Shown one piece after another: positions 1 to 64,000 of a DNA stretch of 64,000 nucleotides. The position numbers were made by a program, and so were the translations under genes. Below the pieces are notes generated by a model. The model was not told the DNA's origin and ran no database searches. It saw only the letters and a program-made list of their open reading frames with translations. This stretch comes from Verrucomicrobiota bacterium (GTDB taxonomy: Bacteria > Verrucomicrobiota > Verrucomicrobiia > Verrucomicrobiales > Akkermansiaceae), in NCBI GenBank assembly GCA_017301995.1, contig JAFLEH010000001.1, positions 372,001 through 436,000 of the forward strand, read 5' to 3'. The stretch's first letter is position 1. Every line of letters starts with the position of its first letter.

Positions 1-1
1 C

Positions 2-1426
2 ACCCTGACCCTTCCCACCGCCAACACCTACGGCGGCGGAACCACCATCAACGGCGGAACCATCCTCGTTCAGGATGGAGGCTCCCTTGGGTCCGGACCC
101 ATCGCCCACACCGGCGGCCAGGTGCGTTTCAGCTTCGGCGACGGCACGACGACCGTGATTGGAAATGATATCTCGCTCAACGCCGCCGGGCACCAGACCT
201 TCATCACCCGCGGCACGGCGGATGCCGCCCCCACGGTTCCGACCACCGTGCGCCTCACCGGAAAGATCTCGGGCGGGATCGCCGGCCAAACCTTCCGCTT
301 GGTGGATAGCGCCACGACTGGCAATCACTTCAACGTGCTGGAAGTGCAAAACGCGACCAACGATTTCCTAGGCACCATCGAAATCTGGCGTGGCACCCTC
401 GCCATCACTTCGGATGGCGCGCTCGGCAATCCCGAAAATGATATCATTCATTTCTCGGAGAACCTGCTCGGCTCGCTGCGCTTTGACGCGGACAACATCA
501 CCCTGGCTCCCACCCGCGCGATCCAGCTCGCCGCCAATGACGATCCGATCAACACCCAGGCGTTCACCGCCACCATCCCGGGCCCCATTTCCGGTGACGG
601 CCGCTTCGTCAAGCAGGGCACCGGCCGCCTCATCCTGTCCGGCGCGCTCACTCACACCGGCACCAGCACCGTCGCCGAGGGCACCCTTGAAGTCAACGGC
701 ACCTGCTCGGCCTCCACCGCCGCGGTGACGGTCGCCACCGGGGCCACCCTCGCGGGCACCGGCACCATCGATCGCCCGGTCACCGTCACCGGCACCATCG
801 CTCCGGGCGTCGGTGGCGTGGGCAAGCTCACCACCGGAGTCACCGCCAGTGCCAGCGCCACCACCATCAACGGCACCTTCGCCTGCGAGGTCGCCGGCGA
901 AACCACCGACCTGATCGAGACCACCGACCTCATCCTCGGCGCGGCCTCCTCGCTCGCGGTCACCGACTCGGCCGGAGTTTATCCGCGGGTGATCGCCACC
1001 TACAGCGGCGCCCTAACCGGTACCTTCGCCACGGTGACCTCCGGATTCTCGGTGGACTATTCCACTCCGGGACAGGTGATCGTCAGAAAGGGCGGCTACG
1101 CAACCTGGGCCGCCGCCAATGCCGGTGGCGGCGCTGCCAACGCGGACGCCGATGGCGACGGCGTCGCCAACGGAGTGGAATACTTCATGGGCCAGACCGG
1201 CAATTCCTTCACCGCCAACCCGGCCGTGGTCGGAAACCAGGTCACCTGGCCGAAGGACAACACCGTCGCCGACGCCAGCTACGTGGTCCAGGTGTCCTCC
1301 GACCTGCAAACATGGAACCCCGCTCCCATCGGCGATGTCAACGATACCGGCACCTCGGTGATCTACACCCTGCCTGCCGGCCCCGGCCCTCGCTTTGTCC
1401 GCCTGAGCGTCACCATCAATCCGTGA
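2..1426 (+). CDS. Beta-strand-repeat surface protein, 5' end cut by window
   Basis: The frame is open from base 2, so the N-terminus lies outside the window and 474 residues remain. The visible part is glycine-, threonine- and asparagine-rich, with repeats of the autotransporter-associated beta-strand type (for example NTYGGGTTINGGTILVQDGG at the very start and a similar unit near residue 200). These repeats are known to form extracellular beta-helices. The last ~110 residues are a separate module beginning YATWAAAN, with a calcium-loop-like DADGDGVANGVEYFMG, and ending in VRLSVTINP. There is no PEP-CTERM tail. The same module ends the gene at 4124-4891 at roughly 90% nucleotide identity by eye. 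Probably an exported surface or matrix protein; the exact role is unknown. Confidence 0.8.
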   Translation, partial: TLTLPTANTYGGGTTINGGTILVQDGGSLGSGPIAHTGGQVRFSFGDGTTTVIGNDISLNAAGHQTFITRGTADAAPTVPTTVRLTGKISGGIAGQTFRLVDSATTGNHFNVLEVQNATNDFLGTIEIWRGTLAITSDGALGNPENDIIHFSENLLGSLRFDADNITLAPTRAIQLAANDDPINTQAFTATIPGPISGDGRFVKQGTGRLILSGALTHTGTSTVAEGTLEVNGTCSASTAAVTVATGATLAGTGTIDRPVTVTGTIAPGVGGVGKLTTGVTASASATTINGTFACEVAGETTDLIETTDLILGAASSLAVTDSAGVYPRVIATYSGALTGTFATVTSGFSVDYSTPGQVIVRKGGYATWAAANAGGGAANADADGDGVANGVEYFMGQTGNSFTANPAVVGNQVTWPKDNTVADASYVVQVSSDLQTWNPAPIGDVNDTGTSVIYTLPAGPGPRFVRLSVTINP

Positions 1427-1441
1427 CCCCTTGCCGGGACT

Positions 1442-1475
1442 TGGCATTTTGCATGTATTTAATGGAAAAATGCCA
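1442..1475. promoter_or_regulatory. Inverted repeat upstream of PEP-CTERM gene
   Basis: The arms TGGCATTTT and AAAATGCCA are perfect 9-bp inverted copies about 16 bp apart. The site is 15 bp after the upstream stop and 86 bp before the ATG at 1561. Related inverted repeats sit before the genes at 4124 and 4994. No T-run follows, so an operator is favoured over a terminator. This is inference. Confidence 0.45.
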
Positions 1476-1560
1476 TTCCCCACTTCATTCAACCACCGTA
1501 TTATCAGACCGAAGTCGAGACCCGACAAACCCCAGACCAAACAACCGCTAGCTAACATCC

Positions 1561-2364
1561 ATGAATACCACGTCCTCCAATCTCGCACGTTCCGTGCTTG
1601 CCGGTGCTTTCGCCTTTGCCGGACAGGCGCAGGCCGCGAATGTCGTTGTCAACTCGTCGTTTGACAACGACTCCGGCAATCCGATCACCACCACCAACGG
1701 AACCAGAACCATCAGTGGCTGGGGAAGCATCCACCTCTACAACCACACCTACAACGGCACTGAAGGGCCGAAACTCGGATCGGTGGGCACCTTCCCTGCC
1801 TATGGTCTCAATGATGACATTGTTTTCACCGAAGGCAGCGGTCTGAGCGGCACCTACAAAGGGGTGGGCTCCGCAAGCCAAACCGTCAACCTGGCCACGG
1901 CCTTGAGTGCGCCCACCATGACGGCCATCGCCAATGGCTACGGGCAGTTTTCCTTCAGCTCGTGGATGAGCGGATGGAGTGGCGACGGCAACACCGTGGC
2001 CACCCGCCTCCGGTTTTTCGACGCCACGAACGGAACAGGCACCCTTCTCGGAACCTTCACACTGGACCGCGGCGTGACCACCAACCAGGTCAACACCGCC
2101 GACAAGATCGTCAATCCCGGCGGGGCGAACAATGCGACATCCATGACGGACCCCGACTGGTGGGCGCTGTATGAGAGCCAGAATACCGTGCCCACCAGCG
2201 CACAATCCATCATCGTGGATTTCGTGGCGGGGACGGGCCATGTCAATAGTGGTGGCAACGACTGGTATGCCGACCACGTGGTGGTGGACATCGTTCCCGA
2301 GTCGTCCGTTGCGCTTCTGGGTGGGCTAGGAGCGCTGGGGCTTCTGCGCCGCCGCCGCGATTGA
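1561..2364 (+). CDS. PEP-CTERM sorting domain protein
   Basis: A 267-residue secreted protein. Residues 1-24 form a signal peptide ending ...AGQAQA|A. The middle is beta-rich and polar (NVVVNSSFDND, WGSIHLYNHTYNG) and resembles lectin-like verrucomicrobial surface proteins. The C-terminus has the whole PEP-CTERM sorting signal: VPESS, a short hydrophobic stretch (LLGGLGALGLL) and an RRRR cluster. Proteins with this tail are known to be processed by exosortase in EPS-producing bacteria. No exosortase gene is in this window. The gene ends at a strong terminator at 2404-2440. The specific function is unknown. Confidence 0.85.
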   Translation: MNTTSSNLARSVLAGAFAFAGQAQAANVVVNSSFDNDSGNPITTTNGTRTISGWGSIHLYNHTYNGTEGPKLGSVGTFPAYGLNDDIVFTEGSGLSGTYKGVGSASQTVNLATALSAPTMTAIANGYGQFSFSSWMSGWSGDGNTVATRLRFFDATNGTGTLLGTFTLDRGVTTNQVNTADKIVNPGGANNATSMTDPDWWALYESQNTVPTSAQSIIVDFVAGTGHVNSGGNDWYADHVVVDIVPESSVALLGGLGALGLLRRRRD

Positions 2365-2403
2365 TGGAAAGCTGGCCATTGGCCGGTATCCTGATCAGAC
2401 TTC

Positions 2404-2440
2404 AGCCCCGCATGCTCAACCCATGCGGGGCTTTTTCCTT
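2404..2440 (+). terminator. Rho-independent terminator
   Basis: An 11-bp perfect stem (AGCCCCGCATG / CATGCGGGGCT) with a 7-nt loop is followed by TTTTT. It lies 40 bp after the PEP-CTERM stop. An ATG at 2423 sits inside the right arm, which argues against using it as the start of the next gene. Confidence 0.9.
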
Positions 2441-2443
2441 GTG

Positions 2444-3973
2444 ATGACCTCCAACGATCCACCTAAACTCCAGACGGCCCGGGCACTGTGGCTGCAATCC
2501 CGCTTTGAGGATTCCCTGCGGCTGTTTGACGAGGTGCTGGAAGAACATCCTGACCTTCCGCTCGCGCTCATCGATGCCGCCCGGGCCAATGGCAGCCATT
2601 ACCGGATTCTCAAGGCCGAGAGTCTGCTTGACCGCTGCCTTGCGGCAAACGGCGAAAACCCGGAGACACTCGCCCTGGCCGGCCCCACCTACCGGATGAT
2701 CCACCGCGGGATCAAGGCCCTCCACACCCTGGAGAAGGCCGTATCCCTAGCTCCGGCGGATCCGACCAGCGTTCTGGAACTCGCCCTGTTGCTGGACCGC
2801 GCCGACCGCGGTGAGGAAGCCCTCCGGATACTCGGAGGCACCCTGGCACAACACCCGGATTTCGTGGAGGGAAGGTATTTCCACGCGCACCTCAACGTCC
2901 GTATCGGTGATCGGGCCGCCGGCCTGGGAGTGTTGGAGTCCATCGCCGCCGATGAGGGCCAGCACCCCTATTTGCGCGCCCGGTCCTTCCACGCCCTGGC
3001 CGAGGCGGCGGACCGCGCGGGCGAACCCCGGCAGGCGATCACGCAGGCCGCGCGTGCCAAATCCCTGGCATCCAAGGACGATGTGAATCACCTCCGGCAA
3101 ATCGCATCCCTCCTGCGCAAACAAGGAGATCAACTGGCCCGGATCTTCTCCCAATCCCGGCTCGACGATTGGAAACAGGAAACCCATTCCCCGGTGACCT
3201 TGCTGACGGGCTGTCCGCGATCCGGAACCACGTTGTTAGAAAAGGTTTTGGACGCCCATCCCCGCATCCGCAGCTCGGATGAGCACGCCCTGTTCGCCCG
3301 CTTCCTGGCACCGGTCGTTCTCCAACCGCCCGGTCTAGCCGGAACAGGTGACGCCGGGCAGCGACTGCTCCGGGCCACCCGCGAAACCATGGACCAACTG
3401 CGCCATCAGTATTTCACCGGCATGGAGGAACTGCTCGGCGAGCCGCTCGACGGCCGGATGATGTTGGACAAGAATCCCTCCCTAACCGAGACCATACCCG
3501 CCTGGCTGAGGATGCTGCCCCATTCGAAGATCCTGATAGCCATCCGGGACCCCCGCGATGTCGTCCTGAGTTGCTACCTGAATCACTTTCCGCTGAACGC
3601 CTACTCGCTCGGTTTCCAGACGCTCGAGCAAACCGCGCTGCGCTACGCGCGGGAAATGAAGTTCTGGCTCGGAATCCGCGGCAAGCTGCCTCGCAGCCAA
3701 TGGCGGGAAGTGAGATACGAGAACTGCGTGGCGGACCTTGAGAATACCGCCCGGGGCGTGGTCGAGTGGATGGGTTTGCCGTGGGACGGGGCGGTGCTGG
3801 CGTATCGGGAAAAGCTCAACACCCGCCTCACCCAGTCCCCCACCTATGCCGATGTCAGGTCGCCCGTCCACACCCGCTCCGTGGAACGGTGGAGGCTCTA
3901 TCGGCAGTGGCTGGCGCCTCTGGAACCGATCCTTGCCCCCTTCCTCCGGGAATGGGGCTACGCCCGAGACTGA
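2444..3973 (+). CDS. TPR-containing sulfotransferase
   Basis: Predicted 509-residue cytoplasmic enzyme that would transfer sulfate from PAPS to a protein or glycan acceptor. Residues ~1-220 are helical TPR-type repeats (ARALWLQSRFEDSLRLFDEV, then repeated A/L-rich pairs). The catalytic domain starts near residue 250 with the PAPS 5'-phosphosulfate loop GCPRSGTTLLEKVLDAHP. The 3'-phosphate motif IRDPRDVVLSCY follows near residue 365. The ATG at 2444 was chosen because the in-frame ATG at 2423 falls in the upstream terminator hairpin; GTG 2441 is also possible. It sits between secreted surface-protein genes, so modification of surface polymers is a reasonable but unproved role. Confidence 0.85.
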   Translation: MTSNDPPKLQTARALWLQSRFEDSLRLFDEVLEEHPDLPLALIDAARANGSHYRILKAESLLDRCLAANGENPETLALAGPTYRMIHRGIKALHTLEKAVSLAPADPTSVLELALLLDRADRGEEALRILGGTLAQHPDFVEGRYFHAHLNVRIGDRAAGLGVLESIAADEGQHPYLRARSFHALAEAADRAGEPRQAITQAARAKSLASKDDVNHLRQIASLLRKQGDQLARIFSQSRLDDWKQETHSPVTLLTGCPRSGTTLLEKVLDAHPRIRSSDEHALFARFLAPVVLQPPGLAGTGDAGQRLLRATRETMDQLRHQYFTGMEELLGEPLDGRMMLDKNPSLTETIPAWLRMLPHSKILIAIRDPRDVVLSCYLNHFPLNAYSLGFQTLEQTALRYAREMKFWLGIRGKLPRSQWREVRYENCVADLENTARGVVEWMGLPWDGAVLAYREKLNTRLTQSPTYADVRSPVHTRSVERWRLYRQWLAPLEPILAPFLREWGYARD

Positions 3974-4047
3974 AATACCTCCGGCGCAAGGGATTGGAAT
4001 GGGTTCGTCGGGTTTTCCTGTCGATGCCGACCCCTCCGACCGGGTTG

Positions 4048-4076
4048 CGATTTTGCCATCATATTTTGGAAAATCG
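4048..4076. promoter_or_regulatory. Inverted repeat upstream of beta-strand gene
   Basis: The arms CGATTTT and AAAATCG flank a 15-bp spacer, 48 bp before the ATG at 4124. It shares ATTTTGC...TGGAAAAT with the site at 1442-1475. It is the weakest of the three related sites. Confidence 0.35.
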
Positions 4077-4123
4077 TCATAGCGCTCTTGCGTTTGGCGG
4101 CGTAGCGTGGCAGAGAAATCGCC

Positions 4124-4891
4124 ATGAAACCACGCCCGATCATCTTCGCCGTTTCCGCGCTCCTACTGCCCGCCACGGGTGCGAATGTCACTTGGGACGC
4201 AAACACCGGCACCACCGCTGCCCAGGATGGCGCCGGCAATTGGAATACCGCCAATACCAACTGGTGGAACGGTTCCTCGAATGTGCAGTTCATCGGTGGT
4301 GACAATGTCACCTTCGGTGCCGCCTCCGGCGCCGCGGCGACAATCACGGTGGACGCGGGCGGAGTGACTCCGGGCAACATCACCTTCAGTGCGCCAGGAT
4401 CCGGTTCCTACGTTTTCACCGGCGGCGGCATCACCGGCGGCGCGGTGGTGAAGAACGGTTCAAATGGCGTCCAGTTCGACAACGCCAACTCCTTCACGGC
4501 GATCACGGTGAACGCCGGCGCCAATTCCCAGACCGACGGCGTGAATCCCGGAAAATCCATCACCCTAACCATCCCCGCCGCTTCCGGCTACGCCACCTGG
4601 GCTGCCGCCAACGCCGACGGCGATGGTGTCGCCAACGGAGTGGAATACTTCATGGGCGAAACCGGAAGTTCCTTCACCGCCAACCCGGCCGTGGTCAACA
4701 ACCAAGTCACCTGGCCGAAAGACAACACCGTCACCGACGCCAGCTATGTCGTCCAGGTTTCCTCCAACCTGCAAACATGGACCACCGCTCCCGTTGGCGA
4801 TGTCAACGACACCGGCACCTCGGTGATCTACTCCCTGCCCGGCGGCCCCGGCCCGCGCTTCGTCCGCCTGAGCGTCACCATCAATCCGTAA
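4124..4891 (+). CDS. Secreted beta-strand protein with duplicated C-terminal module
   Basis: A 255-residue exported protein. A short hydrophobic signal (IIFAVSALLLPATGA) is followed by one autotransporter-associated beta-strand stretch (WDANTG..., NWNTANTNWWNGSS, GGDNVTFGA). The last ~100 residues (YATWAAANADGDGVANGVEY... to VRLSVTINP) nearly match the end of the gene at 2-1426, which indicates a recent module duplication. There is no PEP-CTERM tail, so this module may serve another anchoring route or bind a surface partner. Function unknown. Confidence 0.75.
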   Translation: MKPRPIIFAVSALLLPATGANVTWDANTGTTAAQDGAGNWNTANTNWWNGSSNVQFIGGDNVTFGAASGAAATITVDAGGVTPGNITFSAPGSGSYVFTGGGITGGAVVKNGSNGVQFDNANSFTAITVNAGANSQTDGVNPGKSITLTIPAASGYATWAAANADGDGVANGVEYFMGETGSSFTANPAVVNNQVTWPKDNTVTDASYVVQVSSNLQTWTTAPVGDVNDTGTSVIYSLPGGPGPRFVRLSVTINP

Positions 4892-4900
4892 AGCCCCACA

Positions 4901-4944
4901 GGGTATGGCATTTCGCCAAATGTTTTTGCGAAAATGCCATACCC
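4901..4944. promoter_or_regulatory. Long inverted repeat upstream of large PEP-CTERM gene
   Basis: Near-perfect 16-bp arms (GGGTATGGCATTTCGC and its complement with one extra A) surround an 11-bp spacer, 10 bp after the preceding stop and 50 bp before ATG 4994. Its TGGCATTT...AAAATGCCA core matches the site at 1442. It may be a shared operator. Some transcript-end function cannot be excluded, but no T-run is present. Confidence 0.5.
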
Positions 4945-4993
4945 TGCTCCGTTACACACCCTACCATACCAACTCGACTCCTCCATTGCCGCC

Positions 4994-7651
4994 ATGAAAC
5001 CGAAACACCTCCTTCCCGCCACACCCCCAACGTTTCTATCCTCACCCGTAGGCGTCTTTTCCCAATCCCTCCTGCTTGCAATCGCAATTGGAGTCTCTTC
5101 CACGGAACATGCCGCTGCCGCCGCTGATACATTCACAAGTGGCACCGCGTGGGCAACGGGCACCAACTGGTCTCTGGGATACTCACCGACGGCCTCGGAC
5201 AATGTCCTCATCAGCCGCACCTCCACTGCCACCCTTGGCATCAACGGAAGCACGCTGCCGGCTATCACCGTCCAGGATATTGGAAACACCTCCACCGCCT
5301 CCATCATTCTGGAAAACTCAAGCGGGACTGCAGGTGCATCGGCTCTGCTCACGCTCAATGGTGGCCGCGGAACGGGCGTCCCCCTCATTTCCACCACCAC
5401 CAACCTTTTCACCATCCGCAACGGTACCACCAATACCCTCGGGCTCGTGCTGGGAGCTTCGGGCGAATTCAGCGTGGGCGCGGGCGGACTATCCATTTCC
5501 AGCAACATCACAGAAACCGGCGGAACCCAGTCCATCACCAAGACCGGCACAGGCACACTTACTCTGGGCGGCACCAACGCCTTCGGCGGAGGGTTGACGC
5601 AATCGGCCGGCGCACTCCGGTTGGCCAATGCTTCCGGGCTGGGAACCGGCACTTACACCGTCGGCACCGGTGCCACCACCGGCGCCACCGGCACCTTGGG
5701 AGCGGCTGCGCTAACAATCGACTCAACCGCCAATTTCACGGTCGCAAATGCCATCTCATTGCCGACTCCCGGAGCCGCCACCACTTATACTTTCCTGAAA
5801 GACTCCGCGAGTGCCGCAGGCGGGAATATTCTCGAGTTTGCCGGAAGCATTGGCGGTGGTAACTCGAATCTGACCCTCTATCTGAACTCCGATACGAGCA
5901 GCGACAACACCACACGCTATCGGCTCAGCGGCAACAACACCCTTGCCGGAACGATCAACATCAACCGGGGCGTGCTCGAGGTGAATCACGCCAGTGCCCT
6001 TGGCACCGCGGGCGTGAGGCTCGACAGCAACGTCAACACGACAATTGGCAACTTGTCGTTCCAGGTGAGCGGAACCTTCGGCAATGCGGTGACAATCACC
6101 TCCGCCGGCGCCTATCCCATCGGCGTCACCGCCGGGAATACCGCGATTCTAACCGGCACAGTGACTTCCTCAAGCGCCTTCCAGAAAGCCGATGCCGGGA
6201 CGCTCGTGCTTGCCGCAAACAACACCATCAGCGGCACGCTGGCCGTGAACGTTCTCGGCGGCACGCTCCAGGTCGGCAACGGCGGCACGACCGGTTCCCT
6301 CGGAGCCACCACCGGAGCCATCACCATCTCCGGAGGAGCCACCCTCGGTATCAGCCGTTCCAACGCCATTTCACTAACCAACAACATCACCGGCTCCGGC
6401 ACGCTCACCAAGAGCGCCGCAGGCACGGCCACCCTATCCGGAACCAACACCTTTTCCGGCGGCACCACGATCGGCGGAGGGCGCATCGCCATTTCCTCCG
6501 CCGCCAACATCGGTGCCGGCGACATTGCTTTCAGCTCCGTTGGCACCGGACTGGAGATATCCGGAACCGCGGTGACCCTCGCGAACAACATCACCCTCCC
6601 GACCAGCGGCACCGGCAACATCACCCTGCTGACCGCGAACAACAGCTCCACGGTGATCAACGGCAATATCTCCGGCGGCGGCAGCGGCACCGTCCTATTC
6701 TTCCAAGGCGGCGCCCAGAGCCAGAACACCGGCGCCCTGACGCTGAATGGAAACAACACCCTAACCGGCACGATCAACATCCAGCGCGGTCCGCTGATCC
6801 TCGGCAATGCCAACGCGGCCGGTTCGGCGACAATCCTGATCGATAGCAACAACGCTCCTGCGGGGGCCTTGCAATTTGGAAACAGCTTCACGCTGAACAA
6901 CAATATCACGATGCAATACTTCGCCTCCACACCGTCGCAACGGCTAGGCGTGGGCACCGGACTTTCCGGCGTGCTCGGCGGCGTGATTTCCAGCGCGGGC
7001 GGTGCCGCCGGCATCGATAAGGTCGGCTCCGGTACCCTCACTCTAACCAACACCAACACCTACACCGGCCAGACGGTTGTCTCCGCCGGCACCCTGGCGC
7101 TCTCAGGCAGCGGTTCGATCGCCACAAGCCCGTCGATCATCGTCGGCGCGAGCACCACCTTTGATGTCTCCGGAGTCACCGGCGGCTTCACGCTCGGCTC
7201 CGGCCAGACGCTTTCCGGCACGGGAACGGTGGTCGGAAATCTAACCGTATCCGGCACCCTCGCACCCGGAAACAGCCCCGGCGATCTCACGTTCAACGAC
7301 AACCTCGGTCTCGGTGGCTCGCTCAATCTCGAAGTCACGGGCATTACCTCCGGTCTGTTCGATCGCCTCATGGGCGACGGCTCCAACACCCTCACCCTCG
7401 GCGGCGTTCTGAATCTGAACAACACCGGCTACACCGCCACTCTCGGCGATGAGATCACCGTTTTCTCAGGTTGGGGTTCCATTTCCGGCTCGTTCACATC
7501 CATCACCGGCACCGACCTCGGCGGCGGCCTAACATGGGACACCGGCAGCCTTGCCACCCTCGGCAAACTGACCGTCATCCCGGAACCCGCCACCACCTTG
7601 TTGGGTGGAGTCGCCCTGCTCGGCCTCCTGCGTCGCCGCCGCGGGGAATGA
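4994..7651 (+). CDS. Large autotransporter-type beta-strand PEP-CTERM protein
   Basis: An 885-residue secreted surface protein. The signal peptide has a long n-region and a core SQSLLLAIAIGVSS cleaved near EHAAAAA. At least eight autotransporter-associated beta-strand units follow (GTGTLTLGGTNAFGGG, NNTLAGTININRGVLEVNHA, GSGTLTLTNTNTYTGQTVVS and others), which would build a long beta-helix. It ends with a PEP-CTERM signal: IPEPATTLL, a hydrophobic run and RRRRGE. ATG 4994 was chosen because the upstream in-frame ATG at 4934 lies inside the inverted repeat at 4901-4944. Likely exosortase-processed and surface- or matrix-associated. Confidence 0.88.
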   Translation: MKPKHLLPATPPTFLSSPVGVFSQSLLLAIAIGVSSTEHAAAAADTFTSGTAWATGTNWSLGYSPTASDNVLISRTSTATLGINGSTLPAITVQDIGNTSTASIILENSSGTAGASALLTLNGGRGTGVPLISTTTNLFTIRNGTTNTLGLVLGASGEFSVGAGGLSISSNITETGGTQSITKTGTGTLTLGGTNAFGGGLTQSAGALRLANASGLGTGTYTVGTGATTGATGTLGAAALTIDSTANFTVANAISLPTPGAATTYTFLKDSASAAGGNILEFAGSIGGGNSNLTLYLNSDTSSDNTTRYRLSGNNTLAGTININRGVLEVNHASALGTAGVRLDSNVNTTIGNLSFQVSGTFGNAVTITSAGAYPIGVTAGNTAILTGTVTSSSAFQKADAGTLVLAANNTISGTLAVNVLGGTLQVGNGGTTGSLGATTGAITISGGATLGISRSNAISLTNNITGSGTLTKSAAGTATLSGTNTFSGGTTIGGGRIAISSAANIGAGDIAFSSVGTGLEISGTAVTLANNITLPTSGTGNITLLTANNSSTVINGNISGGGSGTVLFFQGGAQSQNTGALTLNGNNTLTGTINIQRGPLILGNANAAGSATILIDSNNAPAGALQFGNSFTLNNNITMQYFASTPSQRLGVGTGLSGVLGGVISSAGGAAGIDKVGSGTLTLTNTNTYTGQTVVSAGTLALSGSGSIATSPSIIVGASTTFDVSGVTGGFTLGSGQTLSGTGTVVGNLTVSGTLAPGNSPGDLTFNDNLGLGGSLNLEVTGITSGLFDRLMGDGSNTLTLGGVLNLNNTGYTATLGDEITVFSGWGSISGSFTSITGTDLGGGLTWDTGSLATLGKLTVIPEPATTLLGGVALLGLLRRRRGE

Positions 7652-7916
7652 GGTGACAACAACAGGCGGCGCAACACCGCCGGGCCCACGCGAGTACGAC
7701 ATGGGAATCAGCCGAGCATCCGAAGTCGATCGCACTCCGCCTCATTCTCCTTCGTTTTCTGCGAGGTGCCGGCACCACGCGGAGCATCCCACCGGACGGT
7801 AGTTCGCCACTTTTGCGCGTCCCCCATTCCTCAATCCGCCAATGCGGCCCGTCCGGTCACGCGCGAAATTCGACAATCGTTTATCGCGCCTCTCGCGATG
7901 GCGCATTCATGACACC
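7652..7916. other. Intergenic region without recognised gene
   Basis: 265 bp between convergent genes. It has a short GC hairpin just after the PEP-CTERM stop (GGCGG...CCGCC near 7662-7680) but no T-run. No RNA gene or promoter was recognised. Confidence 0.5.
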
Positions 7917-8465
7917 CTAACGTCCCTCCCACCGCCGTTCCGGGCCTTGCCTCCCCACCCCGAACTCGCGTCTGGCCCTGGATCGGACCGCCGGGCACGC
8001 GGTCGGAAGCTGTTCGGCCAGCAGGGCGCGGACTTCGCCGAGAATCCCCGGATGCGCCTCGGCCAGGCGTCTCAGGACTGTCAGCGAATAGGCCTTCACC
8101 GCCGCCGCGGCCACCCCTCCGAGCGCGGCGAACGCCACCGCCATCACCCGACCCTCCAGATTTCCGGGAATCGGCGCGGTCTGCATCAACCGGAACACCG
8201 CGCGGACCACCGCCGGATGCAAGCCCGGCTTGGACAAATGGTCCAACATCGCGGCCAAATGGGAGCCCACCCATTCCGGATGCGCCTCACCCACCACCGC
8301 CACCACCCAGGCCGACCGCTGGGCCAGCAAACGGTCACTCCCGGTCATCAGCGCGACGATTTCCGCGAATTTTGCGGGATCATCCCCCACCCAGGCCGCA
8401 ACCTTGTCAGTCTGCGCCCTGCTGTGTTCCCGCCTCAGTACCGTGATTGGATCGAATGCCGCCAT
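7917..8465 (-). CDS. Helical-repeat (HEAT-like) protein, unknown function
   Basis: 182 residues from MAAFDPITVLRREHS. The sequence is almost wholly helical, with leucine/alanine/valine-rich pairs such as LLAQRSAWVVAVVGEAHPEW and HPAVVRAVFRLMQTAPIPG. This spacing resembles HEAT or ARM repeats found in small Bacteroidetes and verrucomicrobial hypotheticals. No signal peptide or catalytic motif is visible. The start at 8465 keeps it from overlapping the divergent lipoprotein at 8579. The stop is a TAG at 7917-7919. Possibly a protein-interaction adaptor. Confidence 0.6.
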   Translation of the reverse strand: MAAFDPITVLRREHSRAQTDKVAAWVGDDPAKFAEIVALMTGSDRLLAQRSAWVVAVVGEAHPEWVGSHLAAMLDHLSKPGLHPAVVRAVFRLMQTAPIPGNLEGRVMAVAFAALGGVAAAAVKAYSLTVLRRLAEAHPGILGEVRALLAEQLPTACPAVRSRARREFGVGRQGPERRWEGR

Positions 8466-8578
8466 AGTGGTGCGGACCGATTCTGGCACACCGCTGGCGT
8501 CCGGCCAAGCCTGCAAATCCGGTGGGGCCGGAAAGACCCGACTTGACCCAGCGGGCGATTCGGACTCCAATCGGACCG

Positions 8579-9031
8579 ATGCCCAACGTTCGCTCGATCA
8601 GCCCCCTATCGCTCGCCTCCTGCCTAACAGCCGTATTTCTCACAGGCTGCGAAAAACCAAAGCCGCCTCCCCCCGCTTCGGAGCCGTCATCCGCATCGCA
8701 GCCCGCGCCTCCCTCCGCCAACCCCTCGTTTGCCCGCTTGAAAGGGAAATGGCAACGCGCGGACGGCGATTACGTCCTGCACATCCGGGACGTTCTGCCG
8801 GGCGGTCGCATCGATGCCGCCTATCTGAACCCCAATCCGATCCATGTGTCCAAAGCCGAGGCTTCGGCCAACGGACCGAACCCAAAAGTATTTGTCGAAC
8901 TCAACGACGTGAACTATCCCGGCTGCACTTACGCGCTGACCTACAATCCCGCGACCGACCAGTTGGCGGGCATCTATTTCCAAGCATCCATGGGCCAGCG
9001 GTTCGAGGTCGTGTTCCAGAGACTCCCCTGA
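8579..9031 (+). CDS. Small lipoprotein, unknown function
   Basis: 150 residues with a clear lipoprotein signal: LASCLTAVFLTGC, lipidated Cys near residue 20, then a proline-rich linker. The globular part is beta-rich (LKGKWQRADGDYVLHIRDV, NYPGCTYALTYNP, GIYFQASMGQRFEVVFQR) and resembles small lipocalin- or META-like lipoprotein domains, though no family is firmly recognised. ATG 8579 was chosen because the upstream in-frame ATG would put 19 residues before the signal. It precedes another lipoprotein gene by 65 bp. Confidence 0.7.
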   Translation: MPNVRSISPLSLASCLTAVFLTGCEKPKPPPPASEPSSASQPAPPSANPSFARLKGKWQRADGDYVLHIRDVLPGGRIDAAYLNPNPIHVSKAEASANGPNPKVFVELNDVNYPGCTYALTYNPATDQLAGIYFQASMGQRFEVVFQRLP

Positions 9032-9096
9032 TTCACTCCGCGGCTTGACATCTAGGCCACCTGCGTTCCTATTTCCCCACCTTTCCGCTCGTCCCC

Positions 9097-10689
9097 ATGA
9101 CCGCTACCCTTCGCATTCTCGCCTGCGGCTCCGCCGTGCTTCTATCCGCATGTGCCAGTCGCAGCCTCCCACCGGAAAACGCCGCCCATCGGTTTGCCGC
9201 CGAGCTATTCAAGGGAGCCGAAAAATCCTCGGCCTCCGTCGAAACCCGCGCCGCCGGATACCTCGCCGCCGCATGGGAAGCGTCGCGCCTGCTCGATTCC
9301 GCAGCGGTCGCGGACGATTCCCGGCAGATCTACAACCACTCCGCCACCGATCTGGCGGTCCTGCTGCGCAAGGCCGACGGAGGACGCCTCTGGAACCACC
9401 CCATCGATCTAACCGCCAATGGCCGGACCTATCGGCTCCGGTTCGCGCCGGGAACCCGCGACGGCATCTGGGATCCGGCGTATTTCACCGCGCTCGAAGC
9501 CGCTGCGGACTATCAGGACAAGGATTTCAAAATCCATAACACCGTTGAGGGCATCGGTGGCACCTTGGTCGGCATCCACAAGCCGACTCCCCTTCCCGCC
9601 CACTCGCCCAAAGTCGGAATCTCCTCGCCCGTCACCGCGGTCATCGACTTCAACGGCAACACCGCCACTCTAACACTCGTGGATCCGACCAAGCGCGACC
9701 GCGTCCGCATCGCCGGTGCCAACCGCACGCTGGCGGCGGATTTCTCGGCTCCGCTTTCCTACTATCCCCACGAATCCGAAATCTGGCACGGACTGATGGG
9801 CGCGCTGCGGGTTGACAGTTATATGAAAACCACGGGGTTGTATATCATGCAGGCCTACGACCCGGATCGCATCCCGGTGATTTTCGTCCACGGTTTGATT
9901 TCCACCCCCCGGATGTGGCGCAGCGTGATCAACGAGCTAGAAGCCGACCCCGCGTTCCGCAAACGCTACCAGTGCTGGCTTTTCGGGTACCCTACCGGCA
10001 ATCCCCCGGCGTATTCGGCGCTGCGTTTCCGGCAGGAACTGGCATCCGTCGCCAAAATCCATCCGGATGCCAAACCCATCATCCTGGTCGGCCACAGCAT
10101 GGGCGGGCTGGTCTCCCGCATGCAAATCACCACCCTCACCCGTGAGTCATGGAATGTGATAGGAACCGCCAAAGCCAAACGCCTGTTCGCCAAAGTCAAA
10201 CCGGGCGACATCGTCGATCAGGCGTCATGTTTCCAGGCCAATCCGCGCATCGGCCGCGCGATCTTCATCTGCACGCCGCACCGCGGCAGCGACATGGCGC
10301 TCAGCCGGATCGGTGAAATCGGCGCGCGCCTGATCTCGCTGCCCGCCAACCTAACCAACCTGGCCGCCCGCTCGCTGGGAGATTCGATCGGGGTGATCAC
10401 CGGCAATCCGGGCCGCATGCCGACCAGTGTCAGCGGCCTCTCACCGACCAACCCGACGCTCAAGGTGCTCGACAACTCGCCGATCCTTGTTCCTCACCAC
10501 TCGATCATCGGCGACCGCGGCAAGGGCGACACGCCCAACAGCAGCGACGGCGTGGTCGCCTACTGGAGTTCGCATCTGGACAGCGCCAAGACCGAATGCA
10601 TCGTCCCCGGCCCGCACGGCGCCTGCGAGATGCCGGAAACCATCGCCGAAATCCGCCGGATCCTCCGCACCTATCAGGAAAAGCGGTGA
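9097..10689 (+). CDS. Alpha/beta-hydrolase (lipase/esterase) lipoprotein
   Basis: A 530-residue predicted envelope lipoprotein. The N-terminus has a signal with lipobox LLSAC, Cys at ~20. A beta-rich region of ~240 residues precedes the hydrolase domain. Hydrolase marks are the oxyanion strand VIFVHGLISTPRMW near residue 265, the nucleophile elbow LVGHSMGGLVSRM near 331, CTPHRGSDMA near 395, and a late histidine in GPHGACEMPETI near 506. It resembles verrucomicrobial and planctomycetal triacylglycerol-lipase-like esterases. The substrate is not evident. It converges on the symporter gene 4 bp downstream. Confidence 0.82.
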   Translation: MTATLRILACGSAVLLSACASRSLPPENAAHRFAAELFKGAEKSSASVETRAAGYLAAAWEASRLLDSAAVADDSRQIYNHSATDLAVLLRKADGGRLWNHPIDLTANGRTYRLRFAPGTRDGIWDPAYFTALEAAADYQDKDFKIHNTVEGIGGTLVGIHKPTPLPAHSPKVGISSPVTAVIDFNGNTATLTLVDPTKRDRVRIAGANRTLAADFSAPLSYYPHESEIWHGLMGALRVDSYMKTTGLYIMQAYDPDRIPVIFVHGLISTPRMWRSVINELEADPAFRKRYQCWLFGYPTGNPPAYSALRFRQELASVAKIHPDAKPIILVGHSMGGLVSRMQITTLTRESWNVIGTAKAKRLFAKVKPGDIVDQASCFQANPRIGRAIFICTPHRGSDMALSRIGEIGARLISLPANLTNLAARSLGDSIGVITGNPGRMPTSVSGLSPTNPTLKVLDNSPILVPHHSIIGDRGKGDTPNSSDGVVAYWSSHLDSAKTECIVPGPHGACEMPETIAEIRRILRTYQEKR

Positions 10690-10693
10690 GACG

Positions 10694-12604
10694 TCACGCC
10701 GCCTTCCGCTCGGCGGTCAGTTTGGATACCACCACCAGCACCAGAAATCCGAGCGGAATGGTCACGATCGCCGGTTGGCTGAACGGCACGATCGCCGTGG
10801 CGGGATCCCATCCGTAAACGTCCTTGTAGGCCTGGGCGCTGAGAAGAATCCAGCCGAGCGAGGACACCATTCCGGTTAGAATCGACGCGGTGATTCCGCG
10901 CTTGGTGGTGCCTTTCCAGAACAACAGCATCAGCAGCGAAGGCAGATTCGCCGAAGCCGCGATGTTGAACGCCCAGCCGACCAGGAAATTCACGTTCATT
11001 TTCGAAAAACAGATCCCCAGCGCGATCGCGATGATGCCCACCGCCACCGAGGCGATTTTCGCCGCGCGCACCTTGCCGAATTCGTCCAGATCCACCCGCA
11101 TCACATGGCTCATCAGATCATGCGCCACCGCGCCGCTGGCCGCCATGATCAGTCCGCTAACCGTGCCTAACACGGTCGTGAACGCCACCGCCGAGATCAC
11201 CGCGAACAACAATTCGCTGATACTCCGGGCCAGCAGCGGCGCGGCCATGTTGGAATCGGTCACATCCAGCGCGCCGCTGGTCATCGCTCCCAACCCGAGG
11301 AAAAGCGTGAGCACATAGAAGAACCCGATCGCCGCAATGCCCACGATGGTGCTCTTGCGCGCGCTGGCCTGGTCCTTCACCGTGTAATACCGGATCAGAA
11401 TGTGCGGCAACGATGCGGTCCCGCAGAACAACGCCAGCATCAGCGAGAGGAAATCGAGTTTGTCGGTGAACTTGTCGCCACGCACCTTGCGGAAGGTCGG
11501 ACTCGATCCGGGGGCCATGAAATCCGCGCCCGCGGTCGGTTTTTGGAAATACACGGTGGTCGTGGCACCGTCCGACTCGGCGATTTTCACGTTGTCCCAA
11601 AGGATCACCTCGCTGTGCTGCATGGTGTGCAGATAGGCGAATGACCCCAGCGGTCCGGTGGATTCCACGCCACCGGGCAGTTTCGACGCGTAGCCCACCG
11701 GCGCGAGGTCGCACTCGCCGGCATTTTCACCCTGCGGCAGTCCGTTGACCCGCTTGCGACCGTCCTTGCCGACTGTTAGGGTTTGCGCCTCGTCCAGCAA
11801 ACCGTCGGCCCGCTTGCGCCACACCACCACCCTGCCGTCGGGATGGCGGACCCTAACGAACGGCATTCCCTTCCACCCGCCGTCCTCGGACATCACCACC
11901 GATCCCTTGTCCCACACGGCGGCCTCCGCCTGGACGCCCCGCTCCATCAGCCTCACCGGTTCGCCGGCGGCGGTGGTCGGCTTGGTGGTCACGCCGCGCG
12001 CCAGAATCAGCACCGTCATTCCCGCGCACAGCACCACCAGCAAGGTGCCCTTGATGAACTGCACCCAGGTGGTGGAAACCATCCCGGCCGTCACCACAAT
12101 GAAGGTCACGATCGCACCCACGCCAATCACCCCGGCGTATTGCGGCAAGCCTAGCAAAGGCCGCACCAGCGCGCCGGCCCCGACCATTTGCGGAATCAGA
12201 TAGAAACAACTGATCACCAGCGTGCTGATCGCCGCGGAGAGCTTGATGCCGCGCGAGTTGAACTTGTTGTCCAGCGCGTCCGCCAGGGTGAAACGGCCCA
12301 ACCGCTTCAATGGCTCGGCGATGATGAACAGCGCCACGATCCAGCCGGCCAGATAGCCGATCGAGTAGAGGAATCCGTCGTACCCGAAGAACGCGATCAT
12401 CCCGCAAATCCCGAGGAACGACGCGGCCGAAAGATAATCTCCCGCGAAGGCCACCCCGTTCACAAACCAGTGGATCCCGCCCCCGGCGGCAAAGTATCCG
12501 GCGGCGGATTTGGCCCGCCTTCCCAGATAGACACTGATCCCGATGACCGTGGCCGCGAACGCCAGAAACACCAATATCGCAATGAAGGAACTGTGATGGA
12601 GCAT
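10694..12604 (-). CDS. actP: Sodium:solute symporter, acetate permease-like
   Basis: A 636-residue inner-membrane symporter of the SSS family, closest in pattern to cation/acetate symporter ActP. Family marks are GYFAAGGGIHWFVNGVAFAG, DYLSAASFLG, RFTLADALDNKF and GTASLPHILIRYYTVKD. Unusually, ~150 hydrophilic residues (about 215-365) separate the sixth and seventh membrane segments, making it ~85 residues longer than E. coli ActP. The DUF485-type gene lies 9 bp upstream in the same direction, the usual yjcH-actP arrangement. Substrate could be acetate or another short monocarboxylate. Confidence 0.85.
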   Translation of the reverse strand: MLHHSSFIAILVFLAFAATVIGISVYLGRRAKSAAGYFAAGGGIHWFVNGVAFAGDYLSAASFLGICGMIAFFGYDGFLYSIGYLAGWIVALFIIAEPLKRLGRFTLADALDNKFNSRGIKLSAAISTLVISCFYLIPQMVGAGALVRPLLGLPQYAGVIGVGAIVTFIVVTAGMVSTTWVQFIKGTLLVVLCAGMTVLILARGVTTKPTTAAGEPVRLMERGVQAEAAVWDKGSVVMSEDGGWKGMPFVRVRHPDGRVVVWRKRADGLLDEAQTLTVGKDGRKRVNGLPQGENAGECDLAPVGYASKLPGGVESTGPLGSFAYLHTMQHSEVILWDNVKIAESDGATTTVYFQKPTAGADFMAPGSSPTFRKVRGDKFTDKLDFLSLMLALFCGTASLPHILIRYYTVKDQASARKSTIVGIAAIGFFYVLTLFLGLGAMTSGALDVTDSNMAAPLLARSISELLFAVISAVAFTTVLGTVSGLIMAASGAVAHDLMSHVMRVDLDEFGKVRAAKIASVAVGIIAIALGICFSKMNVNFLVGWAFNIAASANLPSLLMLLFWKGTTKRGITASILTGMVSSLGWILLSAQAYKDVYGWDPATAIVPFSQPAIVTIPLGFLVLVVVSKLTAERKAA

Positions 12605-12613
12605 GGCTGTGGA

Positions 12614-12883
12614 TCAGTTTTTGTGACAGCGGTTCAGATAGACAAGCGCCAGCGCCAGAGCGGCGACGATCAGGCCGAACCCATAGGTCACGGCCAGATT
12701 CACCCCGGCCAGCACCTCGCGTTTCATCCATTCCGGACGAAACGCGCTCAGCACCATGTAGCCGCCATAGCACAACACATAAACGGCGAACAGCCGCAGA
12801 CCGGTGCGCGTGTTGCGCGCCACGGTCCGCTCGTCCTCCTGCTCCGCCGGTTTTCCGGCGTGTTTGAAATCGAGTCCTGCCAT
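12614..12883 (-). CDS. DUF485 small membrane protein (YjcH-like)
   Basis: 89 residues with two hydrophobic segments (LRLFAVYVLCYGGYMVLSAF and the next near LAVTYGFGLIVAALALALVY). This is the size and topology of DUF485 proteins that accompany acetate symporters. The start at 12883 (MAGLDFKHAG) gives the usual short cytoplasmic N-tail; an open frame continues upstream but lacks family character. It is the first gene of a two-gene operon with the symporter. Confidence 0.78.
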   Translation of the reverse strand: MAGLDFKHAGKPAEQEDERTVARNTRTGLRLFAVYVLCYGGYMVLSAFRPEWMKREVLAGVNLAVTYGFGLIVAALALALVYLNRCHKN

Positions 12884-13078
12884 TATCTGGGGGGTATTTG
12901 GATGGGTTTGCCCGTCCCGGACCGGCAATTCCGGAACGCGGCGGGAATCCTCATTCCACAGGCAAGGGCACCGGTTGTCGAGAAATCTTCGCGACCGATA
13001 GGCACAAATTTTCCGAGACGGCCGAGCCCTCGGATTGCGATTGCGCTCCGCCAGCCGCCATGATAGGCATCCTCCACC

Positions 13079-13963
13079 ATGCAATGGAAAGGACGCAGAC
13101 AGAGTGACAATGTGGAAGACGCGCGCGGCCAAAGCGGTCCTGCCTTCGGCGGTGGCGGCGGCGGTTTGGGCCTGCTGATGACCATCGGCCGGATCTTCGG
13201 CATCAAGGGGATCCTCGCGGCCGTCGTCCTCGGTGGCGTGCTGTGGAAACTGGGGGTCATCACTCCGTCCATGCTGTTCGGCGGCTCCTCCCCTGCCGGA
13301 CTAACCGGCCAGGCCGATATCAGTCCGCGCGAACAGGAAACCTTCGATTTCGTCAAAACCGTGCTCGCCGATACCGAGGACGTTTGGACCACCGAGTTCA
13401 AACGCGCCGGAAAACGCTACGAACTCCCGGCCATGACCGTCTATCGGGGGCGCGTTTCCACCGGCTGCGGCACCGGCAGCGCCGCCATGGGGCCGTTTTA
13501 CTGCCCGGCCGACCGCAAGATCTACATCGACCTCGCGTTCTACGACGAACTTGCCCAAACCTTCAAATCCCCCGGCGATTTCGCCCAGGCCTACGTGATC
13601 GCCCACGAGGTGGGCCACCACGTCCAGCAACTGCTGGGAACCTCCGACAAAGTGGCCGCCATGCGCGACCGCCCGGATTATAACCAATTCTCCGTCCGTC
13701 TCGAACTCCAAGCCGATTTCTACGCCGGAGTCTGGGCACACCACAACGCGAAATACCTCGAACAGGGCGACATTGAGGAAGCCATGCGCGCCGCCAACGC
13801 CATCGGCGACGATGCCATCCAGCGAAAATCCCAAGGCCGCGTGGTCCCCCATTCGTTCACCCACGGCACCTCCGAACAGCGGATGCGCTGGTTCAAAAAA
13901 GGCCTCCAAAGCGGCCGCATCGAGGACGGCGACACCTTCTCCATTCCCTATCAGAACCTCTGA
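13079..13963 (+). CDS. Neutral zinc metallopeptidase (YpfJ family)
   Basis: 294 residues. It opens with the family's typical basic N-terminus MQWKGRRQSDNVEDARG, then a glycine-rich stretch and one membrane segment (ILAAVVLGGVLWKLGVI). The peptidase domain has the zinc motif IAHEVGHHVQ at ~175, and further conserved stretches RLELQADFYAGVWAHH and FTHGTSEQRMRWFKKG. Length and motif order match the YpfJ/KPN_02809 family, whose physiological substrate is unknown. Predicted to be anchored in the inner membrane with the catalytic domain outside. Confidence 0.9.
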   Translation: MQWKGRRQSDNVEDARGQSGPAFGGGGGGLGLLMTIGRIFGIKGILAAVVLGGVLWKLGVITPSMLFGGSSPAGLTGQADISPREQETFDFVKTVLADTEDVWTTEFKRAGKRYELPAMTVYRGRVSTGCGTGSAAMGPFYCPADRKIYIDLAFYDELAQTFKSPGDFAQAYVIAHEVGHHVQQLLGTSDKVAAMRDRPDYNQFSVRLELQADFYAGVWAHHNAKYLEQGDIEEAMRAANAIGDDAIQRKSQGRVVPHSFTHGTSEQRMRWFKKGLQSGRIEDGDTFSIPYQNL

Positions 13964-14051
13964 CGCGAGGCCTCTCTCCAAATCCAACGCCATCGGGCGT
14001 GTGCGGAAACCCGCCAATCATCCTTGAAGCCGATCTCGGGCCGCGGATGGG

Positions 14052-14984
14052 TCAGAGTCCGAGCAAGGTTCGGAAATGGCGGATGGTAACGTCGAGACCT
14101 TCGGCGAGCGGGACGGAGGGCTCCCAGCCGAGTTCGCGACGGGCGAGAGTGATTTCGGGCTGGCGCTGTTTCGGGTCGTCGCCCGGCAACGGCAGGTGGG
14201 TGACACAGGACGGTCCGCCGACTTTGGCGAGGACGAGTTCGGCGAGCTGGAGCATGGTAAACTCTCCGGGGTTGCCGAGATTGACGGGACCGGTGAGTTC
14301 CGGGTGCTCCATCAGGCGGACAAATCCCTCGATAAGATCGTTCACATAACAGAACGAGCGGGTCTGGGTGCCATCTCCATATAGGGTGAGATTCTCACCA
14401 CGGAGCGCCTGAACGATGAAATTGGAAACCACACGCCCGTCGTCCGGCAGCATTCTGGGGCCGTAGGTGTTGAAAATGCGGGCAACCCGGATCGGGACGC
14501 CGTGGTGACGGTGGTAATCGAAAAAGAGGGTCTCGGCGCAACGTTTTCCTTCGTCGTAGCAGGCGCGGATGCCGATCGGATTCACATTTCCCTTATAGGA
14601 TTCCGGCTGGGGATGGACGTCCGGGTCCCCATAAACCTCGGAAGTGGAAGCCTGGAATACCCTGGCTCCGGTTTGTTTCGCCAGATCGAGGCAGTTGAGC
14701 GCTCCCAGAACGGAGGTTTTCATGGTTTTGACCGGATCAAACTGATAGTGGGGCGGCGAGGCCGGGCAGGCGAGATTGTAGATGCGATCCACGTCGAAGG
14801 AATAGGGATCCGTGACGTCGTGGGAAACGATCCGGAACCCCGGCCTGCCGACGAGGTGGGCGACGTTGTGCTGTCGTCCGGTGAAAAAATTGTCGAGACA
14901 GGTGACATCGTGCCCCTCCGAGAGAAGCCGATCGCAGAGATGGGATCCGAGAAACCCGGCGCCGCCAGTAACCAAAATTCGCAT
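14052..14984 (-). CDS. uxs: UDP-glucuronate decarboxylase (UDP-xylose synthase)
   Basis: A 310-residue SDR-fold enzyme converting UDP-glucuronate to UDP-xylose, a donor for surface glycans. Seen: the NAD loop [16 protein letters not shown] at residues 5-20, [10 protein letters not shown], the catalytic YDEGKR (Tyr/Lys pair), and [10 protein letters not shown]. Length matches bacterial UXS. It is divergent from the GbsR/NusG-like operon at 15096, which suggests shared control of polysaccharide genes. dTDP-glucose dehydratase is an alternative, but [14 protein letters not shown] is UXS-like. Confidence 0.88.
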
Positions 14985-15048
14985 GAAGGGAGCATAACGG
15001 CCAACACCTCGGGCGCAAGCGGATAAGCCGATCGCGGCGGGGAACTTC

Positions 15049-15066
15049 GTTCATTTTCATTTGAAC
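15049..15066. promoter_or_regulatory. Candidate operator between uxs and the regulator
   Basis: GTTCATTTTCATTTGAAC has GTTCA/TGAAC inverted ends in an AT-rich patch of an otherwise GC-rich divergent intergenic region, 29 bp before the GTG start of the GbsR-type regulator. A likely autoregulatory or divergent control site; inference. Confidence 0.4.
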
Positions 15067-15095
15067 AAAAACGCCAACCGCGGTAGAACGTCCGC

Positions 15096-15599
15096 GTGAG
15101 CCAGCAACCTGCCGACAACAACCCGACCCCTCCCGCGATCGAGCGGCAGGTGGTGGATTTCTTTGTGGACGGGGTAAAGGTACTGGGCCTGCCGAAGTCG
15201 ATTGGCGAAATCTACGGGCTGCTTTTCGTTTCGCGCGGGCCGTTGTCGCTGGACGATCTGGTTGGATCTTTGGGGATCAGCAAGGGCTCGGCCAGCCAGG
15301 GGTTGCGAGCGCTGAAGGTGCTGGGCGCAATCCGCGAAGTGCAGGTGGGGACGGAACGACGGGCGTATTTTGTGGCGGCGGTGGACCTGAAACGCCTGGT
15401 GGGAGGCTTCATCCGCGAGCAGATCCGCCCGCACCTCGAGAGCGGACGGGTGAAAATCGGCAAATTGGAGGAAGCCGCGAAACGGGAGACCGACCCCGCG
15501 AGACGCGAGTTCCTCAGGGACCGGCTCGATCGATTGGAGCGATGGTTGAAAAACGGCGGACGCGTGCTGCCGGTGATCCAAAAACTATTGGGAGAATGA
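15096..15599 (+). CDS. GbsR/MarR-type transcriptional regulator
   Basis: A 167-residue winged-helix regulator. Core: LPKSIGEIYGLLFVSRGPLS, LDDLVGSLGISKGSASQGLR (recognition helix) and LKVLGAIREVQVGTERRAYF, as in GbsR-type MarR proteins. The GTG start at 15096 fits the N-terminus; no strong ribosome site is visible. Its stop overlaps the next start (ATGA at 15596), so it is translationally coupled to the NusG-like factor. Effector unknown. Confidence 0.85.
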   Translation: MSQQPADNNPTPPAIERQVVDFFVDGVKVLGLPKSIGEIYGLLFVSRGPLSLDDLVGSLGISKGSASQGLRALKVLGAIREVQVGTERRAYFVAAVDLKRLVGGFIREQIRPHLESGRVKIGKLEEAAKRETDPARREFLRDRLDRLERWLKNGGRVLPVIQKLLGE

Positions 15600-16162
15600 G
15601 CGACGCCGATCCGAACAAACTGGCGTGGTATTGCGTCCGCACCCAGACGAAGCGCGAGCACATCGCGGCCGAGCACCTGCGCGGGCGGGATGGCGTCGAG
15701 GTGGAGGTATTCTGCCCGCGGTTGCGCTACCGCAAGCCGACGCGGCGCGGCACCATTTGGTGGCTGGAGCCGCTTTTTCCGGGCTATCTTATGGCAAAGT
15801 TCCGGCTGGCGGAAGCCGACCGGACGGTCACGTTTTGCCAAGGGGTCAGCGGACTTGTTAGATTCGGCGCGGATGTGCCGGAAATTCCGGAATCGTTTGT
15901 GGAATCCCTGCGCCGGGAATACCAAGCCGACGCGGGCGAAAGCGAGATTCTAACCGTTTCCCCCGATTTGAAGAGCGGCGAGGAAGTGGAAGTGGCCAAC
16001 GGCCCGCTGGCGGGCATGAGCGGCGTGGTGGTGGAGATCGCTCCGGCGGCGGAACGGGTCAAGATCCTGCTGGAGTTTCTCGGCCAGCCGCAGGTGGTGG
16101 ACATCGATCTGTTCTCGATTCTCCTTCCGCGGAAGCCGTTGCCGCCGAAGCCGGGGATGTGA
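15596..16162 (+). CDS. NusG/RfaH-like antitermination factor
   Basis: A 188-residue specialised NusG paralog. The NGN domain is visible as WYCVRTQTKREHIAAEHL, CPRLRYRKPTRRGTIWWLEP and LFPGYLMAKF. A KOW-type segment follows (VEVANGPLAGMSGVVVEI). Such paralogs are known to load on RNA polymerase at particular long operons, often capsule or secondary-polysaccharide clusters. Coupling by ATGA to a GbsR-type repressor and proximity to uxs point to regulation of an EPS operon not seen here. The real nusG would normally lie with secE/rplK, so this is not the housekeeping copy. Confidence 0.85.
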   Translation: MSDADPNKLAWYCVRTQTKREHIAAEHLRGRDGVEVEVFCPRLRYRKPTRRGTIWWLEPLFPGYLMAKFRLAEADRTVTFCQGVSGLVRFGADVPEIPESFVESLRREYQADAGESEILTVSPDLKSGEEVEVANGPLAGMSGVVVEIAPAAERVKILLEFLGQPQVVDIDLFSILLPRKPLPPKPGM

Positions 16163-16169
16163 GCGGGCT

Positions 16170-16198
16170 GGAGCAAGATGCGCCAGCCGCTTTGCTCC
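16170..16198. terminator. Possible bidirectional hairpin between convergent genes
   Basis: GGAGCAA and TTGCTCC arms enclose further pairing (GCGCCAGCCGC region) between the NusG-like stop and the convergent L,D-transpeptidase stop. No clear T-run, so termination is only a possibility. Confidence 0.3.
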
Positions 16199-16229
16199 TA
16201 CCAAGCCGCCCGGTTGCGGGCCGGTGGAC

Positions 16230-16904
16230 TTATTGATAGACGGGCGTCTTGTGCTGGGTGAAATAGCCGTCGGTGATGTACATGCGGCCGGTGTAGTCCG
16301 GCAGCGGTCCCGCGTCGGGCGGCATTGGCACGCTCACGGTGGCATCTTCCGGTTGGGACGACGCGATATTGACCGGGGTTCCGACGGAAACGAGGCGGAA
16401 GAATTTCGGAGCGAGGTTCTCGTGCATGCGGATGCAGCCGTGGGTGCAGGGTTGGTGTTTCACCCAACCGGTGTGGAATCCGTAGTTCGGCTTGAACTCG
16501 CACCAGTAGGGCATCGGCGTGCCCTTGAAGATCCAACCGGGACGCTTCTTGGCGAGGAACGTCTGCATGATGCTGTCACCGCTATAGGCATAGCCGTGGG
16601 TGTTGGCGCGATGCTTGTGTTCCTTGTTGAAAATGGAGAAATTGCCGGCAGGTGTGCTCGATCCGGGCGCTCCGACGGAAACCGGCATCGCCATCAGCAT
16701 GGTGGACCCCTCCATCACATAAACCCGCTGCTTGGACAGCGAGACCTTCACCCGTACATTGCGGGGATTGGTTGGCAGTTTGGTGGGCACGTCATAGGCC
16801 TGATAGGCGGCAAGGCTGGCGCTTCCGACACCGGTGGTCGAACAGGATGGAAGCAGGGCTAACGCCGCGGCGGCGGCAACAACTAGGAGCGGTTTTGCAT
16901 TCAT
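16230..16904 (-). CDS. L,D-transpeptidase (YkuD) lipoprotein
   Basis: A 224-residue envelope enzyme forming 3-3 peptidoglycan cross-links or attaching proteins to peptidoglycan. A lipoprotein signal ends LALLPSC (Cys ~21). The YkuD domain carries KVSLSKQRVYVMEG, PAGNFSIFNKEHKH and the catalytic FHTGWVKHQPCTHGCIRMH with Cys in HGCxR. The start at 16904 was chosen from the signal peptide; the longer open frame upstream overlaps lpdA and is not real. Confidence 0.9.
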   Translation of the reverse strand: MNAKPLLVVAAAAALALLPSCSTTGVGSASLAAYQAYDVPTKLPTNPRNVRVKVSLSKQRVYVMEGSTMLMAMPVSVGAPGSSTPAGNFSIFNKEHKHRANTHGYAYSGDSIMQTFLAKKRPGWIFKGTPMPYWCEFKPNYGFHTGWVKHQPCTHGCIRMHENLAPKFFRLVSVGTPVNIASSQPEDATVSVPMPPDAGPLPDYTGRMYITDGYFTQHKTPVYQ

Positions 16905-16987
16905 GATCGCGGGATTTCGCAGCCAAACTGGACCATTTCCGCCGGAACGCAAGCGGAATGCGCCGACCCGCGAAAATCGCCCGACGC

Positions 16988-18370
16988 TCAGACGTGGATC
17001 GCGTGACCTTCGGCGGCCAGCGTCGCCTCGTGGATCACCTCGGACATGGTCGGGTGAGCGTGGATCGTGGAATGGATGTCCTCGGCGGTGAGTTCCTGAT
17101 CGAGCGCCAGACCCATTTCGGCGATCAGTTCGGTGGCGTTCTCGCCGATCACATGGGCGCCTAGCAACTCGCCGTGCTGTTTGCCGAAGAGCAGTTTGGC
17201 GAATCCGTCCGGCTCGCCTGAGGCGATGGCCTTGCCGATCGCCGCAAACGGGATTTTCCCGACCGTGTACTCCACGCCGGCCTCTTTGAGCGCGCGCTCG
17301 GTGCGGCCCACCGAGGCCACCTGCGGGTGGCAATACGTGCAGCCGGGGAAATTGCGGACCTTGCGCGGCGTGTGGCCGTCCACATAGAGTCCCTCGACCG
17401 CCTGGATCGCCTCGAACGACGCGGTGTGCGCCAGCCACGGCGGTCCGGTGATGTCACCGGCGGCATAGACTCCTGGCAGCGAGGTTTCGTAGCGGTCGCC
17501 CACGGTGATGAAGCCGCGGTCGGATAGAGCCGGCTGCATCCCACCCGGGAGCACCGGCTGGATCCCGATCGCCACCAGGCAGACCTCGGCACTGATCACG
17601 CCGTTTTCCTTGGGGCCTTCGACAGTTAGATCGACATGGGTTCCGTGGTCGGCGGTGGCGGTGACCTTGGTGTTGGTCAGGCAGCGGATACCTTGTTTGA
17701 TGAGGGATTTTTCGAGCGCCTCGCCCACTTCGTCGTCCTCCACGGGCAGCACGCGCGGCAGCATTTCCACCAGCGTCACCTTGGTGCCGAAGGCGTTGTA
17801 AATGTAGGCGAACTCCACGCCGATGGCCCCAGCGCCGATGATGATCATGCTTTTCGGCTGTTTTTCCAACACCATCGCCTCCTTCGAGCTGATCACCGAG
17901 GTTCCATTGAACGGCAGCGGCGGCAGCGGACGGGACTTGCATCCGGTCGCGATGAGGATATTCGCCGTTTCCAGCGTCTGCACGGTACCGTCCGCAGCGG
18001 TTACGGAAACCTTGCCCGGAGCCTCGATCGCGCCCGTTCCGCGGACGTAATCCACCTTGTTTTTCTTGAACAGGAACTCGATGCCGCCGGCGAGGCGGTT
18101 GGAAACCTTGCGGGACCGGCCCACCACCGCGGACCAATCATAGGAAAGTCCCTCGATTTTCAAGCCGAACTCCGCCGCGCGATGGGCCAGCGTGTGATAG
18201 ATCTCGGCGTTCTTGAGCAGCGCCTTGGTGGGAATGCACCCCCAATTCAGGCACGTGCCGCCGGCGCGGTCCGCTTCGACGCAAGCGACTTTGCGGCCGA
18301 GTTGCGCGGCGCGGATGGAAGCGACATACCCGGCGGGGCCGCCGCCGATGACAATGAGATCGTAAGCCAT
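16988..18370 (-). CDS. lpdA: Dihydrolipoamide dehydrogenase
   Basis: A 460-residue flavoprotein (E3) that reoxidises dihydrolipoamide for 2-oxoacid dehydrogenase or glycine-cleavage complexes. Seen: FAD motif VIGGGPAGYVASIRAAQLG at the N-terminus, redox disulfide GGTCLNWGCIPTKALL, NAD motif IGAGAIGVEFAYIYNAFG, and the active-site His/Glu segment HAHPTMSEVIHEATLAAEGH. Full length. It lies 115 bp downstream of the NfnB-type gene in the same direction; no E1/E2 genes are adjacent. Confidence 0.95.
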   Translation of the reverse strand: MAYDLIVIGGGPAGYVASIRAAQLGRKVACVEADRAGGTCLNWGCIPTKALLKNAEIYHTLAHRAAEFGLKIEGLSYDWSAVVGRSRKVSNRLAGGIEFLFKKNKVDYVRGTGAIEAPGKVSVTAADGTVQTLETANILIATGCKSRPLPPLPFNGTSVISSKEAMVLEKQPKSMIIIGAGAIGVEFAYIYNAFGTKVTLVEMLPRVLPVEDDEVGEALEKSLIKQGIRCLTNTKVTATADHGTHVDLTVEGPKENGVISAEVCLVAIGIQPVLPGGMQPALSDRGFITVGDRYETSLPGVYAAGDITGPPWLAHTASFEAIQAVEGLYVDGHTPRKVRNFPGCTYCHPQVASVGRTERALKEAGVEYTVGKIPFAAIGKAIASGEPDGFAKLLFGKQHGELLGAHVIGENATELIAEMGLALDQELTAEDIHSTIHAHPTMSEVIHEATLAAEGHAIHV

Positions 18371-18485
18371 AATCGTGAGTGAGATGAGGTTGCCCGCGGA
18401 GCATGGCCCACGCGGACGGGATTGTCAAAGAAGGAAACGCCACCGGCGCGCAAGGTTTCCCTTATCTTGCCACCTGGTTCCCGGC

Positions 18486-19898
18486 TCATCCGTTTTGCGT
18501 CCCCATCAAGTAGGTGTCCATCGCTTTCGCCGCGCGCTTTCCATCGCCCATGGCCAGAATCACGGTCGCGGCGCCGCGGACGATGTCGCCGCCGGCGAAG
18601 ATGCCGGGAATGCTGGTCATGCCGGCGTCATCGGTGTCGATGTTGCCCCATTTGTTGAGCTTGAGGTCGGGGCAGGTGGCGGTTAGGAGCGGGTTGGCGC
18701 GGGTGCCGATGGAAACAACCACGGCATCGCAGTCCAGGACGAACTCGGAACCGGGAACCGGCTTCGGGCTGCGGCGGCCGGAGGCGTCGGGCTCGCCGAG
18801 TTCCATCCGCTGGCATTTCATGCCGCTCACCCATTTTTTGTCGTCTCCCAACACTTCGAGCGGCGCGATGAGGGTTTCGAATTCCACGCCTTCGGCCATC
18901 GCGTGGTGGACTTCCTCAAGCCGCGCGGGCATTTCCGCCAGGGTGCGCCGATAGACGATCATCGCGCGTTCGGCGCCGAGGCGTTTGGCGGTGCGCACCG
19001 CGTCCATTGCCACGTTGCCGCCGCCGACCACCGCCACGCGTTTCGCGCGGAGCACCGGGGTATCGGCGTTTTCGGCGTAGGCCTCCATCAGATTCACGCG
19101 GGTGAGGTATTCGTTGGCCGAATAGACTCCCTTGAAATTCTCGCCGGGCACGTTCATGAACACCGGCAGGCCGGCTCCGTTGGCGATGAAAATGGCATCG
19201 AAGGATTCGCGCAACTCGGGCAGGGTATAAGTGCGGCCCACCACCACATTGCACTCGATTTTCACCCCCGCCGCGACGAGTCGTTCGACCTCGGAGTCCA
19301 CGATCTCCTTGGGCAGGCGAAACTCGGGGATCCCATAAACCAATACGCCGCCGGGCTTGTGCAACGCCTCGTAAATCGTCACATCGTGCCCCAGTTTCAC
19401 CAGTTCGCCCGCGGCGGTTAGACCGGCGGGTCCCGCACCGACGACGGCCACCTTCCTGCCCGTGGCGGCGCGCGGTTCTATCGGAACCACCCCGGCATGG
19501 GCGCGCGCCCAATCAGCCACGAAGCGCTCCAGATAGCCGATGGCCACCGGTTTTCCCTTCACCCCGCGCACGCACTGGCACTCGCACTGGGTTTCCTGCG
19601 GGCACACCCGACCGGTCACGGCGGGCAGCGCGTTGTCGCCGAACAAACTGCGCGCGGCCGACGGCAGATCGCCATCGACGACGAATTCGAGAAACCGCGG
19701 GATATTGACCATCACCGGACAGCCCTGCACGCATTTGGGTTCCTTGCACTGGATGCAGCGCCGCGCCTCCAACAGCGCGAGCTGTTCGCTGAACCCGAGG
19801 TTCACCTCGCCGAAGTTCGCGGCGCGCGCGGCGGCATCCTGCTCCGGCATGTCATGCCGGTCGATCTTCATGCGGTCTTTGAGGGGTATGGTGCTCAC
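18486..19898 (-). CDS. nfnB: NADPH-dependent glutamate synthase small-subunit-like / NfnB
   Basis: A 470-residue FAD/NADPH and iron-sulfur protein. The N-terminus has CIQCKEPKCVQGCPVMVNIP and a second Cys cluster CPQETQCECQC. FAD (VVGAGPAGLTAAGELVKLG) and NADPH (VAVVGGGNVAMDAVRTAKRL) folds follow. It matches the large subunit of electron-bifurcating NADH-dependent ferredoxin:NADP oxidoreductase. The partner NfnA-type gene is 87 bp upstream, so NfnAB is preferred over GltD, which would sit with GltB. Confidence 0.85.
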   Translation of the reverse strand: MSTIPLKDRMKIDRHDMPEQDAAARAANFGEVNLGFSEQLALLEARRCIQCKEPKCVQGCPVMVNIPRFLEFVVDGDLPSAARSLFGDNALPAVTGRVCPQETQCECQCVRGVKGKPVAIGYLERFVADWARAHAGVVPIEPRAATGRKVAVVGAGPAGLTAAGELVKLGHDVTIYEALHKPGGVLVYGIPEFRLPKEIVDSEVERLVAAGVKIECNVVVGRTYTLPELRESFDAIFIANGAGLPVFMNVPGENFKGVYSANEYLTRVNLMEAYAENADTPVLRAKRVAVVGGGNVAMDAVRTAKRLGAERAMIVYRRTLAEMPARLEEVHHAMAEGVEFETLIAPLEVLGDDKKWVSGMKCQRMELGEPDASGRRSPKPVPGSEFVLDCDAVVVSIGTRANPLLTATCPDLKLNKWGNIDTDDAGMTSIPGIFAGGDIVRGAATVILAMGDGKRAAKAMDTYLMGTQNG

Positions 19899-19985
19899 GG
19901 GTGTTGGGGAAAGGTTCGGAAGCGGTATAAATGATTTCGGAAGAATAATGATCGGGAATGTTATCTTCTATCGGCACATCGCATT

Positions 19986-20825
19986 TCAGCCTCTGCCAAT
20001 CCTGCATTCTCCGTCGCTACAGCATTGGTTGGCCTTCTCCTCGAAATCACGGTAGGTGCCGAGACGGTCGGCCAACAGATCGAAATCCACCAGATGGCCG
20101 TCGAACTCCGGGCCATCCACACAGGCGAACAGGGTCGATCCGCCCACATCCACGCGGCATCCGCCGCACATGCCGGTGCCGTCCACCATCACCGGGTTCA
20201 GCGAAACGATCGTCTTGATCCCGTAGGGTCGTGTCAGGTTGGCCACCGCGCGCATCATCGGCACGGGACCGACCGCGTAAACGATATCCACGCCGCCGGC
20301 ATCGAGAATTTCCTTCGTGGCATCCGTGACGAATCCTTTCCGGCCATACGATCCGTCATCGGTGCAGACGACAACCTTGCCCAACCGCGAAAGCTCGTCC
20401 TCGAAGATCACCCATTCCTTCGAGCGTCCGCCGATCACGCTGATGACTTCCGCGCCGTTGCGGAAAAGCCCCTGCGCCATCGGGTGGACCACCGCGGTGC
20501 CCACGCCGCCGCCCACGCACACCGCGCGGCCGGAGGAGATCATCTCCGTGGGATGCCCCAGCGGCCCGGAAATATCGCGGATGGTATCGCCGGTTTCGAG
20601 CGCCACCAGTTCGCGGGTGGACTTGCCCACCGCCTGGATCACCAGCGTGATGGTGCCTTTCTCCGGGTCGGCGTCGGCGATGGTGAGCGGAATGCGCTCG
20701 CAGCCTTCGGCCTTGCGGACGATGACGAATTGCCCCGGTTGGCGGATTTTCGCAATGCGCGGGGCCTCGACGTCGAGGCGCGTGACATTCGGACTCAGTT
20801 GGGCTTTCGCGGTGATCAGATGCAT
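19986..20825 (-). CDS. nfnA: NfnA / SudB-type FAD/NAD-binding subunit
   Basis: 279 residues from MHLITAKAQLSPNVTRLDV. It belongs to the dihydroorotate-dehydrogenase electron-transfer/ferredoxin-NADP reductase family: FAD segment QPGQFVIVRKAEGCERIPLT, NAD segment CVGGGVGTAVVHPMAQGL, and a C-terminal [2Fe-2S] cysteine set GMCGGCRVDVGGSTLFACVD. The upstream open frame (30 residues) is discarded because it lacks family character. It pairs with the NfnB-type protein as a bifurcating transhydrogenase linking ferredoxin, NADH and NADPH. Confidence 0.85.
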   Translation of the reverse strand: MHLITAKAQLSPNVTRLDVEAPRIAKIRQPGQFVIVRKAEGCERIPLTIADADPEKGTITLVIQAVGKSTRELVALETGDTIRDISGPLGHPTEMISSGRAVCVGGGVGTAVVHPMAQGLFRNGAEVISVIGGRSKEWVIFEDELSRLGKVVVCTDDGSYGRKGFVTDATKEILDAGGVDIVYAVGPVPMMRAVANLTRPYGIKTIVSLNPVMVDGTGMCGGCRVDVGGSTLFACVDGPEFDGHLVDFDLLADRLGTYRDFEEKANQCCSDGECRIGRG

Positions 20826-20954
20826 GGAATCAAAGGGCTCGGATGGATTTCCCGGCCGAAGCCTCGCGATTTCGCCGCAGGGCGTCAAGCACCGGATGGC
20901 GCAGGGCAAACGCATTTGATTTTTGTTTCAGCGAAACGCAGAGACGGAGAGTGT

Positions 20955-21110
20955 GAAAAGTGCTTTGCCAACGGCTGGCCGGTGGTGGCCCACATCGGGC
21001 CGAAGATCACCTTCAAGGACGGCGACCCCAACAAATACAAACCGGGCCCGCCCTCGCTGCGTGCCGAGGGGTCCGCCAAGTGGGCAAGGTTTACAAATCC
21101 GTGCTTGCGT
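20955..21110 (+). pseudogene. Fragment of a paralog of the 44.3-kb lipoprotein gene
   Basis: 89 bp (20955-21043) are identical to 44644-44732. Translated similarity continues a few codons further (KYKPGPPSLRAEG versus KYKPDPPALREEV). The frame gives KCFANGWPVVAHIGPKITF. There is no start or downstream domain, so this is a remnant. It abuts the left IS66 remnant at the island edge. Confidence 0.75.
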
Positions 21111-21231
21111 GGAAAGCGGATTTCCCGCCTTCTACGCGGCGGCATCACCGGACGAGTCGCGGTTGACTCCTGCGCCTTTGGCTTCGTCGCCCTGCGGGCA
21201 CCCCGAGCAGGCCCTCATCCCCGTTTCCTGC

Positions 21232-21825
21232 CTTGCCCACATCGCCCGCAAGTTCAAGGAAACCCGCTCGGAGTTTCCGCGCATTGGCGCGCGCATCCTG
21301 CTGCTCATCGGCTCCATCTACCAGGTTGAGGCCCGCCTCAGGAAAGAAGGTGCCGGTCCGCTCGAGCGCCAGCGCGCCCGCTGGCTCGAATCCAGAAAAC
21401 CCTTCGACCATCTCCGCAAACTCGTGCGGCGGGTGATCCGCTTCCGCGGAATCACGCCCGGCAGCGGCTTTTACAAGGCGCTCAACTACGCCATCGAACA
21501 AACGCCACACCTCGAACCCTGCTTCATGGACGGCCGGATCGAGTGGGACAACAACCTCACCGAAAACGCCATCCGTCCGACCAAACTCGGTCACAAGAAC
21601 TGGATGTTCATCGGCGGGGAGCACACCGGCTGGCGCAGCGCGGTCATCTATACCTTCGTCGAACAAGTGCGCCGCCACGGTGCCGATCCGTTCGCCTACT
21701 TCGAGTGGGTGTTTGAGAAACTGATGCACAACCCGCCGCCGGAGCAACTCGCCGCCCTGCTGCCGTGCGAATGGATCAAGACCCGCCCCGCCGCAATGCT
21801 GACCGCCGAGGCCCGCATCGCATAG
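21232..21825 (+). pseudogene. IS66-family transposase, C-terminal fragment
   Basis: About 197 residues remain of an IS66 (TnpC-type) transposase. They begin in the region equivalent to CWAHARRKF (here CLAHIARKF), continue through YQVEARLRKEG, and include the terminal catalytic Glu stretch IEWDNNLTENAIRPTKLGHK and NWMFIGGEHTGWRSAVIYTF. The N-terminal zinc-finger and catalytic Asp regions are missing, so it is inactive. The 3' flank 21826-21883 is intact to the IS end. Confidence 0.88.
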
Positions 21826-21883
21826 ATGCCATAGCTCTGGCTCCTATGACAAAAATGCGAGAGGGGCTCTGTTGACCGCTTAC
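21826..21883 (+). mobile_element. Right end of IS66-family element (left copy)
   Basis: The non-coding tail after the transposase stop runs to CGCTTAC at 21877-21883, the complement of the GTAAGCG end typical of IS66 elements. The same tail, reverse complemented and almost identical, is at 43612-43680. Confidence 0.7.
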
Positions 21884-21887
21884 AGTT

Positions 21888-22095
21888 CGGCCTTGCACAG
21901 CATGCCTTGAAAATCCTGGGGTCTGGGGCTAGCCCCAGTCCGCGCGGCTGTTGCCGTCGCACTCCGCTGTGGAACAATCCAGGCCAAAAATTACGACCGC
22001 AACGGCACCAAACTACGACAGCAATTTGGAAACGGCACACGATAGCAATTCGGCCATCAACAGTTACGGCGTCAGCACGGCCTTGCACAGCAAAC
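21888..22095. repeat. Repeat-rich gene-free stretch after IS66 remnant
   Basis: It contains a 15-bp direct repeat CGGCCTTGCACAGCA (21888-21902 and 22078-22092), a perfect 16-bp palindrome CTGGGGCTAGCCCCAG at 21923-21938, and three ACGANNGCAA-like units near 22000-22060. No gene seen. Confidence 0.6.
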
Positions 22096-22515
22096 TCACC
22101 AATCTGGAAAACCTAGGGTTTTATTAGCCCATAGCGCATCCATCTCGGCAAGATATGCCTTATCCCGTGACTCAAGCCAACTATCGATTTCCGGAAACTT
22201 GTGTCTGACATCTCTTATCACAATGGCGGCCTTCTCGTCCTTCATGCCAAAGATTGAGTTAATGGCTATAATGCTCGCTACATAGAGTTTTGCCTTCTCG
22301 GGCCTACTCTCAGGTGGATCCGAGTGCCTTGCCGCATAGGCAGCTCCATTCAGGGCATGCAATGTGTTAGCAATAGTTGCGTTTCTCAATTCTGTTCTCG
22401 CGGCCCTCAATTGGAAGAACAGCCATAACAATATTGGAATCGCAATAAAGTTCAGCACTGCAAGACAGTTAAGAATTGCCCGGAGCCTCCCATCTCGAAA
22501 ATTATATGTTTTCAT
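22096..22515 (-). CDS. Small membrane protein, candidate immunity to the RHS domain upstream
   Basis: 139 residues from MKTYNFRDGRLRAILN; a TTG two codons earlier is an alternative start. One N-terminal membrane segment (LNFIAIPILLWLFFQL) is followed by a soluble helical part (ATIANTLHALNGAAYAARH, KFPEIDSWLESRDKAYLAEM). It starts 20 bp after the stop of the recombinase-RHS fusion on the same strand. It is AT-richer than the surrounding chromosome, like the RHS variable domains. No family recognised. The position matches cognate immunity genes of polymorphic toxins; assignment is by context only. Confidence 0.6.
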   Translation of the reverse strand: MKTYNFRDGRLRAILNCLAVLNFIAIPILLWLFFQLRAARTELRNATIANTLHALNGAAYAARHSDPPESRPEKAKLYVASIIAINSIFGMKDEKAAIVIRDVRHKFPEIDSWLESRDKAYLAEMDALWANKTLGFPDW

Positions 22516-22535
22516 GCTCAAATTCAGTAAAATTG

Positions 22536-24680
22536 CTATTTGAATCTGCCGGTGCCCTTTCCTGCGTTATACTCGGCACATGTGTATTCAATGACAAACT
22601 CTTTCTCGGCCTCATACCTGCTCCACATGCCGTTAGAACCGCCGCCGTATCCATTGTTGTTCAGCCACGTTGCAACCCCGTCAAAGGGCCTATCCTTTTC
22701 GTTCAAGTCCTTTTTTGGTTTTGTATCATGCAGAATTTTGATTCGCAGTGTGACCTTATCGCAACAACACCCGGACGGATCGCATAGTCGCGAAACCATT
22801 GTGTTTTTGTTCTTGGTTTTGCTCGCAAGCATATTTTCGACCAACGTCCCAAGATGCGCATCGAGCCCGTCCTCCGTAGTTTCAGCCATTTCCTTTGACC
22901 AGTATAAATTGTTATCATGCAAAGGAATATCCGGCGGCAACACCTCCTTTGGCAGGCCGAGATTTGCAGTAAACGGGTGGCATGCTAACGCATAGGCGTA
23001 ATAACACGTGTTATCTTTGGGAACATCCCATTTCATCTCGCCACCTCCAATAGAATGCCCAATGTATATGTATATTTCGCATTTGCTGACTTTGTGGCTA
23101 GTGATTGCATCTTCGTGCATTCCGAGAATATCGTAACGGCAAATCGGATCATTTTTCACAAGCCCATACAGGTTCACCCCACCTTGTTCTTCAATCGGGT
23201 CCCGGCTTGGCCATCTCCCGGTTAGCGGGTCGTACCAGCGGTACCCGTAGTAAGTTGCATGCATGCCTTTGGCGTGTTGGGGTGGCTTGTCCAAGGCATT
23301 CATTGGCAACGGTTTAGGAGGATTCCGGCAATCGGGAGGTATGGTCCGTTCGGGTGGCCGGACGGTGGCCGGCACGGGCGGATTCTCCTCCCTGCCGGGC
23401 GGTTTCGGGACCGTCAGGGGGATCGGGCCGGGGCTTGGATAGGTTTCCCGCATGGCTGGGGGAACCCCTATCACCTCCCCGCTACCGCCGCAAGGGGAAT
23501 CTGTCGGGCCACCCGGATTCGGGCCGCCGCCGGGAGGACCCGGTGGTTCGGGTGCCGTTGGTTCGGGCGGATCGTTGGGCGGGGTCTCGGGCGCGGGTGG
23601 CAATTCGGCAGGTTTCTGCGATTCGGGCTGTTCCGGCTCGCGGTAGCCGTGCTCGTAGTCCAGCGGCAGGGTTCCGTGCGGGTGGGTGCGCGCGTGGACA
23701 CCCGCGAGTTCCTCGATATTGACGTGGGTGTAGATCTGCGTGGTTTCTAGCCGCGCATGGCCGAGCATTTCCTGCACATAGCGGATGTCGGCGCCGTTGC
23801 GGTGCATGGCCGTAGCGCATGAATGGCGGAGCAGATGCACGGCTCCCGGCTTTTTGATTCCCGCGCGCTTGAGCAGGCCGGCGATCCAGGTGCCCAGATA
23901 AGCCGGGGTCAGCGGCGTGCCGTATCCGCTCAGAAACAGCCCGCTCTCGCCGGGCAGCCAGGCGAACAGCGGCCGGGATTCCGCCAGATAGCGGTCCAGC
24001 CAGAATGCGGCGCGGCCACCCACGGGCAGCAGGCGGCTTTTGCTGCCCTTGCCCTGGCGCACCAGCAGGGTGCGGGCGTCGGGGTCGTAGTCGGAGCGGT
24101 CGAGCCGGGTCAGTTCGGTGCGCCGGATGCCGGTGGCGTAGAGGACTTCGAGGATCGTCCGGTTCCGCAGGCCCATGGCGTCGGCGGGGTTGGGCAGGGA
24201 AAGCAGGCGGTCGATTTCCTCCTGGCTCAGGGCCTTGGGGAGGCGGCGGGACTGTTTCCGGGGCAGGTCGAGATCGGCCGCGGGGTTGGCGGGGAGGGTG
24301 CCGCAACGGCAGAGCCAGGCGAAGAAGCGGCGCACGACACCCAGCCTGCCGGTCTGGGTGTTGACCCCCAGCGGCTCGCCGGTGCGCGGCGAGCGGTATT
24401 GGTGAAGGTGGAGCTGATAGGCGGCGACGTCGGCGCGGGCGAAGGCGGCGGGCTTCGCAAGCTGGCGGGAATCCGACCATTCCAGAAATCCCCGCAGCGA
24501 CCAGCGGTTGAATTCGACGGAAGCAGGCGAAAGCGCCCGCGTGGCGAGATGTTCGAGAAACGCGGCGGCGTGGGATCTGAGGCTGGCGGCGGGTGGCGGC
24601 GCGGCAGGAGTGGCGGTTGCTCCGCCCTTGCGGCGGCCGCGCATTCCGATGATGTTGGGCATTCCGGGTTGGCCTGGCAT
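22536..24680 (-). CDS. Tyrosine recombinase fused to RHS tip and variable C-terminal domain
   Basis: 714 residues. Residues ~35-325 are a XerC/D-like tyrosine recombinase with a SAM-like core-binding half and a complete active site: Arg186 in ATGIRRTEL, Lys in GKGSKSR, HLLRHS (282/285), LGHAR His308 and Tyr317 in TQIYTHVN. Residues ~345-470 are a proline-rich linker. Residues 473-520 are the RHS repeat-associated tip (YYGYRWYDPLTGRWPSRDPI, then NLYGLVKND). Residues 521-714 are a cysteine-containing domain of unknown family with IYIYIGHSIGGG and YALACHPF. The frame is continuous with no stop across the joins. A 12-copy 21-bp array lies upstream and a possible immunity gene downstream. A later start (MPNIIGMRG, 24662) is possible. 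Confidence 0.75.
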   Translation of the reverse strand: MPGQPGMPNIIGMRGRRKGGATATPAAPPPAASLRSHAAAFLEHLATRALSPASVEFNRWSLRGFLEWSDSRQLAKPAAFARADVAAYQLHLHQYRSPRTGEPLGVNTQTGRLGVVRRFFAWLCRCGTLPANPAADLDLPRKQSRRLPKALSQEEIDRLLSLPNPADAMGLRNRTILEVLYATGIRRTELTRLDRSDYDPDARTLLVRQGKGSKSRLLPVGGRAAFWLDRYLAESRPLFAWLPGESGLFLSGYGTPLTPAYLGTWIAGLLKRAGIKKPGAVHLLRHSCATAMHRNGADIRYVQEMLGHARLETTQIYTHVNIEELAGVHARTHPHGTLPLDYEHGYREPEQPESQKPAELPPAPETPPNDPPEPTAPEPPGPPGGGPNPGGPTDSPCGGSGEVIGVPPAMRETYPSPGPIPLTVPKPPGREENPPVPATVRPPERTIPPDCRNPPKPLPMNALDKPPQHAKGMHATYYGYRWYDPLTGRWPSRDPIEEQGGVNLYGLVKNDPICRYDILGMHEDAITSHKVSKCEIYIYIGHSIGGGEMKWDVPKDNTCYYAYALACHPFTANLGLPKEVLPPDIPLHDNNLYWSKEMAETTEDGLDAHLGTLVENMLASKTKNKNTMVSRLCDPSGCCCDKVTLRIKILHDTKPKKDLNEKDRPFDGVATWLNNNGYGGGSNGMWSRYEAEKEFVIEYTCAEYNAGKGTGRFK

Positions 24681-24835
24681 GGGGAGATCCTACGACGGGC
24701 CGGGTGCGCAAGGCGAGCTTGACACGAGCCCCGGAAATCCGAATCACGGGATTGGTTTTGATTTGCGGGCGACATCCGGCTCTTTTCCTTCGGGCGGGAG
24801 ACGTTTGCACACGCCGCAGGGCCCTATTCACCCGC

Positions 24836-25087
24836 CGGAATGTTTCTCACACTCTCCGGAATGATGCTTACACTCTCCGGAATGTTTCTTACACCCGCCA
24901 AAATGTCTCTTACATTCGTCGGAATGATTCTTACACTAGCCAAAATGTTTCTTACATTCTTCGGAATGATTCTTACACTGACCTGAATGGTTCTTATATT
25001 CGTAGGAATGTTTCTTACATTGGCCCGAATGTTTCTTGTATTCGTCGGAATGTTTCTTGCACTGGCCTGAATGTCGCTTGCACCCGC
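24836..25087. repeat. Twelve tandem 21-bp repeats (iteron-like)
   Basis: Twelve contiguous 21-bp units share a core GAATGTTTCTTACAYT. Odd and even copies differ in their last bases, giving a partial 42-bp period. 21 bp is two helical turns, as in protein-binding iterons. Degenerate copies may extend on both sides. The array lies 156 bp upstream of the recombinase start. Because 21 is divisible by three, several frames stay open, but none has a credible start, so I do not call a protein here. Confidence 0.85.
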
Positions 25088-25241
25088 GGAAGTATTGCCC
25101 AACACCATCCGAGTTCCGCTCTTTCCGCATATTTTTCGTTCCAACCGATAGAATCCGCTTGCGTCCCGGAGACTCTGGCGGTTAGCTATCACCATCCCCG
25201 GCGGAAGTCCGGGAATATATCAACACCAACCAACCCACACT

Positions 25242-25973
25242 ATGCCGATATCCGAACAATCCTATGCGGACCGTCTGCAACGCGCCCGCCAACTCAATGC
25301 CGCCACAACCGGGTTCGCTCCCCCGTTCGTTCCGGCCGATCCGTCGCTCGCCCCCGCCGCGTTCGGGAGCTTTCTCGACGGGCTCGATACCTCGAACCTC
25401 GCCGTCGCCACCGCGCTGGCAGCCTGGCAGGAAGGTGCCACGGCGCGCTCCGCTCTGGTCACACGCCTCAAGGCGGACACCCTCCGCGCCCTGGCGCGGG
25501 TGAAAAGCAACCCGGCGTGGAAGGCGCACGTCCCCGCCGTGAAAGCCGCCGCCGACAAACTGCGCGGCTACAAGACGGCCAAACCCGCGCCTCCCGCCGA
25601 GCCGCAGCCGGACCAACCGGCCGCCACCCCGGCCAAGCCCGCCCGCGAACAGGGCGACCGCTCCTACGCCGACATCAAACAGCAGGGTGAAGTCCTGTTG
25701 GCCGCCCTGCGTCGCATCGCCGGATTCGATACCGGAGCGCCCGTGGATCTCACCACCGGGGCGCTCGGCGCGCTGGTGGGCCAGCTCGGCTCCGCGAACC
25801 AATCCGTGGCCGGCAAGGAACAGGCGCTCGCCGGAAACCGCGCCATCCGCCGGTCCGGATTCGATGGCGAAGGCGGCCTATCCGCCCGGATGAAGGCCAT
25901 CAAGGACGGCGTCCGCTCCCAATACGGCCAGTCCAGCCAGCAATTCCTCCAGATCAAATCCATCCGGCTCTGA
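25242..25973 (+). CDS. Helical hypothetical protein
   Basis: 243 residues, alanine- and lysine-rich and mostly helical: an N-terminal half (SYADRLQRARQLNAATTGF, ALAAWQEGATARSALVTRLK), a proline/alanine-rich linker around residues 115-135, and a C-terminal half (DIKQQGEVLLAALRRIAGF). No signal, membrane segment or catalytic motif. It follows the repeat array by ~155 bp and ends before a strong terminator. Codon use is GC-rich like core genes. Family not recognised. Confidence 0.65.
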   Translation: MPISEQSYADRLQRARQLNAATTGFAPPFVPADPSLAPAAFGSFLDGLDTSNLAVATALAAWQEGATARSALVTRLKADTLRALARVKSNPAWKAHVPAVKAAADKLRGYKTAKPAPPAEPQPDQPAATPAKPAREQGDRSYADIKQQGEVLLAALRRIAGFDTGAPVDLTTGALGALVGQLGSANQSVAGKEQALAGNRAIRRSGFDGEGGLSARMKAIKDGVRSQYGQSSQQFLQIKSIRL

Positions 25974-26022
25974 CCCAAAGTACTCTGGCCTGCCCGCCAC
26001 TCCGCGACCGATCAAACACCAA

Positions 26023-26060
26023 GCCCCGCCCCCTCCGCCGCGAGGGGGCGGGGCATTTTG
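26023..26060 (+). terminator. Strong rho-independent-type hairpin
   Basis: 13-bp GC arms (GCCCCGCCCCCTC / GAGGGGGCGGGGC) with a 6-nt loop are followed by ATTTTGTTT, 50 bp after the stop of the helical gene. It separates that gene from the PA14-protein operon. Confidence 0.85.
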
Positions 26061-26113
26061 TTTCCCGAAGAACCACATTATTGGGTTTCCGGGAGTGCTC
26101 CAGGGCTGAAACA

Positions 26114-26186
26114 GGTCCCAAAATCGGCCAAGTGGTCCCAAAATCGGCCATGATGAAGATTTTTATTGCGCGGGTTAGGCTAACCC
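26114..26186. promoter_or_regulatory. Candidate control region of the PA14-RHS operon
   Basis: Two direct 17-bp copies GGTCCCAAAATCGGCCA (26114-26130 and 26134-26150, period 20) are followed by an AT-rich patch and then a perfect inverted repeat GGGTTAG-G-CTAACCC at 26172-26186. This cluster lies directly before the first gene of the operon. Operator role is inferred. Confidence 0.45.
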
Positions 26187-26201
26187 CTATCACGGTTAGG
26201 C

Positions 26202-29200
26202 ATGCGCTCCGTTAAACCTTCCCCGTCCCCGCGCTTCCTCCGGCTGGCGAAAATCTTCGGAATGTCCCGGTCCAACAGATCGCTCCTTGCCGTGCCGCTG
26301 GCTTCATGGGTTCTGGCCGTTCCCTCGGTCGCCCAGAGCAACTGGAATCAGGAGGACCGGGATGCGGACGGCCTGCCCGACGAATTCGAGCGGCACTATT
26401 TCGGCGACCTCTCGCGGACTCCGGCCGAGGACTCCGATCTGGACGGTTGGATCAACAGCCAGGAGTTGGCGCGGGACACCGACCCGACCGCGATAGACCC
26501 TTTGCCGGGCTATCTGCTATATGAACGGTGGGACGGCATCAGCGGAACCGCGCTGTCCAGCCTGATCGCGTCTCCCCATTTCCATGAGGCTCCGGACGCC
26601 CGGTCGTTCATTTCCTCCGCCCAGCTCATGGTCAACAGCGGCGACAACTACGGCGTGCGCCTGCGGGGCACGCTAACCGCCCCGGTGACGGGCAATTTCC
26701 GCTTTTATATCGCTTCCGACGACACGTCCGAACTGTGGCTGGGCAGCGGCCAGGGCAAGTTCACGCGGAGCCGGATCGCTTCCGTTCCGGCTTACACCGG
26801 AGCCAACCAGTGGACCGCCTATCCGGAGCAGACCAGCGCGGTCATCCATCTGGCTGCGGGGCAGAAGTATTACTTCGAGTGCCTGATGAAGGAGGCGGGA
26901 TCAAGCGACAACCTGTCCGTCGGATGGACCTACACTCCGGATGATCCCGCGCTGCCCGCGGTGACATCGGTGGAGGTGATTCCGGGTATCCTGCCGGGCA
27001 CGTCCACCGTCGTGTTTGAAACCTGCGCCCCTGATCCGCTGGACGCCGATGACGACGGGTTGCCGGACGCGTGGGAATTGCAGATCGGCCTCAATCCCGG
27101 CGACAACGGCCTGATCAATTCGGGTGACGGAGGCTACGCGGATCCGGACGGCGACGGGTTCAACAACTATATGGAGTGGGTGAGCGGTGGCGATCCGTAT
27201 GTGGCGGGGGGCAACCCCGGCTATGTCCAGCGGGACATCTGGAAGAACATCAGCGGCAGCACGGTGGCGAGCCTGACCTCGGCCGCCGCGTTTCCCAAGC
27301 CTGCCGGTTCCTCGGCGTTCGTTTCCACTCCGCTTTCCTTCGTCTCGGCCGGCGACAACTACGGCCAGCGGGTGAGAGGCATGGTCGTGCCTCCGCGGGC
27401 CGGCAACTGGCGGTTCTGGATCGCCGGCGACGACGCGTGCGAGCTGTGGGTCTCGGGGGACACGCGCCCGTCCGGAAAACGCAAGGCCGCGTTTGTGTCC
27501 GGCTGGACCAATCCGGGCGCATACGACACCACCCCGTCCCAGAAGAGCGCCGCCTACACGCTCGGTGCCGGAGAGGCCAGGTATTTCGAAATTCTGCACA
27601 AGGAAGGCGGCGGCGGCGACCACGTGAGCGTGGCGTGGGCCTACGAACCGGCCAACTGGGCGCTGGCCTCCGCCGGAACGACCGCCACCCAGAGCAGCAC
27701 CTACGGCGGCCAGGACGCGTCCCGCGCCATCGACGGCAACACCTCGGGCGCTCCGGCATCGAACACCATGTCCCATACCAACAGCACGACCAATAGCTGG
27801 TGGCAGGCGGATTTCGGAACCGACCGGCCGGTGAACCGGATCGTGGTTTTCAACCGCACCGACGCGATCCAGAACCAGCAGCGGCTATCAAACTTCCGCA
27901 TCTCCGTCATCAACGCGGCCGGAGCGGAAATCACCGTGCAGGATTTCAACACCGCTTCCGGGCAGTATGTGAACGGTTCCATGATCTGGAATCTGCCCTC
28001 CACGGTCACCGCCAGGAAGATCAGGATCCAATTCCTCGGCTACAATCTGATGGGCAACGGCTTCATGTGCCTGGCCGAGGTGCAGGCGTTCGAGTGGGTT
28101 CCCGAGGCCACCCGCCAGGTGGTGCCCGCCACCGCCCTGCGCACGGCTGTCCCCGATCCCGCCGACACGGATGGCGACAGCCTTCCGGACGCATGGGAGA
28201 TCCAATACGCGCTCAACCCCACCGACAACGGGGCGGCGGTCCAGTCCCAGGGAGAATACGGGGATCCGGATGCCGACGGCATCGCCAATTTCATCGAATT
28301 CATCAATGACACCCTGTCGAGTCCCAGCCCGCCAAACGCTCCAAACGGCACGCCGGGATCCCTCCAGCGCGACACCTGGTGGAATCTGGCGGGAGGCAGC
28401 GTCGCCGACCTCGTCCGCGCCCCGGCTTTCCTCGAATACCCGTCCGTGAGGGACCCGCTCGCGGCCTGGCAGACCGCCGCGCGGGCGAATTACTACGGCC
28501 AGCGGCTGCGCGGGAGTTTCTCCACCCAGACCGAAGGCTGGTACACGTTCTGGATCGCGGGGGACAACTGCTGCGCCCTCTATCTCAACAGCGGTTCCCA
28601 CGCGTCCGGACCCTATGCCGCCGAGAACGCGGCCAACCGCAAGTTCGGCAAGCGGCTCATCGCGTCCGTAGGCGGCGAGTCCTTCCTTTTCGGGCCTCCC
28701 TCCACCGGGGCCACCGAGTATGACAAGTTCCCCTCGCAGCGCTCCGAACGGATCTGGCTGGCGGCAAACGTGCCGTATTATATGGAAGTGCTCCACAAGG
28801 AAGACACCGGCGGCGACCATGTGACGGTGGCGGTTGAGCCGCCCGGAGGAACCCGGGAGACGATCCCGTTCACCTCGCTCACCTCTTTCGTCTATGACCC
28901 GGACGATAACGACGACGACGACCTGCCGGACAACTGGGAGTCCCTTATGGGCCTCGATCCCGGCGACAACGGCCGCCTCAACACCGGCGTGGAGGGAGCG
29001 CTCGGGGACGCGGACGGCGACCAACTCACCAACCGCGAGGAGTATCTGCTCGGGACCGACCCGAAAGACGCCGACTCCGACAACGACACGCTTTCCGATT
29101 TCGTCGAGGTCCGCAGCCTCGGGTCCGATCCCGGCAATGGCGCTTCGGGACTGGGAACCGTCCTGACGAACCTCGCCGGGTCGGCGGGAACCGCCTTGGC

Positions 29201-31082
29201 CGGGCAATGGATCGCCGGACCGGAAAACACGCTGCTCTCTCTGGAACGGCGCGGATCCGCCTATTGGGATTTCACGCTCGCCAGCGCCGGATGGCATCTG
29301 CTGGAGGTGCTCGCCACGCCGCAGGGCAACACCTGGGCGGGTGCCCCTCTCACCGTGGAAATCACCGTTACCCGTCTATCCGATTCCAAGCGGTGGGACA
29401 TCGGAACCTTCCCGCTGCGCGACGACGAGGGCCAGCCCACCCGCATTCTCACCCTGCTGCCCTCGCTTCCCGCCGGAGCCTACCGCGCCACCGTCGCCAT
29501 CCGCAATGTTTCGGAAAGCCGCAACATCCGGATCGACAGCCTGCGGATCATCGCTCCGAGCGGTGCCGACACCACCCCGCCGAACGGCATCCCCGACTGG
29601 ATTGAAGCGCGCCTCGGACAATCCAACGGCATCGACTCGCCCGCCACCAGCCCGGTTTCTCCGGCATGCGTCGAGGGCGTCGCCCGCGATGTCGCCAAGT
29701 CTTGGCTCACCGTCGGCACCCAGACGATCCCGCTGGAAGCCGGCATCGACAACCGCTGGTTCGCCAACGTGGCCCTGCCGTCCGATGGCAGCGCCCAAAC
29801 CCTGACGGCCAGTTTCGAGGACGCGTCCCTCGTCCAGAGCCGGTCGGTTTCGTGGGCAGCCACCAACCTGCTCCCCGCCTCGGATTTCACCATCCGCGCG
29901 GGCGACTCGCTGCGCCTGACCGCCCACCCGGCGGGTGACAACTCCGGGACATTCACGGTCAACGGCTCGCTGGATCCGGCCGATTCCCCGCTCACTGCCG
30001 TGACGTTCTCCGGCTATCTGCCCACCAGCGCCGCAACGGCGGCCGTCGTCCGGCCGGATCTCGATCTGACCCTGCTCACCGGCGCGTCCGGGACCCTGCA
30101 GGGAGGGTGGATCCCCACCGCCAAGGCGGCCTCCGCCTATCACATCGCGCAGGGAACGGACTCCGCCACGTTCCAGCTCCAGTTCAAGGACAGCACCTAC
30201 ACCAAGGCCGTCAAGATCCAACTGGACCGCACCGCCTCCGGCATCAAGGCATGGCAGATCTACGCCAAATACGTTTCCGGCGACCAACTCGGCGCGGACT
30301 TCGATTCGATAGCCGCCAGCAACGCCCCCGTCGGCTCGGGCGGTTACGGCGTGATCGCGCTTTCGATCAGCCACTTCTATGCCCATGCTGGACCCATCGA
30401 AATCACCGGCCAGACCCCGGTTTCCGCGGCCGCGCCGCTACCGGTGGAATTCACGATCCCCGGCGTCCACACCCTGACGGCCATCCACAGCCCGTCCGGT
30501 GTCTCCAAGACCATCGGCATCCGTGTCGTGGCGGCGGATTTCGGCCCCGCTTTCCCGGTCCGCTCGGACCGCTGGCGGGACTGGACGCTTTCCACCAGCA
30601 TCGCCGCCGGCCTGCCGATCGAATGGGACGGCCGTCTGAGCGTTTCCGAACTCGAACCGCTCGCCGGGGCGCGCCGCCTGCGGGTTGCCGCCACGGGCGA
30701 CGATCCCGTGCGCCTGGTCGCCCGCACGGCGGTGGACGCCACCGTTGCCGCCAAGGGCACCGTTGATCCCTATCTCGTGGGCGACATCTACGACACCGGA
30801 TTGGTGGAGGTCATCGAAACCCTGCCGGACGGCACCCTCCATGGCCGGATCTCGGTCGTTGCGGACCGTCTGCCTCCCGGCGGATACATTGAAATCCAGA
30901 TCTGGGCGGGCGGAGGACAGTTCGCGGGAGGAACCGGAGTGACGAGGCTCTACGCCAGCGCCTTCGATGCCAACGGCGTGGCCATGGTGGATGTTTACTA
31001 TCCGTCCCAAGCCGCGATCTCCTCGTTCTGCGCCTACTACCGGCTTTACGACGGGGCTGGCAACCTGCTGAGCGGGTATTGA
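26202..31082 (+). CDS. Giant secreted protein with PA14, discoidin and TSP3-like domains
   Basis: 1626 residues from ATG 26202; ATG 26262 (MSRSNRSLLAVPLASW) gives a cleaner signal peptide ending SVAQ. Order: calcium-type TSP3 segment ~50-98 (DRDADGLPDEFE); PA14 domain ~100-245; TSP3 ~277-330; PA14 ~340-487; F5/8 (discoidin) carbohydrate-binding domain ~488-630 (ASRAIDGNTSG, WWQADFG); TSP3 ~650-705; PA14 ~720-885; TSP3 ~905-985; then ~640 residues of beta-sandwich-like sequence. PA14 and discoidin domains commonly bind glycans, so an adhesin-like or target-binding role is likely. It is the first gene of an apparent operon with the helical protein and RHS. Confidence 0.85.
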   Translation: MRSVKPSPSPRFLRLAKIFGMSRSNRSLLAVPLASWVLAVPSVAQSNWNQEDRDADGLPDEFERHYFGDLSRTPAEDSDLDGWINSQELARDTDPTAIDPLPGYLLYERWDGISGTALSSLIASPHFHEAPDARSFISSAQLMVNSGDNYGVRLRGTLTAPVTGNFRFYIASDDTSELWLGSGQGKFTRSRIASVPAYTGANQWTAYPEQTSAVIHLAAGQKYYFECLMKEAGSSDNLSVGWTYTPDDPALPAVTSVEVIPGILPGTSTVVFETCAPDPLDADDDGLPDAWELQIGLNPGDNGLINSGDGGYADPDGDGFNNYMEWVSGGDPYVAGGNPGYVQRDIWKNISGSTVASLTSAAAFPKPAGSSAFVSTPLSFVSAGDNYGQRVRGMVVPPRAGNWRFWIAGDDACELWVSGDTRPSGKRKAAFVSGWTNPGAYDTTPSQKSAAYTLGAGEARYFEILHKEGGGGDHVSVAWAYEPANWALASAGTTATQSSTYGGQDASRAIDGNTSGAPASNTMSHTNSTTNSWWQADFGTDRPVNRIVVFNRTDAIQNQQRLSNFRISVINAAGAEITVQDFNTASGQYVNGSMIWNLPSTVTARKIRIQFLGYNLMGNGFMCLAEVQAFEWVPEATRQVVPATALRTAVPDPADTDGDSLPDAWEIQYALNPTDNGAAVQSQGEYGDPDADGIANFIEFINDTLSSPSPPNAPNGTPGSLQRDTWWNLAGGSVADLVRAPAFLEYPSVRDPLAAWQTAARANYYGQRLRGSFSTQTEGWYTFWIAGDNCCALYLNSGSHASGPYAAENAANRKFGKRLIASVGGESFLFGPPSTGATEYDKFPSQRSERIWLAANVPYYMEVLHKEDTGGDHVTVAVEPPGGTRETIPFTSLTSFVYDPDDNDDDDLPDNWESLMGLDPGDNGRLNTGVEGALGDADGDQLTNREEYLLGTDPKDADSDNDTLSDFVEVRSLGSDPGNGASGLGTVLTNLAGSAGTALAGQWIAGPENTLLSLERRGSAYWDFTLASAGWHLLEVLATPQGNTWAGAPLTVEITVTRLSDSKRWDIGTFPLRDDEGQPTRILTLLPSLPAGAYRATVAIRNVSESRNIRIDSLRIIAPSGADTTPPNGIPDWIEARLGQSNGIDSPATSPVSPACVEGVARDVAKSWLTVGTQTIPLEAGIDNRWFANVALPSDGSAQTLTASFEDASLVQSRSVSWAATNLLPASDFTIRAGDSLRLTAHPAGDNSGTFTVNGSLDPADSPLTAVTFSGYLPTSAATAAVVRPDLDLTLLTGASGTLQGGWIPTAKAASAYHIAQGTDSATFQLQFKDSTYTKAVKIQLDRTASGIKAWQIYAKYVSGDQLGADFDSIAASNAPVGSGGYGVIALSISHFYAHAGPIEITGQTPVSAAAPLPVEFTIPGVHTLTAIHSPSGVSKTIGIRVVAADFGPAFPVRSDRWRDWTLSTSIAAGLPIEWDGRLSVSELEPLAGARRLRVAATGDDPVRLVARTAVDATVAAKGTVDPYLVGDIYDTGLVEVIETLPDGTLHGRISVVADRLPPGGYIEIQIWAGGGQFAGGTGVTRLYASAFDANGVAMVDVYYPSQAAISSFCAYYRLYDGAGNLLSGY

Positions 31083-31086
31083 GGAG

Positions 31087-31114
31087 GTCATGGGTCATTG
31101 GTCATCAGTCATTG
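31087..31114. repeat. Heptanucleotide repeat (GTCATTG type)
   Basis: Four tandem 7-bp units of GTCATNN span the junction between the PA14-protein stop and the next gene. They resemble short tandemly repeated repetitive sequences known in cyanobacteria. Confidence 0.6.
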
Positions 31115-31119
31115 GTAGG

Positions 31120-32097
31120 ATGAAAAGGCCGCGCACAGCCATTCTCGCCGCCACCGCCGCCGTTCTGGTTGCGGGTGGCCTGGGCCTGTGGTGGTCGTGG
31201 CATCCCGGCAAGGCAGGGTCGGCTTCAGGCAGCCAGACACTTGAAACTGAAAACTTGAAACTTGAAACCCGGCCTCCTCTCCATCCCGCGGTCGCCCGCA
31301 TTGTCGGGGAAGGCCCAGCCATGCCTTACCTGCGGTTCTTCCACCTGCTCAAGGAGATTCCCACCGACCTAGCGGAGCACGACATCGCCGCCCTGCTCGA
31401 CCTGGTCTCCGGCCCCGCGCCCGAGGCCTTCCGGGAGACGGAATGGGGATCGCTGGCCAACGACATCGAGGAGGCGCTCACCGTGCAAACCCGGCCTTCC
31501 GCAACCGTCGCCCGCGGTCTGCGGGACATCTATCGGGACGAATCCCGGCCCCGGATCCAGCGCGACTATGCGCTCCAGCACATCGGCGGCTTCGCCATCT
31601 TCCTGGTCCGCACGCGGGACGATCCCATGCCGGAGGCTTCCCGCGAAATCCTGGACTCACTGCTGGCCGATCTGCGTCACGCCGCTTCCGACCCCTCCAA
31701 ACCCTGGGCCGGAACCTCCCTCAACCTGCTGGATGGCATCCTGCGCGCCGCCGAGTCCCGCTCCATCGTCGTGCGGGATCTGGATCCGGCCGCGCTCGTC
31801 GCCCTCGCCCTGCCCATCGCCGGCAATCCCTCGCTCCCGCTCAACGCCAGGCTCCCGGCGCTCCAACTCGCGGGCCGCCACCGTTCGCCGGAGGCCGCCG
31901 CGCTCGCACGGAGCTTCCTCGCCGATCCGGCATCCCCGGTGATGCTCGTCCAGTGCTCCGCGGCCGTGCTCGGCCAAGGAGGTTCCCGTAACGACCTGCC
32001 GCTTCTCGAAGACGCGCTCGCCTCCGCTTCCCGCCATACCGCGCCCGCCCTCCGCGAGGCGATCCGATCCCTCTCGCCGCCCCAAACCCACCCTTGA
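31120..32097 (+). CDS. Membrane-anchored helical-repeat protein
   Basis: 325 residues from MKRPRTAILAATAAVLVAGG. One N-terminal membrane segment, then a low-complexity linker encoded by a heptanucleotide repeat (31240-31267), then ~270 residues of helical, HEAT-like sequence (PYLRFFHLLKEIPTDLAEHD, QRDYALQHIGGFAIFLVRTR, PLNARLPALQLAGRHRSPE). The in-frame ATG at 31090 is rejected because it lies within a heptanucleotide repeat. It sits between the PA14 protein and the RHS protein with short gaps (37 and 31 bp), so a role in their export or surface assembly is plausible but unproved. Confidence 0.65.
   Translation: MKRPRTAILAATAAVLVAGGLGLWWSWHPGKAGSASGSQTLETENLKLETRPPLHPAVARIVGEGPAMPYLRFFHLLKEIPTDLAEHDIAALLDLVSGPAPEAFRETEWGSLANDIEEALTVQTRPSATVARGLRDIYRDESRPRIQRDYALQHIGGFAIFLVRTRDDPMPEASREILDSLLADLRHAASDPSKPWAGTSLNLLDGILRAAESRSIVVRDLDPAALVALALPIAGNPSLPLNARLPALQLAGRHRSPEAAALARSFLADPASPVMLVQCSAAVLGQGGSRNDLPLLEDALASASRHTAPALREAIRSLSPPQTHP
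31240..31267. repeat. Heptanucleotide repeat (CTTGAAA) inside gene
   Basis: Four tandem 7-bp units (CTTGAAA, CTGAAAA, CTTGAAA, CTTGAAA) encode part of the linker near residue 45. Gain or loss of one unit would shift the reading frame. Confidence 0.65.
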
Positions 32098-32128
32098 AGA
32101 ATCCCATTTCCAAACCGCCCATCCGTCC

Positions 32129-35100
32129 ATGAAACGAATCCCCCTATGCTACCTCACTTCGCTGGCCGTCCTCTTTTCCTCCGGTCCCGCTTCCGCTAAT
32201 CCCAAGTTCTATTCGACGTGTAGGGCAAGCTGCGATGCCTGCAAGTCGCCCGCCGAGAATGCGGACTCCACCAAGTGCGATCCTTCCGCTGACGCCGGTG
32301 GTATCACAATATCGGTCACCTCCGAAACAAGCCAGGATGATGCCGATGAGCAGTGCGTTGAGAAGCTCGTCAACCCCATCGCCACCACCACCAGCGCCTC
32401 CTCCCCGAATGCCCACGGGGTGTCGCTCCTCAACTACCAGCGTGCGGCGCTCGTCCATGACGGCGGATCACCGGACTCCCTCAAATACGAGACCGTCAAC
32501 GGCGTGCGCACGCCGCGCCAGCTTTCCGCCCCCCGCGCCGTCTTCGACATCACCGATACCGCCGACGGCAAGGGCTACCAGATAAACCAATACTGGAAGG
32601 ACCAACTGCCCGCCGCGGGAGCGGACGGCATACGCGCCATCCCCTCGGCAGCCACCCCGGTAACCAGCACGATCTTCCGCAATCCCGACGGTGGTGCCGG
32701 AACGACCTCCGGCAAACTGGATGTCCTCCACCGGACAATACACCCCACCACCGGCGTCCCCGTGACCAAGGGTGTCCGCTTCGATTGCCCGGTCGGCCAG
32801 AATTCTTGGACCAGATCCCACTTCATGGGTGATCCGTCAGAACAGGGAGCGCAGGCTTACCGCACCGTCACCATGGAGCGCGAGATCCATGCCGATGGGA
32901 CGGAGACCATCACCGAGACCACCTACGATCTCGACAGCGGCGGCACCATGGTCATCACCGGCCGCACCCGGACCAAATACGCCTTCTACAAATACGGGTT
33001 TCCGGTGCCTCTGGTGCGCACCATCCTCGCCGCGCCGGCCGCCACCACCGGCCCAACCACCACTTGGACCTATCACACCGATCGCGCCCAGCCCGTTTCC
33101 TTCAACAAACCGGCCACCATGCGGGAAAGCGGTGGATCGTGGGCGAACTACACCTATCAGGGCAGCGAGGTCACCGGCACCACCGTCACCAAGATCGTGA
33201 CCGGATGGCTCGACAATCCCGCCCCTGCCGCCGGCATCGCCCCCGACGAGAACGCCAACCGCGTGGTCACCGTGATCGAGTCCCACAACGACACCGGAAC
33301 CCTGGGCCGCGAGGAAAAGATCCAGAATGTGACCGTGTCCAAAACCTGGGGCGAACGCCACAAGAACCAAGCCGGCGAAGTGGTCGAGACCACCAACGTC
33401 CGGCGCGGGACAGCCACCCTCACCACCGTCCGCACCGGCTACGCGGACGATACCACCTCGGCGGAAGTCGAACGCGGACGCCTCAAGTCCATCCGTTTCG
33501 CGGACGGCACCTTCGAACTCCACCGCTACCGGGCGGAGGGGGACAACCGGGTCGAAACCATCGACACCGGCGTCGGCACCGCCTCCGCGGTCACCGACGG
33601 CACCCGTGTGGTCAAGACATGGTCCCGCCGCAACGTCCTCATCAAGGAGGAGGTTTCCGACATCGCCTCCGGCATCGCCCTCTCCACCCGCATGGCCATC
33701 GCCTTCACGCCGGCGGGCAGCCCCACCCGCTGGGCCTACGACAACGATCCGGACGACTATTCTGAAACCCTCTACGGCTGCTGCGGCATCGACAGCGAGC
33801 GCTCCCGTGACGGCGTCACCGCCACCCATTTCCACGACGGACTGAAGCGCCTCACATCCACCAAGTCCCTCGGCGTCACCACCACCCGCGTTTACGGCCA
33901 CTCCACGGACGGCTATCCCACCCTCGCTGTCACTGAAACAGCCGGAGAAGGAGACGCCGCCCGCACCCGAGATCAGGGAACCACCGTCCACGACTGGGCC
34001 GGACGCCTCATCCGCCAAATCTCCCCCGACCTCGACGGCGACGGCCCCCCCGAGACCACCGCAACCACCTACACCAGCCCCACGGAAACCGGAACGCTCT
34101 ACCCCAACGGAGGCACCTCCGTTTCCACCACCTACCTTGATGGCCAGTCGAAATCCGTCTCCGGCACCGCCGCCGCCGACGCATCCTACCAATACACCGT
34201 CGGCACCGACCTCGACGGCATCCTCGGCGCTGTCATGAAGACCACCCTCACCCGCCCCTCCGGCACCGACGCGGGCAACCTGGTCACCGAGACCTATTCG
34301 GCCGTCGGCGGTCTCACGCTCGCCGTCAAGACCAACAGCGTCGTCACCGCCACCTACGCCCACGACACCCTAGCCCGGCCCGTCCTCAGCACCGATGGCG
34401 ACGGCGTGAAATCCCACACCGCCTACAACGCCAAAGGCGAGGCCTACCGCCGCGCAGCCTCCCGCGACGGCAACGACACCATCGACATTGGCGCCGACAT
34501 CGTCACCGACACCCTGACCGACATCACCGAAGTGCCCAATTTCGGCCCCGCCATCCGCACCCGCGTGATCCGCTGGACCGGCGGAGAATCCAGCCTCGTC
34601 TCTACCAGCCTCCGCTCCCCGGACGGCACCAAATCCGCCTCCTACTCCCCCGGTGTCGCCGCTCCCGCCACCACCCTGGCCGCCACCTACCTCGACCGCA
34701 CCGACGGCATCTGGACCGATACCTCCACCGCCCCCGACGGCACCAAACAAACCACCACCTACGCCAACTGGCTGCCCGTCACCGAAGCATCTTATTCCAG
34801 TCTTCCGTCTTCAAGTCTTCTGTCTTCTGTCTCGACCACCTACGATGCCCTGCGTCGCCCGGAAACCTCCACCGACTCCCGCACCTCCGCGCACGTTATC
34901 CGCCGCACCGCCTACCACCCCACCAACGGCCTCGTCGTTTCCGTCACCGAGGACCTTGCCGCAGCAGGTGCCACCGACCGCGTCACCGCCTTCGAATACG
35001 ACAACATGGGCCGCACCGTGACAACCACCCTGCCCGACACCACAAAGACCCGCCACACCTTCACCCTCACCGGCCAATCCGAGGCCACCTGGGGCAGTCA

Positions 35101-37705
35101 GTCCTACCCCACCTTCGCCACCTACGACGAACAGGGCAGGCTCCGCACCCTGCGCACCAAGCCCACCCTAACCGCCGCCGGTGCACCCACCGATGCCGGA
35201 GGCTCGCTGACCACCTGGCTCTACTACCCCAACGGTCGCCTCCAGCAAAAGAAAGACGCCGCTGGAAAAGGCGCCTCCTACACCTACACCTCGGCGGGCC
35301 GCATCCTCACCCGCCTTTGGGCGCGGGGCCGCCTGACCACCTACACCCACACCCAGGGATTCCTAACCAGCGTTTTCTACACGGGCGACGACGCCACCTG
35401 GGCCGCCTACGAAGCCGCCGCCGGAAATTGGGAAACCGTCAACACCAATCCCGCTAGCACCCAGCAGCAGAAGGATGACGCGCTTGCCGCGATGAACGAC
35501 GCCTACGCAGCATTCGCCGCCGAGTCGGACGTCTCTACACCGGCGGTTGGCATCGCATATGACAATCTGGGCCGCACTGACACCGTCAGGCAGGCAGGCG
35601 TGATAAACGCCGACTTCGGCTATACCGGCGCGTTTCTCACCTCGGAAATCCTAGGTTCCGGAAACAACGCCCGGACGCTGATCCGCCATTACGACGCCGC
35701 CGGCCGCCCGCGTTCGCTCGCTGTCGGTCAGGAATACAGCACGGCATACGGCTACGATACCGGCGGCCGGCTCAACCGGATCTGGGATCACCCGGCTCTG
35801 GATCAGGGAGAGCCACAAGGCAATCCCTCCTTCACCTACACCTACACCCCGGAGTCCACCTATCTGCTTCAAACCGTGGCAGGCCCTGCCCACACCGTCA
35901 CCAATACTTGGGAAACCACCCGCGATGTTCTCGCCACCAAGGTCAACGCGTTTACTGTGGGAACGCCCTCGGTCCCTTCCTCCTTCGCCTACGGCGTGAA
36001 TTCCATCGGCCAGCGGGAAACCGTGGACCCGGTCTCCGGCATGAATTCCACCTACGTTCCCAAGTGGACCTGGACCTATGATTCCATGGGGCAGATCACC
36101 ACCGCGGCAGACCGCGCGGCGTCGAACCACCGGGCCTATCAATTCGACAGCATCGGCAACTGCCTCTCAAGGAGCGTGGGCGTCCCGCCCACATCCACCG
36201 CCACCTACACCCCCAACGCCCTCAATCAATACGACGCGATCACCGAAGGCTCAGTCACCTTCGCGCCAACCCACGATGACGACGGGAATCAAAAGGACGC
36301 GCAGATTCTTCCTCTTGGGGCATCAGGTCCTGCCTCTTGCGTCTATCACTGGGACGGCGAGAACCGCCTCGTTGCCGTCAAGGACACCAACGGTACCACC
36401 CTCGTCTCCTACGCCTACGACGCATTCTCCCGCCTGGTCTCAAGGACAACCATCGTCAACAACCAGCCAGCCACCACCTGCTACCTCTACGACGGCTGGA
36501 ACCGCATTGCAGAATACGCTGGACAAGCCCTCCAGAAGACCTATCTTTGGGGCATGGATTTGAGCGGCACCATGCAAGGCGCGGGCGGAGTCGGCGGACT
36601 CCTCTCCGTTTCGGCCCACGATCCCGAAACCGGCAACGTTACCTCCGTCCACTATCCAACCTGCGACGGCAACGGCAATATTACCGAATATCTCACAGCT
36701 ACCGGAGACGTCGCCGCCCATTTCGAATATGACCCATTTGGGAACACCTTGGCCGCCACCGGTGATGCCGCGCAGTTCGAGTATCGCTTCTCCACCAAAC
36801 CGCAGGATTCAGCCACCGGACTGCTGTATTACGGCTACCGCTGGTATGATCCGCTAACCGGCAGATGGCCGTCACGGGATCCGATTGAAGAAAGCGGCGG
36901 CTACAATCTATACGGATTCATCGGAAATGATGGGCTGGATTGGGTGGATTACATGGGCTATGGCGAGATTGTGACGGTATCGGGAATCAACGCCCTCCCG
37001 GATAAAGGTGGACCAATTAGGGATTTGATCGACTATGTCGGAATGGAATTAGAAGGTCATGGTATAAATGTTAAGTCCGATAACCGCCATCACAGTGATG
37101 CCGGTACTGCAGGCCTGAACAATTGGAACTATATATGTCCAGGCGGCAAACCGTTTGTTGCAGTGCCGTGGTCAAAAAGCATTTTGGACAAGGAGGCGCA
37201 GGAATATGCTGCGCGCTGCTGCGAGCCCAGAGAATACTGCAAAAAGAAGGTCTGCGTGGTCATGATCGCCCCGAAAACCCACACTCTTCCGCCCAAAGAT
37301 GGCTGCTGCAAACTCGAAATAAAAGTCTGGTGGGATCCCTATGACCCCGTTCCCAATCAGGGCATATTCACGGGGACCGAAAGCCAATCATGGTGGAGCC
37401 GGTTTGGCGATGCTTACCCGGTGCAGTCCGAGAGCGGGGGTAATCATGATTTCGATAAGTTCACGCGACGCAATCCCTTGTATGACACCAATTGGAAATA
37501 CGACAAACGCCAATCGCCGAAGCCGCCGGGACCCAAAGGTGGTGTCCCGCCGCCGACTCCAAAGTGGCCGACGAGTGGCAAAACCGCCCCCAATCCGATA
37601 GATGCCATCAAACGCTTTCAGAAGGATTGCGATTATACATTCGTATGTCACAGCCAGGGATGCAACATCACAATGCAATTTCTACAACGGGCCTGCAAGA
37701 AATGA
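32129..37705 (+). CDS. Sec-exported RHS repeat protein with variable C-terminal domain
   Basis: 1858 residues. The signal peptide is CYLTSLAVLFSSGPASA; a cysteine-rich N-terminal region follows (CRASCDACKSPAE). Residues ~250-1580 are YD/RHS repeats (YDNLGRTDTVRQ, YDAFSRLVSRTT). The RHS-associated tip YYGYRWYDPLTGRWPSRDPI lies near 1575-1590. Residues ~1610-1858 are a cysteine-rich variable domain encoded by visibly AT-richer DNA, with WWDPYDPVP (~1735), NHDFDKF (~1772) and a nucleophile-like CHSQG (1840-1844). RHS shells are known to encapsulate toxic C-terminal domains. Its TGA stop overlaps the ATG of the following lipoprotein gene, the usual toxin-immunity layout. Confidence 0.88.
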   Translation: MKRIPLCYLTSLAVLFSSGPASANPKFYSTCRASCDACKSPAENADSTKCDPSADAGGITISVTSETSQDDADEQCVEKLVNPIATTTSASSPNAHGVSLLNYQRAALVHDGGSPDSLKYETVNGVRTPRQLSAPRAVFDITDTADGKGYQINQYWKDQLPAAGADGIRAIPSAATPVTSTIFRNPDGGAGTTSGKLDVLHRTIHPTTGVPVTKGVRFDCPVGQNSWTRSHFMGDPSEQGAQAYRTVTMEREIHADGTETITETTYDLDSGGTMVITGRTRTKYAFYKYGFPVPLVRTILAAPAATTGPTTTWTYHTDRAQPVSFNKPATMRESGGSWANYTYQGSEVTGTTVTKIVTGWLDNPAPAAGIAPDENANRVVTVIESHNDTGTLGREEKIQNVTVSKTWGERHKNQAGEVVETTNVRRGTATLTTVRTGYADDTTSAEVERGRLKSIRFADGTFELHRYRAEGDNRVETIDTGVGTASAVTDGTRVVKTWSRRNVLIKEEVSDIASGIALSTRMAIAFTPAGSPTRWAYDNDPDDYSETLYGCCGIDSERSRDGVTATHFHDGLKRLTSTKSLGVTTTRVYGHSTDGYPTLAVTETAGEGDAARTRDQGTTVHDWAGRLIRQISPDLDGDGPPETTATTYTSPTETGTLYPNGGTSVSTTYLDGQSKSVSGTAAADASYQYTVGTDLDGILGAVMKTTLTRPSGTDAGNLVTETYSAVGGLTLAVKTNSVVTATYAHDTLARPVLSTDGDGVKSHTAYNAKGEAYRRAASRDGNDTIDIGADIVTDTLTDITEVPNFGPAIRTRVIRWTGGESSLVSTSLRSPDGTKSASYSPGVAAPATTLAATYLDRTDGIWTDTSTAPDGTKQTTTYANWLPVTEASYSSLPSSSLLSSVSTTYDALRRPETSTDSRTSAHVIRRTAYHPTNGLVVSVTEDLAAAGATDRVTAFEYDNMGRTVTTTLPDTTKTRHTFTLTGQSEATWGSQSYPTFATYDEQGRLRTLRTKPTLTAAGAPTDAGGSLTTWLYYPNGRLQQKKDAAGKGASYTYTSAGRILTRLWARGRLTTYTHTQGFLTSVFYTGDDATWAAYEAAAGNWETVNTNPASTQQQKDDALAAMNDAYAAFAAESDVSTPAVGIAYDNLGRTDTVRQAGVINADFGYTGAFLTSEILGSGNNARTLIRHYDAAGRPRSLAVGQEYSTAYGYDTGGRLNRIWDHPALDQGEPQGNPSFTYTYTPESTYLLQTVAGPAHTVTNTWETTRDVLATKVNAFTVGTPSVPSSFAYGVNSIGQRETVDPVSGMNSTYVPKWTWTYDSMGQITTAADRAASNHRAYQFDSIGNCLSRSVGVPPTSTATYTPNALNQYDAITEGSVTFAPTHDDDGNQKDAQILPLGASGPASCVYHWDGENRLVAVKDTNGTTLVSYAYDAFSRLVSRTTIVNNQPATTCYLYDGWNRIAEYAGQALQKTYLWGMDLSGTMQGAGGVGGLLSVSAHDPETGNVTSVHYPTCDGNGNITEYLTATGDVAAHFEYDPFGNTLAATGDAAQFEYRFSTKPQDSATGLLYYGYRWYDPLTGRWPSRDPIEESGGYNLYGFIGNDGLDWVDYMGYGEIVTVSGINALPDKGGPIRDLIDYVGMELEGHGINVKSDNRHHSDAGTAGLNNWNYICPGGKPFVAVPWSKSILDKEAQEYAARCCEPREYCKKKVCVVMIAPKTHTLPPKDGCCKLEIKVWWDPYDPVPNQGIFTGTESQSWWSRFGDAYPVQSESGGNHDFDKFTRRNPLYDTNWKYDKRQSPKPPGPKGGVPPPTPKWPTSGKTAPNPIDAIKRFQKDCDYTFVCHSQGCNITMQFLQRACKK
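34800..34835. repeat. Heptanucleotide repeat (GTCTTCT) inside RHS gene
   Basis: Five near-tandem GTCTTCN units (one with an extra base) encode a serine/leucine insert (SLPSSSLLSSV) that interrupts an otherwise regular RHS segment. Confidence 0.6.
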
Positions 37706-38166
37706 GGACATTACTGATAGTTTTATGTATGGGTTGGCTTCTGCCGGGGTGCGGAATGGCGGTTTTCGAGTATCATCCTAGACGCTACGCTTGTGCCGAT
37801 TCCCCGGCTTGGGGCTGCTTGAGAAAGGGGGCCGTCATTGAAACAACGCGGGATATCCTTGTAACGGACTACAGCGGGCACATTCTCGGCGGGGTTGAGA
37901 GAGTCTATATTCCTAGCTCTGTTCCGCAGCGAAGTGACAACTCCCGAATCAGCAGCGGAGAGCGTTTCACGGTCGTGTCACTCTCGGAAAAAGGCGGGTA
38001 TTCTATTACCTGGAATAGCTTAGCACTAACTGACAAGCGTGGAAGAAGCCTGGTTGTCGAAAGGACAGGAGGCCTTTATAGAGACGATTTGTATTCCGAG
38101 CAAATGTTGCACGATATCGGCTTTCGATTAATTAGATTGGAAAATGAACCGCACACCAACCCATAG
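37702..38166 (+). CDS. Lipoprotein, candidate immunity to RHS domain 1
   Basis: 154 residues. Lipoprotein signal TLLIVLCMGWLLPGC with Cys17, then a beta-rich domain (AVIETTRDILVTDYSGHILG, RFTVVSLSEKGGYSITWNS). ATG 37702 overlaps the RHS stop (ATGA), so translation is coupled; the longer upstream open frame is inside the RHS gene. AT-rich relative to flanking core genes. No family recognised. Lipidation would place it in the periplasmic or outer membrane, where it could neutralise an envelope-acting RHS toxin. Confidence 0.7.
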   Translation: MRTLLIVLCMGWLLPGCGMAVFEYHPRRYACADSPAWGCLRKGAVIETTRDILVTDYSGHILGGVERVYIPSSVPQRSDNSRISSGERFTVVSLSEKGGYSITWNSLALTDKRGRSLVVERTGGLYRDDLYSEQMLHDIGFRLIRLENEPHTNP

Positions 38167-38170
38167 CACT

Positions 38171-38231
38171 TAAACGAGGCCGCCAACCGCAAATGCCGTG
38201 CCAGTCGGGGATCAAAATGCAGTCGGATCGG
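38171..38231 (+). repeat. 61-bp direct repeat, copy 1
   Basis: 58 of 61 positions match 43478-43538. It lies just after immunity gene 1. The two copies bracket the second and third RHS-tip cassettes. Confidence 0.85.
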
Positions 38232-40300
38232 AGCTTCTTTGGAGAACGGTCCGCGGCGATGGCGGCTTGGCCCTCCCAATATTCGTCAGAACGCCCCAAC
38301 CCAAGGTCCACCCACGCCAAACCACCGGCCGCCTCGAAACCGTCTCCGGCAATAGTTCCGGCACCTTCACCTACGGCTACGAAACCAACAGCAGCCTCGT
38401 CAAAACCGTCTCTCGCCCCGGCATTCTCGCGGGCCAGCCCGAACTCCGCGTCACCAACACCTGGGAACCCTCCCGCGATGTCCTCTTGACAAAGGCCAAC
38501 GAACTGGTATTGGGTGAAACCGTCACCGACGTATCCTCCATCACCTACACCGTGAACGCCATCGGCCAGAGAACCCACGCCACCCGCACCGGCGCCGCCA
38601 CCAACGGCACCGAGTGGGGCTACGACATTCTCGGGCAGTTAGAGGCGGCGGACGACACCACGGCGGGTCGCGACCGCTCCTTCGCCTACGATAGCATTGG
38701 GAACCGGCTCACTGCCGCCGCAGGCGACTGGGACACTTCCGGCCAGACCCCGGTTTTCGACCCCGACTCCGCGACCGCCTACACCCCCAACGCCCTCAAC
38801 CAATACGACGCCATCACCACGGACAACACTCCATTCACCCCGATCCACGATGACGATGGCAACCAAAAGGACGCGCAGATTCTTCCTCTTGGGGCATCAG
38901 AACCTGCCTCTTGCGTCTATCACTGGGACGCGGAGAACAGATTGACCTCTGTCACATCCACCACCGGCGCAGTTCTCGCCTCCTACGCCTACGATGCCTT
39001 CTCCCGCCTCATCTCAAGGAGCGTGGGCGTCTCGCCCACCACCACCACCGCCTACATCTATGACGGATGGAACCGCATCGCCCAATACACTGTCACGCCG
39101 GGCAATCCGAATATCACGCCTCCGACGGTGGCCGTTGCCTCCCTCTCCAAAACCTATCTCTGGGGCTTGGATCTGAGCGGCAGCTTCCAAGGCGCGGGCG
39201 GAGTCGGCGGACTCCTGTCCGTCAACACCATTGGCGGCTCCATCCACTATCCGACCTACGACGGAAACGGCAACATCACCGAATACCTGACCGTCGCGGG
39301 AGACGTCGCCGCCCACTTCGAATATGATCCATTTGGGAACACCCTGGCCGCCACAGGTGATGTCGCGCAATTCGAGTATCGCTTCTCCACCAAACCGCAG
39401 GATTCGGCTACCGGCCTCTACTACTACGGGTACAGGTTCTACGACCCCCTAACCGGAAGATGGCCGTCACGCGACCCGATCGGGGAGACTTTCTCTCAAA
39501 ATCTAAACGCTTTCGTTTCAAATTCTCCAGTCACGATGTACGATACGCTGGGTTTGGCAAATACCTATCCGGAGCCTACTGGAAAGGGAGTTCCATTGGA
39601 GGATAAAGACGGCAACAAAACCTATCTCGAACCAAAATGCACAACAAGTGTATGCGGTCCGGATATTACAAAAGCGTTGCAAGCTGCGATGAGGCAATTA
39701 ACTCAGTTCTTTCGTGGGTTACCTTTAAGGGATAGAATTTCAGTGTGTGCAACGTTTTATGATGGAGACGGGTGGGATATAGAACAATTGTATCAGAATA
39801 CCGAAAATCCAATCCCTAACTCCTGCGGTCAGGCGTCGTCGCGCAATGAGGAGAATTGCGGAAAGACGGTCACATACGAAGGAAGTTGCTACTACAGAGG
39901 ATCAGTCAACTATGTCTTATGGGGGAGGATGCACGATTTATGTGGCATTGGTCAGAATCCCATGAACCACATATTGTGGGCACGAAAAGTTGCGCTTAGT
40001 GGCAAATGGACACTCGGTAATTGGTATCGAGGCGAATGGAGTCTTACCCCACATCATTCATACTATCCCGCGCATGACTGGGCCCAAATGGGATATTTTA
40101 ATAAGGTTTATCCCGGATCAAAGGCCATCGCGCCTGCTTCTGATAGGCCATATTGCAAGCCCTGCACTAAGAAATGGAATGGGCCATTTTCAATCCATGT
40201 CGGCGTCTTGTCGAGCGGCGAGAAGTGGGGAATCAATGGCCCTACCGCGGGGAGGGATGACTACGAGAGGGAGTCAAAACGCATCTTCCCTCAAGGTTAA
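38198..40300 (+). CDS. Orphan RHS tip cassette 2 with variable domain
   Basis: An open frame of 700 residues. The first ~40 residues are encoded by the 61-bp repeat and unrelated sequence; RHS homology begins near 38321 (TGRLETVSGNSSGTFTYGY). It carries several RHS repeats and the tip YYGYRFYDPLTGRWPSRDPI near residue 410-430. The variable domain (~440-700) is cysteine-rich: VCGPDITKAL, GSCYYRGSVNYVLWGRMHDLC, HHSYYPAHDW, HVGVLSSGEKWGINGP. There is no signal peptide or convincing start, so it is likely a silent cassette that can recombine into the full RHS gene. Nucleotide identity with that gene is high around the tip. Confidence 0.65.
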   Translation: MPVGDQNAVGSELLWRTVRGDGGLALPIFVRTPQPKVHPRQTTGRLETVSGNSSGTFTYGYETNSSLVKTVSRPGILAGQPELRVTNTWEPSRDVLLTKANELVLGETVTDVSSITYTVNAIGQRTHATRTGAATNGTEWGYDILGQLEAADDTTAGRDRSFAYDSIGNRLTAAAGDWDTSGQTPVFDPDSATAYTPNALNQYDAITTDNTPFTPIHDDDGNQKDAQILPLGASEPASCVYHWDAENRLTSVTSTTGAVLASYAYDAFSRLISRSVGVSPTTTTAYIYDGWNRIAQYTVTPGNPNITPPTVAVASLSKTYLWGLDLSGSFQGAGGVGGLLSVNTIGGSIHYPTYDGNGNITEYLTVAGDVAAHFEYDPFGNTLAATGDVAQFEYRFSTKPQDSATGLYYYGYRFYDPLTGRWPSRDPIGETFSQNLNAFVSNSPVTMYDTLGLANTYPEPTGKGVPLEDKDGNKTYLEPKCTTSVCGPDITKALQAAMRQLTQFFRGLPLRDRISVCATFYDGDGWDIEQLYQNTENPIPNSCGQASSRNEENCGKTVTYEGSCYYRGSVNYVLWGRMHDLCGIGQNPMNHILWARKVALSGKWTLGNWYRGEWSLTPHHSYYPAHDWAQMGYFNKVYPGSKAIAPASDRPYCKPCTKKWNGPFSIHVGVLSSGEKWGINGPTAGRDDYERESKRIFPQG

Positions 40301-40758
40301 TGGTTCGGCAACCACTTGATAACATTATGAATCAGGTTGTTTTATGTTGTCCCCGTTTGAGGTTCTTGCGATGTTTCCTCTGCGGAGTCTACTTGATCGT
40401 TTGCGAAATGCTCAATTCTTGTGGGCGCAGTCCATCTCCCGCCGCGGATCGGTTGGATGAGATCATTCAGGATGGAGAGCAAATTCGGTCGGAAGTTGCT
40501 CAGCTTCAATCCAATCATATTGTTAGTGAAGACGAATTCTATGATCACTTTAAGGGGCGGTGCCAGGGCTGGTCGTATAATTTGATCGGTGATAGAAGCT
40601 ATTCCCTTGCATATAGAGAGCGCCGTGGGGGACGGAAAGGGGCGCTTGTTATGTATCGATTCAATTACGCCGATAGCCCAGAATGCGAAACTCCATTCAA
40701 AACCGGTTGGTATGTCATGGGAGAACACGAATGGATGCGCTACAACACGACCAAGTGA
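40300..40758 (+). CDS. Lipoprotein-like candidate immunity 2
   Basis: 152 residues from ATG 40300, which overlaps the RHS stop by one base (TAATG); an alternative start is 40327 (MNQVVLCC). A hydrophobic stretch FLCGVYLIVCEMLNSC resembles a lipoprotein signal. The mature part is polar (ADRLDEIIQDGEQIRSEVAQ, CQGWSYNLIGDRSYSLAYRE). Family unknown. Position and envelope targeting match the other small genes after RHS domains here. Confidence 0.6.
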   Translation: MVRQPLDNIMNQVVLCCPRLRFLRCFLCGVYLIVCEMLNSCGRSPSPAADRLDEIIQDGEQIRSEVAQLQSNHIVSEDEFYDHFKGRCQGWSYNLIGDRSYSLAYRERRGGRKGALVMYRFNYADSPECETPFKTGWYVMGEHEWMRYNTTK

Positions 40759-40783
40759 CAGACGAACATTTAAATGATTCACT

Positions 40784-42940
40784 TTGAGCGATCTCGACCG
40801 CGACGGAGACTACGATTTCACCCGCGTGCTCGATCACTCCGCGCGCACGCTGGGCCGTCCCACCGGTTGGGATCTTCTGGACGAAGTTGGCACCGCCGAG
40901 AACGGCGCGGTTTACGGCTACGATGCCGCCACCGGGCGTCTTGCTACGGTTGCGGGCGCGTCCGCGGGAACCTTCTCCTATGCTTACACGGCGGATTCCG
41001 GCCTGCTTGAATCCGTCACCCGCCAGCATCCGGACGGAACCTTGCTCAGGAACATTCGGACTTACGATTCCACCCGCGACACCCTAGCCACCATCTCCAA
41101 CCGTGTCCTGGTTCCCAACGGGCAGAACGGGTTTGACACGACCGTCCGCTCGTCGTATGATTACGCCGCCGTGAACGGAGGCGTCAACAGTATCGGCCAG
41201 CGCAAAGGGGTGCGAACCACATTCAATCCCGACGGAACGGTCGCATCCAAGGACATTTCCTGGGAATATGACGCGCTAGGTCAGGTCACTTCGGCCGACG
41301 GTCCGGCCACCGTCGCCGACCGATCCTACCAATACGACGCCATCGGCAACCGCATCATGTCGTCCGCCGATCAGAGCACCACCGATTACGAGGCCGATTA
41401 CATGCCCGGCGCGAATTTCCTCAACCAATACGACACCATCCACACTCCGGGCGACACCTGGTTCCTGTCCCACGACGACGACGGAAATCTCACCTACGGT
41501 CCCGTTCCGGGCTACCCCTCCACCGATCCCGCTCCATCCGAACCCGTGCGCGGCTGGTTCGTCTGGGACGCCGAAAACCGCCTCATCGACGCCACTGCGG
41601 ACCAATACCTCTACTATGCCGGCACCACCCGCCGCTATGACCCTCTGGGCCGCCTGATCTGGGAAACGGGCGGCGGCACGGGCGCTCCCGGCACCATTTA
41701 TGTTTACGACGGATGGAACCGGATCGCGCAATACGCCCTCACCTGGGATGTCTCCACCATGGCTCCCGCCGCCGCCCTCACGCACACATACCTCTGGGGG
41801 CCCGACCTGTCGGGCGCCTTCCAGGGAGCCGGCGGCGTGGGCGGGCTGCTCGCCGTCAACCGGGTGAGTTCAACGATGGCCTATCCGACCTTCGACGGAA
41901 ACGGCAACATCACCGAATATCTCGATGCCACGGGAGGCGTTCTCGCCCATTTCGAATACGATCCCTTCGGCAACACCGTGGTGAGCACCGACTACGACAA
42001 CAGCTTCGCCTACCGCTTCTCCACGAAACCCATTGACCAGGCCACGGGGTGGTATTATTACGGGTACCGCTGGTATGACCCGCTAACCGGAAGATGGCCA
42101 TCCAGGGATCCGATTGGGGAAGAGGGAGGGGTGAATTTGTATGGGTTCGTAAGGAACGATGGGGTGGATGGGGCTGACTTTCTGGGGTTGGCGGAGGATC
42201 TGGAATGGGCAAACAAACGACTTAAGGGCGGAAAAGAGTGTGGTTGTTATAAAATTAACGCCAGTTTTGGCAAGTATAACCCACAGGTTAATAACATTGA
42301 TGTGATAAATTCAAATGGTCATAAAATTCCGACCGTTGATTTTGGACTCAATGTTGATCTCAGTCTAAGCGCCGAAAAACTAACTAGTAAGCCGGGTTGT
42401 GCATGTCTTTGCAACAGGGTCAAAGTAGTCCAGGTGGTCACATCCGGCGAGGATAGGATGTTGGCGCGACTGCGTAAGAGATCAATAGATCAAGGATGGC
42501 ATTTAGATCATATCGACCAAAAGTATCCTTTTCCGTTCGTTTCTGATAGCCCATATGGGAGTGCATCAGGCTTGAACGGCGGGGTCAAGGACCTGCCCGC
42601 CATCAGAGGGCGCGAGAATTTTACATTTTTGGCATATACATGCTTGGTTTGCGCCGACAGTCCAGAGAGGCGGACAATCCTCGGCTGTGTGGGTTGGGGG
42701 TTTGAAGCATGGAGAAACACCAAAGACGAGCCCCGAAGACCGGGTGATATGGATATTCATCCATTACAACCATACATTGCATGTGGCACCGATGGAATGA
42801 CATCTGTGTTTGGTGTAGAATCGGGGAAAAAACTCGACACGGTCCAACAATTGGTTGACAAGGCGGCCTTGGCTTGGGACAGCAGGATGCACACGAATAA
42901 GGAGAAGCCGCAGAAATATGATCCGCAGTTAAGCCAATGA
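40784..42940 (+). CDS. Orphan RHS tip cassette 3 with variable domain
   Basis: 718 residues from a TTG at 40784, three codons after an in-frame stop at 40775-40777; no ribosome site or signal peptide is visible. RHS repeats run from the start (LDRDGDYDFTRVLDHSARTL, GYDAATGRLATVAG) to the tip YYGYRWYDPLTGRWPSRDPI near residue 420-440. The variable domain (~466-718) has paired cysteines (CGCYKINASFG, CACLCNRVKVVQVV), GWHLDHIDQKYPFPF and TCLVCADSPERRTILGCVGWG. No enzyme family recognised. Probably a donor cassette rather than an expressed gene. Confidence 0.65.
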   Translation: MSDLDRDGDYDFTRVLDHSARTLGRPTGWDLLDEVGTAENGAVYGYDAATGRLATVAGASAGTFSYAYTADSGLLESVTRQHPDGTLLRNIRTYDSTRDTLATISNRVLVPNGQNGFDTTVRSSYDYAAVNGGVNSIGQRKGVRTTFNPDGTVASKDISWEYDALGQVTSADGPATVADRSYQYDAIGNRIMSSADQSTTDYEADYMPGANFLNQYDTIHTPGDTWFLSHDDDGNLTYGPVPGYPSTDPAPSEPVRGWFVWDAENRLIDATADQYLYYAGTTRRYDPLGRLIWETGGGTGAPGTIYVYDGWNRIAQYALTWDVSTMAPAAALTHTYLWGPDLSGAFQGAGGVGGLLAVNRVSSTMAYPTFDGNGNITEYLDATGGVLAHFEYDPFGNTVVSTDYDNSFAYRFSTKPIDQATGWYYYGYRWYDPLTGRWPSRDPIGEEGGVNLYGFVRNDGVDGADFLGLAEDLEWANKRLKGGKECGCYKINASFGKYNPQVNNIDVINSNGHKIPTVDFGLNVDLSLSAEKLTSKPGCACLCNRVKVVQVVTSGEDRMLARLRKRSIDQGWHLDHIDQKYPFPFVSDSPYGSASGLNGGVKDLPAIRGRENFTFLAYTCLVCADSPERRTILGCVGWGFEAWRNTKDEPRRPGDMDIHPLQPYIACGTDGMTSVFGVESGKKLDTVQQLVDKAALAWDSRMHTNKEKPQKYDPQLSQ

Positions 42941-43413
42941 GAGCCACGATATTCGCAGTTAGATCAATCGTCGTAATTGTGGTTGGTCTTTGTTTCCTGG
43001 TGGGTGGATATATCCTCGGTGTCCACGGTCGCAAAGATAACATTGGGCGACCTTTGATTAACAACGCCGAGGCAATATACAGAAAGGGAGAGCATCTTGA
43101 GGAATCCGAGGAGCGGCTCGCGAGAAACTCAGGGTTTTGGGCTACGAATGACGGTGTTTGCGGTGTTGATCTAGACTATCGGATAATATCTTTTTCAAAA
43201 TCCGGGTATAAGGGAGGTTGGGAAGAATTGAATGGAAACAAATATCTTATCGGTCAGGGCATGGACTTTATGACAAACACTGGTTTTTATTATATAGATT
43301 GTCTCGATGAATCGGAGATGATTCTCAGGAAAGAGACTTTTTCCAGCCCGGAAATCACTTGGGTCGATACTGTTACTTTCCGCAAGATTGATAAAAGTAA
43401 AAATGAACAATGA
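42937..43413 (+). CDS. Membrane-anchored candidate immunity 3
   Basis: 158 residues. One N-terminal membrane segment (SIVVIVVGLCFLVGGYILGV), then a soluble domain (EAIYRKGEHLEESEERLARN, NKYLIGQGMDFMTNTGFYYI). ATG 42937 overlaps the stop of cassette 3 (ATGA), so the pair is translationally coupled. Strongly AT-rich with non-core codon use (ATA, AGA, TTA), a sign of transfer. Family unknown; immunity role inferred from context. Confidence 0.65.
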   Translation: MRATIFAVRSIVVIVVGLCFLVGGYILGVHGRKDNIGRPLINNAEAIYRKGEHLEESEERLARNSGFWATNDGVCGVDLDYRIISFSKSGYKGGWEELNGNKYLIGQGMDFMTNTGFYYIDCLDESEMILRKETFSSPEITWVDTVTFRKIDKSKNEQ

Positions 43414-43477
43414 ACCCACATTGTAAGCGGAGTCCGTGGCACCGTATGATCTTTGTGGCTCCCGCCGCGCGTAGCGG

Positions 43478-43538
43478 TAAATGAGGCAGCCAACCGCAAA
43501 TGCCGTGCCAGTCGGGGATCAAAATGTAGTCGGATCGG
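43478..43538 (+). repeat. 61-bp direct repeat, copy 2
   Basis: Matches 38171-38231 at 58/61 positions. It lies 64 bp after immunity gene 3. Confidence 0.85.
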
Positions 43539-43611
43539 TATGGCATTTAAGTGTGCAAGGCCGAGCTTTCATCGAAGCCGATTTCCAAATTACGATCATG
43601 TCTGTTAGGGG

Positions 43612-43787
43612 GTAAGCGGTCAACAGAGTCCCTCTCGCATTTTTGTCATAGGAGCCAGAGCTATGGCATCTATGCGATGCGGGCCTCGGCGGTCAGCATT
43701 GCGGCGGGGCGGGTCTTGATCCACTCGGCCGGCAACAGGGCTCCGAGCTGCTCCGGCCCCGGGTTGTGCATGAGTTTCTCAAACACC
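43612..43787 (-). pseudogene. IS66 3' end fragment (right copy, opposite orientation)
   Basis: Reads on the minus strand as the last ~35 residues of an IS66 transposase (LLPAEWIKTRPAAMLTAEAR) plus the terminal non-coding tail ending GTAAGCGG at 43612. It is nearly identical in reverse complement to 21715-21883. The 5' part is lost at about 43787. With the left copy it brackets the RHS island, 3' ends facing inward. Confidence 0.85.
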
Positions 43788-44005
43788 AATATTCAAGGTG
43801 ACTGTCCCCTTTTCATTACGGGATCGGTGTGGAAAACTTTTGGTGGTTTTTTCGAGTGGCTTGGGTCCACGTGGCCATCAGGGGGCGCTTGGGGACGCCG
43901 GGAAACGGCAGGGCTGAAACCTTCCGATCCGTCTAACGGCCCGAAATAAAGCCGCCGGAACGCCAATAATCGTTGCCTTCCAGTTCTGTTAGGCAGCAAA
44001 ATTTC
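43788..44005. other. Degenerate mobile-element debris, no gene
   Basis: Between the IS66 fragment and the next transposase fragment. It contains ATTCAAGGTGACTGTCCCC, similar to terminal sequences of other transposable elements. No intact gene seen. Confidence 0.45.
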
Positions 44006-44299
44006 ATGTCCAGGCACCAACAACTCCATACCGAGTTCGCCAGCGTCCTTTTCGCCGACATTGTGGCGCTCCATCCCCTGTCCGACCGGCAATACGACTG
44101 CGCCGGAATCTCCGACATCCACTTTTGCCAACTCGGAGTGCTCCGCGCGCTGAGCAGTTCGACCACCGGCCAGGAATTCCTCCAGTACCACGCCGACCAG
44201 AATGTCGCCGCCATCGACCCGAGCCATTTCTTCAAGGCCCTGCAAAGTCCGCGAAGGCTCGCCAACATCCGGATGGAGGTCCGGCCGCATCCCGTTTTG
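44006..44299 (+). pseudogene. Probable transposase N-terminal fragment (IS4-like)
   Basis: About 95 residues (MSRHQQLHTEFASVLFADIV, SHFFKALQSPRRLANIRMEV) look like the N-terminal part of an IS4-type transposase that continues HFFKAL.S.RRL. The catalytic part is missing and the frame runs on into unrelated sequence overlapping the next gene. Family assignment is tentative. Confidence 0.5.
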
Positions 44300-44343
44300 G
44301 CTTGTAATCGTCGGCCGGGCGGCAATCGTAACGGGCACCTGCC

Positions 44344-45693
44344 ATGCACCCGATCCGCACCGTCATTTCATGGAAATATCCGCCCTTCCGAGTTCCGCAT
44401 TTGGGGCTTTGCCTGCTGTTGGCGGTCCTGCCGGGGTGCCGTCGTGCGGAGAATCCCGGAAAACCATCGGCGGCGGCGTTTTACGAATCCGGCATCGAGA
44501 CACCGGCCGATCTGCCGGCGGACGGCATTTTCCCGAACGGACGCAAGCTCGCGTTCATGGGATATTCCGGCGATCCCGCCCGTGATCTGGCCAACGGATT
44601 CACCGTGGCGGGTCCGGTCTATGGCGACCAGACGCCCTATCTCGAAAAGTGCTTTGCCAACGGCTGGCCGGTGGTGGCCCACATCGGGCCGAAGATCACC
44701 TTCAAGGACGGCGACCCCAACAAATACAAACCCGATCCCCCGGCGCTCCGCGAGGAGGTGAAACGGCAGGTGGCCGCGCTTGCCGCGCGTCGGCAGATCA
44801 TCTGGTGGGCGATCCACCCGGAGGAACTGCGGCCGTGGCGCAAGGACGAGATGCTCTATCTGGAAACCGTGTCCGCCGCCATCCGCGAGGCGGACCCGTT
44901 GGATCGGCCGGTCTATCTCTACAATCCCAACAACCGCGACGCGGGATCGCTCACGCCCATCGCCAAGCTGGTGGATGTGGTTGGAAAAGGATGTTATGTG
45001 AATCTATCCGGAAAAAAGCGCGACCGCGCCTGGGTCAGATGGAGCATCGAGCAGGAGCGCGGCGCGATCGCGGCGGCGGGTTCCCGCAAGGGCTCGGTCG
45101 CACTGCTGCTTCCGGAACTGTGCAAGGATCCGGAGCCGGGCGAGGAACGGGAAATCCGCGCGTGGGTGCGGCATGATATCTATCTGGGCATGGCCTCGGG
45201 CGCCCAAGGCGTGAACATCTGGTCGCTCTTCAAGCGCGCCGAGGTGCGCAAAACATGGCAGCTTTGGTACGACGCCTACACCGAATGCGCGAAGGAACTC
45301 AACGGCGACCGCGCGCTGGCCCAGGTGTTCCTTTTCGGAAAGCCGTCCAAGGATTTCAAAGTCGCACCCGTTTCCGGCGCCGATCCGGGATCGGCCATCC
45401 GGCTGGGTGGCGCCATGGAACCGGAAACCTCCAGCGCCGCGGAAAGCAAGGAGCGCACCGTCGCCACGCCATCGTGGACGGCGGTGGAAATCGCCTATCA
45501 GAACAGCCGCTATGTGTTCGTGATCAACTCCGCCAACGGTCCGGCGGCGTTCGATCTAACCGGATGGCCGCCCGGCTCATCGGCGGTGTCCGCGTTCGAT
45601 GGAAAACCGCAGACGCTCCCGCCGCAGGGCGCGCTGCGCATCGATCTCCCGCCCTACGGCGTGGCGGCGTTGCGCTTCGCGGCTGACAATTGA
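44344..45693 (+). CDS. Lipoprotein with TIM-barrel glycoside-hydrolase-like fold
   Basis: 449 residues. Lipoprotein signal LGLCLLLAVLPGC with Cys ~32. The middle has alternating strands and helices of a barrel (VVAHIGPKITFKDGD, IIWWAIHPEELRPWRKDE, PVYLYNPNNRDAGSL, GVNIWSLFKRAEV), with acidic residues in EE and E/D-rich loops that could be catalytic. A C-terminal beta domain (~330-449) follows. It resembles hypothetical glycoside-hydrolase-like proteins, but no numbered GH family is firmly recognised. 89 bp of it are duplicated at 20955-21043. Confidence 0.65.
   Translation: MHPIRTVISWKYPPFRVPHLGLCLLLAVLPGCRRAENPGKPSAAAFYESGIETPADLPADGIFPNGRKLAFMGYSGDPARDLANGFTVAGPVYGDQTPYLEKCFANGWPVVAHIGPKITFKDGDPNKYKPDPPALREEVKRQVAALAARRQIIWWAIHPEELRPWRKDEMLYLETVSAAIREADPLDRPVYLYNPNNRDAGSLTPIAKLVDVVGKGCYVNLSGKKRDRAWVRWSIEQERGAIAAAGSRKGSVALLLPELCKDPEPGEEREIRAWVRHDIYLGMASGAQGVNIWSLFKRAEVRKTWQLWYDAYTECAKELNGDRALAQVFLFGKPSKDFKVAPVSGADPGSAIRLGGAMEPETSSAAESKERTVATPSWTAVEIAYQNSRYVFVINSANGPAAFDLTGWPPGSSAVSAFDGKPQTLPPQGALRIDLPPYGVAALRFAADN
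44644..44732 (+). repeat. 89-bp direct repeat within lipoprotein gene
   Basis: Identical to 20955-21043, same orientation, 23.7 kb apart. This is the copy in the intact gene. Confidence 0.85.
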
Positions 45694-45712
45694 TGGAAAG
45701 GGCGGCCCGGAG

Positions 45713-46912
45713 TCACCCGCGCCTCAGCTCGGATCCCTTGAAGCGGATGATCATCCGATAGACCTTCTTGGTGCGGCAGGAGATCGCTCCGGTGGCGGGA
45801 TCGAAGCGCTCGGGAATCTCGATCCGGTGGATGTCCACCACCGCGTGATAGCCGCGTTCCGAAAACACGTCGATGAGCATCGCCACCGCCCCCGGCTCCC
45901 GCAACAGCGGGTCCTCCGAATTGATGTTGGCATGGCCGGAAATCGCGTGACAGCGGATGATCGGCATCATTTTCTGGTCGATGAACTCAACCACGCTCCC
46001 GAACAGATCCGGCTGGGTGAACTCGTAACCGTCGAGGCGTTTCACCAGTTCCTGGCGGGCGTGGACGATGATTTCGCTGGCCACCGGGAGGGTCCGGAGG
46101 CGCTCGTAAGTGCGCGGATCCAGCTCCAGGCTGCTTTGGTAATCCAACTCCCGCAGGATGTTCTGCTCCACCTCCGCCAACGGCCCCTGGGCGTTGATCA
46201 GATGATAGTGAAACACGTTTTTCAGCGACAACAGCGCTCCCCAGGTCTGCTCCTTGAACACCCGGTAACGGCGATTCGCCAGCGCTTCGTCGAAGTCGGT
46301 TGCGCGTTCTTCCCACAATTCCCCCTCGCCCGTCCGCCTAACCTCGTCGTTGTGCGCCGTGACTTCGCGGCCGCGTTTCAGTTGGCGCGCGATGCTTTCC
46401 TTTTCATCCACGAACAGCACCAGAATCTGCACCACCGGCTTGCGGAAATGGACCGCCATCGGAGTGCCATGGTGCGCCCGCCACTGCTGATTGAGCTTTT
46501 CGTACAGCAGCTTGATGCACTCCACCTGCACCTTGGTGCGCGGGAAACCGTCCAGAATCACGCCGTCGCGGTGCTCGGGTTTCAGCAACTCGGCTAACAA
46601 GGCCGCGACCGCCTCGCGGTCGCCGATCATTCCGCCCGCATCCTTCACCCTGCGCATCTCCGGCGTGTCCAGCAGGGCGCTCATCACCACCGGCTCGCTG
46701 GTGAGCCCGCGGGTGCGCGCGATGAACGCGGTGTTGGTCCCCTTCCCCGCTCCCGGCGCGCCACCCAGCAGAATGATCTCCTTGGGAAACCGCAGGTTCT
46801 CCTCGCCATGGTGATCGGCGAGGTTCTGCCAGATGGCATCGAAAATCATCATCGCGTCCTTGATTTCCAAATCAGGCTTGGCGGCGGAGGCTGGTGGCGG
46901 TGTCAAATTCAT
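45713..46912 (-). CDS. Adenylate kinase-like nucleoside monophosphate kinase with C-terminal extension
   Basis: 399 residues from MNLTPPPASAAKPDLEIKD. P-loop LLGGAPGAGKGTNTAFIAR near 50, NMP-binding segment MSALLDTPEMRR, and GVILDGFPRTKVQVECIKLL are adenylate-kinase family marks. LID-type arginines lie in IARQLKRGREV. The protein is nearly twice the length of Adk; the last ~170 residues (DYQSSLELDPRTYERLRTL, FIDQKMMPIIRCHAISGHAN) are an added domain of unknown function. Long forms like this occur in Verrucomicrobia. It may be an accessory rather than the main Adk. Confidence 0.78.
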   Translation of the reverse strand: MNLTPPPASAAKPDLEIKDAMMIFDAIWQNLADHHGEENLRFPKEIILLGGAPGAGKGTNTAFIARTRGLTSEPVVMSALLDTPEMRRVKDAGGMIGDREAVAALLAELLKPEHRDGVILDGFPRTKVQVECIKLLYEKLNQQWRAHHGTPMAVHFRKPVVQILVLFVDEKESIARQLKRGREVTAHNDEVRRTGEGELWEERATDFDEALANRRYRVFKEQTWGALLSLKNVFHYHLINAQGPLAEVEQNILRELDYQSSLELDPRTYERLRTLPVASEIIVHARQELVKRLDGYEFTQPDLFGSVVEFIDQKMMPIIRCHAISGHANINSEDPLLREPGAVAMLIDVFSERGYHAVVDIHRIEIPERFDPATGAISCRTKKVYRMIIRFKGSELRRG

Positions 46913-47138
46913 CGGCGGCCCCCAGCATGCGCGATCCGGCCCCTTGGTCAAGCAAACTCGGTTACCGCAACGCCCGCCTGCCGGCAGCGGAATCGAAGTT
47001 CAAAGCCGGAGTCCCATGCGTCCATCAATCCGATTATCCCGCGGATTCCGGTTGCCTAACGCCCACCCTTCCGGCATGATCGCCCCGTGATCGCCGATTG
47101 ATTGAAACCGGCGCCACGCGACAACCCTTCGAACCGCC
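46913..47138. other. Intergenic region
   Basis: 226 bp between divergent genes. It presumably holds promoters for both, but no clear element was recognised. Confidence 0.4.
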
Positions 47139-47456
47139 ATGAATGCCGGAATCAATGCCACCCCGCGCGGAATCAATCATGTTAGATCCGTTTTTCGGGT
47201 TCCTTTGTTGGCCTTCTCCCTGCTTTCCGGGGCCGCCCCCGGCCAGAGCGAACCCGCCCGCGCGCCAGCGGCTATTCCCGTGTTCCGCTCCGGGGTAATC
47301 CGGGTTTGGGGAGAGAACCACACCAACCCCGACCCCAAAGACAATTGGGGTCGGGACCCACAGGTCCAATCGGCGCCGGAGACCTCGGCGGACCTCGCCT
47401 TTGGCGGATCGGAGTGCATATCGCTGCCGGAAGGACCCGGGCTTGATCCCGCCTGA
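47139..47456 (+). CDS. Possible small secreted protein
   Basis: 105 residues with a weak signal-like stretch (VPLLAFSLLSGAAPGQ) and a short polar domain (VFRSGVIRVWGENHTNPDPK). No family recognised. It ends 20 bp before panC. It could be a real small exported protein or a remnant; coding evidence is weak. Confidence 0.35.
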   Translation: MNAGINATPRGINHVRSVFRVPLLAFSLLSGAAPGQSEPARAPAAIPVFRSGVIRVWGENHTNPDPKDNWGRDPQVQSAPETSADLAFGGSECISLPEGPGLDPA

Positions 47457-47476
47457 ATCCCTGCCACAGTCGGCGC

Positions 47477-48331
47477 GTGAAGACCGTTGTCACTCCCGCC
47501 GAATTCCGTCAGTTGTCAGCCGCGGCGCCCGGGCCGCGCGTTTTGGTGCCCACGATGGGCGCGCTTCATGCCGGCCATCTGGCGCTGGTCTCCAAGGCTC
47601 GCGAAATTGCGGGACCGGATGGAGCGGTGATGGTTTCCATTTTCGTCAACCCGATCCAGTTCGACCGCCAGTCCGATCTCGCGGCCTATCCGAAGCCGCT
47701 GGAGGCGGACCTCGCCGCCTGCCGCGACGCCGGGGTGGATATCGCGTTCGTTCCCGAGCCGGCAATGATGTACCACGCCGACCGCTCGGTCACGGTCACC
47801 GAATCGTCGCTTTCCAAAACCCTGTGCGGAGCCACGCGGCCGGGGCATTTCGACGGAGTCTGCACGGTGGTGCTCAAACTGTTTCTGCTGGGCGGCTGCT
47901 CCCACGCGGTCTTCGGGGAAAAGGATTTCCAACAACTCGCCATCATCCGCCGGATGGTTAGGGACCTGGATGTGCCGGTGGAGATCATCCCCCACCCCAC
48001 CCTGCGCGAAAGCGACGGCCTGGCGTTGTCGTCGCGCAACGTCCGGCTCGATCCGGCACAACGCGCGGACGCCCCGCGCCTGCGCCGCGCCCTCGTCGCG
48101 GCGCGCGAGGCATTCCGCAACGGAGAACGCGTATCGGAGGCGCTCATCGGCATCGCAGGGCGCGAAATCGAGGCATCGCCCCTCACCCGGATCGACTACC
48201 TTTCGCTGGTGGACGCAGAATCCCTGCAACCCGTTGACCGGGTGGACGCAAGCGCGGCTTTGGCCACGGCGGTGTTTTACGGTGACGTCCGGCTGATCGA
48301 CCACATCGGTCTCAACCCGGCCGGTGCCTGA
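47477..48331 (+). CDS. panC: Pantoate--beta-alanine ligase
   Basis: 284 residues. Catalyses ATP-dependent condensation of pantoate and beta-alanine in CoA biosynthesis. Seen: VPTMGALHAGHLALVSKARE (HIGH-type motif), VSIFVNPIQFD, RPGHFDGVCTVVLKLF, HAVFGEKDFQQLAIIRRMV and the KMSKS-like RESDGLALSSRNVRL. Full length. GTG start at 47477. No panB or panD is adjacent. Confidence 0.95.
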   Translation: MKTVVTPAEFRQLSAAAPGPRVLVPTMGALHAGHLALVSKAREIAGPDGAVMVSIFVNPIQFDRQSDLAAYPKPLEADLAACRDAGVDIAFVPEPAMMYHADRSVTVTESSLSKTLCGATRPGHFDGVCTVVLKLFLLGGCSHAVFGEKDFQQLAIIRRMVRDLDVPVEIIPHPTLRESDGLALSSRNVRLDPAQRADAPRLRRALVAAREAFRNGERVSEALIGIAGREIEASPLTRIDYLSLVDAESLQPVDRVDASAALATAVFYGDVRLIDHIGLNPAGA

Positions 48332-48352
48332 GAACCAAAAGCGGGCACCGAA

Positions 48353-48829
48353 TCAGCTCACCTTGAGCAAGGACGGCTCCCTCGAAACCACCTGGGCTTC
48401 GTCGAAGCGGATCGGCGGACGTTCTGCGCGCTGTTCCAGCCAATATTCGGCCTCTTCGCGGTTTTGGAAAATCTTCACACGATCGGCGCTCCGGGACCAG
48501 TAACCCAGCATCCGCACTACCCCGTAGGCAGCCGAATCCCGGACCACAAACGCCAGCCACCCGCGCGACCGATGCTCCTCCTGGCGCATCATCAGCGCCA
48601 ACCTCAACACATCGTTCGAACTCAGTGAAAGCTCGGCCTGACTGAAATCCACCAGCCCGCTGAACTCCGGGGACCAAGCAGGATCGTCGGAAACCGTGGC
48701 CACCATGGACTTCATTTCGTCCAGTCCGATCTTGCCGAGGTACTCCTCAAGCCATACCCGGCGCACCGGATCGATTCGGTAACGGCCAACGCCAATCGTG
48801 GTTGAAATGTCAGTAGTCGGGAAACTCAT
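48353..48829 (-). CDS. STAS/SpoIIAA-like hypothetical protein
   Basis: 158 residues. Pattern of alternating strands and helices (IGVGRYRIDPVRRVWLEEYL, FSGLVDFSQAELSLSSNDVL, RGWLAFVVRDSAAYGVVRML, VKIFQNREEAEYWLEQ) is like the SpoIIAA/STAS-type proteins common as small cytoplasmic hypotheticals. No signal or membrane segment. Monocistronic; an AT-rich region lies upstream. Confidence 0.6.
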   Translation of the reverse strand: MSFPTTDISTTIGVGRYRIDPVRRVWLEEYLGKIGLDEMKSMVATVSDDPAWSPEFSGLVDFSQAELSLSSNDVLRLALMMRQEEHRSRGWLAFVVRDSAAYGVVRMLGYWSRSADRVKIFQNREEAEYWLEQRAERPPIRFDEAQVVSREPSLLKVS

Positions 48830-48839
48830 TGTTCTGAAA

Positions 48840-49370
48840 AATCGGACAATCGTGAATCAAATTCGTTCAAAAATTTATGCCCAGTCAGGTGAAATTTTGA
48901 TAGAATTTTTCGAAATATGACCGACTCGAAAATTTCGGAAATCCGAAATACAATGGTCTTTTTGTCCGCCAATGCTCAATTCTTCGGAGAGAACTGCGCC
49001 CGGATTCTTATCAGGTTGCGGATTTCAATGGTTTGCAAAATTTTTTACATTCCGAATGCTTCGGATTTGCGGAATCAAGCCATCGCCAAGCGCGGTCAGC
49101 GTCCGATCCGCGCGATGGCCTGATCGGCTGGCGTGCCGGACGCCCGCGCGACGCCGGGACACCCACTCCGGAACCGGACAAGGAAAACTCGTGGAACTTG
49201 CCCGCACTCCGCACCGGAATTGTCCGGCCGAGCCGCCCCAAATGAGTCGCCCAAGAAGAAAACCTCCCGGATTTTCGGTTTTTGGACTTTGCGATGGGCT
49301 TGCGGGCCGCTATTTCTGGGCGGCCCGCCGGGGCATGGTGATCGCACCCGGGGGCAACCCACGCACGCTT
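48840..49370. other. AT-rich intergenic region upstream of nuoM
   Basis: Bases 48840-48990 are markedly AT-rich for this genome, with repeats of TCGAAA/TTTCGG near 48910-48945, and probably hold divergent promoters. The rest is GC-rich. The nuoM frame is open through it but with no NuoM-like sequence before 49371, and no separate gene is supported. Confidence 0.5.
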
Positions 49371-50807
49371 ATGCTCACGCCCATCCTAGTTTTCCTGCCG
49401 ATTGTCGCCTTTGTGGCGGTTTTGTTGGGGGCGCCCGCCCGGCTCACCACCCTTGCCACGGCGGCAATCAATCTGGTTCTCGGCCTGGTGGCGATTTACT
49501 TTTGGAAATGCCCCTCATGCACCGGTTTCTCCGTTTCCGTGCTGGAGCAGCCGTCGATCCACCTGGCCTTCGGATTCCCGGATGGCATGAGCGCGGTGAT
49601 GATTCTTCTCACCGTGATCGTGACCGTGGCCGCCGCGCTGACCGGAAAAGCCCCGGAAGGCCGCGAAACCCTCCACTATGGGTCGATCCTGCTGATTTCC
49701 GCCGGGGCGCTGGGCGCGTTCGCCTCCACCGACCTGTTTTTCTTCTTCGCGTTCCACGAACTGGCGCTGATCCCGACCTTCCTGATGATCGGCATGCTCG
49801 GCCGCGGCGACCGCCGGACGGCGGCATGGAAAATCACGATCTATCTGGGACTCGGCTCGATGGTTCTGTTAGCCGGACTGGTCTGGCTCTACAACGCCAC
49901 CGGCACCTTCGACATGACGGCGATGAAAAACGCCCCGCCGATCGATCCGGCCACCCAAAAGGGCATCGCGGCGCTGCTGCTGCTCGGCTTCGGCACGCTG
50001 GTTTCGCTGTTTCCATTCCACTCCTGGGCCGCTCCGGCCTACGCGAGCGCGCCGGCGCCGGTCACCATGCTGCATGCCGGCGTGCTGAAAAAATTCGGCC
50101 TCTATGGGTTGCTGCGGCTGGCCGTGCCACTGCTGCCGGAGGGCATGAACGCGTGGCTCACACCGCTGTTGGTTCTACTGTTAGGAAACGTGCTGTGGGT
50201 GGGCTACGTCACCGTCTCCCAAAAACGCCTCGACCTGATGCTGGGCAACTCCTCGGTGATGCACATGGGATATATCTTCCTGGCCATCGCGGCGCTGGCG
50301 GCCATGCCGGGAAATGACCTCGCCGCACCCGCCGCCGTGTTGCTGATGTTCGCGCACGGCGTGTCGATCGCGCTGCTGTTCGGGTTGGCGGACCGGATCG
50401 AGCGTTCGACCGGCACGCTTGATCTGGAGGATCTCGGCGGGCTCGCCAAATCCGCTCCGGCGCTGGCGTTTCTGTTCGGCATCGCGGCCATGGCGTCGAT
50501 CGGCCTGCCGGGTCTGGCGAATTTCGCGGGCGAGGTGCTGGTGTTTCTAGCAGCCTTCCGTTCCTACGACGGCACCGCCGGTTTCGGTCCGGTGCAAATC
50601 GCCTGCGTGCTGGCGATCTGGGGCGTGGTGATTTCCGCCATCTACATGCTGCGCGCCTACCGCAACATCTTCCAAGGTCCGGCGGCCGATGCCACCGGCA
50701 ACGCCCCCGACCTCGCCCTATCCGAACGGATCCCCGCCGTGCTGCTCACCGTGACGCTGCTCGCCGTGGGTCTCTATCCGAACCTTCTGTTGGATTTGCT
50801 GAAATAG
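49371..50807 (+). CDS. nuoM: NADH-quinone oxidoreductase subunit M
   Basis: 478 residues, ~14 membrane segments. Proton-channel subunit of respiratory complex I. Family marks: STDLFFFFAFHELALIPTFL with the key Glu, LVSLFPFHSWAAPAYASAPA, VTMLHAGVLKKFGLYGLLRL and MLGNSSVMHMGYIFLAIAAL. ATG 49371 (MLTPILVFLPIVAF) fits the first helix; 49335 is possible. nuoL and the other subunits are not upstream, so this M/N pair is split from the main nuo operon. Confidence 0.92.
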   Translation: MLTPILVFLPIVAFVAVLLGAPARLTTLATAAINLVLGLVAIYFWKCPSCTGFSVSVLEQPSIHLAFGFPDGMSAVMILLTVIVTVAAALTGKAPEGRETLHYGSILLISAGALGAFASTDLFFFFAFHELALIPTFLMIGMLGRGDRRTAAWKITIYLGLGSMVLLAGLVWLYNATGTFDMTAMKNAPPIDPATQKGIAALLLLGFGTLVSLFPFHSWAAPAYASAPAPVTMLHAGVLKKFGLYGLLRLAVPLLPEGMNAWLTPLLVLLLGNVLWVGYVTVSQKRLDLMLGNSSVMHMGYIFLAIAALAAMPGNDLAAPAAVLLMFAHGVSIALLFGLADRIERSTGTLDLEDLGGLAKSAPALAFLFGIAAMASIGLPGLANFAGEVLVFLAAFRSYDGTAGFGPVQIACVLAIWGVVISAIYMLRAYRNIFQGPAADATGNAPDLALSERIPAVLLTVTLLAVGLYPNLLLDLLK

Positions 50808-50816
50808 CACGCCGCC

Positions 50817-51599
50817 ATGCTGATCTACCACCAGCTAACCCGTGAGTTCAACGCCGGACGCGTCCGCGCGGTGTTGTGCAGCGGCCAAGCTGTGGTTCTC
50901 CACCGGCTGGCCATCACCAGCAAGGATGGCGATTGGATCCTACGGGAAGATGCGGGGGATTTGTCACACATTTTGGAGATCCTGGCCTCGCATGGAGCCA
51001 CCTATCGGTTTGGCGCGCCTCTTGATTCGCGCTGGCTTGCCGGCGGATGGAGTTCTCATTTCGAATTCCCACATCAGGGAATACGGGTGCGGACCGACTT
51101 CTTTTGTCGTCCGCCCAGACTCAATGACTCGGACCTGACGGAAATATGGCGTGCGGCCGGGCAGGATGAACTGCCATTTGTCGGCCTACGGGAACTCGCG
51201 CTCATGAAAATGACGATGCGGGAAAAGGACTACCCGATCATCGGTGAACTCGCGCGGAAAATGTCCCTGCCCGAAGAAGAATTGCTCTTTTCGCGGAGTG
51301 CGAGGGACTTGCTCGGACTGGCGGACCGTCATCCGGATCTTGTGGCGAAGCTGCGGGCAGAGCGCCCGGTTCTGGACCATGTGGCAGCGGGTGAGGATGC
51401 GCTAGCCGCCGCGCTTGACGCCGAAAGGCGCGCCCTCATCAAACAGGATGGAGCCAGGCTATCCCGCTACCAAGCCGCCTCGGAGCGCTGGGAGGCCGCA
51501 TGGCCCGTCGTTTCACGGGAAATAGCCGGTAAATCCTTGCCAACCGCCCACGCCATTGTTTGCGAGATGGCCGCAGACCTGTTGCCCGAATCCGTATGA
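50817..51599 (+). CDS. Nucleotidyltransferase-like hypothetical between nuoM and nuoN
   Basis: 260 residues, soluble. The first half (RVRAVLCSGQAVVLHRLAIT, ASHGATYRFGAPLDSRW, GIRVRTDFFCRPPR) and the following LRELALMKMTMREKDYPIIG are reminiscent of nucleotidyltransferase-fold proteins that end in K..R.KD. The canonical GS...D.D motif is not clear, so the activity is doubtful. The second half is helical. It starts 9 bp after nuoM and overlaps the next small gene (ATGA), so it is translated within the nuo operon. Not a known complex I part. Confidence 0.6.
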   Translation: MLIYHQLTREFNAGRVRAVLCSGQAVVLHRLAITSKDGDWILREDAGDLSHILEILASHGATYRFGAPLDSRWLAGGWSSHFEFPHQGIRVRTDFFCRPPRLNDSDLTEIWRAAGQDELPFVGLRELALMKMTMREKDYPIIGELARKMSLPEEELLFSRSARDLLGLADRHPDLVAKLRAERPVLDHVAAGEDALAAALDAERRALIKQDGARLSRYQAASERWEAAWPVVSREIAGKSLPTAHAIVCEMAADLLPESV

Positions 51600-51829
51600 A
51601 CCGCGCCACCAAAGATGTTTTTCTTAGCGAAGAGGATCTGGATCTCCGGAATCTCTCGCTGGAGGAGGTGTCCGCCATCTATCAGGCATGGCTGGTCGCC
51701 GCCGCCTCCACCAACGACGAGGACGCGCATCTTTACTCCCATGGCGTCTTTCTCGTCGAACCCGGCTGCGATCACATCGCCCCCGAATTCTCCCACCTGC
51801 GCCCCGGACGCAACCGTAAATCCAGTTAG
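51596..51829 (+). CDS. Small acidic hypothetical protein
   Basis: 77 residues from MNRATKDVFLSEEDLDLRNL. Predicted helical N-terminal half (SLEEVSAIYQAWLVAAASTN) and an unstructured tail. Its ATG overlaps the preceding stop and it ends 9 bp before nuoN. The tight coupling suggests it works with the protein at 50817. Family unknown. Confidence 0.6.
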   Translation: MNRATKDVFLSEEDLDLRNLSLEEVSAIYQAWLVAAASTNDEDAHLYSHGVFLVEPGCDHIAPEFSHLRPGRNRKSS

Positions 51830-51838
51830 ATAACCGAC

Positions 51839-53323
51839 ATGCCCGCATACTACCTCGAAGCACTCACCGTCACCCTCGGTCTGGCCCTCCTGATGGCGGA
51901 GGCGTTTGTTCCCACCGCCCGGAAATCCTGGGTGGGCCTCGCCGCATCGGTCGGGCTGGTGATTATCCTCGGACTGAACTTCATCGCGATCGGTCCGCAA
52001 GATGCCAAACCCGGAGCCGCATGGGCGGAGTGGCCGCTTTGGTCGTTTATCGAGTTCGACGCGTTGGCGCGGTATTACAAGGCGTTCGTGATTCTCTGCA
52101 CCCTGCTGGTGGTGCTGATGGCGGTGGACCACCGGCGGATTCTAACGCGTTTCACCAACCGCTCCGGCGGCGAGGAAGGCACGGGGGAATACTACGCGCT
52201 GCCGGTTTTCGCCTGCGCCGGGATGATGTGGATGGCGTCCGTCCGCGATCTGGCGGTGGCCTTTGTGGCGCTGGAACTGGTGACCATCACCTTCTATGTG
52301 CTGGTGGCCTATCTGCGGAGAAACGTCGGTTCGCTGGAGGCTGGGGTGAAATACCTCATTCTCGGCGCGCTGAGCACCGGGTTTCTGGTGTATGGCATCG
52401 CGTGGATCTACGGCTGCACCGGCACGATGAACCTCGATGTGATCGCGGGCATGCTCAATGACGGCCGGGCGGCGGGCGTGCAGCGCGTGCCGCTGCTGTT
52501 CGGCATCGCTCTGGTGCTGGTGGGTCTCGGATTCAAGGTAGGCGCGGTGCCGATGCAATTCTGGATTCCGGATGTCTATCAGGGCGCGCCGCTGCCGACC
52601 ACCGCGTTTCTATCCGTGGGCAGCAAGGCGGCCGGGTTCATCCTGCTGATCCGCGTTCTGGATCCGTTCCTCGGCAGCGAGCTGACCGCCAAGCCGGTGT
52701 TGGGCATCCTCGCCGCGCTGGCCGCGGCCACTCTCTTGTTCGGGAATCTGGCGGCCATCGCGCAGACGAATTTCAAGCGCCTGCTCGCCTACTCGTCGAT
52801 CGCCCACGCCGGGTTCATGCTGCTGGCGCTGGCCGGGGGCGAAACCATGATCGGCGGCCTGAACGCCGCGCAGATCGTCTCGTTCTATCTGGGAACCTAT
52901 CTGCTGATGACGCTGGCGGTGTTTTTCGTGCTCTCGCAGATCCGCGTCCAGCGCGACGGCGAGGAAATCCGCGATTTCAACGGTCTCGGCAAAAGCCATC
53001 CGCGGCTCGCGCTCGCCCTAACCGTCCTGATGGCCTCGCTCGCGGGCGTGCCGCTCACCGCCGGGTTCATCGGCAAGTTCCTGGTGTTCGCCATCGCCGT
53101 GAAAGCCGGGCTATGGTGGCCCGTGGGCATCGCCGCGATCGCCGCGGCCGCCGGTTTCTATTACTATTTCAAAGTCATCCGCGCGATGTGGTGGGCGGAT
53201 GCGGCGGATGGAACGCCGCCCGTGGTGCTGCCGCAGCTCACCCGCTACGCGGTGGCTGGCCTGACCCTGGCGGTGGTGGTGCTGGGTTTCTATCCGCAGC
53301 CGATCCTCGATCTGCTGAAGTGA
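51839..53323 (+). CDS. nuoN: NADH-quinone oxidoreductase subunit N
   Basis: 494 residues, ~14 membrane segments. Complex I proton-channel subunit. Marks: DLAVAFVALELVTITFYVLV with the key Glu, GVKYLILGALSTGFLVYGIA, VGAVPMQFWIPDVYQGAPLP, NFKRLLAYSSIAHAGFMLLA and AGVPLTAGFIGKFLVF. Full length; last gene of the short nuoM-x-y-nuoN operon. Confidence 0.94.
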   Translation: MPAYYLEALTVTLGLALLMAEAFVPTARKSWVGLAASVGLVIILGLNFIAIGPQDAKPGAAWAEWPLWSFIEFDALARYYKAFVILCTLLVVLMAVDHRRILTRFTNRSGGEEGTGEYYALPVFACAGMMWMASVRDLAVAFVALELVTITFYVLVAYLRRNVGSLEAGVKYLILGALSTGFLVYGIAWIYGCTGTMNLDVIAGMLNDGRAAGVQRVPLLFGIALVLVGLGFKVGAVPMQFWIPDVYQGAPLPTTAFLSVGSKAAGFILLIRVLDPFLGSELTAKPVLGILAALAAATLLFGNLAAIAQTNFKRLLAYSSIAHAGFMLLALAGGETMIGGLNAAQIVSFYLGTYLLMTLAVFFVLSQIRVQRDGEEIRDFNGLGKSHPRLALALTVLMASLAGVPLTAGFIGKFLVFAIAVKAGLWWPVGIAAIAAAAGFYYYFKVIRAMWWADAADGTPPVVLPQLTRYAVAGLTLAVVVLGFYPQPILDLLK

Positions 53324-53354
53324 CGGGCCGCCCGAGCGGGTTGGAACCCGACGG

Positions 53355-53708
53355 CTACCCGAAATACGTGTCCTCGTGCGCGTACGGCGGCGCGCAGCAG
53401 CAGAGAAACTTCAGCGTCGAGGTCGCGGAAATCCGGTGCCAAGCACCCGCGGGTATGAGAATCGCGTCGCCGGCAGCCACCGTCCGGATGGTTCCATCAA
53501 TTTCCATCTCCCCATCACCCTCCAGCAGATAGTAGAACTCCTCGCTCAGCCGGTGGTAGTGCCGCTGGGTGGCGGTGCCGGCCGGAACCGTGGCCTCTGC
53601 CAGGCTCTGGTTCGCGACCGGGGCGTTCGCCCTATCCAGCAAACTGCGGATGGTAGAGCCATCCTTGGTGGTGAACGGAATCTGGTCGGCGTGGTTGCGG
53701 ATCTCCAT
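53355..53708 (-). CDS. Cupin-domain protein
   Basis: 117 residues forming one small beta-barrel. Metal-binding cupin motif 1 is RHYHRLSEEFYYLLEGDGEM (His, His, Glu); motif 2 is PAGAWHRI. Such single-domain cupins bind a metal and may be sugar or small-molecule isomerases, dioxygenases or sensors; the substrate cannot be told. A divergent neighbour is aroB. Confidence 0.85.
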   Translation of the reverse strand: MEIRNHADQIPFTTKDGSTIRSLLDRANAPVANQSLAEATVPAGTATQRHYHRLSEEFYYLLEGDGEMEIDGTIRTVAAGDAILIPAGAWHRISATSTLKFLCCCAPPYAHEDTYFG

Positions 53709-53842
53709 GCGCCGAGTTGAGCCCTATTTGGGCCAAATCGCAAGCCGATCCCGCGGGTATGGACGTGTTCCCATTTCGCAACCGGATATGCTGGCCCGAT
53801 TCCGCGTTGGACACCGGCGGCGGTTTGGGGCATGTTCCCGCC

Positions 53843-54940
53843 ATGCCCCTTGTGCATGTGGATCTGGCGGATCGCGCCTACGACGTTGTGGTGGAGGCCG
53901 GCCTGCTGGGCCGGACCGGAGAAATATTGGCGGATTCGGCTCTCAAAAGCCGCCGGGTTGCCGTCATCAGCGATGAAACGGTGGCCGCTTTCCATGCCGA
54001 AACGCTGCTGGCGTCCCTCGCATCCGCCGGCTTCCGGCCAACGCTCCACACCATTCCCGCGGGCGAATCCTCCAAGTCGATGACCGCCGCCGAATCGCTC
54101 TGCCGCGCCATGATCCGCGAGGGGCACGACCGGCGATCACTCGTCGTCGCGCTGGGCGGCGGGGTCGTGGGCGATTTGGCGGGTTTCGTCGCCGCGATCT
54201 TCTATCGCGGCATCCCGTTCGTCCAGATTCCCACAACCATCGTCGCACAGGTCGATTCGTCGGTCGGCGGAAAGACCGGGGTGAACGTCTGCGAAGGAAA
54301 AAACCTGTTAGGTTGTTTCCATCAGCCGTCGCTGGTGCTGGTGGATCCGGAGACGCTCCACACGCTTCCGGGCCGGGAATTCCGCGAGGGTTTCGCCGAG
54401 GCGATCAAACACGCCGCCATCCGCGACGCGGCGATGCTCGACGAGCTTGCCGCCCTTGATCCGGAAAGCCGCGACGTTTCCGCGGATCTCCTCGCCCGCA
54501 ACATCGCGATCAAAGCCCGCATCGTCGAGGCCGACGAGCATGAAACCAAGGGGCTGCGCGCGCTGCTCAACTTCGGCCACACCATCGGCCATGGCATCGA
54601 GGCGTCCGTTCCCTACGGCGAGATGCTCCACGGCGAGGCGATTTCGCTGGGCCTCCGGGCGGCGCTGTTTCTATCCGAACGCCACGCCCGACTCGATCCC
54701 GCGGCCTCGGCTAGAGTTCTCGCGCTGTTGGAAAAATTCGGACTTCCGCTCGTGCTCGACCCGCACATCGCCACCGAAACCGTGATGGACCGCCTGGCCC
54801 GCGACAAAAAATTCGCCGCCGGCGCGATCCGCTTCGTGCTGACCGATGCTCCGGGCGGTGCGTTTGTTAGCGCGGATGTCTCGCCCGCCGATCTTCAGGA
54901 CGCGATCACCCACCTCCGCACCCCAAGGAATCCCGTATGA
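53843..54940 (+). CDS. aroB: 3-dehydroquinate synthase
   Basis: 365 residues. Second step of the shikimate pathway, NAD- and metal-dependent. Seen: GESSKSMTAAESLCRAMI, ALGGGVVGDLAGFVAAIFYR, PTTIVAQVDSSVGGKTGVN, EGFAEAIKHAAI and the metal-ligand NFGHTIGHGIEA. ATG 53843 is chosen over the longer frame because the protein then starts with the family N-terminus. Its stop overlaps the start of the next gene. Confidence 0.95.
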   Translation: MPLVHVDLADRAYDVVVEAGLLGRTGEILADSALKSRRVAVISDETVAAFHAETLLASLASAGFRPTLHTIPAGESSKSMTAAESLCRAMIREGHDRRSLVVALGGGVVGDLAGFVAAIFYRGIPFVQIPTTIVAQVDSSVGGKTGVNVCEGKNLLGCFHQPSLVLVDPETLHTLPGREFREGFAEAIKHAAIRDAAMLDELAALDPESRDVSADLLARNIAIKARIVEADEHETKGLRALLNFGHTIGHGIEASVPYGEMLHGEAISLGLRAALFLSERHARLDPAASARVLALLEKFGLPLVLDPHIATETVMDRLARDKKFAAGAIRFVLTDAPGGAFVSADVSPADLQDAITHLRTPRNPV

Positions 54941-55731
54941 GAACCGGCATTATTGTTAGCATAACCGCGTTTCTGCTGGGATTCTCCGCCGGCTTTCCGC
55001 TCCACGCCCAGGAGCCCGCGCCGAAACCCGCGGCCGGGCAGCGGTTTCTCCGGCTGCTTCCGTTAGGGGATCCGCCGCCGTTCCGCCAGGAAATCCGCGA
55101 CGGCATCCGCTACGAAATCGAGCCCGAACCCGGCACGATTCCGCCACGCCAGGTGATGTTCGGCGAAGGCGAGGCGGCGGTCACGCTCCGGCTCAACCTC
55201 GGCCGTGCCACGGATCGGATCAAGGTACCTGGCGGATTGGCGCCGCTCGGATTGCGGGTCCCCGGCAGCACGCCCGATGCGGTTCCCGCGCCATGGCTCG
55301 CCGTGCGCCCTCCGGAGACCGGCGATTTTCTCGCCCTGATCTGGCGCGATCCGGGCAAGCCGTGGTCGCAGCCCCGCGCCATCGTCTTCCCGGACGGGCC
55401 GGCGGAATTTCCCGCGGGAAACATCCGCATCATCAACCTGCTGCCGACCGGCACGTCCCTGATGCTTGGCACCGAACGGATTCTGTTGGACGCTGGAAAG
55501 TCACTGACAAAACAAATCGCCATCGGCGAAGACCTGCCGCTCCAGACCGCCTACCGCGACGCGGCGGGAAACTACCAGCGCTTTTACGCCGGATCCGTTC
55601 TCCTCAACGCCAACGAACGAGCCCAGGTCGTGATCTATCGGGCGGACGGCGAGAATCCGCGACGTCCCGCCAAAGTGGTGGTGTTCAACGAACTGGCCCC
55701 CAACGAGACCAAGAAGGAGCCGGCGCCCTAG
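54937..55731 (+). CDS. Secreted hypothetical coupled to aroB
   Basis: 264 residues with a signal peptide (IIVSITAFLLGFSAGFPLHA|QEP). The mature part is beta-rich (IRYEIEPEPGTIPPRQVMFG, LALIWRDPGKPWSQPRAIVF, RFYAGSVLLNANERAQVVIY). The start overlaps the aroB stop (ATGA). Verrucomicrobia have many such unassigned exported beta proteins. No family recognised; the coupling to aroB may only reflect operon packing. Confidence 0.7.
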   Translation: MRTGIIVSITAFLLGFSAGFPLHAQEPAPKPAAGQRFLRLLPLGDPPPFRQEIRDGIRYEIEPEPGTIPPRQVMFGEGEAAVTLRLNLGRATDRIKVPGGLAPLGLRVPGSTPDAVPAPWLAVRPPETGDFLALIWRDPGKPWSQPRAIVFPDGPAEFPAGNIRIINLLPTGTSLMLGTERILLDAGKSLTKQIAIGEDLPLQTAYRDAAGNYQRFYAGSVLLNANERAQVVIYRADGENPRRPAKVVVFNELAPNETKKEPAP

Positions 55732-55738
55732 CCAACAA

Positions 55739-56773
55739 TCACCGTTCGTCAAACGGTTGGTCCCCCTCGACCCAGTCCTCGGCAAGCACCCGCTGGATCT
55801 CGAACTGCCGTCTTTCGCCACCTTTCGCCCGGCGCACCAGCAGTGTCGCGCGAAGAATCTGCCCATCCGGAGCGCCGGCCAACATCGACTCCATCGCCCG
55901 ATGCTGCGCCGAGCCCTTCCCGCAATAGCCGATCAGCAGATCCTCCTTGATGTCCGCGGAAACCATGCCGTATGCAACCCACTGGCTTTCATCCATGAAC
56001 GGTCCGTTGTAATATTTGTCTCTGGCGAAATAGACCCGCACCTCGCCGGCCGGCGGCTTGTCACCGGACTCTTCATCCCACTCCCCCGTCAACACGTTCC
56101 ACGACGGCCTAACCCACCGTGCGAAGGCGGCGAAGTCCATCTTCCACGTTCCACGCTTGTCGGGAGTTAGAACCGCCAACCGCCGCTTGGCGAACTCGCC
56201 ATCCCCGTACACCAGTTCGACGCCTTCCAGATCCAATCCGTTCTTGTCGATGCTTCCCAACCACATCTGGTCAACCAGCTTGCCCTCGCGAATCCGGAAC
56301 TCGTTCATGAATTCCAGCACCTCGGCCACAGTTGCGGGACCCAACCGGATCCAGTCCTCCACTTCGGTCGGTGATTTCACCGCAAGCGCGTGTTTCACGA
56401 TTTCCAGCGCCTGGGTTTCTCCCGGCGCCTTGTGTCCGGACACCTTGCGTGCCCGCGCTTCCGCCTCCTGGCGTTCCCTCTCGGTCGTGTCGCGCTCCCG
56501 ATTGAGCATCGGCTTGAGCCACATGAAAAACGCCGTGAGCAACACCCCGGCCGCCGCAAGCCCCACGCCTACCGACCAACCGAGAACGATCCAGCGTCTA
56601 ACCTGATTGCGGCGGTCCCGTCTGATGTCCCCTGACGAGTTGCGGCCTTTGCGTCGGGACTCTTTCTTGAACGGACGATACATCCGTCCCACCCGGCCGA
56701 TATCCGGCGCGGTTCCCGCCTTGCGCATGCCGACCCCGCGCTTGACTCCCCGTTTGATATCTCCGGATTTCAT
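55739..56773 (-). CDS. Single-pass membrane hypothetical
   Basis: 344 residues from MKSGDIKRGVKRGVGMRKAG. A very basic cytoplasmic N-terminus (~75 residues) and one membrane segment (WIVLGWSVGVGLAAAGVLLT) are followed by a coiled-coil-like RDTTERERQEAEARARK and a ~230-residue external domain (LEIVKHALAVKSPTEVEDWI, YFARDKYYNGPFMDESQWVA). No known enzyme motif. It lies downstream of a lipoprotein gene on the same strand, 39 bp apart. Confidence 0.7.
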   Translation of the reverse strand: MKSGDIKRGVKRGVGMRKAGTAPDIGRVGRMYRPFKKESRRKGRNSSGDIRRDRRNQVRRWIVLGWSVGVGLAAAGVLLTAFFMWLKPMLNRERDTTERERQEAEARARKVSGHKAPGETQALEIVKHALAVKSPTEVEDWIRLGPATVAEVLEFMNEFRIREGKLVDQMWLGSIDKNGLDLEGVELVYGDGEFAKRRLAVLTPDKRGTWKMDFAAFARWVRPSWNVLTGEWDEESGDKPPAGEVRVYFARDKYYNGPFMDESQWVAYGMVSADIKEDLLIGYCGKGSAQHRAMESMLAGAPDGQILRATLLVRRAKGGERRQFEIQRVLAEDWVEGDQPFDER

Positions 56774-56812
56774 GGTTAGCGCGTGGGTTCCCAAAGTTTC
56801 GGCAACGGCGTC

Positions 56813-57313
56813 CTATCGTGGATAGACGGTGATCTGGAATCGGTTATATCGGTCGCTCGGGGTGAACAGCCACCCGGGATCGCGGTCCACCAGTTCGTAG
56901 CGGGTCAGACGGAACACGGGCAGAAACTGATTGCTGTTGGGCTCGTAGCCCTCCTCACCGGTGAAACTCCCCCAAATCCGGTATTCGTGGTTGTTGTCAA
57001 ACGCATAGCGCTGCCCGGCCGGGCCGTCCTCCGGCAAGCGGTCCGGATTGGTTTTCCGATCCTCCTTGAAAATCACCAGCTTCGAGCGTTTCCATGGTTC
57101 GCGCGGCTTGCGCAGATAACCCCAAAACCGCGTCTTTTCGACGAAATACCGGCGCCCGTAATAGAAATCCCCGGTTGGCTCGCTGGCGATCTTCGCCGTC
57201 CTTTCCTCTAACGTCGGGCCTCCCATGTTGCCGGGACCACCCGATCCCGCCCCGCACTGGGTCAAAACCCAGCAGGCCGCCAACAACCATGCAATGCGCA
57301 TTCCTAATCTCAT
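56813..57313 (-). CDS. Lipoprotein, unknown function
   Basis: 166 residues from MRLGMRIAWLLAACWVLTQC. Lipobox with Cys ~20. Globular part is basic and aromatic (GDFYYGRRYFVEKTRFWGYL, SKLVIFKEDRKTNPDRLPED, NEYRIWGS-like stretch). Probably co-transcribed with the membrane protein downstream. Family unknown. Confidence 0.7.
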   Translation of the reverse strand: MRLGMRIAWLLAACWVLTQCGAGSGGPGNMGGPTLEERTAKIASEPTGDFYYGRRYFVEKTRFWGYLRKPREPWKRSKLVIFKEDRKTNPDRLPEDGPAGQRYAFDNNHEYRIWGSFTGEEGYEPNSNQFLPVFRLTRYELVDRDPGWLFTPSDRYNRFQITVYPR

Positions 57314-57440
57314 GCTGGGGGAAAGCCTACGCCCCCCGACGGCACCCGCGCAAGCACGGAAATCCACCATTTATGGGGGGGGCGAGGAAACTCCGAGATC
57401 CGTGCTTGGCACCCCGCCGCGCGCCAGCCATTCTCACGCC

Positions 57441-58298
57441 ATGCGACGCATCCTCATCACTCTGGGAGACCCCGCCGGTATCGGCCCGGAAATCATCGCG
57501 AGCGCGATGGAAAGCCGGGACTATCCGGCCGATTGCGTGTTCGAGGTGCTCGGCGACCCGGCAGCGGGCACCCCCGGAAAACCCGACGCCCGATCCGCCC
57601 GCGCCGCGCTTGACGCGCTGGCAACCTCCGCCAACCGCCTGAGGGAAGGCACCGCCGACGCGGTTGTCACCGGCCCGGTCTGCAAAGACTCGCTTCAGGC
57701 GATCGGTTTTCCGTTTCCGGGCCAAACCGAATTCTTCGCCAACGCGCTGGGAGTGTCGGACTTCGGCATGCTGCTGACCGGCCCCACTCTAACCGTCGGA
57801 CTCGCCACCATCCACGAGCCGCTGTCAGCGGTGCCCTCGCTCCTAACGGAAAAGGCGATCCGGCGCATCGCTTTGCTCACTCTGGATTTCCTCCGCCGTC
57901 GCGGCAGCGCCACCCCACGGATCGCCGTCGCCGGGCTCAACCCCCACGCCGGAGAACACGGTGCCTTCGGAGACGAGGAAATCCGGATCATCGCGCCGGC
58001 CATCGCCAACCTCGGCCGTGACCACCCCGGAGTCTTCTCCGGACCCGCCGTTCCCGACGCCATCTTCCGCGAGGCCGCGCTCGGCCGGTTCGACGCGGTC
58101 ATCGCGATGTATCACGACCAAGGCCTCATCCCGCTGAAACTGTTGGATTTCGACAACGCGGTCAATGTCACCCTCGGTCTGCCCAAACCCCGCACCAGCC
58201 CGGACCACGGCACCGCCTTCGGCATTGCGGGAACCGGCCAGGCCAATCCATCGTCCATGATCTCCGCCATCCGCCTCGCCTGCGAGCTTTGCGGGTAA
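57441..58298 (+). CDS. pdxA: 4-hydroxythreonine-4-phosphate dehydrogenase
   Basis: 285 residues, about 40 shorter than E. coli PdxA. Oxidises 4-phosphohydroxythreonine in pyridoxal-phosphate synthesis. Seen: ITLGDPAGIGPEIIASAM, ADAVVTGPVCKDSL, GLNPHAGEHGAFG, IAMYHDQGLIPLKLL and TSPDHGTAFGIAGTG. The usual GHTE substrate-binding motif reads GQTE (FPFPGQTEFF). The metal-ligand histidines in TIHEPL, NPHAGE and YHDQG are present. The missing length lies early, between the nucleotide-binding start and VVTGPV. Could be a PdxA2-type relative. Confidence 0.85.
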   Translation: MRRILITLGDPAGIGPEIIASAMESRDYPADCVFEVLGDPAAGTPGKPDARSARAALDALATSANRLREGTADAVVTGPVCKDSLQAIGFPFPGQTEFFANALGVSDFGMLLTGPTLTVGLATIHEPLSAVPSLLTEKAIRRIALLTLDFLRRRGSATPRIAVAGLNPHAGEHGAFGDEEIRIIAPAIANLGRDHPGVFSGPAVPDAIFREAALGRFDAVIAMYHDQGLIPLKLLDFDNAVNVTLGLPKPRTSPDHGTAFGIAGTGQANPSSMISAIRLACELCG

Positions 58299-58575
58299 GA
58301 CGGCTTTCGCCCGGAGCAATCCGAAAAAGATCCCCATCCCAGGCGGATCCGCACGGATTTTGCCGCCACGCCCCACGAAGATTGTGTGACAATTTCCGAT
58401 AGAATCCTCACGTTGTGTTTACATTCGCCTAGCGGGTGAAATACAAAGGCGTGGACGCGGAAAAAATACCTTTGATCGGTGTGGACAAAACCGCGCTTCG
58501 CTCCTAACTTCCTGCGCCTAGCGGCAGGCAGGCCGGTATTGTTAGCATCGGCCTACCTCCGCGTCCACCACGACC
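58299..58575. other. Intergenic region upstream of NlpC/P60-like gene
   Basis: 277 bp. Bases 58385-58460 are AT-richer (TGTGACAATTTCCGATAGAA, TTGTGTTTACATT) and probably contain a promoter. No gene seen. Confidence 0.4.
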
Positions 58576-59865
58576 ATGAGCACCCTAACCGAATCTCTCC
58601 GGCCACCGCAAACCGGCTCGCCGAAATCGCTCATCCGCCTGACACCCGCGGGTCTCGCGATCCTCTGCGTGAGCCTGATCGTGGCAACTTCCTTTGTGAC
58701 CCACCGCTTTGGCGCAACGCCGGCACCACCATCCGCGGCCCCCGCCACCGCGACAGCCGCGAATCCAACCGCCGCAAACCCTCCCGCAGACAACGCCACA
58801 CCATGGGGCGATCTCGTGACGGTGGATATCAAACTGGAACAGCCCGAAGAATACGTCTCCTTTGAAAACAGCGAGAACCGCGAAACGAAGTGGGTTTTCT
58901 CCGGCACCGCCGCCGGCACGCTGCGCCAACTGCTGGGCGGTTGCGGCTTCACCGCACCCCAACTCGACCAGACCCTCGCCCCGGAACACCTCACCGACAC
59001 CGCCACCGGAGTGGTGGTCACCCCCCCTGACGACGTCGTCCTCGGTCTGGCTCCCGCGGCACGCGAGAAACTCTACACCCTGCTCGCCAAATGGCCGGAA
59101 AACAAACCGATGGCCGAACCCTATCATCTCCCGATCGACAACCCGTCGTCCGTGCTCGCCGAAAGCGGCCTGCCCGAGGAAATGAACACGCTATTGGAAA
59201 AACTCAGCTATGTTCGCAAGGGCCACCGCTATTTCAGCGATGGCGACCTGCTCCTCAACCGCCTGCCCGACCGCGACAGCCGGCTCAAAATGCTCAAGGC
59301 CCTGACCAACCAGACCGCCGTTCTCGCGCGGCTGCGCGTGGGTCCCGCTACCGACATCGACAAGCTGCTGGGCTATTGGGGCGCCACGCCAGGCGTTAGA
59401 TCCAAGGATCTCCGCCCGCTCTTCGAATCGGTCCGCGCGGCCCCCGGGGGAGGCACCATCAGCCTGCTCTATCTGCTTCCCAAGTTCGCCCGCGAACGCC
59501 TCTACACGTTCCCGTTGCCCCAACAGGAAGACTCCCCCCGGATGGACTGCCACTGGACCGCGCTGAATTTCTTCAACGACGTGCCCGACGACCGCCTGCA
59601 GGACAACACCTACGCCAGCAACCACATCAAGGAACATTTCTATCAGATCGGCAAACCTTCGGCCTGCGGCGACCTGATTTTCGTCACCAATCCGCAGGGC
59701 GAGGTGATCCACTCCGCCGTTTACATCGCCGACGACCTCTGCTTCACCAAAAACGGCGTGAACTTCGCCCAACCGTGGATCCTCATGAGACTCGAACGCC
59801 TGCGCGACGTTTACACCTTCGACGGCGAACCGAACGTCCTCTACTACCGGCGGAAGGAATCCTGA
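58576..59865 (+). CDS. Membrane-anchored NlpC/P60-like hydrolase
   Basis: 429 residues. One N-terminal membrane segment (PAGLAILCVSLIVATSFVTH), an alanine/proline-rich linker, a middle region (~75-290) and a C-terminal domain with NlpC/P60-like features: Cys in RMDCHWTALNFFND, GDLIFVTNPQGEVIHSAVYI (His) and a following polar residue. Such enzymes cleave peptidoglycan stem peptides in the periplasm. The match is by motif spacing only, so an amidase-like fold of other function is possible. Confidence 0.6.
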   Translation: MSTLTESLRPPQTGSPKSLIRLTPAGLAILCVSLIVATSFVTHRFGATPAPPSAAPATATAANPTAANPPADNATPWGDLVTVDIKLEQPEEYVSFENSENRETKWVFSGTAAGTLRQLLGGCGFTAPQLDQTLAPEHLTDTATGVVVTPPDDVVLGLAPAAREKLYTLLAKWPENKPMAEPYHLPIDNPSSVLAESGLPEEMNTLLEKLSYVRKGHRYFSDGDLLLNRLPDRDSRLKMLKALTNQTAVLARLRVGPATDIDKLLGYWGATPGVRSKDLRPLFESVRAAPGGGTISLLYLLPKFARERLYTFPLPQQEDSPRMDCHWTALNFFNDVPDDRLQDNTYASNHIKEHFYQIGKPSACGDLIFVTNPQGEVIHSAVYIADDLCFTKNGVNFAQPWILMRLERLRDVYTFDGEPNVLYYRRKES

Positions 59866-59953
59866 TTCGGTTAGATCCTCTCCCGGCGCATCTTTTGCGG
59901 CCCGCCGCGAAAACAATTTGACAGCCGCGCCGGACCGGCTAGGGTGCGCGTCT

Positions 59954-60505
59954 ATGTCTTGCGAAAACTGGATGTCTTGGGAAGGTGGCGTTGATCTCAT
60001 CGCCTTGACCGCTGCCGATCTGGCGATGCCGAATGTCATCGTTCATGTCGCCCGCATGGTTCATACGCCGGTCGGCTCCGCGCCAAGCGGCATGGTGTTC
60101 TGGCAACCGGATCCCGCGGCCCCGCCCGCGGCATTCGGGTTTGTCAGCGCCGATCCCGCGGTGGGCGCGTATTTCGGCAAACACATTTTCGCCGGCACGC
60201 CGTTTGAAAACGCCCCGGTGATCGTGGGATCGATCTCCATCGAAACCGGCGGCGGCGAAGCCAGCGCGCGGGTCGAGATTCCCGGCTTCGTTTTCGAGAC
60301 CCGGCTCACGGGCCTCGCCCCGGCCGCGTTGGTCAACCGGGATCCCCTGCCCACCGCGCCATTCCATCAGCAAGGGCTGGAAGCGCCCGCGGGTGGCGCG
60401 TCGCTCAAGGTGAACGGCACCGATGTGGCACTGACCATCCCACCGGTCGGCATCACCGGCGGCCCCTGCGCGGTCCTCGCCCCCTGCGGCATCTACGCCC
60501 GCTGA
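59954..60505 (+). CDS. Hypothetical protein MSCENW
   Basis: 183 residues, soluble, no signal. Beta-rich with several glycine/proline turns (NVIVHVARMVHTPVGSAPSG, VIVGSISIETGGGEASARVE, LKVNGTDVALTIPPVGITGG). Start at 59954; the upstream open frame is short and GC-biased. Family not recognised. Confidence 0.6.
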   Translation: MSCENWMSWEGGVDLIALTAADLAMPNVIVHVARMVHTPVGSAPSGMVFWQPDPAAPPAAFGFVSADPAVGAYFGKHIFAGTPFENAPVIVGSISIETGGGEASARVEIPGFVFETRLTGLAPAALVNRDPLPTAPFHQQGLEAPAGGASLKVNGTDVALTIPPVGITGGPCAVLAPCGIYAR

Positions 60506-60647
60506 TTTCCGGAAAGTGCCCTGACCGACAACCTTTCGCCTCCGCGTGGATTGGCGAGCCGGGTGCTTTGGCGGTTTTCCATGCCAGGAAAATCCGGCAT
60601 TCCCGCTTTCATTCCGGGCGGATTGCGGCTACAATCCCCGCCTCCCG

Positions 60648-61904
60648 ATGATCCGTTACGTTTTTCCCATTCTCGCACTGCTCGTTTTCTCCCCCTGCGC
60701 CCCGGCACAGGGAGCGGCACCCGCCGCTCCCGCCACGCCGCCAGCGGCCAGTCCCGACGCTCCCGCGCCAAACGGTTCTCCCGCCGTCAACCCGCCTGCC
60801 ACGCCTGCCGCTCCCCTTCCAACCCCGGCCCCCGCTCCGCCGGAGGACACCACCCGTGTGGCCGTGCTCGGCTACCACGATTTTTCGGAAACCCTCCCGG
60901 AAACCGCGATGCGGATCCGGACTTCCAAGTTCCGCAACCAAATGGCCGCCCTACGCCAGTTGGGCATCACCGTGATCAAACTGGACGATTTCCTCGCCTG
61001 GCGGCGCGGCGAGAAATCCCTCCCCGAGAAATGCGCGCTCATCACCCTCGACGACGGCTGGCGGTCCGTCCACACCGACGCCTTTCCAATCCTCAAGGAA
61101 TTCGGCTACCCCTACACCCTCTACCTCTACAAAAACTACATCGACGGCGGCGGCAAGGCCCTCACCACCGAGATGATCAAAGAAATGCTCGGCCAAGGCG
61201 CCACCCTTGGCAGCCACTCGGTGAGCCACCCCTATCCGGCCAACATCCGCGCCCAGAAAAAGAAAGGAGAGCGCTCCTTCGACGCCTTCCTCCGCAAGGA
61301 ATTCGGCGAGTCCAAGCGCTTCATCGAGTCCAAGTTCCCCGTGAAAATCACCACCTACGCCTATCCGGGCGGCTTCGTGACCGACGAAATGCCCGCGCTG
61401 GCCGACGAGTTCGGCTATCAGGCGTTGTTCACCGTGCTACCCGGAAAGATCAGCCGCGACACGGATGCCAAACGCCTTCCCCGCTACATGATCCTCGGCA
61501 ACTACGACAAGATCTTCGAAATCGCCACCACCTTCCGGGACGGCGGACCCGCGAATCCCGAAGGTGCCATCCCCGGACTGGTCCAGGCCACTCCCTATCC
61601 GGTCAGCCCCGAACCCGGCGCCATCGTCAACTCCCGCCTGCCCGTCATTTCGGTGGATTTGTCCACGCTCGCCAACCTCAATCCGGCATCCCTGAGCATG
61701 CAGGTTTCCGGCTTCGGCGAGGTGCCCGCCAAGTTCGACCCGGCAACCAAAAAATACTCGTGGAAGGTCTCGAGGAAACTGCGACAGCCGTCCTGCCAGA
61801 TCACCGTCACCTGGCTCGACACCGCAGGTGCCAAACCCGATACTCCGCTCCGTTGGTCGTTCCAACTCGACCGCACCGCCGCCTATATCCCGTCGGACCG
61901 CTAA
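60648..61904 (+). CDS. Polysaccharide deacetylase
   Basis: 418 residues, exported. Signal YVFPILALLVFSPCAPAQG, then a proline/alanine linker (~20-70). NodB domain with LGYHDFSE, catalytic LITLDDGWRS (Asp-Asp) and metal-ligand GSHSVSHPY (His...His), TYAYPGGF. A ~110-residue C-terminal beta domain follows. Would remove N- or O-acetyl groups from peptidoglycan or exopolysaccharide. ATG 60648 was chosen for its signal peptide. Confidence 0.88.
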   Translation: MIRYVFPILALLVFSPCAPAQGAAPAAPATPPAASPDAPAPNGSPAVNPPATPAAPLPTPAPAPPEDTTRVAVLGYHDFSETLPETAMRIRTSKFRNQMAALRQLGITVIKLDDFLAWRRGEKSLPEKCALITLDDGWRSVHTDAFPILKEFGYPYTLYLYKNYIDGGGKALTTEMIKEMLGQGATLGSHSVSHPYPANIRAQKKKGERSFDAFLRKEFGESKRFIESKFPVKITTYAYPGGFVTDEMPALADEFGYQALFTVLPGKISRDTDAKRLPRYMILGNYDKIFEIATTFRDGGPANPEGAIPGLVQATPYPVSPEPGAIVNSRLPVISVDLSTLANLNPASLSMQVSGFGEVPAKFDPATKKYSWKVSRKLRQPSCQITVTWLDTAGAKPDTPLRWSFQLDRTAAYIPSDR

Positions 61905-61940
61905 GCCTAGGCCGTCCCCGGCAACCTATCCACCATCCCC

Positions 61941-63314
61941 ATGTTCTCCTCGCTCGCCGACTCGTTAGACAAGACTTTCCGCAACCTCCGCGGTGTGGGC
62001 CGCATCTCGGAATCCAACATTTCGGACGCCCTGCGCGACATCCGCATCGCGCTGCTGGAAGCCGATGTGGAGTTCTCCGTGGCCAAGGATTTCATCGCCC
62101 GCGTGAAGGATCTCGCCATGGGCGAGGATGTGCTGAAATCCATCAAACCCGGCGAACAGATCGTCAAGATCTTCCATGACGAACTGGCAAACCTGCTAGG
62201 TGGCGACCAAGCCCCGCTCGATCTCAATCAACCGGCCCACATCCTCATCTGCGGCCTCAACGGCGCCGGCAAAACCACCACCGCCGCCAAACTTGCCAAC
62301 CGTCTCAAAAAAGAGGGCCGCCGCCCGCTGCTCATCGCCTGCGACCTCTATCGCCCCGCCGCCATCGACCAACTCGCCACCCTGGCCAAACAGATCGACA
62401 TCCCCTGCTACACCCCGGACGCCTCCGAGACCGATGTGGTCAAGGTCGCCAGGGACGCGCTGGCCTGGGCCGACTCCCAGCGCGGCACCGTCCTCATCTT
62501 CGACACCGCCGGCCGCCAGGAAATCGACGAACGCCTCATCGCGGAACTCAAACGCCTCCACGCTTTCGTCAAACCGCGCGAAACCCTCCTCGTCGCGGAC
62601 TCCGCCACCGGCCAACAGGCGGTCTCCGTCGCCAAACACTTCGACGAAGCGGTCGGCATCACCGGCATCGTTCTAACCAAGCTGGACGGCGACGCCCGCG
62701 GCGGCGCGGCGCTCTCGATGCGCGCCGTCACCGGCAAGCCGATCAAATTCGCCGGCGAGGGCGAAAAGCTCGACCAGTTGTTCGAGTTCCACCCGCGCCG
62801 CATGGCGGACCGCATCCTCGGCATGGGCGACATCGTCGCGATGGTCGAGCAGGTGGCCGACAAGGTCAGCGAGCAGGACGCCATGCGCTCGATGAAGCGC
62901 ATCCAGGAAGGCAAGTTCGACTTCACCGATTTTCTCGACCAGATGAAAATGATCCAGCGCCTCGGCCCGCTGGAGGGATTGTTAGGACTGATGCCCGGCT
63001 TCAGTAAGATCAAGAAGCAACTGCCGTCCGGCGCGCTGAACAACAAGAAGCTCAAACGCACCGAAGCGATCGTGCTTTCGATGACCCCCGACGAACGCCG
63101 TCGGCCGGAAATCATCAAGGGCTCCCGCCGCCAGCGCATCGCCGCCGGATCCGGCACCTCGCTGATGGAGGTGAACCAACTCATCAAACAGTTCGCCGAA
63201 ATGCGCAAGATGATGAAATCCCCCGGCCGCATGAAGGACATGATGCGCCAGATGGGCGGCCCCGCCGGCCTCAAGGACATGATGAAAAACCTCGGCGGCA
63301 AAATGCCGTTCTAA
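61941..63314 (+). CDS. ffh: Signal recognition particle protein
   Basis: 457 residues. GTPase of the co-translational targeting pathway. N and G domains: LRDIRIALLEADVEFSVAKD, P-loop ICGLNGAGKTTTAAKLANRL, FDTAGRQEIDE, VLTKLDGDARGGAAL. M domain with methionine-rich helices binding signal sequences and 4.5S RNA: MPGFSKIKKQL, RRQRIAAGSGTSLMEVNQLI, EMRKMMKSPGRMKDMMRQMG. Full length. Confidence 0.97.
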   Translation: MFSSLADSLDKTFRNLRGVGRISESNISDALRDIRIALLEADVEFSVAKDFIARVKDLAMGEDVLKSIKPGEQIVKIFHDELANLLGGDQAPLDLNQPAHILICGLNGAGKTTTAAKLANRLKKEGRRPLLIACDLYRPAAIDQLATLAKQIDIPCYTPDASETDVVKVARDALAWADSQRGTVLIFDTAGRQEIDERLIAELKRLHAFVKPRETLLVADSATGQQAVSVAKHFDEAVGITGIVLTKLDGDARGGAALSMRAVTGKPIKFAGEGEKLDQLFEFHPRRMADRILGMGDIVAMVEQVADKVSEQDAMRSMKRIQEGKFDFTDFLDQMKMIQRLGPLEGLLGLMPGFSKIKKQLPSGALNNKKLKRTEAIVLSMTPDERRRPEIIKGSRRQRIAAGSGTSLMEVNQLIKQFAEMRKMMKSPGRMKDMMRQMGGPAGLKDMMKNLGGKMPF

Positions 63315-63347
63315 CACGAGATCCGGAGCGCCGGCATCCGGCCAACC

Positions 63348-64000
63348 ATGACATCCCGGCCGATCCAGCCCGTTTTCGTGTGCGGCGCCACCGCGTCGGG
63401 GAAATCCGCGTTTGCCGCGGAGTTGGCGGAACGGATCGGCGGCGAGGTGGTCAATGCCGACGCGTTCCAGTTGTACCGCGGGCTCGATGTCCTAACAGCA
63501 GCACCCTCGGAGGACGAGCGGAAACTGACGCCCCATCACCTGTATGGAACGCTCGATCCCTCGGAAACGATGGATGCCGGAGCGTATCTGGACCTTGCTC
63601 GGCCGGTGATCGCGGAGATCATCGCTCGCGGCAAGCCCCCGGTCGTGACCGGCGGCTCCGGGCTCTATCTGAAGTTCCTGACCCACGGTCCCGCTCCGCT
63701 GCCGCGGGGAGACGCCGCGTTGCGGGCCGCAATGGACGCGCGTCTGCTGGAGGATCTGGCCGAAGAATTGCGCGCCCTTGATCCCGACGAGGCCGCCCGC
63801 ACCAACCTCAAGAACCGCCGCTACGTTTCCCGAGCGCTGGAAATCTGCCACCTAACCGGCCAGAGGGCGTCCGCCCTGCGCGACCAATGGGCCGCCCAAA
63901 CCGCCGCCCTGTCCGGATCGCTGCGGGGATGGCTGATCCAGCGGCCGCGGGCCGATTTGCACGACCGGATCGCCCGGCGCACCCGCGCGATGTTGGACGG
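63348..64000 (+). CDS. miaA: tRNA dimethylallyltransferase, 3' end cut by window
   Basis: 217 residues visible. Transfers dimethylallyl to A37 of tRNAs reading U-starting codons. Marks: P-loop VFVCGATASGKSAFAAELAE, VVNADAFQLYRGLDVLTAAP, VTGGSGLYLKFLTHG and DPDEAARTNLKNRRYVSRAL. It begins 33 bp after ffh, and probably shares its transcript. The C-terminus lies beyond the window. Confidence 0.93.
   Translation, partial: MTSRPIQPVFVCGATASGKSAFAAELAERIGGEVVNADAFQLYRGLDVLTAAPSEDERKLTPHHLYGTLDPSETMDAGAYLDLARPVIAEIIARGKPPVVTGGSGLYLKFLTHGPAPLPRGDAALRAAMDARLLEDLAEELRALDPDEAARTNLKNRRYVSRALEICHLTGQRASALRDQWAAQTAALSGSLRGWLIQRPRADLHDRIARRTRAMLD

Follow-up and report, generated by a model that had tools for sequence, protein, structure and literature searches.

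A Recurrent Giant-HEAT-RHS Gene Set of Verrucomicrobiota: A Candidate Polymorphic-Toxin System Independent of Type VI Secretion

The window analyzed here, a stretch of 64,000 nucleotides (C1:372001-436000 of the 7.04-Mb genome G000), contains an operon for a giant exported protein, a membrane-anchored HEAT-like protein (HEL) and an exported RHS protein. We propose, with a probability of roughly 55%, that this operon is a self-contained polymorphic-toxin system of Verrucomicrobiota that functions independently of the type VI secretion system (T6SS) and is probably antibacterial. RHS polymorphic toxins are already known; what looks new is a dedicated and undescribed pair of partners, the giant with its C-terminal domain (GCT) and the HEAT protein. 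A conserved dedicated partner pair represents a concrete answer, open to testing, to the question of how RHS toxins exit and enter cells without a T6SS or Tc complex, especially in bacteria with two membranes, and it does so for a phylum with few known weapons.

The genes of the giant (26202..31082), HEL (31090..32097) and the RHS protein (32129..37705) all lie on the + strand and are separated by 7 and 31 bp, respectively. They are followed on the same strand by a gene for a lipoprotein of 154 aa (MRTLLIVLCMGWLLPGC; 37702..38166), whose start codon overlaps the RHS stop codon in the sequence ATGA. The layout described in an earlier note on this DNA, four genes of one direction with gaps below 50 bp, is thus accurate. 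A lipoprotein start at 37492 (a 224-aa ORF) is wrong, however: since the lipoprotein ATG at 37702 overlaps the RHS TGA, that ORF is too long. A consensus scan found no strong terminator-like hairpin inside the operon; a strong one, a 13-bp GC-rich stem with a T-rich tail that is a consensus match only, is located 5′ of the operon (26023..26054, + strand).

The linkage of the three genes is far beyond chance, and the set recurs in many families. The order giant-HEAT-RHS on one strand was found at 28 loci from many Verrucomicrobiota families, with most gaps ranging from −4 to 50 bp. The first searches, made by RHS or HEAT in relatives, already revealed this order; because they were biased, the search was repeated by GCT alone. 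In the named GTDB genomes, a HEAT gene was located directly 3′ of the giant at nine of ten loci, the tenth of which stops at a contig edge. In a phylum sample of 388 genomes, 56 had a GCT match (ca. 47 of them strong), and at the 28 assessable loci of this sample HEAT was present at 18, RHS at 20 and both at 15. For all collected assessable GCT loci (n = 60) the corresponding numbers, which like the preceding ones are lower bounds (ORF calling overlooked one giant, at L095), were 45, 44 and 35. As a control, none of the HEAT-type relatives that lie apart from such operons (L168, L174, L177, L183, L187 and L188) had an RHS gene nearby. In addition, the three proteins show correlated distances when compared in pairs (r of 0.68, 0.43 and 0.39; 0 of 2000 permutations), in part through shared species history. 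The earlier note named rarity of this neighbourhood in other genomes among its refuting conditions; the 28 ordered loci and the signs of co-inheritance do not bear this out. The cassette is nevertheless patchy, since GCT was detected in about 22 of 73 genomes of the genus of the window genome and in none of the listed genomes of genus g18 (presumably Akkermansia-like).

It is decidedly unlikely that the giant and HEAT genes form an independent adhesin operon that merely has RHS as a frequent neighbour, or, in a variant of this idea, that the HEAT protein confers immunity as Imm-HEAT proteins do. The former would account for GCT and HEAT being the tightest of the three pairs (r of 0.68), but RHS lies in the same run at 44 of the 60 assessable GCT loci and at 20 of 28 when loci are collected by GCT alone. 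Departures from the standard set do occur. RHS loci without GCT or HEAT also exist, and at five loci (L165, L169, L178, L205 and L251) the giant-HEAT pair is followed by a secreted non-RHS gene, mostly without a Pfam match. The pair is therefore not dedicated to RHS alone, which suggests that it can serve other secreted cargo. The known catalytic domains detected in non-RHS third genes were limited to a pectinesterase/beta-helix (L178) and an amidase, the latter at a second GCT locus of the window genome. This locus (L180; G000 C63:1-5208) is truncated at the contig start and contains the end of a GCT, an 871-aa protein with an N-acetylmuramoyl-L-alanine amidase domain, a 263-aa protein and a HEAT protein. 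An alternative order, DUF1573-HEAT-giant-RHS, was found in three genomes (G017, G006 and G004), the DUF1573 gene being verified with PF07610; at L096, L099 and L095, where DUF1573 comes first, the RHS protein starts with a CC-x-C-type cysteine cluster. At L113, L117, L118, L127 and L128, RHS follows a different, GCT-less large protein that bears TSP3 where scanned; such proteins are perhaps a second partner family.

The giant (1626 aa) carries a signal sequence, TSP3-like linkers, three PA14-like domains, an F5/8 type C (discoidin) domain and the C-terminal GCT, all encoded on the + strand. PA14-like domain 1 (aa 102-246, 26505..26939) was recognized with a profile E of 1.9e-32 and by Pfam PA14, and domains 2 (aa 336-485, 27207..27656) and 3 (aa 716-877, 28347..28832) by profile matches; the discoidin domain (aa 495-615, 27684..28046) matches PF22633 (E 9.5e-16) and PF00754 (E 2.4e-12). 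For the giant as a whole, Pfam reports PA14 at E 1e-16 and an F5/8C or NedA-like galactose-binding domain at E 1e-15. The GCT (29631..31079; profile E 1.8e-108) is the constant part of the giants, comprising ca. 340 residues, and 62 of 64 complete giants have a match to it that ends no more than 22 residues before their last residue; the window copy holds an insert of ca. 110 aa that is common to some relatives. The domain has no Pfam family. Its model is all-beta, a chain of Ig-like domains predicted with moderate confidence (pLDDT 75), and a fold search with it returned generic multi-Ig matches only (TM of about 0.2). Related giants contain from none to six PA14-like copies, and some bear quite different N-terminal modules such as 14 RCC1 repeats (L182) or laminin-G (L178). 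The PA14/discoidin part is therefore one of several exchangeable heads; what defines the giant, as judged from sequence, is the GCT at its C-terminus.

The second protein, HEL (335 aa), is an N-anchored HEAT-like solenoid with the motif RDYA[VL]QHL, as judged from both sequence and model. As can be seen in its predicted structure (pLDDT 86), a single N-terminal membrane helix (aa 14-37; 31129..31200, + strand), also evident in the sequence, precedes the solenoid, in agreement with the membrane-anchored helical protein noted earlier. Between 13 and 28 relatives could be aligned around R-[DL]-Y-A-x-Q-H. HEAT_2 is matched by 20 of 28 family members; the window HEL itself has no Pfam match and is HEAT by fold only, and its fold search matched only generic solenoids. 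The immunity variant mentioned above draws support from PMC3482391, which includes HEAT-repeat proteins among the immunity proteins of polymorphic toxins. Against it, the HEAT gene is retained whatever the tip of the RHS protein, and it is a different gene that directly follows the tip; HEL, located upstream of RHS and kept with unrelated tips, was rejected as the tip immunity protein. An apparent HEAT-giant fusion in L186 proved to be an artefact of a masked run of N.

The third protein is a full-length RHS protein of 1858 aa with an N-terminal signal sequence, RHS repeats and Rhs_assc_core (PF05593 and TIGR03696 both above cut-off), in agreement with the earlier call as Sec-exported. Among relatives, conservation extends over residues 300-1612 and not beyond, its value falling from 0.81 to 0.05 where the core ends. 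This core end (36878..36949, + strand) contains two conserved aspartates, D1584 and D1607, that form a putative aspartyl-autoprotease-type site; of 43 RHS proteins with the motif, 42 have both. Homologues of the core end with known structure are RHS cocoons of the RhsA type and of Tc toxins (TcC, RHS2). What follows is a variable tip, a putative toxin of 238 aa (36989..37702, + strand). It is Cys-rich, has no Pfam match or recognized toxin domain and ends in a nucleophile-elbow-like CHSQG, which is a hint of a lipase-elbow-like motif. Tips of the RHS proteins are 78-495 aa long, with only two similar pairs among 51 tips. The tip of the L240 cassette scored above cut-off as Tae4, a peptidoglycan amidase, has the NSCAAR and SGH motifs and is adjoined by a lipoprotein. 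The L181 tip matched DUF6402 above cut-off, in a cassette interrupted by a transposase-like gene; the L176 and L179 tips gave weak matches of alpha/beta-hydrolase or lipase-like type. In a wider set of 50 tips, LHH nuclease and Ntox44 were matched as well, though by none of the cassette tips that were scanned individually.

The gene directly 3′ of RHS differs in almost every locus, and the lipoprotein therefore does not count as a constant fourth component of the system; it is the private partner of the window tip, of which it is the predicted immunity protein. The four-part operon proposed earlier is thus reduced to a conserved unit of giant, HEL and RHS, followed by a position that holds varying genes. 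A hydrophobic N-terminus was found in the post-RHS gene at 30 of 40 loci, compared to 140 of 464 background genes (Fisher p 3e-8). Within the window, two orphan RHS tails are located 3′ of the operon on the + strand, and each of the three tips is followed by a small protein with a hydrophobic N-terminus. The first tail (38198..40300), whose core C-terminus is 63% identical to the main RHS, has a different tip and no signal sequence and is followed by a lipoprotein-like small protein (40300..40758, + strand); the second (40784..42940), with a third tip, is followed by a small membrane-anchored protein (42937..43413, + strand). Both small proteins are, from their sequences, the predicted immunity proteins of the respective tips. 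The envelope location predicted for these partners suggests envelope-acting toxins, in line with the Tae4 tip and the cysteine content of the window tips. With its conserved core, aspartate pair, near-unrelated tips and small, mostly envelope-targeted neighbours, the RHS protein looks like a polymorphic toxin. These data also bear on the possibility of a surface adhesion or matrix operon, in which RHS would be a structural, teneurin-like YD-shell, the giant and HEAT would serve as anchor, and the tips would vary for recognition. The modules of the giant are typical of adhesion, GCT is modelled as Ig-like beta domains in a row, and some loci have non-RHS partners. Such an operon is unlikely, however, in view of the near-complete divergence of tips that are each followed by their own small, mostly envelope-targeted protein, of a Tae4 amidase tip in which the catalytic motifs are present and of orphan tip-partner pairs 3′ of the operon.

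The claim that no type VI or Tc genes are near holds locally; on other contigs, the window genome has two genes of the VipB sheath protein (C10:74537-75442 and C18:89064-89924) and one TcdB-midN gene (C31:67225-67656). The two VipB genes are the one indication that the RHS protein could be a T6SS-delivered effector. This is most improbable: the protein carries a Sec-type signal and lacks a PAAR domain, and VipB was found in 0 of the 36 other cassette genomes, because of which we consider the system independent of T6SS. Among the closest known systems are T6SS RHS effectors such as RhsA, which shares the predicted cocoon core, the polymorphic tip and the C-terminal pair of aspartates, both of which are required for tip cleavage in RhsA (PMC8765631). 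The spacing of the pair is 22 in RhsA (D1324/D1346) and 23 in the window RHS. RhsA differs in that the window RHS is without PAAR and has a Sec signal, and the other cassette genomes are without T6SS sheath. The class of T2SS/Sec-dependent RHS toxins of Zhang et al. 2012 (PMC3482391) is similar in that it combines a signal sequence and RHS repeats with a toxin at the variable C-terminus, which in the window RHS is putative, and in having orphan cassettes; the immunity gene that follows the toxin in this class has a predicted counterpart in the window. That source lists no signature neighbouring gene for the class, whereas the window system has fixed partners, the giant GCT protein and the HEAT protein.

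In Tc toxins (TcA with TcB-TcC), a separate large subunit likewise accompanies an RHS cocoon. In contrast, the giant is a modular Ig/PA14 protein, RHS is encoded by a single gene, there are immunity-like partners, and no TcA subunit, TcdB-midN or SpvB/TcdB-type domain was found in the operon proteins. A Tc-like toxin against eukaryotes (protists or animals), with the giant as its receptor-binding part, would fit the homology of the RHS core end to TcC and RHS2 cocoons and the separate large receptor-type subunit. It is quite improbable, as the giant and RHS have no TcdB-midN and TcA is lacking, immunity-like partners are required only when a sister cell is the target, and Tae4 cleaves the bacterial wall. 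CDI systems (CdiA/CdiB/CdiI) follow a contact-type logic with an exchangeable tip and immunity and in this resemble the window system as proposed; no two-partner transporter or filamentous haemagglutinin repeats, which are parts of CDI, were found in the operon. WapA of Gram-positive bacteria is a single protein. It is an exported RHS protein with a toxin tip and immunity (PMC12704120), as is predicted for the window RHS. The window system, unlike WapA, would have recognition and anchoring on separate genes, in a two-membrane cell. Comparison of the operon with PADLOC gave no match, and no published description of the giant-HEAT-RHS set was found in the open-licence literature, which is weak evidence; nor did that literature yield a named system with this gene set, in agreement with the earlier note.

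RHS cocoons and their autocleavage are established knowledge. In the polymorphic-toxin system that we favour, the RHS protein would be exported via Sec and, going by its homologues, would fold as a cocoon that encloses the C-terminal tip, which the aspartyl autoprotease would then release. The tip would act in the envelope of the target cell, on peptidoglycan or lipids, and kin would therefore be protected by the product of the next gene, a small lipoprotein or membrane protein. The HEAT protein may reside in the inner membrane with a periplasmic solenoid that serves as scaffold or docking factor. The giant may be an exchangeable target-binding subunit, with interchangeable glycan-binding modules on a conserved GCT; docking of GCT to the RHS or HEAT partner is a guess. 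The self-contained contact-delivery system of the earlier note is upheld as regards a conserved, T6SS-independent three-gene unit, while contact delivery, like docking and target recognition by the giant, is what we infer. If true, targeting would be modular, with a binding subunit and a toxin tip that are each exchangeable. A bolder version, which we put forward tentatively and hold to be possible rather than probable, is a new phylum-wide mode of contact-dependent delivery: giant, inner-membrane HEAT scaffold and RHS cocoon would form one envelope machine that plants tips in the periplasm of a neighbour without T6SS, Tc or CDI parts, its stock of tips being kept by an adjacent tip-carrying Xer-type recombinase.

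The stock of tips in the window genome is considerable. About two dozen further RHS core matches (L002-L025), mostly tail-only ORFs, are spread over contigs C1, C2, C8, C24, C29, C37, C45, C51, C63 and C64, and the operon RHS is the sole full-length copy of its subtype in the genome. The recombinase, an associated element outside the core cassette (22536..24680, − strand), is a XerC/D-type tyrosine recombinase fused in frame, via a Pro-rich linker, to the last ca. 50 residues of an RHS core and then a private tip. The fusion recurs, with six copies in four genomes that have a similar Pro-rich linker and different tips (the G006 copy leaves its contig within the RHS part); no published description of Xer-type recombinase-RHS tip fusions was found in the open-licence literature. 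Among 15 recombinase copies (59 relatives), 12 are located within ca. 5 kb of an RHS gene or tail, and four (L096, L099, L100 and L291) adjoin an RHS cassette or its DUF1573 gene, as the window copy does. The fusions are often divergent beside RHS cassettes, and they could be relevant to the collection and exchange of RHS tips. An att-site at the conserved core end was considered and rejected: recombinase action there would predict DNA conservation in excess of what the protein requires, but codon identity, taken at equal residues over 105 codons in 11 own-genome copies, stayed flat (0.47-0.59), and therefore no att-site is seen in the core-end DNA. Between the recombinase fusion and the operon lies an array of ca. 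12 copies of a 21-bp unit, with a higher unit of 42 bp (24829-25074).
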